A DNA stretch of 48,021 nucleotides from Negativicutes bacterium (GTDB lineage Bacteria; Bacillota_C; Negativicutes; Sporomusales_B; JARLHX01), in the NCBI GenBank assembly GCA_031292015.1, contig JARLHY010000122.1:1-48021 (forward strand), in the 5' to 3' direction. This document shows, one piece after another, positions 1 to 48,021 of this stretch. The translations under genes and the position numbers were made by a program. The notes beneath the pieces were generated by a model, which was not told the DNA's origin, did no database searches, and was given only the letters and a program-made list of their open reading frames with translations. Every line of letters begins with the position of its first letter. The stretch's first letter is position 1.

Positions 1-2
1 AA

Positions 3-1052
3 GCGCTTTACGGCATCAAGCCTGCCGACGTAGTGGGCAAAACGTACAAACAGGTTTTCCCGGCCTTCCTGGAAGAACCGGTCGACTGGATCAAAGAACT
101 GGGGGAAGTGGCGCTGACCGGCAAGCCGAAGACCTTCGTACGCTATGTCCGGCTTTTGAACGGGTGGTACCGGTTCTCCGCCTACCGGCCCGAGCCGGGC
201 TTTGTCGCAATGATCACCATCGATGTTACGACGAAAGTACAGGCCGAAGAGGCGCAAAGGTGTTACGCCGAGGAGATCGCGGCAACCAACGCCGAAATCA
301 AGTCGTTCGTCAACATGATCGCCCATGACTTTCGGACACCGATGGTCAATTTGAAAGGATTCAGCGCCGAACTGGGATACATTCTGGCGGAACTCAGGCA
401 AGCCATTGGGGAGGCCGAATCCTTGCTCTCACCGGAAATTCAGGCGAAGGTGGACGAGCTTTTCGACAAGGATATTCCTCAAACCCAGCAGTTCATCGAT
501 TCCTCGGTAGACAGGCTTCACAGAATGGTTGAGACCCTGCTGACCCTGGCCCGGATGGGACGGCGGGACCTGAATCCCGAGGAGGTTGACCTGGGAAAAC
601 TCGTAAAGGATGTTTTGCAGTCTTATCAGCATCAGGTCGGCGAAGGTCATATCCAGGTCGATGTGGGAGCATTGCCGACGCTTGAAACCGATCGTCTCAC
701 GCTGGAGCAAATCATCGGCAATCTGGTGGACAACGCCATAAAATACCTTGTCCCGGGACGTCCGGGAAAAATCGGAATCACCTGCAGTGAAGATGAGGCC
801 GCATATGTGTTGTGTGTGAAGGATAACGGGCGGGGAATCGCCGTCGCTGATTTCGATAAGATATTTGAGCCGTTCCGGCGTGCGGGCAGACAAGACCAGC
901 CCGGAGAAGGCCTGGGGTTGGCCTACGTCAGGACGCTGCTGCGAAAACTGGGCGGTAAGATTTGGTGCGAATCCGAAGTGGGTATAGGGACAACGATGAG
1001 TTTTACAATCCCCAAGAAACCGTGTAAACGCGGCGACTACGACCAGCTTTAG
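3..1052 (+). CDS. PAS-domain sensor histidine kinase, 5' end outside window
   Basis: Sensor kinase that would autophosphorylate on histidine and pass the phosphate to a response regulator. The reading frame is already open at base 3, and the first residues look like the interior of a PAS domain, so the true start lies upstream; the GTG at 33 is not the start. Order seen: PAS remnant to about base 260, a short coiled linker, a HisKA dimerisation domain with the H-box AHDFRTP (bases 324-344), then a HATPase domain with N-box NLVDNAIKY, G1 box DNGRGIA and G2 box GEGLGLAY. No membrane segment is present in the visible part. All catalytic boxes are intact. No response regulator is adjacent; the receiver-type protein at 2860 is two genes away, so pairing with it is only a guess. 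Confidence 0.9.
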   Translation, partial: ALYGIKPADVVGKTYKQVFPAFLEEPVDWIKELGEVALTGKPKTFVRYVRLLNGWYRFSAYRPEPGFVAMITIDVTTKVQAEEAQRCYAEEIAATNAEIKSFVNMIAHDFRTPMVNLKGFSAELGYILAELRQAIGEAESLLSPEIQAKVDELFDKDIPQTQQFIDSSVDRLHRMVETLLTLARMGRRDLNPEEVDLGKLVKDVLQSYQHQVGEGHIQVDVGALPTLETDRLTLEQIIGNLVDNAIKYLVPGRPGKIGITCSEDEAAYVLCVKDNGRGIAVADFDKIFEPFRRAGRQDQPGEGLGLAYVRTLLRKLGGKIWCESEVGIGTTMSFTIPKKPCKRGDYDQL

Positions 1053-1150
1053 GGTGGCGGAAGGAGGAACCTGTGTGGTTGACTAAAGCGCGGGAGTTCT
1101 CGTGAGAACAGGGGAAGTAGGACCGAATGTTATGGAGAGGGGTGTCTGCA

Positions 1151-1414
1151 ATGAAATCAACCGGTATTGTACGAAGGCTGGATGAACTTGGTAGGCTTGT
1201 GCTCCCTGTCGAGCTGCGGCGTAAGCTCAGTATTGGGGAAAAGGACGGTCTTGAGATTTTCATTGACAATGACCGTATTATTTTGAGAAAATATGAACCT
1301 GCGTGTGTTTTTTGCGGTGACGCCAATGAGATAACCCGCTACAAAGGAAAGAACATATGTAGGGAATGCATAGACAAGATGGCCCAAGACTCAGTGAAGC
1401 AGAGCGCCGGCTAA
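1151..1414 (+). CDS. AbrB/SpoVT-family transition-state regulator with C-terminal zinc knuckle
   Basis: DNA-binding swapped-hairpin regulator of the AbrB family, which in spore formers controls stationary-phase genes. The first 45 residues carry the family signature (STGIVRRLDELGRLVLPVE, then RRKL, then EIF and ILRKYEP). The C-terminal part holds two Cys pairs, CVFC and CREC, a zinc-knuckle arrangement common in clostridial AbrB homologues. The ATG at 1151 was chosen because GGAGAGGGG lies at 1133-1141 and the AbrB signature starts there; an upstream ATG at 1127 lacks a site. About 87 residues. A perfect terminator follows, so it is probably a single-gene unit. Confidence 0.9.
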   Translation: MKSTGIVRRLDELGRLVLPVELRRKLSIGEKDGLEIFIDNDRIILRKYEPACVFCGDANEITRYKGKNICRECIDKMAQDSVKQSAG

Positions 1415-1467
1415 AATCAGTCCCGCTCGCCGGTTGCAAAGGACAAAGCCAACGCCAACAGGGCGGA

Positions 1468-1496
1468 GGGTCTGCGAAATGCAGACCCTTCTTTTC
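1468..1496 (+). terminator. Intrinsic terminator after the AbrB-like gene
   Basis: A perfect 8-bp stem GGGTCTGC / GCAGACCC with a GAAAT loop, followed by TTCTTTTC. It isolates the AbrB-like gene from the UxaA-family gene. I see nothing else clear in 1497-1630. Confidence 0.85.
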
Positions 1497-1652
1497 GAAG
1501 CCCTGGGCCGAGGCCAAGGCTCATCAGACAGTGCGGGGAATTTGTTTCACGGGTTATCAGGCCGGGTTTGCGAGAAGGAAAACCGTTTGATTGCTGGAAT
1601 AGGTAGATAGTATCATACGGCGGGTCTGACCATAATATGGAGGTTTGATATT

Positions 1653-2816
1653 GTGGAATTCATGGGTTATCCTCGTCCCGACGGCCGGGTCGGCCTGCGG
1701 AATCATGTGTTGATCATGCCGACGGTGGTATGTGCAAACCGGGTTGCCCGCGGAGTGGCCGAAGATCTGAAGGGCGCGGTCTGGTTTGAGCATCAGCACG
1801 GCTGCGGCCATTTAGGCGCCGATGCCGAGCTGACGAGGCGGATTTTCGTCGGCCATGGCGTTCATCCCAACGTCTACGGCGTGATCGTCGTCGGCCTCGG
1901 CTGTGAAAATATAAGGGCCCAGGATGTGGCTGCCGCCATAAAGGCGCAGTGCCCTTATAAACCGGTCCACTGTCTGATCATCCAGGATGAAGGCGGTATT
2001 CCGCAGGCTGTCGCCAAGGGGACGAGTCTGGCCATTCAGATGATCAAAGCGGCATCGGCTGAGCAGCGAAAGCCTGTTGCCGTCTCCGAGCTTATTTTAG
2101 GTACCGAGTGCGGCGGTTCGGACGCCTGTTCGGGGATTTCCGCCAACCCGGCCCTGGGGGTAACGAGCGACATGCTGGTGGACGCGGGCGGGACGGTAAT
2201 CCTCGCGGAAACCACCGAAATCATCGGGGCCGAGCATATCGTGGCAGCAAGGGCGGTCAATGAAACCGTCGCCAGGGGGTGCTATGAGGCTATCGCCCGG
2301 TGTGAGGCCGGCGCCAAGAATATGGGAGTGGATATGCGGGGCGGGAATCCGTCTCCAGGCAATATCGAAGGTGGCCTCAGCTCCATCGAGGAAAAGTCGT
2401 TGGGCTGTATTTACAAAGCCGGGAACAGACCACTGCAGGACGTAATCGAATACGGCGCCCCTATTGTCAAGAAGGGGCTTATCTGGATGGACACCCCGGG
2501 GCATGATATCGAGCAGATGACGGCGATGATAGCGGGAGGCTGCCATCTGGCGGTGTTTACCACCGGCCGCGGTACGGTTACCGGTTCGCCGATAGCGCCG
2601 GTGATCAAAGTCGCCAGCAATACCCCGATGTACGACAGAATGAAAGACAACATGGATCTGAACGCCGGCACCATTATCACCGGTGATGAAACAGTCCAGC
2701 AGGTGGGAGACCGTATTTTTGCCGAGATGCTGCAGGTGGCTTCCGGCAAATTTACCACAGCCGAGGTCATCGGCTGCAACGAATTCGGCATCAAGCGGCT
2801 GGGACCATCGATGTAA
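1653..2816 (+). CDS. UxaA-family dehydratase/hydrolase large subunit, copy 1
   Basis: Homologous to the C-terminal catalytic part of altronate/galactarate dehydratases and to the large subunit of sulfolactate sulfo-lyase (SuyB); such enzymes eliminate water or sulfite from hydroxy acids and are metal dependent. Family blocks seen: EHQHGCGHL, GHGVHPNVYG, VVGLGCE, GGSDACSGISANPALG, NPSPGNIEGGL, EEKSLGCI and TTGRGTVTGSPIAPV. At 387 residues it has no N-terminal SAF domain, and no small SAF subunit is encoded nearby. Start: GTG at 1653 lies 9 bases after GGAGG (1639-1643); the in-frame ATG at 1662 is too far from it. A close paralogue sits at 20198-21361. It stands between a terminator and the degenerate GGDEF gene 43 bases downstream. 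The substrate is unknown. Confidence 0.85.
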   Translation: MEFMGYPRPDGRVGLRNHVLIMPTVVCANRVARGVAEDLKGAVWFEHQHGCGHLGADAELTRRIFVGHGVHPNVYGVIVVGLGCENIRAQDVAAAIKAQCPYKPVHCLIIQDEGGIPQAVAKGTSLAIQMIKAASAEQRKPVAVSELILGTECGGSDACSGISANPALGVTSDMLVDAGGTVILAETTEIIGAEHIVAARAVNETVARGCYEAIARCEAGAKNMGVDMRGGNPSPGNIEGGLSSIEEKSLGCIYKAGNRPLQDVIEYGAPIVKKGLIWMDTPGHDIEQMTAMIAGGCHLAVFTTGRGTVTGSPIAPVIKVASNTPMYDRMKDNMDLNAGTIITGDETVQQVGDRIFAEMLQVASGKFTTAEVIGCNEFGIKRLGPSM

Positions 2817-2859
2817 AACCGTGGTTGCAATCGATCGTGCTATAGGAGGAACAATACTC

Positions 2860-3801
2860 ATGCAAAGGATACTTCTGATGGCTGATAACGAGAATGACAT
2901 TGGCGAACTGGCCGGCCTGTCGGCGAATCGGTATGAACTCGTGGTCGCCAACAGCAAAAAGTCAGCCTTGAAGTTGGCGGCAGCAAAAGGACCCGCTCTC
3001 GTTTTGGCGGATCTCGTTCTGGCTGAGGCCCAAGGTCTCTGCGCCAGTGAATTCGCCGGACGGAAGGCCGCTCGGTCCGTTCCCGTTATCTTCATCACCG
3101 AAAGGAACCGGCCTGAGGATATCGCCAAAGCCTTCGCCCTTGGCGGGCAGGATTATATTGCCAAGCCGTTTTTCGCCGACGAGCTGCATGCCAGACTGGG
3201 GCCGCATCTTGAGCTGCGGCAAGCCCAGGTCAGTCTGCAGGAATGTTTCGCAGCGCTGGAACAAAAAAACCACCAGTTGCGCGATATTACCGAGCAACTG
3301 GAAAGCGCGGCCCGGATTGACCTGCTCACCGCCATTCCGAACCGCTGGTATATGCTGGAGCGGATGAAGGACGAGGCGGCCAGGTCTTTTCGCTACCAGC
3401 GCTCTCTCACTATCGCCGCCGTCAGTGTCGATGATTTTACGGTCCTTGTCGGTGAGCATGGCCGTGACTGCGGCGACTATGTGCTGCAAAGCATCGCCGA
3501 TATTCTGCGGAGCGGGCGGCGGGGCCAGGATGTTGTGGCCCGCTGGGAAGATGAAGTGTTTTTGCTGATGCTGCCTGAAACCTACATAGCCGACGGCGGA
3601 AGGGTGGCCGAGAGAGTCAGGGCCCGGGTCGAAGCCGCCGGGATCATCTACTCCGGCCAGCGGATTCCGGTCACAGTGAGCGTGGGAGTTGCCGAGTTCG
3701 ATGCCGGCGGCGGGGTCGAAGGGACGGTCGAAAAGGCCGAAGCGGCGGTCGCCGAGGGGCGGCGCACAGCTAAAAACAGTGTTGTCCTTTCGCAAAAATG
3801 A
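2860..3801 (+). CDS. Response regulator with degenerate GGDEF domain
   Basis: Receiver plus diguanylate-cyclase-like protein, 313 residues. The receiver (about 1-120) has the acidic start around D9, a phospho-acceptor candidate at D51, the conserved Thr in IFITERN and the Lys in IAKPF. A short coiled linker leads to a GGDEF fold (about 150-310) recognisable by DLLTAIPNRWYM and DVVARW. The signature position reads EDEVF instead of GGDEF, so cyclase activity is unlikely; a signal-binding or protein-binding role is more plausible. Start: ATG at 2860 has AGGAGGA at 2844-2850; the frame extends upstream into the UxaA gene but without a site. The 43-base gap suggests cotranscription with UxaA copy 1. 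Confidence 0.85.
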   Translation: MQRILLMADNENDIGELAGLSANRYELVVANSKKSALKLAAAKGPALVLADLVLAEAQGLCASEFAGRKAARSVPVIFITERNRPEDIAKAFALGGQDYIAKPFFADELHARLGPHLELRQAQVSLQECFAALEQKNHQLRDITEQLESAARIDLLTAIPNRWYMLERMKDEAARSFRYQRSLTIAAVSVDDFTVLVGEHGRDCGDYVLQSIADILRSGRRGQDVVARWEDEVFLLMLPETYIADGGRVAERVRARVEAAGIIYSGQRIPVTVSVGVAEFDAGGGVEGTVEKAEAAVAEGRRTAKNSVVLSQK

Positions 3802-3858
3802 CGAAAAGCCTGGCGTACCTGCCTTGGTGAAACACGGCTGTAAATTAATGTTTTGTCT

Positions 3859-3886
3859 GGCAGGAATCACGGCTTTGAGCAAGAAG
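3859..3886 (+). promoter_or_regulatory. GGCAGGAAT upstream motif, weak copy
   Basis: GGCAGGAAT at 3859 followed 16 bases later by GAA, then AGGATAGAAA, just before the small gene at 3919. Two stronger copies at 14215 and 26699 have GCGAAC at exactly the same distance. The role is unknown; see findings. Confidence 0.35.
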
Positions 3887-3918
3887 GATAGAAAAAGAAC
3901 AGGACAGGAGGGGATAAC

Positions 3919-4203
3919 ATGATTCTGGTAAAAGATATTCTTGTGGAATATCCTCAGTCCATGACAGAGACTGAGGCTACGGCTTATGCCGACGAGGAAA
4001 TCGAGCTGTGGGCCAAGCGCGGCAAAAAACTGGACAAAGTAATCATCGAGATAGAAGGCAACGAAGCTATCGTCCGTGGCTTTGAACAGTCCCCGATTAA
4101 GCGGGTCAGAAGAATTACCGGCTATCTCAGCGAAGCCGCCAACTTCAATGACGCCAAGCGGGCCGAACTCAAGGCAAGGACTGTGCATGTCAGCAATTTC
4201 TGA
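3919..4203 (+). CDS. Small protein resembling the C-terminal tail of anaerobic ribonucleotide reductase
   Basis: 94 residues. The second half (RRITGYL, then NFNDAKRAELKAR) resembles the segment just before the glycyl-radical loop of class III ribonucleotide reductases (NrdD), but the zinc-binding Cys pairs and the radical Gly loop are absent, so it cannot be a reductase. The first half is acidic and unfamiliar. A strong GGAGGGG site (3907-3913) and a terminator immediately downstream show a genuine independent gene. A regulatory or structural role cannot be assigned from sequence. Confidence 0.7.
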   Translation: MILVKDILVEYPQSMTETEATAYADEEIELWAKRGKKLDKVIIEIEGNEAIVRGFEQSPIKRVRRITGYLSEAANFNDAKRAELKARTVHVSNF

Positions 4204-4260
4204 TTGAAACTGCTGGTTTGACGGTGAGGTCGCGATGTTGTATTGGCAGTAAAAAGTGGA

Positions 4261-4306
4261 ACGGGGCTGGATCAAAATAGATCCAACCTCGTTTTTTTCT
4301 TTTTCA
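4261..4306 (+). terminator. Intrinsic terminator
   Basis: A 13-bp stem (ACGGGGCTGGATC with GATCCAACCTCGT, including G-U pairs), loop AAAATA, followed by TTTTTTCTTTTTC. It ends the unit of the 94-residue protein. Confidence 0.9.
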
Positions 4307-4320
4307 TAATGGCAGTAATA

Positions 4321-4354
4321 AATAACCATTGAATTAATTAATAACTATTGAATT
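4321..4354 (+). repeat. Tandem 15-bp direct repeats upstream of dsdA
   Basis: AATAACCATTGAATT (4321-4335) and AATAACTATTGAATT (4340-4354) match at 14 of 15 positions and are 19 bases apart, overlapping the -35 region of the promoter at 4348. This suits a regulator binding two adjacent turns, but the binder is not shown. Confidence 0.5.
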
Positions 4355-4376
4355 TTTAAATTGAAATTGATAAAAT
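4348..4376 (+). promoter_or_regulatory. Sigma-A-type promoter of the D-amino-acid operon
   Basis: TTGAAT, 17-base spacer, TAAAAT, in a very AT-rich stretch (about 4305-4420) unlike the GC-rich surroundings. It is the only good promoter between the terminator at 4306 and the start of dsdA. Confidence 0.55.
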
Positions 4377-4458
4377 AAATATAATTTAATAAATTAAATA
4401 TGATTGCTCGATATTTGTTGTTTTGTGGGAAATTACGGATGGTGAGGAGAATGAATTC

Positions 4459-5820
4459 GTGGCTGATTTGGTGGCAGAGAAAGACCGCCGGATAGATTCT
4501 GTTGAAGATTTAAAGAAACAATACCCTTTGCTGGACAAGATCATAGCAACAAATGAGGTTTTTTGGGTCAATCCGAAGTATTCGCCGGACATCGATGGCA
4601 GGAGTGGTTCCATCCTTGGCAAAACGGATATCGACGAAGCGGAAAACAGGCTGATAAGGTTTGCTCCCTACATTGCCGAAGCTTTTCCTGAAACGCGGCA
4701 GGAAAAAGGTGTTATCGAATCGCCGCTGGTCCGCATCCCCGGAATGCAAGCAGAGCTGAAAAAAATGTATGGCCATGAACTGAGCGGATTTTTGTATCTG
4801 AAATGCGACAGCCAGCTTCCCATTTCAGGGTCGATCAAGGCCCGCGGCGGTATATACGAAGTGCTGAAAATCGCAGAAGACATCGCTGTAAGGCGCGGGT
4901 TGCTCTCGGTTACTGATGATTACGCAAAGCTTGATAGCGAATATTTCAGAAGGTTATTCTCGGAGTATTCCATTATCGTTGGCTCGACTGGAAATTTAGG
5001 GCTCAGCATCGGGATCATCGGTGCTAAGCTGGGCTTTAAAGTGGTTGTACATATGTCGTCGGACGCCCAGCAGTGGAAGAAAGACATGCTCAGGTCAAAG
5101 GGCGTAAAGGTGGTCGAGCATAGCTCGGACTATACCCGGGCGGTGGAAGCAGGTCGGAGTGAAGCGCTGCAAGATGCCAACAGCCATTTTGTTGATGATG
5201 AAAATTCTCGCAATCTATTCCTGGGTTATGCCGTTGCCGCCCGTAGATTAAAAAAACAGTTGGATGCTTTGAATGTCCCTGTGGACAAAGATCACCCATT
5301 ATTCGTATATCTGCCCTGCGGAGTTGGCGGTGGGCCCGGCGGAGTTACTTTCGGCCTGAAAAGTGTATTCAGGGAGAATGTTCACTGCTTTTTTGCCGAG
5401 CCGACTCATTCGCCGGCTATGCTGGTAGGCCTTTTAACCGGCCTTCATGACCAGATATCGGTTCAGCAGCTGGGAATTGATAATATCACCGATGCCGACG
5501 GGCTGGCTGTTGGCAGACCGTCCGGCTTCGTCGGGAAACTGCTGGAAAGAGACATAAGCGGTGTTTATACTGTTCAGGATGAAGAACTGTATTCGCTTTT
5601 GCGGGCGCTTGCTGACAGCGAGAAAATCTATCTGGAGCCTTCAGCTTTAGCGGGCTTTATGGGGCCGGTAAAATTGTTCGCAGAATCCTCAGGCCTGCGA
5701 TACCTAAAAACCAATCAATTGATAAATAAGGTGGTGAATACCTCCCATATTGTATGGGCTACTGGTGGCAGTATGGTTCCCGTTGAGATTATGAAAGGGT
5801 TTTACAACAGGGGAAAGTGA
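4459..5820 (+). CDS. dsdA: D-serine ammonia-lyase (D-serine dehydratase)
   Basis: PLP enzyme converting D-serine to pyruvate and ammonia in the cytoplasm. The PLP-lysine motif [14 protein letters not shown] and the glycine-rich phosphate loop [11 protein letters not shown] are typical of DsdA rather than of the D-threonine aldolase-like D-serine lyases. About 453 residues, close to family length. The start is set at GTG 4459, 9 bases after GGTGAGGAG (4441-4449); an upstream in-frame TTG at 4423 has no site. The coding sequence is more AT-rich than genes on either side. It is the first gene of a three-gene run with an acylase and an MFS carrier, consistent with growth on D-amino-acid derivatives. 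Confidence 0.93.
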
Positions 5821-5852
5821 CGGCAATGCAAGCAGGGAAAGGGGAGATACAG

Positions 5853-7451
5853 GTGTTTGATATTATTGTTCGGCAGGCCAGAATCGTTGACGGTACCGGC
5901 AACCCGTGGTTTACGGATGACGTTGGCGTGCAAGACGGCAAGATTACGCGTATTGGAAAAATCGATGAAAAAGCAGACGTGGAGATTGACGGCAAGGGGC
6001 TTTATCTGTCACCCGGATTTATTGATCCTCATGCCCATGATGACGGATGTGCATTTTTTGATGAAGCGGTCATTAATAAGTTATCACAAGGTGTCACGAC
6101 CGACGTTTCGGGAAACTGCGGACAAAGTTTGGCGCCGGTGTCTGAACGTTACTGGCAGGAAAACCGCAAAGTTCATTCCATAATCAATCCTCCCGAGGGC
6201 ATGCAATCCTTCACTACCTTTGCCGGTTTTTTGGAAACAATAGCCGGAAGACGGCTGGGTATTAACATGGGGTATCTGGTTGGTCATGCGGCACTGAGAA
6301 TTGCGGTCATGGGCCTCGATAACCGTCAGCCAACCGACCGGGAGCTGCAGCAGATGAAAGATTACCTGACAGAAGCGCTTGACAGCGGAGCTCTTGGTTT
6401 GTCTATCGGCCTGCTCTACCCGCCCGGCAGTATTGCCAGCAGGAACGAATTTGTTGAGCTCTGCAGGATTGTCAAAGAAAAAGATGCCATTTTTACCATT
6501 CACATCAGGGATGAAGGCAACAATGTGATTGAATCGGTACAAGAGGCGATAGAAATTGCCGAACAATCGGGCGCCTTGCTTAACATTTCGCATCATAAGG
6601 CCATCGGCAAGGCCAACTGGGGTAAGATTAAGACCACGCTGAAGATGATCGAAGATGCCAACAGGCGTGGTATTGAAGTCGGTTTTGATCAATATCCCTA
6701 TAATGCGAACTGTACCTATCTGTCCACGATCTTGCCGCCAAGCTATCTGGTGGGGGATCCGGCCGAGCTGGTTCGCAATTTGGGAATACCTGAGTTCAGG
6801 GAAAAAACCAAGGCTGATATCCTGGCTTTCACGGAGAAATGGGATAATTACGTAGTCAATGTGGGCTTTGACGGAATGCTCATGATTAAAGCTGAATCCA
6901 CCCCGGCTGCTGTCGGCAGGACAGTTGGGGAGTATGCCCGCAGCATTGGGGCCGATCCTTTTGACGCTGCACTGGATCTTCTTATCGCCAATAACCTTGA
7001 GGTAATCGGGGTTTATTTCAGCATGTCGGATGATGATGTGGAAGAAGTGATGAGAAACCCCTATGGAATGGTGGGAACTGACGGCATCTATATGCGCAAC
7101 AAAGAAAAGACGCATCCGCGTGTCACGGCATCTTTCCCGCGCATTCTGGGGCGGTATGTCCGGGAAAAGAAAGTACTGCGCTTAGAAGAAGCGGTGCGAA
7201 AAATGACATCACTTCCTGCCCAGCGATTGCGGCTGAAGAGCAAGGGCCTGATCAAAGAGGGCTTTGATGCTGATCTGGTGGTGTTTGACGCCAACACCAT
7301 TATTGACAACGCTGATTTTGTTAACGACAGCTACGCCCCGAATACCGGTATTAAGTACGTGATTGTCAATGGTAAGCTCGCGCTGGTGGATAACCAGTAT
7401 GCAGGTACAGCCTCAGGCAAGGTTGTCAGAAGAAAGCCTGCCGCGAAATAA
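5853..7451 (+). CDS. N-acyl-D-amino-acid deacylase (D-aminoacylase), amidohydrolase family
   Basis: Zinc-dependent amidohydrolase expected to release free D-amino acids from N-acyl forms. Seen: an N-terminal beta-sandwich start (FDIIVRQARIVDGTGNPW), the metal-site motif GFIDPHAHDD, the family block QGVTTDVSGNCG, downstream metal-ligand candidates in HIRDEG and ISHHKAIGK, and the C-terminal DADLVVFD strand. About 532 residues, matching D-aminoacylases. GTG 5853 was chosen because GGGGAG (5841-5846) precedes it and homologues begin at this phenylalanine-aspartate; an upstream GTG at 5817 overlaps the dsdA stop. Co-occurrence with dsdA suggests N-acyl-D-serine or related compounds as substrate, which is inference. 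Confidence 0.88.
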   Translation: MFDIIVRQARIVDGTGNPWFTDDVGVQDGKITRIGKIDEKADVEIDGKGLYLSPGFIDPHAHDDGCAFFDEAVINKLSQGVTTDVSGNCGQSLAPVSERYWQENRKVHSIINPPEGMQSFTTFAGFLETIAGRRLGINMGYLVGHAALRIAVMGLDNRQPTDRELQQMKDYLTEALDSGALGLSIGLLYPPGSIASRNEFVELCRIVKEKDAIFTIHIRDEGNNVIESVQEAIEIAEQSGALLNISHHKAIGKANWGKIKTTLKMIEDANRRGIEVGFDQYPYNANCTYLSTILPPSYLVGDPAELVRNLGIPEFREKTKADILAFTEKWDNYVVNVGFDGMLMIKAESTPAAVGRTVGEYARSIGADPFDAALDLLIANNLEVIGVYFSMSDDDVEEVMRNPYGMVGTDGIYMRNKEKTHPRVTASFPRILGRYVREKKVLRLEEAVRKMTSLPAQRLRLKSKGLIKEGFDADLVVFDANTIIDNADFVNDSYAPNTGIKYVIVNGKLALVDNQYAGTASGKVVRRKPAAK

Positions 7452-7468
7452 GCGAAAGGAGTGTAATC

Positions 7469-8725
7469 ATGAACTGGAAAACAAGGTACAATGTGTTGAC
7501 TATTATTTTCATTGCTTATCTGGTTTGCTATATGGACCGGATGGTTATGGCCACCGCCATTCCCTTCATAGCCAAAGACTTTTCCCTTTCGCCCCTGGAG
7601 ATGGGGGCTGTTTTGAGCGCCTTCTTCTTCAGTTATGCGCTGTCCCAAATTCCCGGCGGACTGCTGGCAGATAAATTTGGCGCCAGAGCTGTTGTGACCG
7701 GGGGGCTTATCTGGTGGAGCATTTTTACCGCTGTCACCGGACTTGCCAATTCCTTAAAGTCCATGATTGTATACCGGGTTTTGTTTGGCATCGGCGAAGG
7801 TATATTTCCGCCAGGGGCTTTCAAGACGGTTGCCTCCTGGTTTCCAAACCGTGAAGTGGGCCGGGCCAATGCAATCATGCTGACAACCAACTGTCTGGGT
7901 CCGGCGCTTGCCCCTATTTTCGTGGCCTATTTCATTGTTGCCTGGGGCTGGCGGATGGTTTTCTTCAGTCTGCTGATACCGGGCATTATTATAGCCGCTT
8001 TGGTGTGGCGGTACTGTAAGCACCCGCGGGCGAGCCTGCATCTGTCTGCAGCGGAATTGGCGGAGATTGAAGGCGATGTTAAGGAACCCACTTGTGCACC
8101 TCAGAAAAAGATCGGATTTGGGCAGCTCGTCCGGATTCCTATCCTCTGGAAGTGCTTTTTCACTTTGTTCTTTTTTAATATCGCTCTTTGGGGTTTGATG
8201 TCCTGGTTGCCCACTTACCTGTTGCAGGTCAGAGGCCTTTCCATCATGAATATGGGTATTGCGGCCTCGCTGCCATTCCTGTCAGGAACGGTAGGGATCT
8301 TGCTGAGCGGGTATTTATCTGATCGTTGGTTCAAGAATCACCGGCACCTGCTGGTTGTCTTCGGAGCAAGTATCGGAGCGGTATTTATCTATCTGAATGC
8401 TATGGCGGTTTCCGCCGAGGCCGCCGTCAGCTATCAGATTATCGGCTTTTTCTTTCTGTGGATTGCCATGGCATCTATATTTACAATTCCCATCGCGACC
8501 CTGCCTGCTGCGGTAGCGGGATCAGCCATGGGGCTTGTAAACACGGCAGGACAGGCCGCCGGTTTCTTATCACCGCTTCTTGTGGGCTACATCCTCACGA
8601 TAACGAAAAATGATTACTACTATGCGTTTATGATGTTTGTCATTTGCTTGCTGATTTCATCGCTGGCGGCATTAACCATCGGTTCGACAAAGACAATACC
8701 TGTGTCGCAAAACATTGATATGTAA
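7469..8725 (+). CDS. MFS transporter, probable uptake of the D-amino-acid derivative
   Basis: Major facilitator with 12 predicted membrane segments and 418 residues. The loop 2-3 motif reads GGLLADKFGARAV and the first segment contains CYMDRMVMATA, as in the anion:cation symporter group of MFS carriers. It follows the deacylase by 17 bases with AAAGGAG upstream, so it belongs to the same operon and probably imports its substrate (an N-acyl-D-amino acid or similar organic anion). The specificity is not readable from sequence. Confidence 0.85.
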   Translation: MNWKTRYNVLTIIFIAYLVCYMDRMVMATAIPFIAKDFSLSPLEMGAVLSAFFFSYALSQIPGGLLADKFGARAVVTGGLIWWSIFTAVTGLANSLKSMIVYRVLFGIGEGIFPPGAFKTVASWFPNREVGRANAIMLTTNCLGPALAPIFVAYFIVAWGWRMVFFSLLIPGIIIAALVWRYCKHPRASLHLSAAELAEIEGDVKEPTCAPQKKIGFGQLVRIPILWKCFFTLFFFNIALWGLMSWLPTYLLQVRGLSIMNMGIAASLPFLSGTVGILLSGYLSDRWFKNHRHLLVVFGASIGAVFIYLNAMAVSAEAAVSYQIIGFFFLWIAMASIFTIPIATLPAAVAGSAMGLVNTAGQAAGFLSPLLVGYILTITKNDYYYAFMMFVICLLISSLAALTIGSTKTIPVSQNIDM

Positions 8726-8747
8726 GCACTCTGTAACTTTATAGCCA

Positions 8748-8797
8748 AACGACCTCCTGTTGGAAGCGAAATGCTTCCACAGGAGGTCGTTCATTTT
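8748..8797. terminator. Bidirectional terminator between convergent genes
   Basis: A long stem AACGACCTCCTGTTGGAAGC pairs with GCTTCCACAGGAGGTCGTT around a GAAAT loop, with one mismatched step, followed by CATTTTC on the plus strand. It lies between the MFS gene and the convergent regulator. Confidence 0.8.
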
Positions 8798-8801
8798 CCG
8801 A

Positions 8802-9353
8802 TTAGAAAGTTGGCGGTGTTATGGCGAAGATAATGATGGCCTCTGTATCACCCTTATTCTCCCACTTGTGTTTTATGCCTGGCGGAAATTTCACGCTGTC
8901 GCCGACATGGAGAACCTCAACGCTGTCGGCGAGGTATAAGACAACCTCGCTTTGCAGGATATAGGCCACTTCTTCCCCGGCGTGGGCCATGGGATGCTCA
9001 GCGGACTGCGTTCGCGGCGGCAGTTTCATTAGCATCATTTCAAGGGCGCCGGACAAGTCTGGTGATAACAGGGAATATTCTCCGTTATTAGACGGAAATG
9101 TAATTTGTTTTCGGGTGTCAGCACGGACAATCAAGTCTTTTGTGTCGACGGCTTCAATGAAAAAACTGAACAACGGTATTTCCAACGCGCTGGCTATCAT
9201 GCGAAGCGTGTTTAAGGACGGGTTGGCCAGTCCTCTTTCGATCTGGCTCAGTAAAGAAGAAGTGACGTTGGTTTTCTCGGCTAACTGACGGATAGACAGC
9301 CCCCGCTGATTACGGAGGTTGACGATTTTTTTACCGAGTTCGATGCTTTCCAT
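8802..9353 (-). CDS. XRE-family regulator with cupin sensor domain
   Basis: Transcription factor of 183 residues: an N-terminal helix-turn-helix of the HTH_3 type (residues about 8-62, containing LSIRQLAEKTNVTSSLLSQIE) and a C-terminal cupin_2 barrel (about 105-180, with HPMAHAGEEVAYIL). Family members often control amino-acid or amine catabolism and sense small ligands through the cupin. It starts with GGAAGGA upstream of ATG. The convergent position next to the dsdA operon suggests it regulates that operon, possibly through the direct repeats at 4321; this is inference. Confidence 0.88.
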   Translation of the reverse strand: MESIELGKKIVNLRNQRGLSIRQLAEKTNVTSSLLSQIERGLANPSLNTLRMIASALEIPLFSFFIEAVDTKDLIVRADTRKQITFPSNNGEYSLLSPDLSGALEMMLMKLPPRTQSAEHPMAHAGEEVAYILQSEVVLYLADSVEVLHVGDSVKFPPGIKHKWENKGDTEAIIIFAITPPTF

Positions 9354-9461
9354 GGCATTTTCCTTCCTGGCATTTTAACTACTACTTTCGACAAGAAAAT
9401 AAGTTAACCCTTTGCCTGAGAAATGATTGGGTAAAACTTCCCGCTCATAGGCGGACGAAGC

Positions 9462-9495
9462 TGCCCCCCTCGGATACCCGGAGGGGGGCTTGCTG
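9462..9495 (-). terminator. GC-rich hairpin after the OFA-type MFS gene
   Basis: CCCCCCTC and GAGGGGGG form a strong stem with a short loop, about 50 bases downstream of the minus-strand MFS stop. There is no T-run on the minus strand, so termination is plausible but not certain. Confidence 0.45.
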
Positions 9496-9545
9496 TGGCC
9501 GTAGGTGATGGATAGTAGGCAGCGGAGGCGTTTCCTGCCGGCTCG

Positions 9546-10775
9546 TCACAGATTGGCGTGGGCCGGCGGCTTGGTGGCAAAGGCGATGATCAGCGCCGCG
9601 AACAGCAGCGTGGCGGAAACAACGTAAGCCAAAAAGTAGCTGCCGGTCGCGTCCACCGCCCAACCGGCCAAGAGGGGCCCCAGGAAGCCGGCGCAGCCCC
9701 AGGCGGAGAGCATCAGGCCGTAGTTGACTCCCAGGTTTTTCAGCCCGTAAAAATCAGAGGTAATCAGCGGGAATATGGTAAAACAGGCGCCATAGCAAAG
9801 GCCGGTGACCATCGTGCCAACCGCCAGCAAGGACGGTGTAAGATAACTGAAAAACAGCAATAGGTTCAGCGCCTGTAGAAAAAAGGCTATTTTCAAGGTG
9901 AATATGGGACCGAACCTGTCGGAGCAGATACCGCTGGCAATTCGGCCGATAGTGTTAAACAGGGCCAGCAGGCTGACAAGGTAAAATCCGTATTCCCAGT
10001 TTGCCTGGGTCTTGGCGATGGTGGCAAGATGGCCGAAAATCATGAGCCCGCCCGAGGCCGCGAAGAAAAAAGACAGCCACAGCTTATAGAAGGTGGGGGT
10101 TTTAAGCATCTGTCGCCATTCATAATCAGGCTTCAGTCGGGCCGGCGCCGTTACCCCGCCGGCCTGGGCAAAGGTAGATCCCGCCTCATAGCCGGGCGGC
10201 GGGTTGCTTAAAAACCGGGCGGCGATGCTGCTGACCACCACAATTCCAATACCAAGCAGCAAAAAGGTGTTCGCAATGCCGTGGCTGGCGATTGACCAGT
10301 TGGCTATCGGTGACATATAGACCGCGGCCATTCCGGTGGCACCGACGACAATTCCCGCGATCCGCCCCCGTTTTTCCGGCGGAAACCATTTGAGGCTTGT
10401 CGGGACCGCAGTGGCGTAGCACATGGAAAAGCCGACACTGGCAATGGCCCCGTAGCTGATGGTCAGCGCCAGCGGGGTGCTGGAATAGATACAGGCAATC
10501 ATGCCGAGGCCAAGAACCAGGGAGCCTGCCCCGGCGACCCGCCGCGGCCCGAATTTATCCTGGGCTCTTCCGGCGAAGATCGTCGAAAAGGCGTAGATTG
10601 CCGTGTAAAAGGTATAAGGGAGGGACGCTTCCACATTGGTCCAGTGCCAGTCGGTCACCAGGGACTTTTTTATCACGCTCCAGGAATAATTGATCCCCAT
10701 CGTCAGATTGATCGCGGTGGCCGCAGCCAGCGAGGACCAGGCCCGGTATTTCAGCGGTCTGTCATTTTTCAGCAT
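9546..10775 (-). CDS. MFS transporter, OFA (oxalate/formate antiporter-like) family
   Basis: 409-residue, 12-segment carrier. The N-terminus (LTMGINYSWSVIKKSL), the loop 2-3 motif GRAQDKFGPRRVAG, and the internal ICSDRFGP at the corresponding place of the second half fit the OFA group, which moves small carboxylates and also includes pyruvate-inducible YhjX. A GAAGGGA site precedes the start. It is a lone minus-strand gene; its own substrate is not indicated by neighbours. The 245 bases upstream (10776-11020) hold no recognisable gene or clear structure. Confidence 0.85.
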   Translation of the reverse strand: MLKNDRPLKYRAWSSLAAATAINLTMGINYSWSVIKKSLVTDWHWTNVEASLPYTFYTAIYAFSTIFAGRAQDKFGPRRVAGAGSLVLGLGMIACIYSSTPLALTISYGAIASVGFSMCYATAVPTSLKWFPPEKRGRIAGIVVGATGMAAVYMSPIANWSIASHGIANTFLLLGIGIVVVSSIAARFLSNPPPGYEAGSTFAQAGGVTAPARLKPDYEWRQMLKTPTFYKLWLSFFFAASGGLMIFGHLATIAKTQANWEYGFYLVSLLALFNTIGRIASGICSDRFGPIFTLKIAFFLQALNLLLFFSYLTPSLLAVGTMVTGLCYGACFTIFPLITSDFYGLKNLGVNYGLMLSAWGCAGFLGPLLAGWAVDATGSYFLAYVVSATLLFAALIIAFATKPPAHANL

Positions 10776-11020
10776 TTCGCTGTCCCTTCTTTAAATATGG
10801 CGGTGAAATTTGCCAATATCCTCATTATACGCCTTCTCCTGCTGTTGGGAAACAAGTATCTGGAGGCGACAGGGAAGACGGCTGCAAGTCGATGGGCTTT
10901 TCGCCGGCTTGCCGGAGCTGTCACAGTTTTATCATAATTTCGGTCTACAATGAAACTGCCGATCACTCTCAGATGCAAATTGCCTGTTGTCAGCACTTAA
11001 ACCAAGAAAAGGTGGTCACT

Positions 11021-11581
11021 ATGAAAAAAACCATGGGTATCCTGCTGATTTTCCTTGCTGTGCTTTGGGTTCCGGCAACCGCGTTTATGGCCTGGGGGCC
11101 AAGCTACGAAGGCGAGCCTGCAATGCTGAGTCCCAATCATATCAGCGGAGCCTTTGTCTGGCACGACGCCAGCGGCTTTCACCTGCGGACCATGACCACC
11201 GGCGACACCCACACTTTTTCCGGGACCATACATACCAATGGCCATTTTGTGGGGGTCGACGACCGTTTTTTCCGGGATAAAGACTATTACCATTTCACTG
11301 ATGGCGACACGGTTGAGTTCCAGATCACCACCGATGGCCGGACGGTCGGTCTCGATTTCGATGTTGCCGACGGTGACTATATGGCTTTTGAACTCAAAAT
11401 GGATGGCGGCAAACTCAGCCCGCTGCAAATCTTCGTCGGCCAAAGCGGCTGGCACCCGGGCGACTATAAATTCACCCTCAACCGGCCTCCATACTACTAC
11501 GGCGACCGGTATGACCGCTCGGTTATTCTCGTCCATCCCGGCTGGTACGGACACTGGGGCTGGGGCTATCGCCACTGGTAA
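11021..11581 (+). CDS. Exported protein of unknown function, aromatic C-terminus
   Basis: 186 residues. It begins with a signal peptide (MKKTMGILLIFLAVLWVPATAFMA, positive start, hydrophobic core, AFMA cleavage region), so the mature part is outside the membrane. The middle is rich in Asp and Thr and looks like beta strands; the C-terminus is rich in Trp, Tyr, His and Gly (PPYYYGDRYDR, WYGHWGWGY). I do not recognise the family. The ATG at 11021 was chosen because the signal peptide starts there and GGTGGT lies just upstream; the frame continues upstream to 10892 without a credible site. Confidence 0.7.
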   Translation: MKKTMGILLIFLAVLWVPATAFMAWGPSYEGEPAMLSPNHISGAFVWHDASGFHLRTMTTGDTHTFSGTIHTNGHFVGVDDRFFRDKDYYHFTDGDTVEFQITTDGRTVGLDFDVADGDYMAFELKMDGGKLSPLQIFVGQSGWHPGDYKFTLNRPPYYYGDRYDRSVILVHPGWYGHWGWGYRHW

Positions 11582-11677
11582 TAACAGGGCGGTGCGGCGA
11601 GAGACTTTGCGCCACGGGTGTCCCCGATCTTTCGACAGCGCAGGATACAAGCCGGCAGGAAGCTCGGGAGCGATGTT

Positions 11678-13456
11678 ATGAATGCGGAAATGTATGTGAG
11701 TTATGGAATCGAACTTGTGAATAAAGGCGCTCTGGAGCAGGCCCGGCAATATTTTGACCGGGCCCTTGAGCTGCGCCCGGATTATCCTGAAGCCTACAAC
11801 AGCCTTGGGGTGGTTTTCATCCGCAGTAACCAGCCCGACGAAGCGGAAAAATGTCTTCGTTACGCGATAAAGCTGAAGGCTGAATACCCGGAGGCCTATA
11901 ACAACCTCGGCGTGCTGTTGAAGGGAACGAACCGTGTCGATGAGGCCGGGGATTGCCTTCGCCGGGCTGTCGGGCTGCGGCCGGATTATCCTGAGGGGTA
12001 TGTCAATCTCGGTGAGGTCTATCGCATCAAGGATCAGCCAGCTGAGGCTGAGGACTGTTTTCGTCAGGCTATCAGGCTGAATCCTGATTGCCCGGAGGCC
12101 TATAACAGTTTGGGGCTGACCAAGGTTGGCGCCAGGCTGCCGGACGAAGCGGCGAGCCTGTTCCGCCACGCCATCGGGTTGAAGTTTGACTATCCGGAGG
12201 CGTATCACAATCTGGGCTCGGTTTTAAGTGAGCTGGGCCGGCTGGTAGAAGCTGAAGACTGCCTGCGCCAGGCCATTGCGTTTCGGTCTGATTTTCCCGA
12301 GGCCTACAACAGCCTGGGCCTTGTCTGCAAAAAAACCAACCGCCTGGAACAGGCGGAATCCTATTTTCGCCGGTCTATCGGGCTGCGCCCCGATTATCCG
12401 CAGGCCTGGGTCAATTTGGCGATGGTCCTGCAAGATACCTGCCGACTGGACGAAGCGGAAGGCTGTTTGCGCAGGGTGATCAAGCTTTGTCCCGGGTTTC
12501 CCGAGGCCGATTTCGCCCTGGGAATCTTGTCGCTGCTCCGGGGACAATACGACGAGTGGTGGGGAAAATACGAGCTGCGCTGCAGGGTACTCGGTTATCG
12601 CCGGCCGGACATCCGCCCCTGGCAGGGCGAGGATTTGACCGGCCGCAAGATCCTGCTGTTCCATGAGCAGGGATACGGCGACACGCTGCAGTTTGCCCGC
12701 TACGCAGGGAAAGTCGCAGCCCTGGCTGCGAAGGCGGTTCTGTGGGTGCCGGGGCCGCTGGTCCGGCTGCTGTCCACTCTGGCGGCCGGGCTCACGGTCG
12801 TTTCCGGCGACACCATCCGGCCGGAAGAATACGACTTCGCCTGTCCCTTGCCCAGCCTGCCATTTGTATTTCGCACCTCCCGGGCCACTATTCCGCGGGA
12901 TATCCCCTATCTTCAGCCAGACGGCGAAGCATCGGCGAGGTGGCGCGACATCCTGGCGAAGCCGGACGGCGGCGGCTGCCGGGTCGGCGTTGTCTGGGCC
13001 GGCAATCCGGAGCATAAAAACGACTACAACCGGTCCATACCCTTCGCGCTGTTCAGCAGGCTGTTTCAGCTCAGCGGCGTCGACTGGGTCAGCCTGCAGA
13101 CCGGGCCACAGGCCGAAGAACTGAAAACGGCCGGTGGCATGGTTATGGACTGTTCCTCCCGTCTTGTCGACTTTGCCGAAACGGCGGCAAGCATCGACAA
13201 TCTCGACTTGATCATCACCGTGGACACCGCGACGGCCCACCTGGCCGGGGCGATGGGCAAAAATACCTGGGTTCTGCTGCCGTTTGCCCCAGATTGGCGC
13301 TGGCAGCTGGAGACCGAAGACAGTCTCTGGTATCCGACCATCCGCCTTTTCCGCCAACGAAAGATCGGCGACTGGCAGGAGGTTTTGGCGAGAGTTGAAG
13401 AAGCGGTGCGGGTCGAAAGCAGTGAAACAGGGCGAAAAAAAACCAGCAATCGGTAG
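11678..13456 (+). CDS. TPR-repeat protein with glycosyltransferase-9-like C-terminal domain
   Basis: About 592 residues. The first 310 or so consist of about nine 34-residue tetratricopeptide repeats with a near-constant PEAYNSLG motif. The remainder resembles ADP-heptose-type glycosyltransferases (GT-B fold), with ILLFHEQGYGDTLQFARY and VDTATAHLAGAMGKNTW, the latter matching the nucleotide-sugar side of that family. Proteins of this architecture are often linked to surface glycan or flagellin modification; the substrate here is unknown. Start: ATG 11678, with GGGAG at 11666-11670; the upstream in-frame start at 11618 has no site. Repeats 2-7 are highly similar, suggesting recent internal duplication. 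Confidence 0.8.
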   Translation: MNAEMYVSYGIELVNKGALEQARQYFDRALELRPDYPEAYNSLGVVFIRSNQPDEAEKCLRYAIKLKAEYPEAYNNLGVLLKGTNRVDEAGDCLRRAVGLRPDYPEGYVNLGEVYRIKDQPAEAEDCFRQAIRLNPDCPEAYNSLGLTKVGARLPDEAASLFRHAIGLKFDYPEAYHNLGSVLSELGRLVEAEDCLRQAIAFRSDFPEAYNSLGLVCKKTNRLEQAESYFRRSIGLRPDYPQAWVNLAMVLQDTCRLDEAEGCLRRVIKLCPGFPEADFALGILSLLRGQYDEWWGKYELRCRVLGYRRPDIRPWQGEDLTGRKILLFHEQGYGDTLQFARYAGKVAALAAKAVLWVPGPLVRLLSTLAAGLTVVSGDTIRPEEYDFACPLPSLPFVFRTSRATIPRDIPYLQPDGEASARWRDILAKPDGGGCRVGVVWAGNPEHKNDYNRSIPFALFSRLFQLSGVDWVSLQTGPQAEELKTAGGMVMDCSSRLVDFAETAASIDNLDLIITVDTATAHLAGAMGKNTWVLLPFAPDWRWQLETEDSLWYPTIRLFRQRKIGDWQEVLARVEEAVRVESSETGRKKTSNR

Positions 13457-13473
13457 GATTGCTGGTTTTTTGC
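13439..13473. terminator. Terminator overlapping the stop codon, between convergent genes
   Basis: AAACCAGCAATC pairs with GATTGCTGGTTT, with the TAG stop of the TPR gene in the loop, followed by a T-run on the plus strand and preceded by A-rich sequence that gives a T-run on the minus strand. It can serve both convergent genes. Confidence 0.85.
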
Positions 13474-13495
13474 CGAAAGATCCGAAAGTCATGAT

Positions 13496-14044
13496 CTAAG
13501 CCGACGTATCAACCGAGGTTCCGACAGTCGCCGTATCCTGGCTTTGACTGTAAGCGCTGGCGGAAGAAGTTGGCCCATCTATCACGGAAGCAAGCGCAGG
13601 ATCCATCTGGTACAGAGTGTCGTCGCCAATCTGCCAGGTTATAGGGTCGCCCAGGGGGTTAACCCCGGCGGCAGAGGGCGCGTATAGACCGGTCTCGGTC
13701 GTTCCGCTCGTCGATTGCGTCGACGTGGTGGCGGTGGACTGATTTGACGGGAGGCCCATCAGATAGGAAAGTTCCGCAGGTGTAATCTTGTTGAGCAGAT
13801 CAGGGTCGGTGAAAGCGGCAGGAAGTGTATACGCCGCCGGATTAATGCCGGTCGGGGAGGTCTGGGTGGTATCCGATGTCGCGGCGGTTTGGTTCAGGGC
13901 GGCCAAACTGCCATCCAGAGAGTAAGCCGAAGTCGCGGTTGACCCGGTGGACAACCCGCTGGCGTTTAAGAGCGCCAAATCGGTGCTGTAACTGGTCATG
14001 GTCGGATCATAGTTCACACTGGACACGGAATTCACGGCGGTCAT
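13496..14044 (-). CDS. Ser/Thr-rich low-complexity protein, unknown
   Basis: 182 residues, about one third Ser plus Thr, with Ala-rich runs and no Cys. There is no signal peptide and no membrane segment. A central portion (PDLLNKITPAELSYLMGL) looks like a short structured helix; the rest is probably disordered. The ATG at 14044 has GAGGGAAG upstream, though somewhat distant. The composition resembles secreted flagellar or surface accessory proteins, but I cannot assign a family. The region 14045-14310 upstream is AT-rich for its first 70 bases and holds the GGCAGGAAT motif of the opposite-strand gene. Confidence 0.6.
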   Translation of the reverse strand: MTAVNSVSSVNYDPTMTSYSTDLALLNASGLSTGSTATSAYSLDGSLAALNQTAATSDTTQTSPTGINPAAYTLPAAFTDPDLLNKITPAELSYLMGLPSNQSTATTSTQSTSGTTETGLYAPSAAGVNPLGDPITWQIGDDTLYQMDPALASVIDGPTSSASAYSQSQDTATVGTSVDTSA

Positions 14045-14214
14045 CAGGACACACTTCCCTCAACGTAGAGATTGCTGTTATATTATTTATCGTTGATATT
14101 TTTCTTTTTCTTAAATTTTTTTCGCTGAGTCGATTCCAGTGCCGCAGGTTATGCCGCTACAGGAGGTCTGGCGCATAACGGACGGTATGAAAGCAGGAGT
14201 CGGCGGCAGCCTTC

Positions 14215-14242
14215 GGCAGGAATAACCGCCATTTTCGCGAAC
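14215..14242 (+). promoter_or_regulatory. Bipartite GGCAGGAAT / GCGAAC motif upstream of the DASS transporter
   Basis: GGCAGGAAT at 14215 and GCGAAC at 14237, separated by 13 bases, the same spacing as the copy at 26699. It lies about 70 bases before the transporter start. Function unknown. Confidence 0.45.
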
Positions 14243-14310
14243 ATTTGAAAAATAGTCTCGCATCCGGGAAACCGATCGCGGCAGAAAAAACGGGGAGGGT
14301 GACTCTGGTT

Positions 14311-15774
14311 ATGAGTAGCTCTTTTGAAGACTGGGGCCGAAAATATGGACTGGTTCTGGCGCTGGTCGTGGGTCTGGCTATTTGGCTGCTGCCGACTCCG
14401 GCAACCATGTCGATCACGCAGCACAAGCTGCTGTCGATCTTCGGCGGAGCGGTGGTCGTCTGGATCACCATCGGCATTAATTTTGCTGTAAGTACTTTTG
14501 CTATTATTTCTCTGCTATATTTTTGGGTAGGCAATGACGCCGGCAAACTGGCCAAAGACGGCTCCCTGGTCCATGACGCCAACTTCGCCGTGAGCGGGTT
14601 CGGCTCGCCGGCCTTATGGCTGCTGGTAACCGGCTTTGTCATCGCTATCGCCATGACCCGGTCCGGCGTGGCCAAACGCCTGGCGCTTTACATGATGCGA
14701 CTGTTCGGCCGGACGCCCCCGGGGGCGATCTTGGCCTCGCTTCTGGCCAATTTCCTTATCGCGCCCCTGACCCCTTCCAACACCGCGCGGACCGCCGCCA
14801 TGCTTCCGATCATCGAAGGCATCGCCGCCGCCTATAAAGCCGAGCCGGGCAAAAGCAACTTTGGCAAGGCGCTGGCCCTGTCCGCGACCTTTGCTTCCAA
14901 CATCACCGGCTCAGCCTTTTTGACCGGCACCATTCCCAACCCTGTTGCCATCGGTATGATCGCCGCTGCCGCGGGGGCTTCGGTTTCCACCACCTGGGGC
15001 TACTGGGCTCTTGCCGCGGTGCCTACCAACGTTGTTATTCTGATCGTCACCGCATGGCTGATGCTCAAGCTGTTTCCGCCGGAAGTCAAGGTTCTGCCCG
15101 GCGGCCTGGATTACATCAACAAGGAACTGGCCGGGATGGGGCCAATGACCCGGCGTGAGAAAAAGGCCATTCTTTATTTTTTCCTGGCGCTGTTGCTTTG
15201 GTCCACTGACATGATCCACAACTTCAACTCAACGATGGTGGCGTTCTTTGTCTCGCTGCTGATTTTTCTTCCTAAAATTGGGGTGCTGGAATGGAAGGAG
15301 ACCGAAAAGTCGCTGCCCTGGGAATTGTTTGTTTATTTTGGCGGGGTGCTGACCCTGGGGGATGCCCTGATGAGGACCAAGGCCTTTGAATGGCTGATCA
15401 AGACCTGCCTTTCTTCCCTGGGACTGGAACATGTGGCGATGATGCCGCTGCTTATACTGCTGATCGGATTCACCATTTTCAGCCATGTCGTCTGGTCCAC
15501 CACCACCGCTATGGCCGGGGTCATGATCCCGATCTACATCGGCCTGGCCCAGGTTATGGGCTTCAACATTGTGAGTTTTGTGCTGCCCTTGGCAATTATG
15601 ATGGCCTACGCCCTGTTTTTGCCCTTTAACACCATGGGGAATATCATCCTGTTCGGAACCGGCTATTATACCGTTACCGAGCAGGTGAAGTCGTCGGTGA
15701 TCCTGGGAATGATCATCTGGGGGCTGTGGATCGTTACAGCGTTCACCTGGTGGCGGGTCATCGGCCTGTTATAG
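14311..15774 (+). CDS. DASS/SLC13-family anion transporter (CitT/dicarboxylate type)
   Basis: 487 residues with about 12 hydrophobic segments. The helix-turn SNT-type signature appears as LTPSNTARTAAMLPI in the first half, and the second-half equivalent lies in FSHVVWSTTTAMAGVMIPI, the pattern of divalent-anion transporters that carry citrate, succinate or tartrate. The start is ATG 14311 after GGGGAGGG; the frame extends to 14245 without a site. The FAD-dependent oxidoreductase follows 31 bases later, so import of a hydroxy-dicarboxylate followed by oxidation is a reasonable but unproven reading. Confidence 0.87.
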   Translation: MSSSFEDWGRKYGLVLALVVGLAIWLLPTPATMSITQHKLLSIFGGAVVVWITIGINFAVSTFAIISLLYFWVGNDAGKLAKDGSLVHDANFAVSGFGSPALWLLVTGFVIAIAMTRSGVAKRLALYMMRLFGRTPPGAILASLLANFLIAPLTPSNTARTAAMLPIIEGIAAAYKAEPGKSNFGKALALSATFASNITGSAFLTGTIPNPVAIGMIAAAAGASVSTTWGYWALAAVPTNVVILIVTAWLMLKLFPPEVKVLPGGLDYINKELAGMGPMTRREKKAILYFFLALLLWSTDMIHNFNSTMVAFFVSLLIFLPKIGVLEWKETEKSLPWELFVYFGGVLTLGDALMRTKAFEWLIKTCLSSLGLEHVAMMPLLILLIGFTIFSHVVWSTTTAMAGVMIPIYIGLAQVMGFNIVSFVLPLAIMMAYALFLPFNTMGNIILFGTGYYTVTEQVKSSVILGMIIWGLWIVTAFTWWRVIGLL

Positions 15775-15805
15775 AAAACAATAAAGAGAACCGGAGGGAG
15801 ATAAT

Positions 15806-16942
15806 TTGGAAAAAATGGATTTTATCGTTGTCGGCGCCGGGGTAGTGGGCCTGGCGGTGGCCGCTGAGCTGACCAGACGGTTTGAAGACCAGTCGGTGGT
15901 TCTGCTGGAAAGGCACTCCAAATTTGGCCAGGATACGTCAAGCCGCAACAGCGAGGTTATCCACGCCGGCATGTATTATCCTACCGGCAGCCTGAAAGCT
16001 CAGCTCTGTGTCGAGGGCAACCCCGCCCTGTACAAGTTCTGTGAGGAGTACCACATTCCCCATCAGCGGATCGGCAAGCTGATCATCGCTCGCAATGACA
16101 GTGAAATCCCCAGCATCGAGGGTATCTTAAAGCAGGGCCGGGCCAACGGAGTGGCGGGTCTGGAACTGATCGACCGCGGTCAGATCGCCAGGATGGAGCC
16201 CAATATTACCGCCGTAGCCGCTGTATATTCGCCTTCCACCGGTATCGTCGACAGCCATAAGCTCATGGCCCAGTTGGAGCGGCAGGCGCAGCAGGGCGGG
16301 GCGATGCTGGCCTACAAACATCAGGTCACTGACGTACATTTTAAGAAAGACGGCTATGAAGTCGTTTTTACCGGACCGGACGGGGCCGGCGATTCCCTGG
16401 AATGCCGCTGGCTGATCAACTGCGCCGGGCTGTACGCCGACCTCATTCCTGCCTGCCTCGGGATCGATACGGCGGCCGCCGGCTACAAGATCTACCCGGT
16501 GAAAGGCGAATATTTCTCTGTCGCCGCAGCCAAGTCGAAACTCATTTCCCACCTGATCTATCCGCCGCCGCTGAAAAGTCTCCACGGCCTGGGCACGCAT
16601 GTCACCAAAAGCCTGGACGGCCGGGCGCGGCTTGGCCCGAATGCCCACTATGTGGATGAGCTTGAGGATTATGACGTCGATATCGCCCATGGCGAAGAAT
16701 TCTATCAGGCGGCAAGAACCTACCTGCCCTTTGTCGAGCGGGAGGATCTGCAGCCGGATATGGCGGGGATGCGGCCCAAGATCCAGGCGCCGGACGCCCC
16801 TGTCGCCGATTTCGTGGTCCGTCATGAAAATGACCGGGGCCTTCCCGGCTTGATCGATCTTGTCGGCATCGAGTCGCCGGGCCTTACCTCCTGCCTCAGC
16901 CTGGCGAAGAAAGTGGCTGGAATGATTGCTGCCGCGACATGA
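15806..16942 (+). CDS. FAD-dependent oxidoreductase, L-2-hydroxyglutarate oxidase-like
   Basis: DAO-fold flavoprotein, 378 residues, similar to LhgO/L2HGDH-type 2-hydroxyacid dehydrogenases. The N-terminal dinucleotide motif is IVVGAGVVGLAVAAEL, followed by the family block RNSEVIHAGMYYP; a substrate-domain stretch HGLGTHVTKSLDGRARLGPNA and the C-terminal IESPGLTSCLSL are typical. Start: TTG 15806, 8 bases after GGAGGG, preferred over ATG 15815, which is too far away. Likely cotranscribed with the DASS transporter. It may oxidise 2-hydroxyglutarate or another 2-hydroxyacid. Confidence 0.85.
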   Translation: MEKMDFIVVGAGVVGLAVAAELTRRFEDQSVVLLERHSKFGQDTSSRNSEVIHAGMYYPTGSLKAQLCVEGNPALYKFCEEYHIPHQRIGKLIIARNDSEIPSIEGILKQGRANGVAGLELIDRGQIARMEPNITAVAAVYSPSTGIVDSHKLMAQLERQAQQGGAMLAYKHQVTDVHFKKDGYEVVFTGPDGAGDSLECRWLINCAGLYADLIPACLGIDTAAAGYKIYPVKGEYFSVAAAKSKLISHLIYPPPLKSLHGLGTHVTKSLDGRARLGPNAHYVDELEDYDVDIAHGEEFYQAARTYLPFVEREDLQPDMAGMRPKIQAPDAPVADFVVRHENDRGLPGLIDLVGIESPGLTSCLSLAKKVAGMIAAAT

Positions 16943-16989
16943 ACAAAATACTGATGGTTATGCAACTATCAATAATCTAGGTGAAAAAT

Positions 16990-17637
16990 ATGTGGAAAAA
17001 AGCACTGTGCTTATTGGCGATGCTGCTCATGGTCCTGCCGGCAGCCGCGGCTCCGGCTGCGGACGATTCCTCGGCGGCCATGCTGCAGACAGTCTGGAAG
17101 GCGCAAACCATCGACGGGCTTGACAACGGTATCTGGGTCATCCCCGAGGATGCCATCAACCAGTATTTTGCCGGTTGTGCCGACAACGACAAAATCAAAA
17201 ACCCGACCTTGAAACTGCTGGGGGACAATAAGCTGCTGGTCGCCTTCGACAGCAGCATCGGCCGGGTCGGACTTACCTGTGAGGTCAAACAGTTCGTTCA
17301 TAACCAGACCGAATCGTACGCCGAAGTCTATGTCCGTAAAAAAGAGGTCGCCGACAAACCGTTTGTTTCCTGGATGCTCAAGTTTGTCCCGCTGGGCGCC
17401 TTGGCCGACCTGTACGGCAACCCGCTGAAAGACGTGAACCAGGTTGACGCGAAGTTTTCCGGCAACACCCTCAAGATTAACTTCCGGCCGCTTGTGGAGA
17501 AATCTCTGCTTGGCAACGACTTCGGCCGAAAAGTTGAAATCAGCAGCATGACCACCCGGGAAGGAGCCCTGGAACTGCATACCAACATGAGGGCCGCTGA
17601 TCTGCTGGGAGTGTTGATGACCCAGAAAAACGGCTAG
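16990..17637 (+). CDS. Exported protein of unknown function
   Basis: About 215 residues beginning with a clear signal peptide (MWKKALCLLAMLLMVLPAAAA). The mature region alternates strands and charged residues and has no Cys apart from two at GCADND and LTCEV; it may be a lipid-binding-like beta fold, but I do not recognise the family. ATG 16990 is preferred to GTG 16981 because the only plausible ribosome binding site, AGGTGA (16979-16984), overlaps the latter. It lies 47 bases after the flavoprotein. Confidence 0.65.
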   Translation: MWKKALCLLAMLLMVLPAAAAPAADDSSAAMLQTVWKAQTIDGLDNGIWVIPEDAINQYFAGCADNDKIKNPTLKLLGDNKLLVAFDSSIGRVGLTCEVKQFVHNQTESYAEVYVRKKEVADKPFVSWMLKFVPLGALADLYGNPLKDVNQVDAKFSGNTLKINFRPLVEKSLLGNDFGRKVEISSMTTREGALELHTNMRAADLLGVLMTQKNG

Positions 17638-17663
17638 GTGGGGGTTGCCTGTGGAATAAGACT

Positions 17664-17740
17664 TTCAGGCCGCCTGCGGAGCCCCCGGATGCACGACGGC
17701 CCCGCCAACCAGGCAAATGGGGGCTGCAGGACAGGATTTC
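17664..17740 (+). ncRNA. Candidate structured RNA, short form, upstream of larA
   Basis: CCTGC (17673) and GCCCCC (17681) pair with GGGGGC (17719) and GCAGG (17726) to form a compact stem closing a 32-base loop. It shares CAGGCCG and the 12-base block GATGCACGACGG with the longer candidate RNA at 26467. It lies in the 5' region of the LarA-family gene. It may be a cis-regulatory leader or a small RNA; I do not recognise a known class. Confidence 0.45.
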
Positions 17741-17800
17741 GCCAATGACGGTAGAACTAACACCATATAACGCCGATTCGTTTCATCAAGGAGGAAAACC

Positions 17801-19111
17801 ATGTCTACAACAACCTTCGAATTTCCTTACGGCGACGAAGTCGTCAAGCTGGCGCTGCCGACGCGGCAGATACTGAGTGACATCAGGGGATCCAAAGCAG
17901 TAGCGGTAACCGACGTTCCGGCGGCTGTCCGGGAAGCCCTGCGAAATCCGATCGGCTGCGCTCCTTTGGCCCAAACGGTTAAGGCGGGCGACCAGGTGGC
18001 CATCCTGGTCAGCGATATCACCAGAGCGTACGTGAAATTCGACCAGTTTCTGGCGGTGCTGCTGGATGAACTGAATACAGCGGGTGTGCCTGACAGCGAT
18101 ATCTTTATCGTGATTGCCCTGGGCGCCCACCGGATGAATACCGATGCCGAAATCGTGACAATCTGCGGAGCGGATGTCTGCCACCGCATCAAAGTCGTTC
18201 AGCACGACACTCACGACAAAGACAATCTGGTCTATGTCGGAACGACTCCCCGCGGTGTCGAAAGCTATGCCAATAAGCAGGTAATGGCCGCCGATAAGGT
18301 AATCCTGACCGGGGGGATCGTATATCACCTGATGTCCGGGTTTGGCGGCGGGCGCAAAGCAGTCATGCCTGGCATCAGCGGCTATGACAGCATCCAGGCC
18401 AACCACCGGTTTTGCCTGAACGCCGTCGTTGGCCAGGGCCTCAACCCCAACTGCGGTTCCGGGATGGTCCGGGAGAATGAAATGGCTTTGGATATGGCCG
18501 ACATAGCAGCGCTGGTCAACCCGGACTTCCTGCTGAACGCCGTGTTCACTCCGGAGGGGGACTTCGCCAGATTCGTTGCCGGCCACTGGCTGGCGGCCTG
18601 GGAAGAAGGGTGCCGGGAAGTTGAAAGAATCAACGGGATACCTGTCGACGGCCAGGCTGACCTCACCATTGCCTCAGCCGGAGGCTATCCCAAAGACATC
18701 AACTTGTATCAGGCAATCAAACCCATCGACAACGCTTATATGGCGACAAAACCCGGCGGCGTGGCCATTATGTTTATGGAATGCCGTGATATTATGGAGC
18801 CGCCTGAATACAGCGAGTGGCTCAGCATCAAGGATCCGCTGCAGTTCGAACTCGCGCTGCGCAAGCAATTCACCGTTCCGGGTTATTCGGCATTCCGCCT
18901 TACCCACATCGCCAGGCAGATTACCCTCATCGGGGTCAGCAAACCGGAAAACGCCGAGTTCCTCCGCAATGCCGGGATCATTCCTGTTACCGATTATGCC
19001 GCGGCGATGGAGATCGCCAGCCAAAAGCTCGGTCGGGCAAACTACACGATCAACGTTATGACCCAGGCCGCCTCTACCGTGCCGCTGGTTCGACGGGCCG
19101 CAAAAGAATAA
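17801..19111 (+). CDS. LarA-family nickel-pincer racemase/epimerase, copy 1
   Basis: Homologue of lactate racemase LarA, which epimerises 2-hydroxyacids with a nickel-pincer nucleotide bound to a lysine. All key positions are visible: D72 and R75 in VSDITR, H110 in ALGAHR, H176 and K186 in YHLMSGFGGGRKA, H202 in QANH, and Q and K in YQAIK. 436 residues, normal length. A good AAGGAGG site precedes ATG 17801. No LarB, LarC or LarE cofactor genes lie in the window. Its position ahead of an IclR regulator and a dehydratase-like gene suggests a hydroxy acid other than lactate. Confidence 0.88.
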   Translation: MSTTTFEFPYGDEVVKLALPTRQILSDIRGSKAVAVTDVPAAVREALRNPIGCAPLAQTVKAGDQVAILVSDITRAYVKFDQFLAVLLDELNTAGVPDSDIFIVIALGAHRMNTDAEIVTICGADVCHRIKVVQHDTHDKDNLVYVGTTPRGVESYANKQVMAADKVILTGGIVYHLMSGFGGGRKAVMPGISGYDSIQANHRFCLNAVVGQGLNPNCGSGMVRENEMALDMADIAALVNPDFLLNAVFTPEGDFARFVAGHWLAAWEEGCREVERINGIPVDGQADLTIASAGGYPKDINLYQAIKPIDNAYMATKPGGVAIMFMECRDIMEPPEYSEWLSIKDPLQFELALRKQFTVPGYSAFRLTHIARQITLIGVSKPENAEFLRNAGIIPVTDYAAAMEIASQKLGRANYTINVMTQAASTVPLVRRAAKE

Positions 19112-19174
19112 CAGGGCCGTCTGGCGGAAATTTGGCGGTTGACGAATCATAGCCTGAGTGGTATTTTTTAGATA

Positions 19175-19209
19175 GTGCGCGTATGCAAACTCAGTTCGCT
19201 TATGCGAAC
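19175..19209. promoter_or_regulatory. Tandem palindromic operators ahead of the IclR gene
   Basis: GTTCGCTTATGCGAAC (19194-19209) is an inverted repeat broken only at its central TTAT. A second copy, GTGCGCGTATGCAAAC (19175-19190), matches the form GTTCGCATATGCGAAC at 13 of 16 positions, with centres 19 bases apart. The third site follows the gene at 20042. The arrangement points to IclR autoregulation. Confidence 0.7.
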
Positions 19210-19226
19210 CTGCTGGGGGGGTCAGT

Positions 19227-20012
19227 ATTTTAAAAAGCAACAAATCCGCCGCCCGGACGATTGATATCCTGAACCTGCTGGCCCAGAGCCCCAAGCCTTT
19301 GACGCAGCAGGAGATCAGTCAGGCCTTGGACTGGCCCAAAAGCAGCACTTATGAGCTGATCCATACCTTGCTGGGAAAGGAGATCCTCGAATTTGACAAT
19401 GAGGATCTGAAAACCTTCCGGCTGGGGATCAAGGTGTTTGAAATCGGGATGTCGGTTCTGGAGAAGACCGATCTGCCCAAAATTGCCCGGCCTTATCTGG
19501 AAGACCTGAGCGCCGATACCGACGAAACGGTCTTTCTTGCGGTGGAAAATAGCGGCGACATAGTGTATTTGGACAGGGTCGAAGAAAACAGCTCCATCAC
19601 CACTTCCGCCGGTCTGGGAATGCGCCGCCCGATGTACTGCACCGGACTGGGCAAAGCGTTGCTGGCCACATATCCGCCGTCCAAGGTCGAAGAGATATGG
19701 GGCAAGGGAGATCATCCCGTTTTTACCAGAAATACCATCCGTCGCTACGACGAGCTGGTTCAGGCCCTTGACCAGACTCGCCAGCAAGGTTACGCCATCG
19801 ACAATCGGGAAATGGAAGATGAAATTTTTTGTGTGGCCGCTCCGGTCTACGGCCGCTCGGATAAAGCCGTTGGGGCCATCAGCATCGCCGGGATTTATCT
19901 GAAAATGCATCCGAAAAAAACCGAATTGTTCGGCAAAAAGATCGTGGACACGGCGCTGGCGATATCCAAACGGCTTGGCTACCGCCGCGACCGGCTGTAC
20001 CCTGGTATATAG
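19227..20012 (+). CDS. IclR-family transcriptional regulator, probable ATT start
   Basis: Full-length IclR protein, about 261 residues: an N-terminal winged helix (KSAARTIDILNLLAQ, LTQQEISQALDWPKSSTYELI) and a C-terminal effector domain (GDIVYLDRVEENS, MYCTGLGKALLA). The frame has no ATG, GTG or TTG between the upstream stop at 19173 and the TTG at 19299, which would delete the first helix. The only position giving the normal N-terminus is the ATT at 19227, just after a G-rich stretch; ATT starts are rare but known (infC). A start at 19299 or a sequencing error are alternatives. It lies between LarA and UxaA copy 2, with palindromes on both sides. Confidence 0.82.
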   Translation: MLKSNKSAARTIDILNLLAQSPKPLTQQEISQALDWPKSSTYELIHTLLGKEILEFDNEDLKTFRLGIKVFEIGMSVLEKTDLPKIARPYLEDLSADTDETVFLAVENSGDIVYLDRVEENSSITTSAGLGMRRPMYCTGLGKALLATYPPSKVEEIWGKGDHPVFTRNTIRRYDELVQALDQTRQQGYAIDNREMEDEIFCVAAPVYGRSDKAVGAISIAGIYLKMHPKKTELFGKKIVDTALAISKRLGYRRDRLYPGI

Positions 20013-20041
20013 CTGTTCTTATGTCTGATATACCGAACTAA

Positions 20042-20057
20042 GTTCGCATATGCGAAT
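20042..20057. promoter_or_regulatory. Perfect palindromic operator ahead of UxaA copy 2
   Basis: TTCGCATATGCGAA (20043-20056) is a perfect 14-base palindrome and nearly identical to the sites at 19175-19209. It sits 140 bases before the UxaA start in a 185-base gap, so the IclR protein probably controls the downstream catabolic genes. Confidence 0.75.
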
Positions 20058-20197
20058 GAATGTGACGGCATATTGACTCCGGCTGTCGACCGATAAGGTT
20101 TTTTGCCGGAGCGTGCCCTGGCACAATCAGGATCTTTGAGCCAAAGACTGCAACAACATTCTGAGCTGCAACCGGAACAACAAAAGAGGTGTGGAAA

Positions 20198-21361
20198 ATG
20201 ACGTTTATGGGATATCGCCGGGCTGACGGAACGGCGGGGACACGAAATCATATTTTGATTCTGCCGACCGTCGCCTGTGCCAATCAAGTGACCCGCTCCA
20301 TCGCCAGACAGGTACAGGGCACGGTGTGGGTGGAGCATCAGCACGGCTGCTCTCAGCTGGCGCCTGACGCCGCTCAGACTGCCCGGGTTTTCGTGGGGCA
20401 TGGTATTCATCCCAATGTGTTCGGTATCGTGGTCGTCGGTCTCGGCTGCGAAGGGGTAAGAGCCCAGGATGTGGCCGCCGAGATCAGGCGCCGTTGTCCT
20501 TATAAGCCGGTGCATTGCGTGATCATCCAGGACGCCGGCGGGTCGCTTTCCGCCATCGCCGCCGGCGCCAGGGCGGCCGAGCAGATAGTGAAGGAGGCGT
20601 CACGTTGCGTCAGGGAGCCGATCCCGGTCGCCGAGCTTATTCTGGGAACGGCGTGTGGCGGCTCGGACGCTTCTTCCGGACTGTCGGCCAACCCGGCGCT
20701 GGGTGAGGCCAGCGATTTGCTGGTGGATGCCGGCGGAACCGCCGTGCTGTCGGAAACGCCGGAGCTGATCGGCGCGGAGCACTTGGTGGCGGCCAGAGCC
20801 GTAAACAAGGAAGTGGCCGAAAGATGTTACGAACTTGTCCGGCGGTGCGAGGAAGGGGCAAAGGCTCTGGGGGTTGACATGCGCGGCAGCAATCCCAGCC
20901 CCGGCAATATTGAGGGCGGGCTGACCACCATCGAGGAAAAATCGCTGGGCTGTATCTATAAAGGCGGAACAAGGCCGCTGGTAAGCGTATTTGAGTACGC
21001 CGAGCAGATCGATGTCAAAGGTCTTGTTTACATGGACACCCCCGGCAACGACGTGGAACAGCTTACCGGGATGGTCGCAGGCGGCTGCAATGTTATTGTT
21101 TTTACCACCGGCCGGGGGACGCCGACCGGGTCGCCTATTGTGCCGACCGTCAAGGTTGCGGCAAATTCCGAGCTTTTCCGTAAAATGGCCGATAACATGG
21201 ACCTGAACGCCGGCACTGTTGTCACCGGTGAGGAAACGGTCAAACAGGTCGGCCAGCGAATCTTCGCCGAGATGATTGAGGTGGCGTCAGGACGGCTGAC
21301 AAAAGCGGAGATCATGGGCCAGAATGATTTCGGCATCAACCGGATCGGACCGTCGATGTAG
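20198..21361 (+). CDS. UxaA-family dehydratase/hydrolase large subunit, copy 2
   Basis: 387 residues from ATG 20198, the same length as copy 1 at 1653 and closely similar throughout. It carries the same blocks: EHQHGCSQL, GHGIHPNVFG, VVGLGCE, ACGGSDASSGLSANPALG, NPSPGNIEGGL, IEEKSLGCI and TTGRGTPTGSPIVPT. It lacks a SAF domain. ATG 20198 was chosen over GTG 20189 because AAGAGGTG (20184-20191) is placed for it and the length then equals copy 1. It heads a run of ferredoxin, AOR, MoaD-like, DapA-family and MFS genes under the IclR palindrome, implying sugar-acid or hydroxy-acid dehydration. Confidence 0.87.
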   Translation: MTFMGYRRADGTAGTRNHILILPTVACANQVTRSIARQVQGTVWVEHQHGCSQLAPDAAQTARVFVGHGIHPNVFGIVVVGLGCEGVRAQDVAAEIRRRCPYKPVHCVIIQDAGGSLSAIAAGARAAEQIVKEASRCVREPIPVAELILGTACGGSDASSGLSANPALGEASDLLVDAGGTAVLSETPELIGAEHLVAARAVNKEVAERCYELVRRCEEGAKALGVDMRGSNPSPGNIEGGLTTIEEKSLGCIYKGGTRPLVSVFEYAEQIDVKGLVYMDTPGNDVEQLTGMVAGGCNVIVFTTGRGTPTGSPIVPTVKVAANSELFRKMADNMDLNAGTVVTGEETVKQVGQRIFAEMIEVASGRLTKAEIMGQNDFGINRIGPSM

Positions 21362-21447
21362 CTCCGGGGGACGGTCGACCTTTACTGGAGAATCTGATCC
21401 GCACGGCTGCGGTGGCTGGCCGACTTTGTAGTAAGAGGTGTTGTCAG

Positions 21448-21846
21448 GTGGGGAGAATTGTTGTCCGCAGTGATCAGTGCAGCGGGTGCCGGAGCTGTCA
21501 GGTTATCTGCTCCATGCATCATGAAAAACATGTGGCGCCGAGTGAGGCTCGAATCAAGGTGCGAAGTGAATATCCCTGGCGCGAGGAACCGGTGGTCTGC
21601 CGGCAGTGCGCCGATCCGGCCTGCCGGAAGGCGTGTCCGGCCGGCGCGATAACGGCAGGCGGAACGGTCCCGGTCATTGATCAGGAAAAATGCGTTCAGT
21701 GCTGGCAGTGCGTCAAGGCTTGTTCCTTTGGCGCTATCTGGGAAAATGGCGCGAAAGGGCCGCTGGTATGCGACACGTGTTCGGGACAGTATCTTTGCGT
21801 GCGCTGGTGTCAGCCCAAAGCCCTTACGCTGGGGGAGGAGAATTGA
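21448..21846 (+). CDS. 4Fe-4S ferredoxin-type electron carrier, AOR partner
   Basis: About 132 residues with at least three Cys clusters of the HycB/DmsB kind: CSGCRSCQVIC, CRQCADPACRKACP, CVQCWQCVKAC and a final CDTC with CVRWC. It would bind three to four [4Fe-4S] clusters and move electrons to or from the AOR encoded directly after it. Start: GTG 21448 with AGAGGTG 7-8 bases upstream; an in-frame ATG-less extension to 21412 has no site. The gap to AOR is 2 bases, implying tight coupling. Confidence 0.88.
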   Translation: MGRIVVRSDQCSGCRSCQVICSMHHEKHVAPSEARIKVRSEYPWREEPVVCRQCADPACRKACPAGAITAGGTVPVIDQEKCVQCWQCVKACSFGAIWENGAKGPLVCDTCSGQYLCVRWCQPKALTLGEEN

Positions 21847-21848
21847 CC

Positions 21849-23669
21849 ATGTCGGGTGGGTATACAGGAAAGCTGCTGCGGATTGATCTTGGGCGACGCA
21901 AGCATTCGGTGGAGAACATCCCGGTCGATGTCGCCAGAAAATATCTTGGGGGAAAAGGAATATCGGCTTATCTTTTGTATAGCGAATTGCCTGCCAAATG
22001 CGATCCCCTTGGGCCGGAAAATATGTTGGTGTTCGCCAACGGACCGTTGACTGGAACGCTGGTTCCGGCTTCTTCCCGCGTCACGGTCAGCACCAAAAGC
22101 CCGCTCACCGGAGGTTGGCTGGACAGTAATTGCGGCGGCTTCTGGGGGCCTGAACTGAAATACGCCGGGTATGACGTGCTGGTCGTCAGCGGCTGCGCCG
22201 ACGAACCCACCGTTCTGGTGATCGAGGATGATGCTGTCCGGTTTGAACCGGCCGCTGCTGTTGCCGGCTATGATTGTCCCGGGACTGAAAGAGCTCTGAA
22301 AGAAAAATACGGCGCTGATCATCGGGTAGCCTGCATCGGGCCGGCGGGAGAAAATAGACTGCCGCTGGCGTCGATCATCGCCGAAGGGCGGGCTTTCGGC
22401 CGGGGCGGTCCGGGCGCGGTGATGGGCAGCAAAAATCTCAAGGCCATCGTGGTTCGTGGCCGGGGCAGCATCGGGATTGCCAGCTACGAGGCGTTTCTCA
22501 CCGCCAACAACGAGGCGCTGAATGAATTGACCATAAGCCCTGATACCGGCGGTTCCAGGCCCAAGTACGGCACCAACAGCATCCTCAGTGCCATGGACGT
22601 GCTCGGTATTCATCCGGTGCAGAACTTTCAGGGAATGCCTTGGACCGGCGCCGACAAACTCAACGAAGAAGTGCTGGCAGATCAATATTACAAGAAGAAC
22701 AAAGCTTGTTTCGCCTGCCCGATCCGTTGCAGCAAGGTGTCGCGGGTAGACGGCGGAAAATACAAAGGTAGTGTTGTCGAGGGGCCCGAGTACGAAAATG
22801 CCTGGAGCTTCGGCGCCCAGTGCGGTAATGCCGATCCCGGGGCGGTTATCGAGGCCGAGCGGCTCTGCGACTTTTACGGAATGGATTCGGTGTCGGTGGG
22901 CAATGCCATCGGGTTCGCCATGGAATGCTTCCAGCGGGGACTGATTACCGAGCGGCAGGTGGGTTTTCCGCTGGAGTTCGGTGACGACGACGCCATGATT
23001 CGGCTGGTGCACCTGATCGGTAAAGGCGAAGGCTTCGGACAGGTGATCGGTCAGGGCGTCAAGCGGGCCGCGGCAGTCATCGGCGGCAATTCCAACGACT
23101 TCGCTATGCATGTCAAAGGGATGGAACTTCCTGCATACGATCCCCGGGCCGTCTTTGGCATGGGTCTGGCTTATGCCACCAGCGACCGCGGCGGGTGCCA
23201 TCTCCGGGCCTGGCCGGTGGGGGCGGAAGTGCTGCAGACCAAGGGCCGGATGGATCCCTATAGCACCGAGTATAAGGCCGATCTGGTGAAAAGCCAGCAA
23301 GAATGGTTTGCTGTTGTTGATTCCATCGGCCTGTGCCTGTTTGCCACCTATGCCTTGACGCCGCGCCAGGTGACCCTCCTTCTGACCGGGTTGACCGGAA
23401 TCGAAGAATTTGCCAGTGCCGATTACCTGATGATAACCGGTGAGCGGATTTATAACCTGACCCGCCTGTTCAACCAGCGGGAGGGTTTTGGCAAAAAAGA
23501 CGACACCTTGCCGAGCCGCCTGCTGAATGAACCGATGCCCAGCGGCCCGGCCAAAGGCCTCACCGTGGATTTTGCGCCGATGTTGAAGGAATATTACTTT
23601 ATTCGCGGCTGGGATGAGGACGGCGTACCCAAAAAAGAGACGCTGGACGCCCTGGGACTCAAAGCATGA
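21849..23669 (+). CDS. aor: Tungsten-dependent aldehyde:ferredoxin oxidoreductase
   Basis: About 606 residues, the usual AOR length. Oxidises aldehydes to carboxylates (or the reverse) with ferredoxin, using a bis-pterin tungsten centre. Seen: the N-terminal GYTGKLLRIDL and YLGGKGISAYLL, the block SRVTVSTKSPLTGGW, the pterin-region GPAGENRLPLASI, and CFACPIRCS giving three of the cluster ligands, with a later Cys in GLCLFATY as the fourth candidate. The ATG at 21849 follows GGAGGAG. It overlaps the MoaD-like gene by four bases. The likely role is oxidation of an aldehyde made by the aldolase-type enzyme downstream. Confidence 0.92.
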   Translation: MSGGYTGKLLRIDLGRRKHSVENIPVDVARKYLGGKGISAYLLYSELPAKCDPLGPENMLVFANGPLTGTLVPASSRVTVSTKSPLTGGWLDSNCGGFWGPELKYAGYDVLVVSGCADEPTVLVIEDDAVRFEPAAAVAGYDCPGTERALKEKYGADHRVACIGPAGENRLPLASIIAEGRAFGRGGPGAVMGSKNLKAIVVRGRGSIGIASYEAFLTANNEALNELTISPDTGGSRPKYGTNSILSAMDVLGIHPVQNFQGMPWTGADKLNEEVLADQYYKKNKACFACPIRCSKVSRVDGGKYKGSVVEGPEYENAWSFGAQCGNADPGAVIEAERLCDFYGMDSVSVGNAIGFAMECFQRGLITERQVGFPLEFGDDDAMIRLVHLIGKGEGFGQVIGQGVKRAAAVIGGNSNDFAMHVKGMELPAYDPRAVFGMGLAYATSDRGGCHLRAWPVGAEVLQTKGRMDPYSTEYKADLVKSQQEWFAVVDSIGLCLFATYALTPRQVTLLLTGLTGIEEFASADYLMITGERIYNLTRLFNQREGFGKKDDTLPSRLLNEPMPSGPAKGLTVDFAPMLKEYYFIRGWDEDGVPKKETLDALGLKA

Positions 23670-23935
23670 GCCTGAAAGTCAAAGTAAAGGTGCAATTTCT
23701 CGGACCTTTAAGCGAAGCTGCAGGGAAACGGCAGGTTGTCCTGGAAGTGGAGCCTGATGTCAGGGCAGCGATCGCGGACATCGAGGGGATTTTCCGGCTG
23801 AAGTCGCCGGACGGTCAGCTTGCACCCGGTGGCGTTTTCGTCAATGGCCGCCATGTATCATTGTTGCCAAAAGAAAAAATGTTGCTCAAGGACAATGACA
23901 TCATCACATTTATGCATTGTGTCAGCGGCGGTTGA
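23666..23935 (+). CDS. MoaD/ThiS-family sulfur carrier
   Basis: 89 residues of ubiquitin-like fold ending in CVSGG, the C-terminal di-glycine that becomes a thiocarboxylate for sulfur transfer in pterin-cofactor synthesis. The position, overlapping the AOR stop by ATGA, indicates supply of the tungsten pterin for that enzyme. No other cofactor-biosynthesis gene (MoaA, MoaE, MoeA) lies in the window. Confidence 0.85.
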   Translation: MSLKVKVKVQFLGPLSEAAGKRQVVLEVEPDVRAAIADIEGIFRLKSPDGQLAPGGVFVNGRHVSLLPKEKMLLKDNDIITFMHCVSGG

Positions 23936-23957
23936 GTAGCGGATAGGAGACGAAATC

Positions 23958-24893
23958 ATGTTTAAACCTTATGGAGTTTACGCGGCGATGCTGACTCCTT
24001 TCAGAGCCGATGGTGAAGTTAACGAGGAAGTGCTGCGGCGCCTGGTGGATTTTCTTATTGCCAAGGGCCTGCACGGACTGTTTCCGGTCAGTTCGGTCGG
24101 CGAATTCGCTCACATGACCCTGGAGCAGTGCGTCCAAACGATGGAGATTGTGTTCGACCAGGCCAAAGGTCGGGCGGCGGTGACCCCCGGCGTGAGTTCC
24201 ACCTGCGCCGAGCACTCGATAAAACTGGCCCGCAAGGCCCAGGAACTGGGCTGCCAGGGGGTGGTTATCTGTCCACCCTATTATTACTCCATCAGCCAGG
24301 AAAATATGGAGAAACATTTCGAGCTTGTGGCCGATTCGGTGGAGATTCCCGTTATTTTATACAATATCCCCCTGTTTGCCACCCCTATTTCCAACGATGT
24401 GGTCAAACGCCTGAGCCGCCGGAAAAATGTGGTGGGGATGAAAGATTCCAGTGGCAACATGGTTGAACTTATGCACTATATGGATAAGGCCCGCCTGGCC
24501 GGGTCGGACATGAATTTCATGACAGGGCGGGAGGAGATCCTGGCTCCGGCTCTCTTTGCCGGTGCCAGCGGCTGTATGACCGGCTGCGCCGGCATCATTC
24601 CCGAAATCATGGTGGGAATATGGGATGCCTTCCACGCCGGCGACTATGCCAAGGCCAACCGGATCCAAGTCGCCATGCTCGCCCTGGTGCGGGCGATGTT
24701 TGCCGCGCCTTTCCCGGTGGGCTTCAAGGCCGCTCTGGAAATGCGGGGCTTTGAAATGGGACCGCCGAAACAGCCGCTGGCGGCATCAGAGGAATTTAAC
24801 GTCAGCGGCATCAAGGCCCGGACGAAAAGCATCCTCCAGAGCTTATTGGAGTTTATCGACAAAGAAGGGCTGGACAAAGAAGGCAAAGCCTAA
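23958..24893 (+). CDS. DapA-family lyase/aldolase (class I, Schiff-base)
   Basis: TIM-barrel enzyme of the dihydrodipicolinate synthase/N-acetylneuraminate lyase superfamily, 311 residues. The Schiff-base lysine is in VGMKDSSG, the conserved tyrosine in ILYNIPLF, and the binding loop reads SSVGE in place of GTTGE, a hint at a substrate other than aspartate semialdehyde. In sugar-acid pathways members cleave 2-keto-3-deoxy acids to pyruvate plus an aldehyde or dehydrate and decarboxylate ketodeoxyglucarate. Placed between AOR and the transporter, an aldolase or decarboxylating dehydratase role fits better than lysine biosynthesis. Confidence 0.85.
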   Translation: MFKPYGVYAAMLTPFRADGEVNEEVLRRLVDFLIAKGLHGLFPVSSVGEFAHMTLEQCVQTMEIVFDQAKGRAAVTPGVSSTCAEHSIKLARKAQELGCQGVVICPPYYYSISQENMEKHFELVADSVEIPVILYNIPLFATPISNDVVKRLSRRKNVVGMKDSSGNMVELMHYMDKARLAGSDMNFMTGREEILAPALFAGASGCMTGCAGIIPEIMVGIWDAFHAGDYAKANRIQVAMLALVRAMFAAPFPVGFKAALEMRGFEMGPPKQPLAASEEFNVSGIKARTKSILQSLLEFIDKEGLDKEGKA

Positions 24894-24899
24894 AATCTT

Positions 24900-24942
24900 C
24901 CCCTGGCGAAACCGGCTCTGTGCCGGGAGTTTCTGACAGGGG
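24900..24942 (+). other. Intercistronic hairpin
   Basis: CCCCTG (24900) pairs with CAGGGG (24937), enclosing GAAAC with GTTTC and CGGC with GCCG. There is no T-run. It may protect or process the operon transcript or reduce readthrough into the MFS gene. Confidence 0.4.
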
Positions 24943-25034
24943 CATGATAATGCGGCTAGGCGCCGCAACCGGAAAGGAGAGGAGATTGAAAAGTCTTTCG
25001 TCAGGCAAATAAGATCAAGGAGAGTGATTGAAAC

Positions 25035-26369
25035 ATGGCAGCTTTTACCAGAACAGAACTTGCCGACCGGGCGATGGATAAAGCCCAAAGAAAGATTGTG
25101 CCCTTTATCTTGCTTATGTACGTCCTGGCTTTTCTCGACAGGGCCAACATCGGTTTTGCCAAACAGGCCTACCAGGTCAGCACCGGTGTCAGCGACGCGG
25201 CCTTTGCCCTCGGTGCCGGCATATTCTTCATCGGATACGCAGTTTTTGAAGTGCCCAGCAACATCGCCATGCATCATGTCGGCGCAAGGATTTGGCTGGC
25301 CCGGATCATGATCACCTGGGGTTTGGTGGCCGCGGCTTTCGCCTGGGCGACTACCGAAACCTCCTTTCTGGTTTTGCGCGTACTGCTCGGCATCGCCGAA
25401 GCAGGCTTTTTTCCTGGCATAATCTACTTCTTTACCTTCTGGTTTAGCGCCCGTCGCCGCAGCAGCATGATGGGGCTATTCTATTTCGGCGCTCCCTTGT
25501 CGTTCATTTTCGGTTCGCCGCTGTCCGGCATGCTGCTGGATATCGACGGGTTCCTCGGTGTTGCCGGTTGGCAGTGGATGTTTGTGGTGGAAGGCGTGCT
25601 GGCGTCCATCGTCGGCGTCTGGGCCCTGTGGTACCTTACCGACCGGCCGCAAAAGGCCAACTGGATTCCTGATGAAGAAAAACAGGCTCTTATCGACGAA
25701 CTGGAGGAAGAAAACGCCAACAAGCCCAAGGAAGCCCATGTCGGACCGCTGGTTGTTCTGGCGAATCCGAAGGTGTGGTATGCTGCCGCGATCTATTTCA
25801 TGATTCAGATCAGCGTTTACGGCGTTATCTTCTACCTGCCGACCCAGGTCGCCGGACTGTTGGGGAAAAAAGTCGGGACGCTGGTCGGTTTCGTCAGCGC
25901 CATTCCGTGGATTTGCGCCCTCGCCGCCAACGCGACCATTCCCCGCTATTCCGACCGGTCCGGCAACCGGGGCAACCTGGCCACGCTGCTTATGTTCTTG
26001 GCCGGTGTCGGTGTTATCGCCTCAGCCACCGGTAATCCGCTGGTCGGCATTATTGCCTTGTGCGTTGCTTCGGCCGGATATTTCTGCGTGCAGCCGATAT
26101 TCTGGACCATGCCTACCCAGTTTCTGAGCGGCGTAGCGGCGGCCAGCGCCATCGCTCTCATCAACTCGGTCGGCAATCTCGGTGGGTTCATCGCTCCCAA
26201 TCTGCGGGTATGGGCCGAGCAGACTTTTCACAATCCGGCTGCCGGTCTTTATGCTCTCGGCGCGGCAGCTTTTGCCGGCGCGCTGCTTTTTGCAATATCG
26301 ATTCCTCTGGGCATGGGCAAAAACACACCTCGCCTTGATGCACCGCCTTCTTCTTCTTCGAAGGCTTAA
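25035..26369 (+). CDS. MFS transporter, anion:cation symporter (ACS) family
   Basis: 444 residues, 12 predicted segments. The segment 1 block LAFLDRANIGFA and the loop GYAVFEVPSN with IWLARIM are classic for the ACS group that imports tartrate, galactonate, glucarate and similar sugar acids. The central cytoplasmic loop is charged (DELEEENANKPKE). The start is ATG 25035 after AAGGAGAG. It is the last gene of the IclR-linked block and probably imports the acid that the UxaA-type protein acts on. Confidence 0.88.
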   Translation: MAAFTRTELADRAMDKAQRKIVPFILLMYVLAFLDRANIGFAKQAYQVSTGVSDAAFALGAGIFFIGYAVFEVPSNIAMHHVGARIWLARIMITWGLVAAAFAWATTETSFLVLRVLLGIAEAGFFPGIIYFFTFWFSARRRSSMMGLFYFGAPLSFIFGSPLSGMLLDIDGFLGVAGWQWMFVVEGVLASIVGVWALWYLTDRPQKANWIPDEEKQALIDELEEENANKPKEAHVGPLVVLANPKVWYAAAIYFMIQISVYGVIFYLPTQVAGLLGKKVGTLVGFVSAIPWICALAANATIPRYSDRSGNRGNLATLLMFLAGVGVIASATGNPLVGIIALCVASAGYFCVQPIFWTMPTQFLSGVAAASAIALINSVGNLGGFIAPNLRVWAEQTFHNPAAGLYALGAAAFAGALLFAISIPLGMGKNTPRLDAPPSSSSKA

Positions 26370-26405
26370 GAACAGTAACGGCCTGAAAGGGTCGGTCCTA
26401 TGCCG

Positions 26406-26450
26406 AAAGAGAACAGAAACGGCGTCTGCCGTTTCTGTTCTCTTTAGCTT
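26406..26450 (+). terminator. Perfect 18-bp hairpin after the MFS gene
   Basis: AAAGAGAACAGAAACGGC pairs without mismatch with GCCGTTTCTGTTCTCTTT around a GTCT loop. It is followed by AGCTTATTG. It closes the catabolic block and shares its core with the hairpin at 26652. Confidence 0.75.
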
Positions 26451-26466
26451 ATTGCGAAAGTCATTC

Positions 26467-26687
26467 TTCAGGCCGTTCAGAAACCCTCAGATGCACGACG
26501 GTACCATGAACCCAGCAGCGACGCGTACTGGGAAGTATGCTAGCAATGAGTTCGTGGTGCTAAGTGCGCAGTTCTTGCGCTTCAGCGTCTAGAGATACGG
26601 CCTACCCTTTACGGGCGCAAAGCAGATGAGGGTTGCAGAGCGGCCTGAAAAAACAGAAACGGTGTCTGCCGTTTCTGTTCTTATATC
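26467..26687 (+). ncRNA. Candidate structured RNA of about 220 nt with its own terminator
   Basis: A long imperfect stem closes the element: TTCAGGCCGTTCAG...CCCTCAGATGC (26467-26494) with GCAGATGAGGG...GCGGCCTGAA (26622-26649). Inside are further short stems, such as CCCAG/CTGGG and GCGCAG with CTTGCGC. It ends in a hairpin AACAGAAACGG / CCGTTTCTGTT (26652-26679) followed by CTTATATC. The stretch 26370-26809 has no coding potential I trust. The shared GATGCACGACGG block links it to the shorter element at 17664. Class unknown to me. Confidence 0.55.
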
Positions 26688-26698
26688 TGCGGCCGGAT

Positions 26699-26726
26699 GG
26701 CAGGAATCGCTGACAAAAAAGCGAAC
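26699..26726 (+). promoter_or_regulatory. Bipartite GGCAGGAAT / GCGAAC motif
   Basis: GGCAGGAAT at 26699 and GCGAAC at 26721, spaced as at 14215, followed by AGTATAAAAATG. It lies about 85 bases before the 67-residue gene and directly after the candidate RNA. Confidence 0.45.
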
Positions 26727-26809
26727 TTGAGCAGTATAAAAATGACTTCGCGGCCATGCGTGCCGCGGCTTGACGCTGAGTGGAAACTTGCTGCCAAGAT
26801 GGAGGTAAC

Positions 26810-27013
26810 ATGAGCGCTATCGACGAAAAGAAAGCTGCGGCCGAGGATGACGTCAATAATGTGGTTGACAGGGTCAGCGAAGTGGTGGACAAATATAATT
26901 CCCTGCTGCGGATGAACGAGCTGTTCATTGGATTTGTCCGCGAGATGCAGTTGGAGGATGAGCTGCTGGCATATCTTCAGCGTCAAGGTCTTCCACCCAA
27001 AATCTTCAGTTGA
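26810..27013 (+). CDS. Small acidic helical protein, unknown
   Basis: 67 residues, mostly helical and acidic (EDDVNNVVDRVSEVVDKYN), no Cys, no signal peptide. The start is ATG 26810 with GGAGGT at 26801-26806; the frame continues upstream to 26780 without a site. The heptad-like spacing of Val and Leu suggests a short coiled coil or dimer. No family recognised. The gap 27014-27169 contains a G/C-rich stretch ending in eight T's (27051-27058), possibly a weak terminator. Confidence 0.6.
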   Translation: MSAIDEKKAAAEDDVNNVVDRVSEVVDKYNSLLRMNELFIGFVREMQLEDELLAYLQRQGLPPKIFS

Positions 27014-27169
27014 ATTACCTCCACCTGTTTGGCTTGAGCCCGGCGGCGGTTTTTTTTCCTTCGTTCTACGTCGCGCAAATGACTCATATGATAAAAACGC
27101 GATACCGGTGAATCAGCGGCGTTTGGCTAAAGCCGGCCGCCCGGAAAGCGCTGCAAGGAGTCGGGCTTG

Positions 27170-27538
27170 ATGCGACAGGTAGCCATTGTCAACCGAAACA
27201 ATACAGCCATTCTGGGGAACTGTGTCGATGTGGCGGAGACGAAGGCCGAGAGGCTGAAAGGCCTGCTCGGAACCCGTTGCCTTCCCCTGGGACACGGCTT
27301 GTTGCTCAGGCCGTGCAACGGCGTGCATACTTACGGTATGTGTTATTCCATCGATGTTCTGTTCCTTGACGAGGAATATCGGGTGGTGGAGATTGTGCCT
27401 GACATGTGGCCGATGCGCATCGCCCGTAACTGCGCAAGTACTATGGTTCTGGAATTGCCGGCAGGCACGGCGGCGATGACCGGCACCGAGACAGGACACA
27501 CGCTGATGGAATTCGGACCGGATCAAATTTGCCCGTAA
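27170..27538 (+). CDS. DUF192-family protein
   Basis: 122 residues of the small beta-barrel DUF192 family: AETKAERLKGLLGTRCLP near the start, then LLLRPCNGVHTYGMCYSIDVLFLD, which is the family core, and the final strand VLELPAG. Members are found singly or beside pilus genes and have no established reaction. This version has no signal peptide. ATG 27170 is set by AAGGAG at 27155-27160 rather than TTG 27167. Confidence 0.82.
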   Translation: MRQVAIVNRNNTAILGNCVDVAETKAERLKGLLGTRCLPLGHGLLLRPCNGVHTYGMCYSIDVLFLDEEYRVVEIVPDMWPMRIARNCASTMVLELPAGTAAMTGTETGHTLMEFGPDQICP

Positions 27539-27599
27539 GAGCCGGGTTGTACCCGGCGGGCAGGGCTACGGCGATGGGACTGGCAGCGACAGGCTTGTC

Positions 27600-27628
27600 T
27601 TGACACTGGATAATTTTGGTTGTAAAAT
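27600..27628 (+). promoter_or_regulatory. Sigma-A promoter for the riboswitch leader
   Basis: TTGACA, exactly 17 bases, TAAAAT, directly ahead of the riboswitch. This is the best promoter match in the window. Confidence 0.8.
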
Positions 27629-27639
27629 GAAGGCACGAT

Positions 27640-27735
27640 ACAAATCGCATAGAAGGCATACTTGCCGAAAGGCAAGGACGCAAAGCTATGGGTCTACGGT
27701 CGTTAAACGATCATGATTGCCAGGCCGCCGTTTCA
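27640..27735 (+). ncRNA. GEMM-I cyclic-dinucleotide riboswitch
   Basis: The core is recognisable: CATAG (27649) pairs with CTATG (27676), enclosing GGCATAC, the tetraloop stem CTTGCC-GAAA-GGCAAG, and the invariant GGACGCAAAGC. The second arm reads GGGTCTA ... ATGATTGCCAGGCCGCC, containing the tetraloop-receptor side and the closing strand. This is the c-di-GMP-I class; whether it prefers c-di-GMP or the cGAMP variant needs exact alignment of the ligand-contacting base. It precedes an intrinsic terminator, suggesting control by attenuation. Confidence 0.88.
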
Positions 27736-27759
27736 GTGGATGCTGAAACGTATTTTCGA

Positions 27760-27787
27760 GCCAGGCGGAAGCTTGGCATTTTGTTTT
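27760..27787 (+). terminator. Riboswitch-associated intrinsic terminator
   Basis: GCCAGGC / GCTTGGC stem (one G-U pair) with a GGAA loop, then ATTTTGTTTT. It lies between the riboswitch and the coding start at 27812. An earlier hairpin, GTTTCAG / GCTGAAAC (27730-27749), may be the alternative fold. Confidence 0.8.
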
Positions 27788-27811
27788 ATGAATACGATGA
27801 GGTGAAGCGCA

Positions 27812-28204
27812 GTGGGGATTATCAATTGTGAAGAGTGCGGCAAGGTTTGTCTGGAGAATGCAAGCCTGCGGTGCCCGGACTGCCAGCAGGAACTCCAGCG
27901 GTCAGAGGAACGGGTGGTACTCTTCCTGGAGGATTATCCGGGATCCTCCCTGGATGAAGTTCACAAAGCTACCAGGGTATCGCGCCATATCATCATGCAG
28001 ATGATCCGCAATAACCGTGTTCTGACCGGGCTGATGAACTATCCGTGTGAGAGCTGCGGCAAACCGGTCACCCAAGGGCGGATCTGCCCTGCGTGTGCCG
28101 ATGATGCCATCCGCTATCTCAAGCCGCGCGAAACAACTGCTTCAGAGCCGGAGCGCCGGCCCGGGGCGATGCACATCAGGCATCAAGCCGACCGGCGGCG
28201 GTGA
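27812..28204 (+). CDS. YvyF-like flagellar-operon zinc-ribbon protein
   Basis: 130 residues with two Cys-pair zinc sites (CEEC with CPDC at the start, CESC with CPAC near residue 80-95) flanking a MerR/HTH-like helix pair (SLDEVHKATRVSRHIIMQMI). This is the architecture of YvyF (flagellar operon protein TIGR03826 type). The C-terminal tail is basic and probably disordered. GTG 27812 follows GAGGTGAAG. It is directly under the cyclic-dinucleotide riboswitch, consistent with a motility or sessility switch, though no flagellar genes lie in the window. Confidence 0.75.
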   Translation: MGIINCEECGKVCLENASLRCPDCQQELQRSEERVVLFLEDYPGSSLDEVHKATRVSRHIIMQMIRNNRVLTGLMNYPCESCGKPVTQGRICPACADDAIRYLKPRETTASEPERRPGAMHIRHQADRRR

Positions 28205-28212
28205 ATTTACGT

Positions 28213-28246
28213 CGGTGAGACCCCTCTGATGAGGGGTTCGCCATTT
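28213..28246 (+). terminator. Intrinsic terminator after the YvyF-like gene
   Basis: ACCCCTC / GAGGGGT stem with a TGAT loop, extended by GGTGAG and TTCGCC, followed by ATTTTC. It separates the riboswitch unit from the GGDEF/HD-GYP gene. Confidence 0.75.
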
Positions 28247-28368
28247 TCTGCAGGGTTTTACAGATATTTCGAAACCTTGCCTGAAGAAAAAGACACTTGT
28301 TTCCGTTCGCCCCTGGTTGTCAAGGGATAGAAACAGGGGAGATTCTTTGCTCCTGGGAGGCTGGGTTT

Positions 28369-30867
28369 ATGGGAATCGGGGACACAGCTGAAAACCGGTG
28401 GCTCAAACAAATGCGCAGTTCCAGGATTATCGTATTTCTGGTTACTTTCGCCGTAGTGTTTATCGGCATCGTCTGGGCGACGGTTTTGTTGACAGTGTCC
28501 TTTGAGTATGACGCGGAAGTGCGGTCGCTGGTAAAAATCAACGCCAATCTGATAAAAATTTATCGGGAATATGTTCATCACAACTTAATGATGGTGGACA
28601 ACCAACTGCTATTCCTGAAAGAAGAATACGAAAAACGGGCGATAGTTACGCCGGTGATAGCGTCAAGCGTCGAAAATCTGAAAACCCTTCCTGTAAATCA
28701 GATCATCATTCTCAACTCCCGGGGCGATCTGGTGGAGAGCTTGCTGCCGCTGCCGACGGAAGTCAATGTCAATGGGTTTGATGACGATTTTTTTGCGGTT
28801 CACCTTGAGGCCGACAGCGGCAAACCGTTCATCGCCAAGCCCCAGGTCGGCAGAATCAGCGGCAAGTGGTCCTTTCATGTCAGCCGCCGTCTCAACAATC
28901 CTGACGGAAGCTTTGGCGGCGTGGCGGCCATCGCCCTTGATCCGGCATATTTCTCGAACTTCTACGGCCGGATGGACCTGGCCAGCGGTCAGCTTGTCAG
29001 CATGGTGGGGCTGGACGGCGTCGTCCGTGCCCGCCAATCGGGTGAAGACCGGGCAATTGGACAAGACCTGAGTTCGACACGCCTGTTCAAATATCTGAAG
29101 GAAGCGGACTCAGGCTATTTTATCAGCGGTTCCGACAGTAACGGTGCCCGCCGGATCTTCAGCTATCAGGCTATGCCCGACTATCCGGTGGTGTTGGTGG
29201 TCGGCGTTTCGGAAGCCGAGGCCCTGGCTGAGTTTTACAACAGGCGCGAAAAATACTTTATTGCTGCCGCGGTGGTGAGCCTGTTCATCGTCGGCGCCAT
29301 CGGCGTACTGATTCGGATGATTCTGGCCCGGCAAAGAGCGGAAAAGATCCAGCATGTGTTGTATCAGATATCCGAGACGGCCAGTTCTCTGAATGATCCG
29401 GAAAAAATCTACAGGTCGGTTCACCAGGCGATAAGTGAACTCATTCCTGCCAAGGATTTTTATATCGCTACTTATGACGAGAAGGACGGAATGATCCGCT
29501 ATCCCTATCGGGTGGATGAATTCCATCCAGCCCCTGGCAGCAGACCTTTTGGCAAGGGACTGCCTGAGTATGTCATTGAGACAGGGGCCCCCTTGTTTGC
29601 CGATCCGCAAAAACGGGCCGAGCTTGAGGCGCAGGGAAAAATCCTTCCGGTTGAGCTGCCGGCGGTCGATTGGCTCGGTGTACCGCTCAAAACGGCTGAC
29701 AACAAAGTTTTTGGGATCATGGCGGTGAAGACCTACACCCAGGGGGTGCGATTCACCGTGCAGGACAGGGATGTTCTCGCGTTCGTGTCGAATCAGGTTG
29801 CGATGGCTATCGAACGCATGCGGGCCAACGAAAATATGTATTTTCTCAGCCGCCATGACGCTCTTACCGGTCTTTACAACCGGGCCCACTTTGAACAGGA
29901 ACTGAAACGCCTGCAGGAAGATGGGACGCTGCCGGTAACCCTGATTATCTGCGATGTCGACGGCTTAAAGTTTATCAACGACACTTTGGGACATGCCATG
30001 GGAGATCAGCTGCTGGTGGCAACCGGGGAGATTCTCCGGGCAGCGGTGGAAGTCGGCGGCACCATCGCCCGGATTGGCGGCGATGAATTTGCAATCATTT
30101 TGCCATCAACCGATGCCAGGATGGGTGATGCCATCTGTAAGAAAATCAGGGGCTTACTGAAAAAATATGGTCATGGACAGTTCAGAGTTCCCCTCAGCCT
30201 GTCCATGGGCTGTGCGGCGAAAGGCGAAGGTGCAGCATCGCTGCAGCAGGTGCTGATCCAGGCCGACAACTATATGTACCGGGAAAAACTTCATCAATCC
30301 AGGGCCTTTCAGGACGATTTCGGGCGGACGGTGATCAGGCTTCTGGAAAGCCGGGATTTCATGCCTGAAGGGCATGCCGAAAGAATGCAGGATATGGCAG
30401 TCAAGCTGGCGCAAAAAATAGGTCTGCCGAAAAAGAAAATAGTCAATCTTTCTTTATTGGCCCGGTTTCATGATATCGGAAAAGTCGGTGTGCCGGACTG
30501 GATTCTCACAAAGCCGGGGCCGCTAACCCTGGAAGAAAGCAAGGAAATGCAGGGGCATTGCGACATCGGTTACCGGATTGCCCGCTCTTCCCCAGACTTG
30601 CTGCCGATAGCCGAATGGGTCCTGAAACACCACGAATGGTGGAATGGAATGGGCTATCCGTTAGGACTGTCTGGAGAAGAAATCCCGGTGGAGTGCAGAA
30701 TTTTAGCCATTGTCGATGCCTTTGACGCTATGACCAATGACCGGCCCTATCGCTCCGCCATGCAGCGCTCGGCGGCGGTAGCCGAACTTCGGCGCTGCGC
30801 CGGCACTCAGTTTGACCCGACCTTGGTGGAGCAGTTTCTCGAAATCTGTAATACGGCAATAGGCTGA
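28369..30867 (+). CDS. Membrane-bound GGDEF/HD-GYP cyclic-di-GMP enzyme with Cache and GAF sensors
   Basis: About 832 residues. Order: a membrane helix near 18-42, an extracytoplasmic double-Cache-like sensor to about 295, a second helix (YFIAAAVVSLFIVGAIGVL), a GAF domain (about 340-490), GGDEF (about 505-665) and HD-GYP (about 670-830). The cyclase motif RIGGDEFAII is intact, and the phosphodiesterase has HDIGKVGVP, HHEWWNGMGYP and DAFDAMTNDRPYR. The protein can in principle both make and degrade c-di-GMP in response to external and internal signals. ATG 28369 follows GGGAGG; an upstream extension to 28297 lacks a site. Confidence 0.92.
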   Translation: MGIGDTAENRWLKQMRSSRIIVFLVTFAVVFIGIVWATVLLTVSFEYDAEVRSLVKINANLIKIYREYVHHNLMMVDNQLLFLKEEYEKRAIVTPVIASSVENLKTLPVNQIIILNSRGDLVESLLPLPTEVNVNGFDDDFFAVHLEADSGKPFIAKPQVGRISGKWSFHVSRRLNNPDGSFGGVAAIALDPAYFSNFYGRMDLASGQLVSMVGLDGVVRARQSGEDRAIGQDLSSTRLFKYLKEADSGYFISGSDSNGARRIFSYQAMPDYPVVLVVGVSEAEALAEFYNRREKYFIAAAVVSLFIVGAIGVLIRMILARQRAEKIQHVLYQISETASSLNDPEKIYRSVHQAISELIPAKDFYIATYDEKDGMIRYPYRVDEFHPAPGSRPFGKGLPEYVIETGAPLFADPQKRAELEAQGKILPVELPAVDWLGVPLKTADNKVFGIMAVKTYTQGVRFTVQDRDVLAFVSNQVAMAIERMRANENMYFLSRHDALTGLYNRAHFEQELKRLQEDGTLPVTLIICDVDGLKFINDTLGHAMGDQLLVATGEILRAAVEVGGTIARIGGDEFAIILPSTDARMGDAICKKIRGLLKKYGHGQFRVPLSLSMGCAAKGEGAASLQQVLIQADNYMYREKLHQSRAFQDDFGRTVIRLLESRDFMPEGHAERMQDMAVKLAQKIGLPKKKIVNLSLLARFHDIGKVGVPDWILTKPGPLTLEESKEMQGHCDIGYRIARSSPDLLPIAEWVLKHHEWWNGMGYPLGLSGEEIPVECRILAIVDAFDAMTNDRPYRSAMQRSAAVAELRRCAGTQFDPTLVEQFLEICNTAIG

Positions 30868-30900
30868 CAGCCTGACCCTTTGCGGTCAGGCTGTCTGTTT
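30864..30900 (+). terminator. Intrinsic terminator
   Basis: GACAGCCTGACC / GGTCAGGCTGTC, a perfect 12-bp stem with a CTTTGC loop, followed by TGTTTC. It begins at the stop codon of the GGDEF/HD-GYP gene. Confidence 0.85.
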
Positions 30901-30956
30901 CGGCTACTATCTTCGCCTGGTGGATCATATACATTATCATGCGGGGGTGAAGAGAC

Positions 30957-31559
30957 TTGAGCCTGCTGGAATTGTTTGTTCTCAGCACCGCTTTGGGCAC
31001 CGATCTGGTTTCGGTGGCGATTCCCATCGGCATGAACCGGATCCGGATCAGGGTCATTTTGCGGGCTGCGGTGGTGTTTGCCCTTTTTCACATTGTGATG
31101 ATTCTCGCCGGCTATCATCTCGGTCACTGGCTCGGAACGGTAGTCGAACACGTCGGAACCTATCACATCGATTGGCCGGCGGCGGCGGTGCAGGATTGGG
31201 CCAGTATGATCGGAGCTCTGGTGCTGGCGGCCCTTGGCGTCCATATGATCCGGGATAATTTGGCCTCCAGCGGTCTGAAGGAGGATATGGGGCACCCTCT
31301 TCAGGGCATTACGCTGTTGGCTCTGGCAGTGAGTGTCAGTATCGACGCCTTAGCCGCCGGATTCAGCATGGGAATGATGGATGTCGACCTTGTCAAATTA
31401 AGCGCAATTCTCGGACTGGTCATTTTTTTCATTGCCATTGCCGGCCTGGGGTTAGGTCGGCGTTTTGGCCGAATGATCGGGAATCGGGCCGAACTTGTAG
31501 GCGGGCTGGTGCTGATTTTGCTGGGGGCTCACATTTTCCTGACGGCGCTGACTACCTGA
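30957..31559 (+). CDS. MntP/YtaF-family manganese efflux-type membrane protein
   Basis: 200 residues with six predicted membrane helices in two related halves. The conserved acidic motifs lie in ALGTDLVSVAIPIG (helix 1) and SVSIDALAAGFSMG (helix 4), the internal repeat typical of MntP/DUF204. Such proteins export Mn(II). It starts at TTG 30957 after GGGGGTGAAGAG. No MntR box or yybP-ykoY element is obvious in the 57-base leader. Confidence 0.82.
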   Translation: MSLLELFVLSTALGTDLVSVAIPIGMNRIRIRVILRAAVVFALFHIVMILAGYHLGHWLGTVVEHVGTYHIDWPAAAVQDWASMIGALVLAALGVHMIRDNLASSGLKEDMGHPLQGITLLALAVSVSIDALAAGFSMGMMDVDLVKLSAILGLVIFFIAIAGLGLGRRFGRMIGNRAELVGGLVLILLGAHIFLTALTT

Positions 31560-31652
31560 CTACCTGACGCCGCTGCTGACTGTGGCCATTTATTATCACC
31601 GGCAGATATGTTAAAATAGTGGCGGATATACTATAGGGAGGGCCTGCCCAGC

Positions 31653-32129
31653 ATGTTGCGGATTTTGCTGATTTGTACCGGTAATACCTGTCGTAGTCCG
31701 ATGGCCGAGGTCTTTTTGCAGGAAAAAGTGAAGAAGGGCGGTCTCGCCGACCGGATCAAAGTTTTGTCGGCAGGACTGTACGCCGGAGGAGAATCGCCGG
31801 CATCCCCCGGGGCTAGGGCCGCGGCGGCCAGGCGGGGCCTGGATTTGGCGGGTCACCGTTCCCGCCAGCTACTGCCTGAATATGTACAAGCCGCCGATCT
31901 GGTCCTCACAATGACCCAATCGCATAAGTCCGCGGTGAAAGCCCTGGCGCCCGAGGCCGCCGGCAAGGTCTATAGCCTGGGCGAGTACGCCGGAGCGCCG
32001 GGGGATGTACCTGATCCGTTCGGCTCGGGCTATGAAGAATACGAGGCTTGCGCGGTAGTGATCGAGGAGCTGCTTAACAAAGCCTGGGATAAAATTGTCG
32101 CTTTAGCAGGAGAATCCGATCCAATGTAG
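31653..32129 (+). CDS. Low-molecular-weight protein phosphatase, YwlE-type
   Basis: 158 residues. The P-loop CTGNTCRSPMAE carries Thr after the catalytic Cys, as in YwlE, which removes phosphate from arginine; tyrosine-specific relatives usually differ there. The general acid lies in VPDPFGSG. It is the first gene of the ywlE-rpiB-ywlG-glyA-upp order known from Bacillus, which supports the assignment. ATG 31653 follows AGGGAGGG. Confidence 0.85.
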   Translation: MLRILLICTGNTCRSPMAEVFLQEKVKKGGLADRIKVLSAGLYAGGESPASPGARAAAARRGLDLAGHRSRQLLPEYVQAADLVLTMTQSHKSAVKALAPEAAGKVYSLGEYAGAPGDVPDPFGSGYEEYEACAVVIEELLNKAWDKIVALAGESDPM

Positions 32130-32163
32130 AAAAAGTCCGAAATAATTAATGAAGGGATGAATG

Positions 32164-32601
32164 ATGTTGATTGCGATAGGCAGTGACCATGGCGGCTTTC
32201 ACCTGAAAGAGGAAATCAGGAGATATCTGGAGGAACAGAAAATTTCCTGCCGCGATTTCGGTACTTATTCCACCGATTCGGTCGACTACCCCGACATATC
32301 GCGCTCCGTCGCTGCGGCGGTAGCGGCCGGCGAATGTGCTCGGGGCATTATTATTTGCGGGACAGGCATTGGTGTGTGCATCGCCGCCAACAAGATCAAA
32401 GGCATCCGGGCCGCTTTGTGTCATGATACTTTCTCGGCCCAGATGTCGCGGGAGCACAACGACGCCAATATTTTGACCATGGGTGAGCGGGTCGTCGGAC
32501 CCGGCCTGGCGCTGGCGATTGTCGAGAAATGGCTTGCCACCGATTTCAGTGGCGGCAGGCACGCCCGCCGGGTAGACAAGATTATGCAGCTGGAAGGTTA
32601 A
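32164..32601 (+). CDS. rpiB: Ribose-5-phosphate isomerase B
   Basis: 145 residues; interconverts ribose-5-phosphate and ribulose-5-phosphate. Signature: IAIGSDHGGFHLK at the start, then IIICGTGIGVCIAANKIKGIRAAL with the catalytic Cys, and the HNDANIL block. ATG 32164 is spaced better from GAAGGG than the adjoining ATG 32161. It lies in the ywlEFG-like operon. Confidence 0.92.
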   Translation: MLIAIGSDHGGFHLKEEIRRYLEEQKISCRDFGTYSTDSVDYPDISRSVAAAVAAGECARGIIICGTGIGVCIAANKIKGIRAALCHDTFSAQMSREHNDANILTMGERVVGPGLALAIVEKWLATDFSGGRHARRVDKIMQLEG

Positions 32602-32639
32602 CGACAAACAAAGCGGAGCAGCGGAGGGGGATGGGTGTG

Positions 32640-33197
32640 ATGACACAGCCTGAAACCATCGGTCAACAGGTCGCGGCTGCGGTGGAAGAGCTGCTGACGG
32701 CGGCTGGCCTGAAACCTGGGCAGATTCTGGTAGTGGGGTGCAGCACAAGTGAAATCCGGGGGGCCAAAATTGGCTCAGCTGGCTCCGAGGAGGTGGCGGG
32801 CGCTGTTTTGCACGCCATAGTCGACTGCTGCGCGGGCCGACAGATTCAACTCGCGGTCCAGTGCTGTGAGCACCTGAACCGGGCGCTGGTTGTCCAGCGA
32901 CAGGTTATGGAGCAGTATGGCCTGGAAGAGGTGACCGTCGTGCCGGTGATCAAAGCAGGCGGAGCCTTAGCCACCATGGCGTTTCGCGAGTTCGTCGATC
33001 CGGTGACTGTCGAAACCGTTGAGGCCCATGCCGGAATCGACATTGGAGCAACCCTGATCGGGATGCATCTGCGGCGGGTGGCAGTCCCTGTCCGTCTGCA
33101 GCAGAAATTCATCGGCGAAGCGCCGATAACGGCGGCACGTACCAGACCTAAACTCATCGGCGGCGGCCGTGCCGTTTACGAGTTGCCTTGCAGTTAA
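32640..33197 (+). CDS. YwlG-family (TIGR01440/DUF436) protein
   Basis: About 185 residues of the YwlG family, conserved in Firmicutes beside glyA, function unknown. Blocks seen: VVGCSTSEIRG, CCEHLNRALVVQ, VPVIKAGGALATMAF and HAGIDIGATLIGMHL. ATG 32640 or GTG 32637 are alternatives after GGAGGGGG (32623-32630); ATG 32631 is too close. The fold has been linked to the aminoglycoside-acetyltransferase-like class, but no substrate is known. Confidence 0.88.
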   Translation: MTQPETIGQQVAAAVEELLTAAGLKPGQILVVGCSTSEIRGAKIGSAGSEEVAGAVLHAIVDCCAGRQIQLAVQCCEHLNRALVVQRQVMEQYGLEEVTVVPVIKAGGALATMAFREFVDPVTVETVEAHAGIDIGATLIGMHLRRVAVPVRLQQKFIGEAPITAARTRPKLIGGGRAVYELPCS

Positions 33198-33212
33198 ATT
33201 GGAGGAGAAAAC

Positions 33213-34457
33213 ATGAAAATACTTGCCGGAATTGACCCTGAAGTAGCCCGCGCGATTGATCTGGAACATTCGCGCCAACAGCACAACATCGAACTGATCG
33301 CCTCGGAAAATTTCGTTTCCAAGGCTGTCCTTGAAGCCCAAGGGTCGGTTCTGACCAACAAATACGCCGAAGGTTACCCTGGCCACCGCTATTACGGCGG
33401 CTGTGAATATGTTGATGTAGTTGAACAGCTGGCCATCGACCGGGCCAAGGCGCTGTTCGGAGCCGAGCATGCCAATGTTCAGCCTCATTCCGGAGCGCAG
33501 GCCAACACCGCAGTCTATTTTGCATTTCTCCAGCCTGGCGACGTCATTCTGGGTATGAATCTGGCCCATGGCGGCCATCTGACTCACGGCAGCCCGGTCA
33601 ATCTTTCGGGCAAGTACTTCAAGGTTGTGCCGTACGGAGTCGACCCCGACAGCGAACGGATCGATTACGATCAACTGCGTTGTCTGGCGCTGGAACACCG
33701 GCCCAAGATGATGGTGGCCGGTGCCAGCGCTTATGCGCGGATTATCGATTTTGCCCGCATGGGCGAGATCGCCCGGGAGATCGGGGCGATGCTGATGGTG
33801 GATATGGCTCATATTGCCGGCTTGGTGGCCACCGGGTTGCATCCGTCTCCTGTGCCTCATGCCGACATTGTGACAACCACCACCCATAAAACGCTGCGCG
33901 GACCTCGCGGCGGCCTGATTCTCTGCCGTCAGCAGTACGCGAAAGCGATTGACAAGGCTATTTTCCCCGGTACCCAGGGTGGTCCGCTGATGCATGTGAT
34001 TGCCGCCAAGGCTGTCGCGCTCAAAGAAGCGATGACCGATGAATTCTCCTTGTATCAGGCCCAAATCCTGAAGAACACCAAGGCCCTGGCCGAAGGGCTG
34101 ATCCAGCAGGGTTTCCGGCTGGTCTCCGGCGGTACCGACAATCACTTGATGCTTGTTGACCTGCGCGGACAGAATCTGACCGGTAAGACAGCCGAAAAAG
34201 CGCTGGACGAGGTGGGCGTCACTGTCAATAAAAACACCATTCCCTTCGATCCTGAAAGTCCGTTTGTGACAAGCGGCATCCGGATCGGCACGCCAGCCGT
34301 GACTTCCCGGGGAATGAAAGAGGACGCGATGCTTACCATCAGCGAAATCATCGCCATGGTACTGAAAAATCCCGGGGACTCTCTGACCAAAACCAAAGCT
34401 GTGGCCATGGTCGGAAGTCTATGCAGGAAATATCCGCTTTATGCCGAAGAGGGATAA
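33213..34457 (+). CDS. glyA: Serine hydroxymethyltransferase
   Basis: 414 residues; PLP enzyme exchanging serine and glycine with tetrahydrofolate. Typical stretches: [42 protein letters not shown] and the PLP-lysine block [13 protein letters not shown]. An ATTGGAGG site lies upstream. It is cotranscribed between ywlG-like and upp. Confidence 0.97.
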
Positions 34458-34486
34458 AAAAAGAACATTAACTGGAGCTGATGCTA

Positions 34487-35113
34487 ATGCAAGTGCGAGT
34501 GATTGATCATCCGCTGATCCAGCACAAATTGTCGCTGATTCGGGATATTAAAACAGGACCTAAGGAATTTCGTGAGCTGCTGGAAGAGGTCGCCATGCTG
34601 ATGGGCTACGAAATCACCCGGAACCTGCCGCTGACTGAGACGGATATTGAGACACCTGTAGCCAAATGCCGCTGTAAGGTGCTGTCAGGGAAAAAGCTGG
34701 CTGTTGTCCCTATCCTGCGGGCCGGGCTGGGAATGGTGAACGGTATCGTCAGACTGATTCCCGCGGCCAAGGTCGGACATATCGGCGTCTATCGCGACCC
34801 GGAGACACTGCTGCCTGTGGAGTATTACTGCAAGCTGCCCAGCGATGTCGCCGACCGGGAAATCGTCATCATCGACCCGATGCTGGCAACCGGCGGTTCG
34901 GCTATCGCGGCCATGGACATGATCAAACGCAAAGGCGGCAAGCATATCAAGCTGATGTGCCTGGTGGCCGCCCCGGAAGGCATTCTGCTGATCAACGAGC
35001 GCCATCCCGATGTCGAGATCTATACCGCTGCGGTGGATGAGCGGCTGAACGATCACGGCTATATCGTACCCGGTCTCGGCGACGCCGGCGACCGCATCTT
35101 CGGCACCAAGTAA
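34487..35113 (+). CDS. upp: Uracil phosphoribosyltransferase
   Basis: 208 residues; makes UMP from uracil and PRPP. Seen: the N-terminal [13 protein letters not shown], the PRPP-binding region [16 protein letters not shown] and the C-terminal uracil site in [15 protein letters not shown] 34487 was preferred to ATG 34481 for spacing from GGAG (34474-34477) and because homologues start here. It ends the operon. Confidence 0.97.
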
Positions 35114-35118
35114 TAAAT

Positions 35119-35160
35119 GAAAACCCCTGTGGCTTCTGATGAAGTCACAGGGGTTTTTAA
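35119..35160. terminator. Bidirectional terminator between upp and feoB
   Basis: AAACCCCTGTGGCTTC pairs with GAAGTCACAGGGGTTT around TGAT, with A-rich and T-rich flanks, so it works for both convergent units. Confidence 0.9.
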
Positions 35161-35191
35161 TATCTATCTCCAGGCAGGTTTTCAACAGTCT

Positions 35192-37105
35192 CTAGAAAAA
35201 CAGGCGGCCGAGCTGATAGGACAAAATCCCCAGCAGCAGAGAAAGCACCACACTGCCGTAAACGCTCAGCACCGCCAGCGACCATTTATGCATTTCCTGG
35301 TAGATGGTAATCACTGTGGCCAGGCAGGGAATGTAGGTCATATACACAACCAGGAAGGTGAACGCCGCCAGCGGCGAGATCTGAGTGGCCAGCACCTGGC
35401 CGAGATTGCCGCTTTCCGAAGTGGTATGGTAGATGACTCCCAGCGTGGTGAGTGCCGACTCCTTGGCAGGGATACCCATGATCAGGCCGACGATAAGCTG
35501 CCAGTTAAGCCCCATGATGGCGCCGAAGGGTTCAAGGGCCTGCCCGATGCGGGCGATATAGGATTCCTCGAAAGCACCTTGGGGGAAGGTGGACAAAAAC
35601 CAGATGATGACCGACGAATAAATGATGACGTTTTGGATGCGATGCAAAAAATTGAGGGTGCGGCGGCCTGTGCCCACAAGGAGTTTCTTGAGCTGCGGCA
35701 TATGGTAGACCGGAACCTCGGTCATGAAACCCGACGTTTCGTCAGGAGCAACGAAGGCCCGGACAAGATAGGCAGTCAGCGCCATCATCGCGACGCTGAT
35801 TCCCAGCAGTCCCAGCATGACCAGGGTTGCCTTGAAAGTGGGGAAAAAGGCCGAAACCATGAAAACCATGACACCCAGCCGGGCGGAACAGGGGGCGAAG
35901 GTGCTGGCCAGAACCGCCACCATCCGGTCATAGCGGCTGGTCAGAATCCGGGAGGCCAGGATGCCGTCGATGTTGCAGCTGTATCCGGCCACCAGCGGGA
36001 TAAAAATTTTTCCGTTGAGACCGATGGCACCCATCACCCGGTCCATCAAGAAGGCCACTCTTACGATATAACCGCTGTCCTGGATCAGACTGTACACCAG
36101 GAAGAATATCGCGATCTGCGGCAAAAAACCGATGGTTGCGCCAACCCCGTTGATCAGGCCGTCGGCCAGCAGACTGACGATAATCGCCGGCACGCCCCAG
36201 CCGGGTAAAACATCGCGCGACAACTCCCCCAGGCTGCTGAAAGCGTCGCCGATCAGTTCCGACAGCGGCCGACTGACCGAAAAGGTCAAAAAGAACAGGA
36301 TAGCGAACACCGCGACCATCAGCGGGATGCCAAGCCAGCGGTGCAGCGCCCAGCGGTCGATTTTGTCGGTCATTGACTCGGTGGGATGGTGGACCAGGCA
36401 TTGGGCGGTGATTTCGACGGCGGCGGCGTAGCGGGTATTTACGACCTCCACCTGGAGCTCCTCATCACGTTTTTCTGACGCTTCCACCGCCAGCCAGCGC
36501 CGGCTGCCGGAGCGGGAATCTTCCAGCTCCTGTTCGGCCTCAGCCACTGTCTGTTCAATCTGTGGCGAATAGGTCACTTTATAGGGCTGAAAAGCATAAG
36601 TCGCGTCGGCGACGGTAATGACAGCCTGATATAAATCGGCGGCAGCCAGTTTGCCTGTGGCCACCGCGGGGACTACGGGAACGCCAAGCAGTTCGGACAG
36701 TTTGGCGTGGTCGATGACCATGCCGTGCTCGCTGGCGGCGTCCATTTTATTGAGGACCACCACCGCCCGCCGGTAGCGCTCCAGAACTTCCAGAACCAGA
36801 TAGAGATTGCGCTCCAGGTTCAGCGCGTCGACGACGATCAGCGGGACGTCCGGCTCGTTGGAATGCAGATATTTATCGGCGGTTATCTCTTCGTGGGAAC
36901 TGTGGCCGAAGCCGTAAATGCCCGGCAGGTCGGTAAAGCTGATCCTGCGGCCGGCGTAGGCGACTTCCACAGTGCAGGCTTCTGTAGTTTTGCCGCACCA
37001 GTTGCCGATCACCTGGGCAGCCCCGGTCAAAGCGTTAAAAAGAGCGCTTTTTCCGACATTGGGATTACCGATTACGGCTACTGCAATAGGACCGGCTGTG
37101 GTCAT
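35192..37105 (-). CDS. feoB: FeoB-family ferrous iron transporter
   Basis: 637 residues: an N-terminal G-protein domain (G1 GNPNVGKS, G3 DLPGIYG, G4 NKMD), a helical GDI-like spacer, and two Gate-type membrane halves. The switch region reads NWCGKTTE where most FeoB proteins have NWPGVTVE, and the Gate motif is GYSCNIDG rather than GCNVPA, so this is a divergent subfamily. GTP-driven Fe(II) uptake is the family role; metal preference here should be treated as open. It overlaps feoA by ATGA. No FeoC is seen. Confidence 0.9.
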   Translation of the reverse strand: MTTAGPIAVAVIGNPNVGKSALFNALTGAAQVIGNWCGKTTEACTVEVAYAGRRISFTDLPGIYGFGHSSHEEITADKYLHSNEPDVPLIVVDALNLERNLYLVLEVLERYRRAVVVLNKMDAASEHGMVIDHAKLSELLGVPVVPAVATGKLAAADLYQAVITVADATYAFQPYKVTYSPQIEQTVAEAEQELEDSRSGSRRWLAVEASEKRDEELQVEVVNTRYAAAVEITAQCLVHHPTESMTDKIDRWALHRWLGIPLMVAVFAILFFLTFSVSRPLSELIGDAFSSLGELSRDVLPGWGVPAIIVSLLADGLINGVGATIGFLPQIAIFFLVYSLIQDSGYIVRVAFLMDRVMGAIGLNGKIFIPLVAGYSCNIDGILASRILTSRYDRMVAVLASTFAPCSARLGVMVFMVSAFFPTFKATLVMLGLLGISVAMMALTAYLVRAFVAPDETSGFMTEVPVYHMPQLKKLLVGTGRRTLNFLHRIQNVIIYSSVIIWFLSTFPQGAFEESYIARIGQALEPFGAIMGLNWQLIVGLIMGIPAKESALTTLGVIYHTTSESGNLGQVLATQISPLAAFTFLVVYMTYIPCLATVITIYQEMHKWSLAVLSVYGSVVLSLLLGILSYQLGRLFF

Positions 37106-37347
37106 TGTCCCTCCGCCTTCTCGACACTGATATATTTTGCTTCCTCGCGGCGCAGCGCCAGCTTGGCTCCGCGGACTACGATTTCAACCGGGTCGGCGAA
37201 GGGCGCCTGGCGAAGGACTTGGATATTGGTACCGGGCGTGATGCCCATTTGCAGCATCCTCAGACGGGTCTTGCCGGTTCCCGTGATTCGCGTGATGCGT
37301 AAGGCAGCTTGTTCTTGTGCTGTGTCTAAAGTGAATTCTGCCGACAT
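37102..37347 (-). CDS. feoA: FeoA-family SH3-like protein
   Basis: 81 residues. Small beta-barrel partner of FeoB, with RLRMLQMGITPGT and the terminal strand ALRREEAKYISV. It precedes and overlaps feoB on the minus strand, as in most feo operons. Confidence 0.9.
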   Translation of the reverse strand: MSAEFTLDTAQEQAALRITRITGTGKTRLRMLQMGITPGTNIQVLRQAPFADPVEIVVRGAKLALRREEAKYISVEKAEGQ

Positions 37348-37369
37348 TCTACCCGTCCTTTCAGTTAGA

Positions 37370-37384
37370 TGATAAACATTATCA
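37370..37384. promoter_or_regulatory. Fur-type box ahead of feoA
   Basis: TGATAAACATTATCA is a 7-1-7 inverted repeat that differs from a perfect one at one pair and matches the Fur core. It lies between the promoter and the feoA start, positioned for iron-dependent repression. Confidence 0.75.
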
Positions 37385-37399
37385 ATTAACTATACCTAT

Positions 37400-37428
37400 A
37401 TTATACCGCAAAATCCGGGAATGTTAAA
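37400..37428 (-). promoter_or_regulatory. Promoter of feoAB
   Basis: Minus-strand TTTAAC, 17-base spacer, TATAAT, about 55 bases ahead of feoA, with the Fur-like box just downstream. Confidence 0.6.
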
Positions 37429-37721
37429 CAGGGAGGACTAAATATTTTAAGACTATTCTGTCACGGGAAGCCAAACCGGGTGATGCTCGTCATCAGCGGC
37501 CGGCGACGGATATCCGGCCGCCGAGTCGAAACGTCCGGAGCAGCCCGTGCCAAAGCTGCGGCAATTATGTATAATATGTGTATGGTCAAAGAATCAAGAC
37601 GCCGGGGTGCAGGTTGCTCCAGGAGGGCGTAAGCATCGCTTGCCGGACCGGAAAAAGTTGATTCTCCACAACACAAAAACAGCGGTCGCCGAAGATTTGC
37701 GACTGAGATATGGAGGCTTTT

Positions 37722-38495
37722 ATGTTGTTTGATACTCACATGCATACCCGTTTTTCCACCGATTCGACCATGGATATCGATGCGGCGATAGCCAGGGGCC
37801 GGGAGCTCGATATGGGGATTATCATCACTGAACATCTGGATCTGGATTATCCTAAGCCCAAGGCCTTTGTTTTTGATATCGACAAATATTTTCTGGCTTA
37901 CAGCCGGTATCGCGGCGAGCAGGTGCTGCTTGGCATCGAAATCGGCATGCGCAGTGAACTTGTTCAGGCCAACCGCGAACTGCTGGAGAAATATCCTTTT
38001 GATTTTGTGATCGGCTCGATCCATGTCATCGACAATATCGACATTTACGAAAACCGGTTTTATCAGGGTCGCAGCAAAAGGGAGGTATACGGCCAGTACT
38101 TTGCTTCGATGCTGGACTGTCTGGACTGCTACGATTGTATCGACAGCCTGGGACATATCGATTATATCGCCCGTTACGCCAGGTTTGCTGATCCGGAGCT
38201 TCACTACAGCGAGTTTGCCGATTATTTCGATCAGGTTCTGACCACTGTGGCTGCCAAGCAAAAAGCACTGGAAATCAATACCCGCCGGCTTGATCAGCCG
38301 GAAACTGTCGCGGCGCTGATTCCCGTTTACCGCCGCTTCGCCGAACTGGGCGGCAGCTTTGTGACTATTGGCTCGGACGCGCATATCCCGCAAGACATCG
38401 GCAGGCACTTTCCCCTGGCGCTGGAAATGGCCGAAAAGTGCGGCCTCAAACCGGTCTGGTTCGAAGCCCGCCAGCCGCGTTATATGAAACCCTGA
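37722..38495 (+). CDS. PHP-domain phosphatase, histidinol-phosphatase (HisJ)-like
   Basis: 257 residues of the PHP metal-dependent phosphoesterase fold. Metal-site motifs: DTHMHTRFSTDS at the start, ITEHLD, GIEIG, GSIHVID and the C-terminal GSDAH. Histidinol-phosphate phosphatases of the HisJ/HisK type have this order; no other his gene lies nearby, so a different phosphomonoester is possible. ATG 37722 follows GGAGG (37712-37716). The gap 37429-37721 holds a GCGGCCGG/CCGGCCGC hairpin (37496-37523) and little else that is clear. Confidence 0.82.
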   Translation: MLFDTHMHTRFSTDSTMDIDAAIARGRELDMGIIITEHLDLDYPKPKAFVFDIDKYFLAYSRYRGEQVLLGIEIGMRSELVQANRELLEKYPFDFVIGSIHVIDNIDIYENRFYQGRSKREVYGQYFASMLDCLDCYDCIDSLGHIDYIARYARFADPELHYSEFADYFDQVLTTVAAKQKALEINTRRLDQPETVAALIPVYRRFAELGGSFVTIGSDAHIPQDIGRHFPLALEMAEKCGLKPVWFEARQPRYMKP

Positions 38496-38556
38496 CGCAA
38501 GAGCGTTCTTTAAGCTTTTGCGCCCCGACAGCAAGTATTCGAATTTGGCAGCTTTC

Positions 38557-38588
38557 GTACAAAACAAAAAGGGAAGCGTTTGCTTCCC
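38557..38588 (-). terminator. Intrinsic terminator after the DUF4870 gene
   Basis: Minus-strand GGGAAGC-AAAC-GCTTCCC followed by TTTTTGTTTTG. Clear and well placed, 30 bases after the stop. Confidence 0.9.
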
Positions 38589-38617
38589 ATCCAGACTGCG
38601 GAAATTCCGGTATCCCG

Positions 38618-38971
38618 TTACTCTATCTTGCTGACCAATCCCTGGATCAGGGGATACTTATACAATTCGCTGTTCACCGCCTTGATGGCGGCAAGGATCG
38701 AAGTGACCAGCAGCACCAGCCAGAGGATCGCCACCACCGGCAACAGCAGCAGGCCGACAAGCAGCATGCTCAGGGCCCCCGCAACCACGGTCGCGGCCAG
38801 AATGGCCAGATGGGCCACCAGGGCCTGCCGGGCATGGTCGGTCACAAAAGGGTCCTCCTTTTTCAGCAGGAATATCACCAGCGGAGCGATGATAAATCCC
38901 ACCCCGCCCAGCAGGTAGGACAGATGGGCGATGATCGCCAGCAGTTGTTGTTCGCCGCTGACCTTATCCAA
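38618..38971 (-). CDS. DUF4870 (Tic20-like) small membrane protein
   Basis: 117 residues with three hydrophobic helices and the family core (LLAIIAHLSYLLGG, KKEDPFVTDHARQAL). Function unknown; members are widespread in Firmicutes. It starts at TTG with AGGAGGGG upstream. Monocistronic, ended by the adjacent terminator. Confidence 0.85.
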   Translation of the reverse strand: MDKVSGEQQLLAIIAHLSYLLGGVGFIIAPLVIFLLKKEDPFVTDHARQALVAHLAILAATVVAGALSMLLVGLLLLPVVAILWLVLLVTSILAAIKAVNSELYKYPLIQGLVSKIE

Positions 38972-39130
38972 AATACACCCCTCCTTTACCTTTTATTGTA
39001 ACGAGTTTTGGTCTGAATGTATATTAAAGGTCGCTTCCACACCCGCGACAAGTGAAATAATTTTGCCTCGCCCGGCGGCAGGTTTCCTGCGGCCGCGGCC
39101 GGCCAATATCGCAAGCGAAAGGATAGAGTC

Positions 39131-40318
39131 ATGGACAGGCATCAATTCGGGCAGATGATCGAACGCCGGAATACCGGCGCAGAAAAATGGGACGCCCTGG
39201 GCGAGGTTTTCGGCGACAAGGACTTGTTGCCACTGTGGGTGGCGGACATGGATTTCGCCGCGCCGCCGGCGGTGGCCGAAGCCATCGCGTCCCGGGCCGC
39301 TCACCCGATTTATGGCTATCACCGCCGCGGGGACGGTTATTATGAGGCGGCAACCGCTTGGCTGGAAAATCGGCACGGCTGGAAGGTGGCCGAGAATTGG
39401 CTGGTCGACACTCCGGGTGTGGTCACAGCCCTGAGCGTGGCAATCCAGGCTTTCACCCGACCGGGGGACAAAGTGTTGATCCAGGCGCCGGTCTACCCCC
39501 GCTTTTTTTCTTGTGTCACGAAGAACAAGCGGCAACTTGTCATCAATCCGCTGGCCCGCGGCGGCAACGGCTACGGTATCGATTTCGACCACCTGGAACA
39601 GGAACTGGCCGCCGGTGTCAGACTCATCCTGCTGTGCAGTCCCCACAACCCGGTGGGCCGGGTATGGACCGAGCAGGAACTCATGAGACTGGGGGAAACT
39701 TGTCTGCGTTTCGGCGCCTTGATCGTCGCTGATGAAATTCATGCCGACATTGTTTTTAAGGGCCACCGGCACTTGCCGCTGGCTTCGCTGTCGCCCGAAC
39801 TGGCTGCCAGCACCGTTACCTGCATCGCTCCCAGCAAAACCTTCAACATCGCCGGTCTGGCGGCTTCCCTGACGGTGATAGCCGACCCTGGCCTCAGGAC
39901 ACGGTTTAATGATATTACAAAAGCCTTAAATATATGCGACGGCAACATCTTCGGCAACATTGCCCTGGAGGCGGCTTACAGGCACGGCGGCCCGTGGCTG
40001 GACAGCCTGCTCGGCTACCTTGAGGACAACGCCGATTTTTTGGTTCGGTTTTTCGCCCGGAACATCCCCGGCATCAAGGTCGAAAAACCGCAGGGCACTT
40101 ATCTGGCCTGGCTGGACTGCCGTGCTCTCGGGATCGACCCTGCCGAACTGAACGCATATTTCGTCCGGCAGGCGAAAGTGGGCCTTAGCGACGGCGCGCG
40201 ATTCGGCCGTGAGGGGCAGGGGTTCATGCGGCTTAACTTCGGCTGCCCGCGCCCGCTGCTGCAGGACGGCCTCGAACGGATTGCCGCCGCCTATAGCCGC
40301 CTGCCGCCGGTGTTTTGA
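39131..40318 (+). CDS. PatB/MalY-type PLP C-S lyase or aminotransferase
   Basis: 395 residues of fold-type I. The start LPLWVADMDFAAPPAV, the block YGYHRRGDGYY, CSPHNPVGRVW, and the PLP lysine in APSKTFNIAGL match PatB/MalY cystathionine beta-lyases, which split cystathionine or other cysteine conjugates to pyruvate, ammonia and a thiol. ATG 39131 follows AAAGGATAG. A single gene between the DUF4870 protein and purL. Confidence 0.9.
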   Translation: MDRHQFGQMIERRNTGAEKWDALGEVFGDKDLLPLWVADMDFAAPPAVAEAIASRAAHPIYGYHRRGDGYYEAATAWLENRHGWKVAENWLVDTPGVVTALSVAIQAFTRPGDKVLIQAPVYPRFFSCVTKNKRQLVINPLARGGNGYGIDFDHLEQELAAGVRLILLCSPHNPVGRVWTEQELMRLGETCLRFGALIVADEIHADIVFKGHRHLPLASLSPELAASTVTCIAPSKTFNIAGLAASLTVIADPGLRTRFNDITKALNICDGNIFGNIALEAAYRHGGPWLDSLLGYLEDNADFLVRFFARNIPGIKVEKPQGTYLAWLDCRALGIDPAELNAYFVRQAKVGLSDGARFGREGQGFMRLNFGCPRPLLQDGLERIAAAYSRLPPVF

Positions 40319-40344
40319 CCAGGGGGCGGGACAAGTGTTATAAT
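40315..40344 (+). promoter_or_regulatory. Promoter of purL
   Basis: TTGACC, 18-base spacer, TATAAT; the -35 overlaps the patB-like stop codon. No purine riboswitch core is visible in the short leader. Confidence 0.65.
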
Positions 40345-40399
40345 TTATGAAATAAACATCAGTCCGCAAGCACCGGATGAAGATAAGGGAGAGTAGAGC

Positions 40400-43300
40400 A
40401 TGCCGCAGGCAGTGAAACGGATTTTTGTCGAAAAGAAAAGCGGCTTCGATGGCGAAGCCCACAGCCTATATTCCGAATTCAGGCACAATCTGGCGGTAAA
40501 GGGCCTGGAGGCCGTGCGGGTGGTAAACCGCTATGACCTGGCCGGTGTTACCGACGAAGAATATGTCCGTTCCCGCAACACCATTTTCGCCGAGCCGAAC
40601 CTGGACAACGTATATGACGAAGAGCTGCCGGTCGCTGCCGGCGACCGGGTGTTCGCGATGGAGTACCTGCCTGGTCAGTACGATCAGCGGGCCGACTCGG
40701 CGGCCCAGTGCATCCAGATTTTGACCCAGAAAGAACGGCCCCAGGTGGTTACAGCCAAAGTGATCATTCTGCGGGGCGACGTCGGCGACAGTGAATTCGC
40801 CAAAATAAAGGCTTACTGCATCAACCCGGTGGAGAGCCGGGAGGCGGCCCTGGATAAACCGGAAAGACTGGAAATGGAAGTCCAGAGTCCGCCGGACGTG
40901 CCGGTGCTGACAGGCTTCACCCAGGCTTCGGCCGGGGAATTGCACCGGCTCTACGACGATTTGGGGCTGGCGATGAGTGAAGAGGATTTCCGGTTCTGTC
41001 AGGATTATTTCAAAGACAGCGAACGCCGGGATCCCAGCATCACCGAGATCCGGGTGATCGATACCTATTGGTCGGATCACTGCCGCCACACCACGTTTCA
41101 CACCGCGATCAGCGACGTGTCGTTTGAGCCTGGCCGGTATTCCCGGCCGGTCCAGGCGGCTTACCGGGATTACCTGGCCGCCAGGGATCATGTTTACGGC
41201 GACAGGAAAAAAGAGCTGTGTCTGATGGACATGGCTGTGATGGGAATGAAGGAACTGAAGCAGCAAGGCCTGCTGGACGACCTTGACGAGTCCGAGGAGG
41301 TCAACGCCTGCAGCATTGTTGTCCAGGCTGAAGTGGACGGCCGAACTGAAGAGTGGCTGGTGATGTTCAAAAACGAAACCCATAACCACCCCACTGAGAT
41401 CGAGCCGTTCGGCGGAGCCGCCACCTGCCTCGGCGGCGCCATCCGCGACCCGCTGTCAGGAAGGTCTTATGTTTATCAGGCGATGCGGGTGACCGGCAGC
41501 GGCGATCCCCGGGCCAGCATCGCGGATACCCTGCCCGGCAAGCTGCCGCAGCGCAAAATCACTCTCTCCGCCGCGACAGGCTACAGCTCCTACGGCAACC
41601 AGATCGGCCTGGCCACCGGCCAGGTGGCCGAGGTTTATGACCAGGGTTTTGTCGCCAAACGGATGGAGGTCGGCGCGGTGATTGCCGCCGCTCCCCGCGG
41701 CAATGTCGTGCGGGTCAACCCTGTTCCCGGCGATGTCGTCCTGCTGGTCGGCGGCCGTACCGGGAGGGATGGCTGCGGCGGGGCCACCGGCTCGTCGAAG
41801 GAGCATACGGTGGATTCGCTGTTTACCTGCGGCGCCGAAGTCCAAAAAGGCAACCCGCCCACCGAACGGAAAATTCAGCGGCTGTTCCGCCACCCGGCGG
41901 TCAGCGCGATGATCAAACGGTGCAACGATTTCGGCGCCGGCGGAGTGTCGGTGGCCATCGGCGAACTGACCGACGGCCTGCGCATCGATCTTGACGCCGT
42001 ACCGAAGAAATACGAGGGCCTCGACGGTACCGAACTGGCTATTTCCGAATCCCAGGAACGGATGGCGGTGGTTGTCGCCGCCGGGGACGTCGCCGCCTTT
42101 GAAGGGTTCGCCGCCGCCGAGAACCTCGAAGTGACCGCGGTGGCCGTAGTGACCGGTGACCGGCGTCTTAAGATGGTTTGGCGCCAGCAGGCGATTGTCG
42201 ATATCAGCCGCGATTTCCTCAACACCAACGGGGTGCGGCAGACCACGACGGTCACCGTGAAGACCCCGCCGGAAGACCAAACCTACTTCTCCGGGCAGGT
42301 GGCGGCCGGCGACCTCAAAACCGCCTGGCTGGATTGCCTCGCCGATTTGAACATCGCCAGCCAGAAAGGCCTGGCGGAGCGGTTTGACAGCACCATCGGC
42401 GCCGCTACGGTGCTGATGCCTTTCGGCGGCAGGCACCAGGCTACCCCCGGCGAGGGGATGGTGGCAAAACTGCCTGTGCTGGAGGGCGACACCACCACCG
42501 GCACCATCATGACCTACGGTTATAATCCTCAGATTGGCAAGTGGAGCCCTTTCCACGGCGCCCTTTACGCCGTGGTGGAGGCGGTGGCCAAGGTTGTGGC
42601 CCTGGGCGGCGACTACCGCAAGATAAGGCTGACGCTGCAGGAGTACTTCGAAAAACTCGGCCAGGACCCTGAACGTTGGGGCAAACCGTTCAGCGCGCTG
42701 CTCGGGGCCTATCACGCCCAGAAACAGTTCGGCATTCCGGCGATCGGTGGCAAGGACAGCATGTCCGGCACCTTCATGGATCTGAACGTGCCGCCTACCC
42801 TGGTAGCCTTCGCTGTCGATACGGTGGACGTCCGCCGGGTAGTATCCCAGGAGTTCAAGCAGCCTGGCAGTAAAGTTGTGCTGGTTCCCGCTCCCCGCGA
42901 CGCCGAGGAACTGCCCGACTTTGCCGTTTTAAAGCATAATTTTTGCAAGATTCACGAACTGATCGCCGCCGGCAAGATATTGGCGGCTCACAGCGTAAGA
43001 CTCGGCGGAGTGGCGGCGGCGGTCAGCAAAATGGCTTTCGGCAACCGCATCGGCCTGAACTTTGCCGGTAAAGTCGCCCCGGATGATCTGTTTGCTCCCG
43101 AATACGGCGCGATCATTCTGGAAATAGCTGCCACGGCCGACCTGGCGGTGGAGTTCGGCGAAGTAGTCTACCATGAACTGGGGCGTACCCAGGCCGGAAC
43201 GATCACAGTCAACGGCCTGGACATCGCGCTGAACGAGGCCTGCGCCGCCTGGGAAAAACCGCTGGAGGGCATCTTCCCCACCAAGGTTCCAGAGGCCGAT

Positions 43301-44167
43301 GCCGCCGAACCCAGGTCGGTCAGCTATACTAAGCGCAGTTCCGGCCGACCGGCGGTGACGGTGGCCAAACCGCGGGTCCTCATCCCGGTTTTCCCTGGCA
43401 CCAACTGCGAATACGACAGCAGCCGGGCCTTTACCAAGGCCGGCGGCCTGGCCGAGACGCTGGTTGTCCGCAACCTGTCGGCCGCCGATGTCGAAGAATC
43501 AATCGCGGCGCTTGTCAAGCATATCGCCAATTCCCAGATTATTATGCTGCCCGGAGGCTTCAGCGCCGGTGACGAGCCTGAAGGCTCAGGCAAGTTTATC
43601 GCCACCATGTTCCGCAACCCGCGGATCAAAGAAGCGGTAACCGCCTTTCTCAAGCAGCGGGACGGCTTGATGCTGGGGGTCTGCAACGGTTTTCAGGCTC
43701 TGATCAAACTGGGGCTGGTACCCTACGGCGAGATCATCGACGAACTGACTCCCGACTGCCCCACCCTCACCTTCAACAAAATTGGCCGCCACGTCTCCTG
43801 TCTGGTGCGCACCAAAGTGACCTCGACCCTGTCCCCCTGGTTCAGCAACCTGACGGTGGGCGACATTCACACTGTGGCCGTTTCTCACGGCGAGGGACGG
43901 TTCGTCGCCAACGAGCGGGAAATAGCCGCGCTTGTCGCCGGTGGGCAGATCGCCACCCAGTATGTGGACCTTGACGGCCGGCCGGCCGGTGGCATCCCCT
44001 TCAACCCCAACGGCTCCACCGAGGCGGTGGAGGCCATCACCAGCCCTGACGGCAGGATTCTCGGCAAGATGGCTCATTCAGAACGGATCGGGCCAAGCGT
44101 GGCCGCAAATGTCCCCGGGGAAAAAGACCAGCGGCTGTTTGACGCCGGAGTGGCCTATTTTAAATAA
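40400..44167 (+). CDS. purL: Phosphoribosylformylglycinamidine synthase, single-chain PurL
   Basis: 1255 residues; ATP- and glutamine-dependent fourth step of purine synthesis. The chain contains the PurS-like start, two AIRS-type halves (first with TYWSDHCRHTTFHT and NETHNHPTEIEPFGGAATC; second after about residue 640 with GGKDSMSGTF) and a C-terminal PurQ glutaminase (FPGTNCEYDS, MLPGGFSAGDEP, GVCNGFQALI with the Cys nucleophile, and the SHGEGRF His). This is the clostridial single-protein form instead of the separate PurS/Q/L of Bacillus. AAGGGAGAG precedes ATG 40400. Confidence 0.96.
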   Translation: MPQAVKRIFVEKKSGFDGEAHSLYSEFRHNLAVKGLEAVRVVNRYDLAGVTDEEYVRSRNTIFAEPNLDNVYDEELPVAAGDRVFAMEYLPGQYDQRADSAAQCIQILTQKERPQVVTAKVIILRGDVGDSEFAKIKAYCINPVESREAALDKPERLEMEVQSPPDVPVLTGFTQASAGELHRLYDDLGLAMSEEDFRFCQDYFKDSERRDPSITEIRVIDTYWSDHCRHTTFHTAISDVSFEPGRYSRPVQAAYRDYLAARDHVYGDRKKELCLMDMAVMGMKELKQQGLLDDLDESEEVNACSIVVQAEVDGRTEEWLVMFKNETHNHPTEIEPFGGAATCLGGAIRDPLSGRSYVYQAMRVTGSGDPRASIADTLPGKLPQRKITLSAATGYSSYGNQIGLATGQVAEVYDQGFVAKRMEVGAVIAAAPRGNVVRVNPVPGDVVLLVGGRTGRDGCGGATGSSKEHTVDSLFTCGAEVQKGNPPTERKIQRLFRHPAVSAMIKRCNDFGAGGVSVAIGELTDGLRIDLDAVPKKYEGLDGTELAISESQERMAVVVAAGDVAAFEGFAAAENLEVTAVAVVTGDRRLKMVWRQQAIVDISRDFLNTNGVRQTTTVTVKTPPEDQTYFSGQVAAGDLKTAWLDCLADLNIASQKGLAERFDSTIGAATVLMPFGGRHQATPGEGMVAKLPVLEGDTTTGTIMTYGYNPQIGKWSPFHGALYAVVEAVAKVVALGGDYRKIRLTLQEYFEKLGQDPERWGKPFSALLGAYHAQKQFGIPAIGGKDSMSGTFMDLNVPPTLVAFAVDTVDVRRVVSQEFKQPGSKVVLVPAPRDAEELPDFAVLKHNFCKIHELIAAGKILAAHSVRLGGVAAAVSKMAFGNRIGLNFAGKVAPDDLFAPEYGAIILEIAATADLAVEFGEVVYHELGRTQAGTITVNGLDIALNEACAAWEKPLEGIFPTKVPEADAAEPRSVSYTKRSSGRPAVTVAKPRVLIPVFPGTNCEYDSSRAFTKAGGLAETLVVRNLSAADVEESIAALVKHIANSQIIMLPGGFSAGDEPEGSGKFIATMFRNPRIKEAVTAFLKQRDGLMLGVCNGFQALIKLGLVPYGEIIDELTPDCPTLTFNKIGRHVSCLVRTKVTSTLSPWFSNLTVGDIHTVAVSHGEGRFVANEREIAALVAGGQIATQYVDLDGRPAGGIPFNPNGSTEAVEAITSPDGRILGKMAHSERIGPSVAANVPGEKDQRLFDAGVAYFK

Positions 44168-44179
44168 CGCACAAGCTGA

Positions 44180-44217
44180 AAACCCCGGACAGGAAAAATC
44201 TGTCCGGGGTTTTCGCT
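44180..44217 (+). terminator. Intrinsic terminator after purL
   Basis: AACCCCGGACAG / CTGTCCGGGGTT with a GAAAAAT loop, followed by TTCGCTTTTTCC. Confidence 0.9.
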
Positions 44218-44311
44218 TTTTCCGCAGCTGTAAAGAGCAGTGGATAAGAAGTATAAACAGATTGCCGGGGGCGTATACTTGAGGATGAAGACATAAAAGG
44301 AGGACAAGGCC

Positions 44312-44719
44312 ATGAATATGAAGGTTATGACCGAGGTGGACCGGCTGGTGCTGGAAAAATTCGTTCCGTTTCGCGAGCGGCTTATCGACGCCGTTCAGGG
44401 CAAGCATCCTCATATTTTTACGATGATCAACGCGCTGATGGCCGGCAAGCAGAACAAGGTCGGCCTGCAGGTGACCGAGGGCGGCAAGATTGCCGGCGAA
44501 TACACCTTTAACCTCGACGGGGTGAGGATTTCCCGTACCGATCCGGGCAAACTGGAATCGGAGTTCCATCATCCGTTCCTGGGCATCGTCAGGCCTTACG
44601 TGGTTGTCGAACGCGCCAATATGGAAAAACTGATCGCCGATGAGACCGCTTTTACCAGCGACCTGCTTCCGACGATTTCCCGGCACCTGCCTGATCTGAC
44701 CATCAAATTCATGCGCTGA
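44312..44719 (+). CDS. Small unknown protein
   Basis: 135 residues, no signal or membrane segment. A helical N-half (VDRLVLEKFVPFRERLIDAV) and a beta C-half (GKIAGEYTFNLDGVRISR, FLGIVRPYVVVE) resemble small sterol-carrier-like folds, but I do not recognise the family. A strong AAAGGAGG site precedes ATG 44312; the ATG two codons later is possible. It has its own upstream terminator and a weak one after it. Confidence 0.65.
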   Translation: MNMKVMTEVDRLVLEKFVPFRERLIDAVQGKHPHIFTMINALMAGKQNKVGLQVTEGGKIAGEYTFNLDGVRISRTDPGKLESEFHHPFLGIVRPYVVVERANMEKLIADETAFTSDLLPTISRHLPDLTIKFMR

Positions 44720-44721
44720 CG

Positions 44722-44752
44722 CAGCGGCGGCAACAGCCCGCCGCTGTTGTCG
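44722..44752 (+). terminator. Probable terminator
   Basis: AGCGGCGG / CCGCCGCT stem with a CAACAGC loop, then GTTGTCGTTTG; the T-run is poor. Confidence 0.45.
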
Positions 44753-44823
44753 TTTGTGGACCGGGCCGGGATAGCGGCCGCCAGGGCGGGGGAAATTATA
44801 GTAGGAGTTCAAGGAGGATTCGC

Positions 44824-45450
44824 ATGAAGCTGTTGCTGCTGCCCCTGCCTGTCCGGATATTTCACTGGCTGATGTTCACTGCGGTTGTCGTGCTGCTGCT
44901 CACCGGGCTGTATCTCGACAGTCCGCCGGTCTGGATCGTACTGCCGCTCAGCCTGATTCGCAAGCTGCACGGCATGGCGGCTGCCCTGCTGATGATGAAT
45001 CTGTTCGGACAGGTTTATTATTATATCCGCAGCCGCAAGTTCAGCGAGATCCTGCTGCTGCCGCGGGACTGGGCCAATCTCCGCAGTTTCCTGCGCTATT
45101 CCCTCTTCATCACCGAACGCCATCCCAACTTCGGGCGCTACAATCCGGGGCAGAAAGCGCTGTTTACCTTCTGGGGGCTGGTGGTGACAGTCGCATCGGT
45201 CACCGGACTGATCCTGTTTTTCCCTGACGACACCCTCTGGCTGCAGAAGCTGCTGGGGGGGCTGGGGAGTATTCGGGCTCTTCACTACCTTGGTGCAATC
45301 GCGTTCGTTGCATCCATTCCGCTGCATCTTTATCTGGTATTCACCGAAGAGCCGGCCCACCTGCAGGCGATGTTCACCGGTTATGTCCAAAAAGAGCCTG
45401 TGCCTTGCGGACACCGGAAGGAAGCAAGCCGCGACCGGCGGTCACCCTGA
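44824..45450 (+). CDS. Cytochrome b561-type membrane haem protein
   Basis: 208 residues, four predicted helices, similar to the b-type cytochrome subunits of hydrogenases and formate dehydrogenases. Haem-ligand candidates: His in VRIFHWLMF (helix 1), KLHGMAA (helix 2), ALHYLG and PLHLYL (helix 4). The basic, hydrophilic tail is unusual. It probably moves electrons across the membrane to or from menaquinone; no hydrogenase or dehydrogenase catalytic gene is adjacent, so the partner is unknown. AAGGAGGATT precedes ATG. Confidence 0.82.
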   Translation: MKLLLLPLPVRIFHWLMFTAVVVLLLTGLYLDSPPVWIVLPLSLIRKLHGMAAALLMMNLFGQVYYYIRSRKFSEILLLPRDWANLRSFLRYSLFITERHPNFGRYNPGQKALFTFWGLVVTVASVTGLILFFPDDTLWLQKLLGGLGSIRALHYLGAIAFVASIPLHLYLVFTEEPAHLQAMFTGYVQKEPVPCGHRKEASRDRRSP

Positions 45451-45538
45451 TTTTCCCGGTCGCCTGACCACCGCAGCAGGAGTTTGCTGCGGCGCGCTGA
45501 ATGATTTGTTATGAATATTATTGCAAGGGGCTGATGCG

Positions 45539-46804
45539 ATGAAAAAGGTGAAACTGGCTTACGGCAAAACCGGGATGGCCATCGCTGTTCCGGATGACGC
45601 GATGGTGATCGAGCCGCGGCATCTGGCCGGACTGGCGGACGAAAAGGGAGCGGTTCTGGCGGCGCTGCGCGAGCCGACAGGCACTCCGCCGCTGCGGACT
45701 ATGGCTACCGCCACGGCCAAGGTGGCAATTGTAATTTCCGACATAACCCGGCCGACGCCGAACGAGAAACTGGTGCCCTGGGTGATGGAAGAACTGAGCC
45801 ACATTCCCCGGGACAATTTTGTGATCATCAACGGCCTTGGCAGTCACCGCGCCAATACCAGGGAAGAACTCATCCAGATGCTCGGCCGGGAGATCGTCGA
45901 CACCGTCAAAATCGAAAATCACGACGCCTTCGACGACACAAAGCTTGTCAAGGTCTGCCGCAACAGCTATGGCTCCGATGTCTTTTTGAACAAAACTTAT
46001 CTGGAATCGGACTTCAAGATCGTTATCGGGTTCATCGAGCCTCATTTTTTCGCCGGCTTTTCCGGCGGTCCCAAGGCAATTTCGCCAGCCGTGGTCGGAA
46101 TCAAGACCATCCTCGATTTTCACAACGCCATTATGATTGGCCATCCCAACAGCACCTGGGGGCTCATCGAAGGCAACATCCTGCAGGATGCCGCCACCCA
46201 GAACTGCCTGTCCGCCAAACCTGATTTCATGCTGAACGTGACCTTAAACGGCGAGAAGGGCATCACCAACGTTTTCGCCGGCGACGTTATCGCCGCCCAC
46301 CGGGTGGGCTGCGAGTTCGTGCGGGAGAACGCCATGTACGCTGTGGATCAGCCGTTTGACATCGTGATCACCACCAATTCCGGCTATCCTCTGGACCAAA
46401 ACCTTTACCAGACGGTCAAAGGGATGAGCGCTGCGGCCCAGATTGTCCGGCAGGGCGGCAGCATCATCAGCGCGTCCGAGTGCTCGGACGGCGTGCCTGA
46501 TCACGGCAACTACGCCAAAATCCTCCAGATGCGGGAAACACCGCAAGAGCTCCTGGATATGATCAACGATCCGGCCTTCAGCATGTTCGACCAGTGGCAG
46601 GTTCAGGTGCAGGCCATGATTCAGCTCAAAGCCGACTGCTATCTTTATTCAACCCTTGATAAGGACACGGTGGAAAAAGCCAAGTTCATACCGATCGCCG
46701 ATGTGGAGGAAACGCTGGCCCAACTGATCAAGAAATATGGCCCGGCGCCCCGGGTGGCAGTGCTGCCCTACGGACCGCTGACCATCCCCTATGTAAAGGG
46801 GTGA
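45539..46804 (+). CDS. LarA-family nickel-pincer racemase/epimerase, copy 2
   Basis: About 421 residues from ATG 45539 (AAGGGG upstream; an in-frame TTG at 45521 is less likely). The catalytic set of LarA is complete: D68 and R71 in ISDITRP, H103 in GLGSHR, H169 and K179 in PHFFAGFSGGPKA, H195 in DFHNAIM, and Q and K in YQTVK. It diverges clearly from copy 1 at 17801, so the two probably act on different hydroxy acids. It follows the b561-type gene by about 90 bases that include a hairpin (45471-45491). No LarBCE genes nearby. Confidence 0.88.
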   Translation: MKKVKLAYGKTGMAIAVPDDAMVIEPRHLAGLADEKGAVLAALREPTGTPPLRTMATATAKVAIVISDITRPTPNEKLVPWVMEELSHIPRDNFVIINGLGSHRANTREELIQMLGREIVDTVKIENHDAFDDTKLVKVCRNSYGSDVFLNKTYLESDFKIVIGFIEPHFFAGFSGGPKAISPAVVGIKTILDFHNAIMIGHPNSTWGLIEGNILQDAATQNCLSAKPDFMLNVTLNGEKGITNVFAGDVIAAHRVGCEFVRENAMYAVDQPFDIVITTNSGYPLDQNLYQTVKGMSAAAQIVRQGGSIISASECSDGVPDHGNYAKILQMRETPQELLDMINDPAFSMFDQWQVQVQAMIQLKADCYLYSTLDKDTVEKAKFIPIADVEETLAQLIKKYGPAPRVAVLPYGPLTIPYVKG

Positions 46805-46895
46805 ACCGGGGTCAAAAAGCCTGCCGGCGGCCGGGAGAGCCAGGTGGTCGGCAGCGGGGGTCTCATAAAATGGATGCAAGATATTTTCGATATCA

Positions 46896-46921
46896 GGCGC
46901 CTGGCAAAAGGCGCTTTTTTC
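46896..46921 (+). terminator. Intrinsic terminator
   Basis: GCGCC / GGCGC stem with a TGGCAAAA loop, followed by TTTTTTC. It lies about 90 bases after the LarA copy 2 stop. The rest of 46805-47052 holds nothing I can name. Confidence 0.75.
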
Positions 46922-47052
46922 TTGCGGCTCAACCGCCTTTTCACCCTCCCGCAAAAATGGCTGTCAAATATAGTGCGGCAATCGGGCCAAAAGGTGCGAA
47001 AAATCCGCATAAAAGGGCGGCGCGTTTTCCATACTACCAGCGAGGTGGGAGT

Positions 47053-48021
47053 GTGCGTAAATACCGGTACTTCAATGTCGCTCTGTTCGTTGTCATCATC
47101 GTGCTAGCCGCCGCGGGAGCTTTTGCCCTTCTACGCCCTCCTGCCCAAAAGCCGGCGCCGCAAGTCCCGCCGCGCGGGCCGCTGGCCCCGCAGCCGATAC
47201 CGGGCGTGCCGCGCTTTGATACCGATAAGTACAAGTCCGAGCCGGTGGTATCGGTGTGGCTGGCTGACAGGGGTTATGCCGTGCACATGCCGCTGGAGCA
47301 ATATCTTGAAGGGGTTGTCGCCCAGGAAATGGATCCCTCCTGGCCGCTGGAAGCCCTCCGGGCCCAGGCGGTGGCTTCGCGGACCCTGACCGTCAACGCC
47401 ATGGAGGCCGGGACCATTCGCGGTCTGCACCATGCCGATGTCAGCACCGCCAAGGATGAACTGCAGGCTTTTGCCCCGGAGAAGGTCAACAATAATGTCC
47501 GCCAGGCGGTGGCGACCACCCGCGGCCAGATCCTGCTCTACGCCGGCAGCCTGGTGAACGCCGTTTACAGCTCCAGTAACGGCCAGATCGCCGCTACCAG
47601 GGAAGAGAGCTTTCCCACCCAGATCACGCAGCCGACGCCCTATCTCCAGCCGGTCACCGACAACAGCTTCCGCTACACTCCGGCCCAGTTTCAGGCCTGG
47701 ACTGTAACCATCCCGGCCGGGGAGGTCGCCGCGGCGGTGGGCTATGGCGGCAATCCGGCCGATATCGCCATTTTGGAAAAGGGACCGTCAGGGCGGATTC
47801 TGTATATCGGCGCAGGAGACCAAAAAATCTATGGCTCGGAATTTCGCAAAATCATCGGCTACGACCGTCTGAAATCGACTCTGATTACCGCCATGACTTA
47901 TGACGACGGACGCTTCACCTTCCAGGGGACGGGCTGGGGCAACGGCGCCGGCCTGTGTCAGTGGGGCGCCTATACCTACGCCCAGGACGGCTGGAAAGCC
48001 GAGGATATCCTTGGTCACTAC
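47053..48021 (+). CDS. SpoIID/LytB-domain protein, 3' end outside window
   Basis: The first 323 codons are open to the last base. An N-terminal membrane helix (FNVALFVVIIVLAAAGAFAL) is followed by a Pro-rich spacer and then the SpoIID domain: MPLEQYLEGVVAQEM, WPLEALRAQAVASRTL, VYSSSNGQIAA and, near the window end, TGWGNGAGLCQWGA. SpoIID-type proteins are glycan hydrolases or amidase activators acting on peptidoglycan during sporulation engulfment or on cell-wall remodelling. GTG 47053 follows GAGGTGGGAG. The family motif usually has H where GN is seen, worth noting. Confidence 0.85.
   Translation, partial: MRKYRYFNVALFVVIIVLAAAGAFALLRPPAQKPAPQVPPRGPLAPQPIPGVPRFDTDKYKSEPVVSVWLADRGYAVHMPLEQYLEGVVAQEMDPSWPLEALRAQAVASRTLTVNAMEAGTIRGLHHADVSTAKDELQAFAPEKVNNNVRQAVATTRGQILLYAGSLVNAVYSSSNGQIAATREESFPTQITQPTPYLQPVTDNSFRYTPAQFQAWTVTIPAGEVAAAVGYGGNPADIAILEKGPSGRILYIGAGDQKIYGSEFRKIIGYDRLKSTLITAMTYDDGRFTFQGTGWGNGAGLCQWGAYTYAQDGWKAEDILGHY

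Follow-up and report, generated by a model that had tools for sequence, protein, structure and literature searches.

A putative IclR-controlled sugar-acid operon pairing a DapA-family aldolase with a WorS-AOR aldehyde oxidoreductase in a Negativicutes bacterium

The rhm locus of E. coli (yfaX-rhmD-yfaV-yfaU) encodes a non-phosphorylative route from L-rhamnonate to pyruvate and L-lactaldehyde, combining an IclR-type regulator, a dehydratase, a YfaV-type carrier and a keto-deoxy-acid aldolase, which we take to belong to the HpcH/HpaI family. The yagEFG/xynR and yjhGHI loci of the same species, which serve the Dahms-type use of D-xylonate, contain an IclR-type regulator, a sugar-acid dehydratase (presumably IlvD-like), a DapA-family aldolase and a carrier. 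Among tungsten oxidoreductases, the Class II WorLS enzymes PfASOR and CbGOR consist of WorL and a WorS with four 4Fe-4S sites, have a WorX-like gene nearby, and oxidize aliphatic sulfonates or glyceraldehyde 3-phosphate (PMC13328260, section 9); the Class I AOR of Pyrococcus furiosus, which has no WorS, is thought to clear amino-acid-derived aldehydes (PMC13328260). A physiological role has been defined for a member in only 5 of the 92 clades of these enzymes (PMC13328260, abstract), and the word aldolase is absent from the main text of that article.

The window, i.e., the whole stretch of DNA analysed here, comprises 48,021 nt of a Negativicutes bacterium (GCA_031292015.1, contig JARLHY010000122.1, positions 1-48,021, forward strand). 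The host, of the lineage Bacillota_C; Negativicutes; Sporomusales_B; JARLHX01, is an anaerobe and a relative of Sporomusa. A preliminary description had listed eight genes between positions 17801 and 26369, and all of them were recovered there, on the forward strand; its UxaA-family protein indeed consists of GD_AH_second and GD_AH_C only, without a SAF domain, and the SSVGE loop of its DapA-family protein occupies residues 45-49. The features are as follows:

17801-19111, forward strand: LarA-family nickel-pincer racemase, LarAH10 (NF052525, 624.8 bits); operon membership doubtful
19195-19208, no strand: putative operator for IclR, TTCGCTTATGCGAA, ahead of the IclR gene; S. carbonis has a near-copy (L091:11094)
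about 19227-20012, start approximate, forward strand: IclR-family regulator, 72% identical to the L094 IclR and 71% to that of S. carbonis
20043-20056, no strand: putative IclR operator TTCGCATATGCGAA, a perfect palindrome, upstream of UxaA; near-copy at L094:7939
20189-21361, forward strand: UxaA-family sugar-acid dehydratase, large subunit, no SAF (PF04295, PF20629)
21448-21846, start approximate, forward strand: WorS-type polyferredoxin subunit, four 4Fe-4S sites (16 Cys)
21849-23669, forward strand: AOR (WorL), aldehyde:ferredoxin oxidoreductase of the DapA-linked clade (AFOR_N, AFOR_C and tree)
23666-23935, forward strand: ThiS/MoaD-like WorX, probably for cofactor assembly (PF02597, GG at the C-terminus)
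23958-24893, forward strand: DapA-family class I aldolase, proposed to act on 2-keto-3-deoxy sugar acids (SSVGE, K162, Y135)
25035-26369, forward strand: MFS carrier, ACS family, of YfaV type (52% identity to the YfaV of the E. coli rhm locus)

We read the locus, with a probability of roughly 0.74, as an IclR-controlled operon for anaerobic sugar-acid breakdown via UxaA, the DapA-family aldolase and WorS-AOR. In this scheme, whose reactions, substrate, metal and electron acceptor are all predicted, as is the part of LarA, the carrier would import a sugar acid, UxaA would remove water to give a 2-keto-3-deoxy acid, and the aldolase would cleave the latter, releasing a 2-hydroxy-aldehyde along with pyruvate. 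WorS-AOR, presumably a tungsten enzyme of two subunits, would oxidize this aldehyde to a 2-hydroxy acid with formation of reduced ferredoxin; WorX would help to build the cofactor, and LarA may racemise the resulting acid (lactate). The comparative basis comprises gene content, AOR-DapA linkage, alternative aldehyde oxidisers and shared operator-like sites. Gene spacings of 86 bp (UxaA to polyferredoxin), 2 bp (to AOR), -4 bp (to WorX) and 22 bp (to DapA) suggest that the genes from UxaA to DapA form a single operon; the carrier follows DapA after 141 bp.

The system is best read as a variant of the known non-phosphorylative sugar-acid pathways. Unlike this locus, rhm has an MR_MLE dehydratase (no MR_MLE protein occurs in the window cluster, where the dehydratase is of the UxaA family), no DapA-family aldolase and no AOR among the genes annotated there, and its lactaldehyde passes to AldA with NAD, according to the available part of PMC3870299. 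The yag and yjh loci likewise lack an AOR, and their aldolases, YagE and YjhH, fall outside the DapA group of the window.

Among the matches listed, 18 of the 32 DapA-clade loci have the AOR directly upstream of DapA and in the same orientation, more than chance would give; the other 14 have no adjacent AOR. All 18 DapA-linked AORs form one clade of a 62-row tree (quick, without bootstrap), outside which fall 40 other AORs from 13 of the genomes, hand-picked and mostly high-scoring and full-length. A search anchored on AOR yielded 7 further clade members, assigned by score gap and not by tree; DapA adjoins 6 of them, directly downstream on the same strand, and for the seventh the contig stops 240 bp away. 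DapA was next door in none of 26 lower-scoring AOR loci, taken from 63 and viewed with flanks of up to 1.5 kb (in L178 and L190 at least, the downstream flank is shorter than 0.7 kb). In 10 genomes without an AOR beside DapA no clade-like AOR was found, the best reaching 637.5 bits vs 1095.7 in G511. Desulforamulus putei is one cultured isolate that has the module.

The recurrence of the AOR-DapA pair in distant bacteria and one archaeon suggests an aldolase-derived aldehyde as the substrate of AOR, with electrons passing to ferredoxin. That AOR oxidizes the aldehyde released by the DapA-family aldolase, a step which the preliminary description had inferred, gains strong comparative support: searches from either gene recover the linkage across phyla, and four AOR-less loci have AldA or PduP beside a related DapA. 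The same description would have been undermined had its neighbours been kept together in no other genome: in L111, from another phylum, UxaA, worS, AOR and DapA are contiguous and in the window's order, and UxaA and AOR relatives occur on equal-sized contigs in 4 further cases among the best 120 matches listed. The AOR could also be a general aldehyde detoxifier that merely adjoins a functionally unrelated DapA, as detoxification is assigned to two of the four characterised Class I enzymes (PMC13328260, Table 2); the tie of one AOR clade to one DapA subfamily at 24 loci in several phyla renders this very improbable. Among the matches listed from the open-licence literature, no title or abstract opening describes the linkage.

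The two subunits carry the features of a Class II WOR (WorLS). The large one has AFOR_N and AFOR_C, the pterin/substrate residues and four cluster cysteines; T242, E316, Y430 and H451, as well as C287, C290, C294 and C496, are invariant among 14 clade members. The small one has 16 Cys counted from position 21448 and ends 2 bp upstream of AOR. The counterparts of the four catalytic residues are conserved in most aldehyde oxidisers (PMC13328260), and P. furiosus AOR, which matches at 494.8 bits, shares them. The assembly role of WorX is a prediction of the same article (PMC13328260). By family the metal would be tungsten; ferredoxin would be the acceptor of WorS-AOR.

In the DapA-family protein K162 and Y135, which we take to be the Schiff-base lysine and the catalytic tyrosine, are invariant in 22 aligned rows, as in a class I pyruvate aldolase of the DHDPS superfamily. 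A true DHDPS was rejected: TIGR00674 gives 190.0 bits, below its cut-off of 206.15, and Phe140, invariant in 22 of 22 rows, replaces an Arg of E. coli DapA (presumably Arg138 in E. coli numbering). A 99-row tree, quick, without bootstrap and with long branches that meet, places the KD-pentonate aldolases YagE and YjhH apart from the window group. In a fold search against the PDB (model pLDDT 93.4), N-acetylneuraminate lyase, YagE and DHDPS all came near the top, and sequence searches of the PDB matched mostly DHDPS, so that neither approach told these functions apart. A Weimberg-type alternative would make this protein a dehydratase/decarboxylase giving 2-oxoglutarate semialdehyde, which AOR would convert to 2-oxoglutarate; DHDPS-superfamily dehydratases of this kind exist, according to the available part of PMC13398020, and the two models for 5-dehydro-4-deoxyglucarate dehydratase score 101-116 bits. 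These scores do not reach the model cut-offs of 278 and 373.95, and the AldA, or PduP with PduL and a kinase, of relatives fits a short aldehyde better. To our knowledge L-rhamnonate cannot yield 2-oxoglutarate semialdehyde, and we consider this alternative unlikely, if somewhat less so than detoxification.

Returning to aldol cleavage, other aldehyde oxidisers appear in loci that lack AOR. In L016 an AldA-type lactaldehyde dehydrogenase gene directly follows DapA, and in L002, a member of the window's six-row DapA subclade, one lies beside its IclR-DapA-LarA genes; the proteins are 64% and 61% identical to E. coli AldA, respectively. These are the only two of the 14 AOR-less DapA-clade rows with AldA; in scans that covered the queried families, most AOR-less relatives show neither AldA nor PduP, among them S. 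carbonis and S. termitida. PduP, PduL, kinase and BMC shell genes lie near DapA in L094 and L095, whose DapAs are 42-45% identical and outside the 32-row clade; no shell genes occur among the window genes scanned. The fucose/rhamnose microcompartments (PVM, GRM5) similarly handle lactaldehyde with an aldolase, an aldehyde dehydrogenase and shell genes, but rely on a sugar-phosphate aldolase of class II (PMC8217296, available part) where L094 and L095 have the DapA-family enzyme.

The aldehyde is most likely L-lactaldehyde, derived from a 6-deoxyhexonate such as L-rhamnonate. The carrier, 52% identical to YfaV, shows at most 25% identity to DgoT, ExuT, GarP and GudP, and no match to YagG at 1e-5. 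L-rhamnonate dehydratases occur in L024 (92% to E. coli RhmD), L025 (96% to that of L024) and L095 (84%), the last next to a carrier that shares 66% identity with that of the window. L-lactaldehyde is an extrapolation, because the DapAs beside these dehydratases (42-45% identical) fall outside the 32-row clade. The same pathway might serve another sugar acid, namely a pentonate (glycolaldehyde to glycolate) or a hexonate (glyceraldehyde to glycerate). AldA accepts glycolaldehyde too, and the MR_MLE proteins of the AOR loci L214, L209 and L211 are galactonate-dehydratase-like or unclassified: that of L214 scores 316.2 against a cut-off of 311 for galactonate dehydratase, and that of L211 is arabinonate/galactonate-like, below all cut-offs, with a GlcD-like gene near DapA (563.0, just below 567.9). 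The best substrate of the LarAH10 of M. elsdenii is D-mannonate (PMC11770544, available part). Set against the carrier similarity and the L095 arrangement, this choice of substrate is a possibility short of even odds.

The window UxaA is 37-39% identical to E. coli UxaA and GarD and has the second and C-terminal domains of that family; the galactarate dehydratase model TIGR03248 gives 274.8 bits, below its cut-off of 730.85. Domain search and motif scan found no SAF domain or gene in the window, and the partner may be encoded outside it; in S. carbonis, S. termitida and L111 a SAF gene lies just upstream of UxaA. A sulfolactate sulfo-lyase (SuyB) reading was set aside, there being no SuyA-like SAF gene beside UxaA. 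UxaA, IlvD/Edd or MR_MLE was found in 13 of 39 loci among the matches listed; a dehydratase was unseen in the other 26, some on short contigs, in scans that recognised the queried families only. UxaA is, by these comparisons, one of three alternative dehydratases and not a fixed member. With LarA and UxaA sporadic across the loci scanned, the eight-gene unit was dropped as a fixed pathway, and the conserved core is worS-AOR-(worX)-DapA.

The listed TTG start of IclR at 19299 is probably too late, since from 19227 the protein aligns with that of L094 over 258 aa (72%). Sites within one mismatch of TTCGCATATGCGAA number two in the window, one in S. carbonis and one in L094 (position 7939, between IclR and IlvD); none was found in 11 other loci, and the locus of S. 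termitida lacks one. When the tolerance is raised to two mismatches, the observed count is equalled in 4 of 100 dinucleotide shuffles of the window. These putative sites would tie IclR to the UxaA unit and not to LarA, upstream of which none was found; one separates LarA from IclR and UxaA.

LarA, a fixed part in the preliminary scheme, is the weakest link of the proposed pathway, and a LarAH10-type gene adjoins DapA in only 2 of 41 sequences scanned (the window and L002, whose LarA is 54% identical). Its score exceeds the NF052525 cut-off of 540, and His110, His176 and Lys186, which we assume to be functional residues, are present. It is predicted to act on a 2-hydroxy acid, either the product lactate or a sugar acid. 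An earlier role, epimerising the sugar acid at C2, would agree with the group-22 relatives encoded alongside UxaA, HpcH and IlvD in the loci of S. carbonis, S. termitida and L093, and with the epimerisation of D-gluconate/D-mannonate by M. elsdenii LarAH10; the window protein, however, belongs to LarAH10 and not to group 22, LarAH66 from S. termitida, which falls in the same hydrophobic-acid group, uses lactate and 2-hydroxybutyrate (both activities from the available part of PMC11770544), and the operator-like site is missing upstream. We regard this role as tentative, a minority view beside racemisation of the product.

In its widest form, to which we give slightly less than an even chance, the AOR clade would be a dedicated oxidoreductase coupling 2-hydroxy-aldehydes (mainly L-lactaldehyde) to ferredoxin, with its own DapA-type subfamily, and the ferredoxin-linked non-phosphorylative deoxy-sugar-acid pathway would extend through bacteria and at least one Thorarchaeota genome. 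It would be interchangeable with AldA and with a microcompartment version, the latter an undescribed BMC type; the aldolase subfamily and the microcompartment locus are worth assaying. For one group of tungsten oxidoreductases this provides a specific partner and a class of substrates that can be tested; if the proposal is true, fermenting bacteria and sulfate reducers would obtain reduced ferredoxin from the cleavage of sugar acids.

The families that the preliminary description had assigned to the eight genes of the cluster were all recovered with NCBIfam models and, the MFS carrier excepted, with Pfam. UxaA to DapA are five packed genes (gaps of 86, 2, -4 and 22 bp), with the MFS gene 141 bp after DapA, and LarA and IclR, upstream, are separated from the gene that follows each by about 115 and 176 bp, respectively. 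The nearest protein relatives, among the matches listed, belong to Sporomusa and other Negativicutes.

The conservation of the core was assessed by gathering loci from other genomes (L-numbers) with a profile built from 22 DapA relatives, neighbouring genes being assigned by tblastn. Searched against genome contigs, the profile yielded at least 80 loci. In sets of whole genomes, whose centre genomes were taken from these contig matches, a match at E 1e-90 or better occurred in 3 of 113, 6 of 380, 3 of 23, 3 of 6, 1 of 195, 1 of 46 and 4 of 192 genomes; the DapA subfamily is therefore rare and scattered. Among the loci collected, 18 of the 32 in the DapA clade carry an AOR gene immediately 5' of DapA on the same strand, and a worS-like gene (28-46% identity) precedes AOR in every AOR-DapA locus with enough contig. 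The carriers include Desulforamulus putei, probably Desulfofalx alkaliphila, Syntrophobacterales, Desulfobacterales, several Clostridia and a Thorarchaeota chromosome (L006). The worS-AOR-DapA module of the latter (AOR 54% and DapA 57% identical to those of the window) is a probable case of inter-domain transfer. AOR genes are abundant in these genomes (a match in 16 of 17 searched, with a maximum of 29 matches); by our estimate, the chance of any given gene having an AOR beside it is well under 1 in 100. Two loci (L008:6568-7470 and L096:6134-7051) harbor a second DapA-family gene just 5' of worS-AOR-DapA, which groups in the tree with E. coli YagE and YjhH and is accompanied by a TRAP carrier, a PfkB kinase and a KDPG aldolase.

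The linkage was also examined from the AOR side. In a tree of 62 AORs, a single clade (SH-aLRT 100) holds all 18 DapA-linked AORs; outside it are 40 AORs, hand-picked from 13 of the same genomes, as well as four further AORs near DapA-like genes (L042, L052, L074 and L075). In L052 (Bathyarchaeota) and L042 (Chloroflexi), the DapA-family genes beside or near the AOR are longer and lie on the opposite strand. Next, a profile built from 14 of the linked AORs was searched, ignoring DapA, against 398 genomes from a single phylum and 257 from a single class. The top AORs (755 bits for a fragment, at least 999 for full-length proteins) were separated by a score gap from the next best, at 733 bits. 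Five of the 12 high scorers were already known via DapA and seven were new; in six of these seven additional loci AOR again lies immediately 5' of DapA on the same strand, and the seventh AOR ends 240 bp before the contig end. No DapA was found near the 26 lower-scoring AORs examined (of 63; as a rule about 1.5 kb on each side), and none of 10 genomes, some of them drafts, whose DapA has no adjoining AOR contained an AOR with a clade-like score (best 637.5 bits). In S. carbonis another AOR (595.2 bits) lies at a distance of 70 kb from DapA.

Among the 14 rows of the DapA clade without an adjoining AOR, L016 carries directly 3' of DapA an AldA-type gene (64% identity to E. coli AldA, a lactaldehyde dehydrogenase according to PDB entries). 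In L002, whose DapA belongs to the window's own six-row subclade, an AldA-type gene (61% to E. coli AldA) is the divergent neighbor of IclR-DapA-LarA. Two loci whose DapA falls immediately outside the clade, L094 and L095 (DapA 45% and 42%, carrier 69% and 66% identical to those of the window), encode BMC shell proteins together with PduL, a PduP-type aldehyde dehydrogenase of the CoA-acylating kind and an acetate/propionate kinase. Across the 50 sequences scanned, none of the AOR loci yielded a homologue of AldA or PduP. The strongest argument that DapA would release an aldehyde is the presence of three unrelated aldehyde oxidisers (AOR, AldA and PduP) beside related aldolases; against it count the remaining 12 AOR-less clade loci, including those of S. 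carbonis and S. termitida, in which neither AldA nor PduP was found. The microcompartment loci are as follows:

L094:6971-19501, microcompartment locus; BMC-domain small ORFs, 4 of 4 tested
L095:79-11142, microcompartment locus; BMC-domain small ORFs, 2 of 2 tested

Both contain a DapA-family aldolase, PduL, PduP, an RnfC-like protein, an FAH-family protein, a kinase and a YfaV-type carrier, to which L094 adds IlvD and L095 an L-rhamnonate dehydratase. They possibly represent an undescribed BMC type; the words "dihydrodipicolinate" and "dehydratase" are both absent from the main text of the 2021 BMC catalogue.

A candidate dehydratase (UxaA, IlvD/Edd or MR_MLE) was found in 13 of 39 loci for which DNA was fetched: UxaA in the window, L005, L091 (the S. 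carbonis cluster), L092, L093, L111 and L208, IlvD/Edd in L001 and L014 and also in five of the UxaA loci, and MR_MLE in L009, L209, L211 and L214. The proposed neighborhood of UxaA with AOR and DapA recurs in L111, in the window's order UxaA-worS-AOR-DapA (55, 41, 55 and 61% identity), and in L208 UxaA follows worS-AOR-DapA. Four more records combine UxaA and AOR relatives on contigs of equal size (129680, 47169, 24762 and 7210 bases), a mere hint of one contig, two of them with a DapA relative among the matches listed. No SAF partner was found near the window UxaA; the L111 locus and those of S. carbonis and S. termitida do have one. The window also encodes a further UxaA-family large subunit (1653-2816), 66% identical to the first and located 5' of a D-serine ammonia-lyase, an amidohydrolase and another ACS-type carrier (4423-8725).

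A 14-bp palindrome-like site (TTCGCWTATGCGAA), picked after inspection of the sequence, occurs twice in the window, at 19195 (5' of IclR) and 20043 (5' of UxaA), and the window scan found no copy upstream of LarA. One-mismatch copies lie 5' of the IclR gene of the S. carbonis cluster (IclR 71%) and between IclR and IlvD in L094 (IclR 72%); there were none in 11 other loci scanned, that of S. termitida among them, or after three sequences had each been mononucleotide-shuffled 20 times. With two mismatches allowed, the observed number of matches was reached in 4 of 100 dinucleotide-shuffled versions of the window. At most, the placement of these putative operators suggests IclR control of the UxaA-to-MFS unit and a separate LarA unit.

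As to the substrate, the MFS carrier of the cluster shares 52% identity with E. coli YfaV and at most 25% with DgoT, ExuT, GarP and GudP. In the annotated E. coli record, yfaV is flanked by rhmD, the L-rhamnonate dehydratase gene, and by yfaU, which encodes 2-keto-3-deoxy-L-rhamnonate aldolase. In L024 and L025, DapA (42%), an L-rhamnonate dehydratase and a YfaV-type carrier are found together, and the L095 dehydratase is 84% identical to RhmD. This association of carrier and dehydratase favors a 6-deoxyhexonate as the putative substrate and L-lactaldehyde, described in the non-phosphorylated L-rhamnose route (PMC3870299), as the aldehyde. L214 contains a galactonate dehydratase, and MR_MLE proteins of other types occur in L209 and L211; the AOR-DapA module therefore probably serves several sugar acids.

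The shared theme would be the oxidation of a 2-hydroxy-aldehyde to a 2-hydroxy acid, which would explain the 2-hydroxy-acid enzymes nearby, namely LarA (window, L002), a GlcD-like protein (L211), 2-hydroxy-acid dehydrogenases (L008, L096) and Ldh_2 (L018). PMC11770544 describes hydrophobic 2-hydroxy acids as substrates of LarAH10-type enzymes, one of these enzymes working best on D-mannonate and one from S. termitida taking 2-hydroxybutyrate and lactate; given this span, LarA is compatible with both ends of the pathway. Elsewhere in the window are a second LarA (45521-46804), which scores 513.2 against the cut-off of 460 for nickel-dependent lactate racemase, an MFS carrier (9546-10775, reverse strand), which scores 382.3 with the NCBIfam model for L-lactate transporters (cut-off 320), and a DASS anion symporter with an FAD oxidoreductase after it (14245-16942), the latter closest to L-2-hydroxyglutarate oxidase, below its cut-off (280.2 vs 299). 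In Sporomusa-type genomes (L091, L092, L093 and, by tblastn, L116), group-22 LarA relatives (NF052515) lie near UxaA, HpcH aldolase and IlvD and are possible sugar-acid epimerases.

Tungsten AORs are already known, as are non-phosphorylative sugar-acid pathways that use DapA-type aldolases. The words "aldolase" and "dihydrodipicolinate" do not occur in the main text of the 2026 tungsten oxidoreductase survey (PMC13328260), and no description of the AOR-DapA linkage was found in the literature searched by title and start of abstract. Since both components are known and their linkage was not found described in that literature, we rate the AOR-DapA linkage as a new variation on known pathways.
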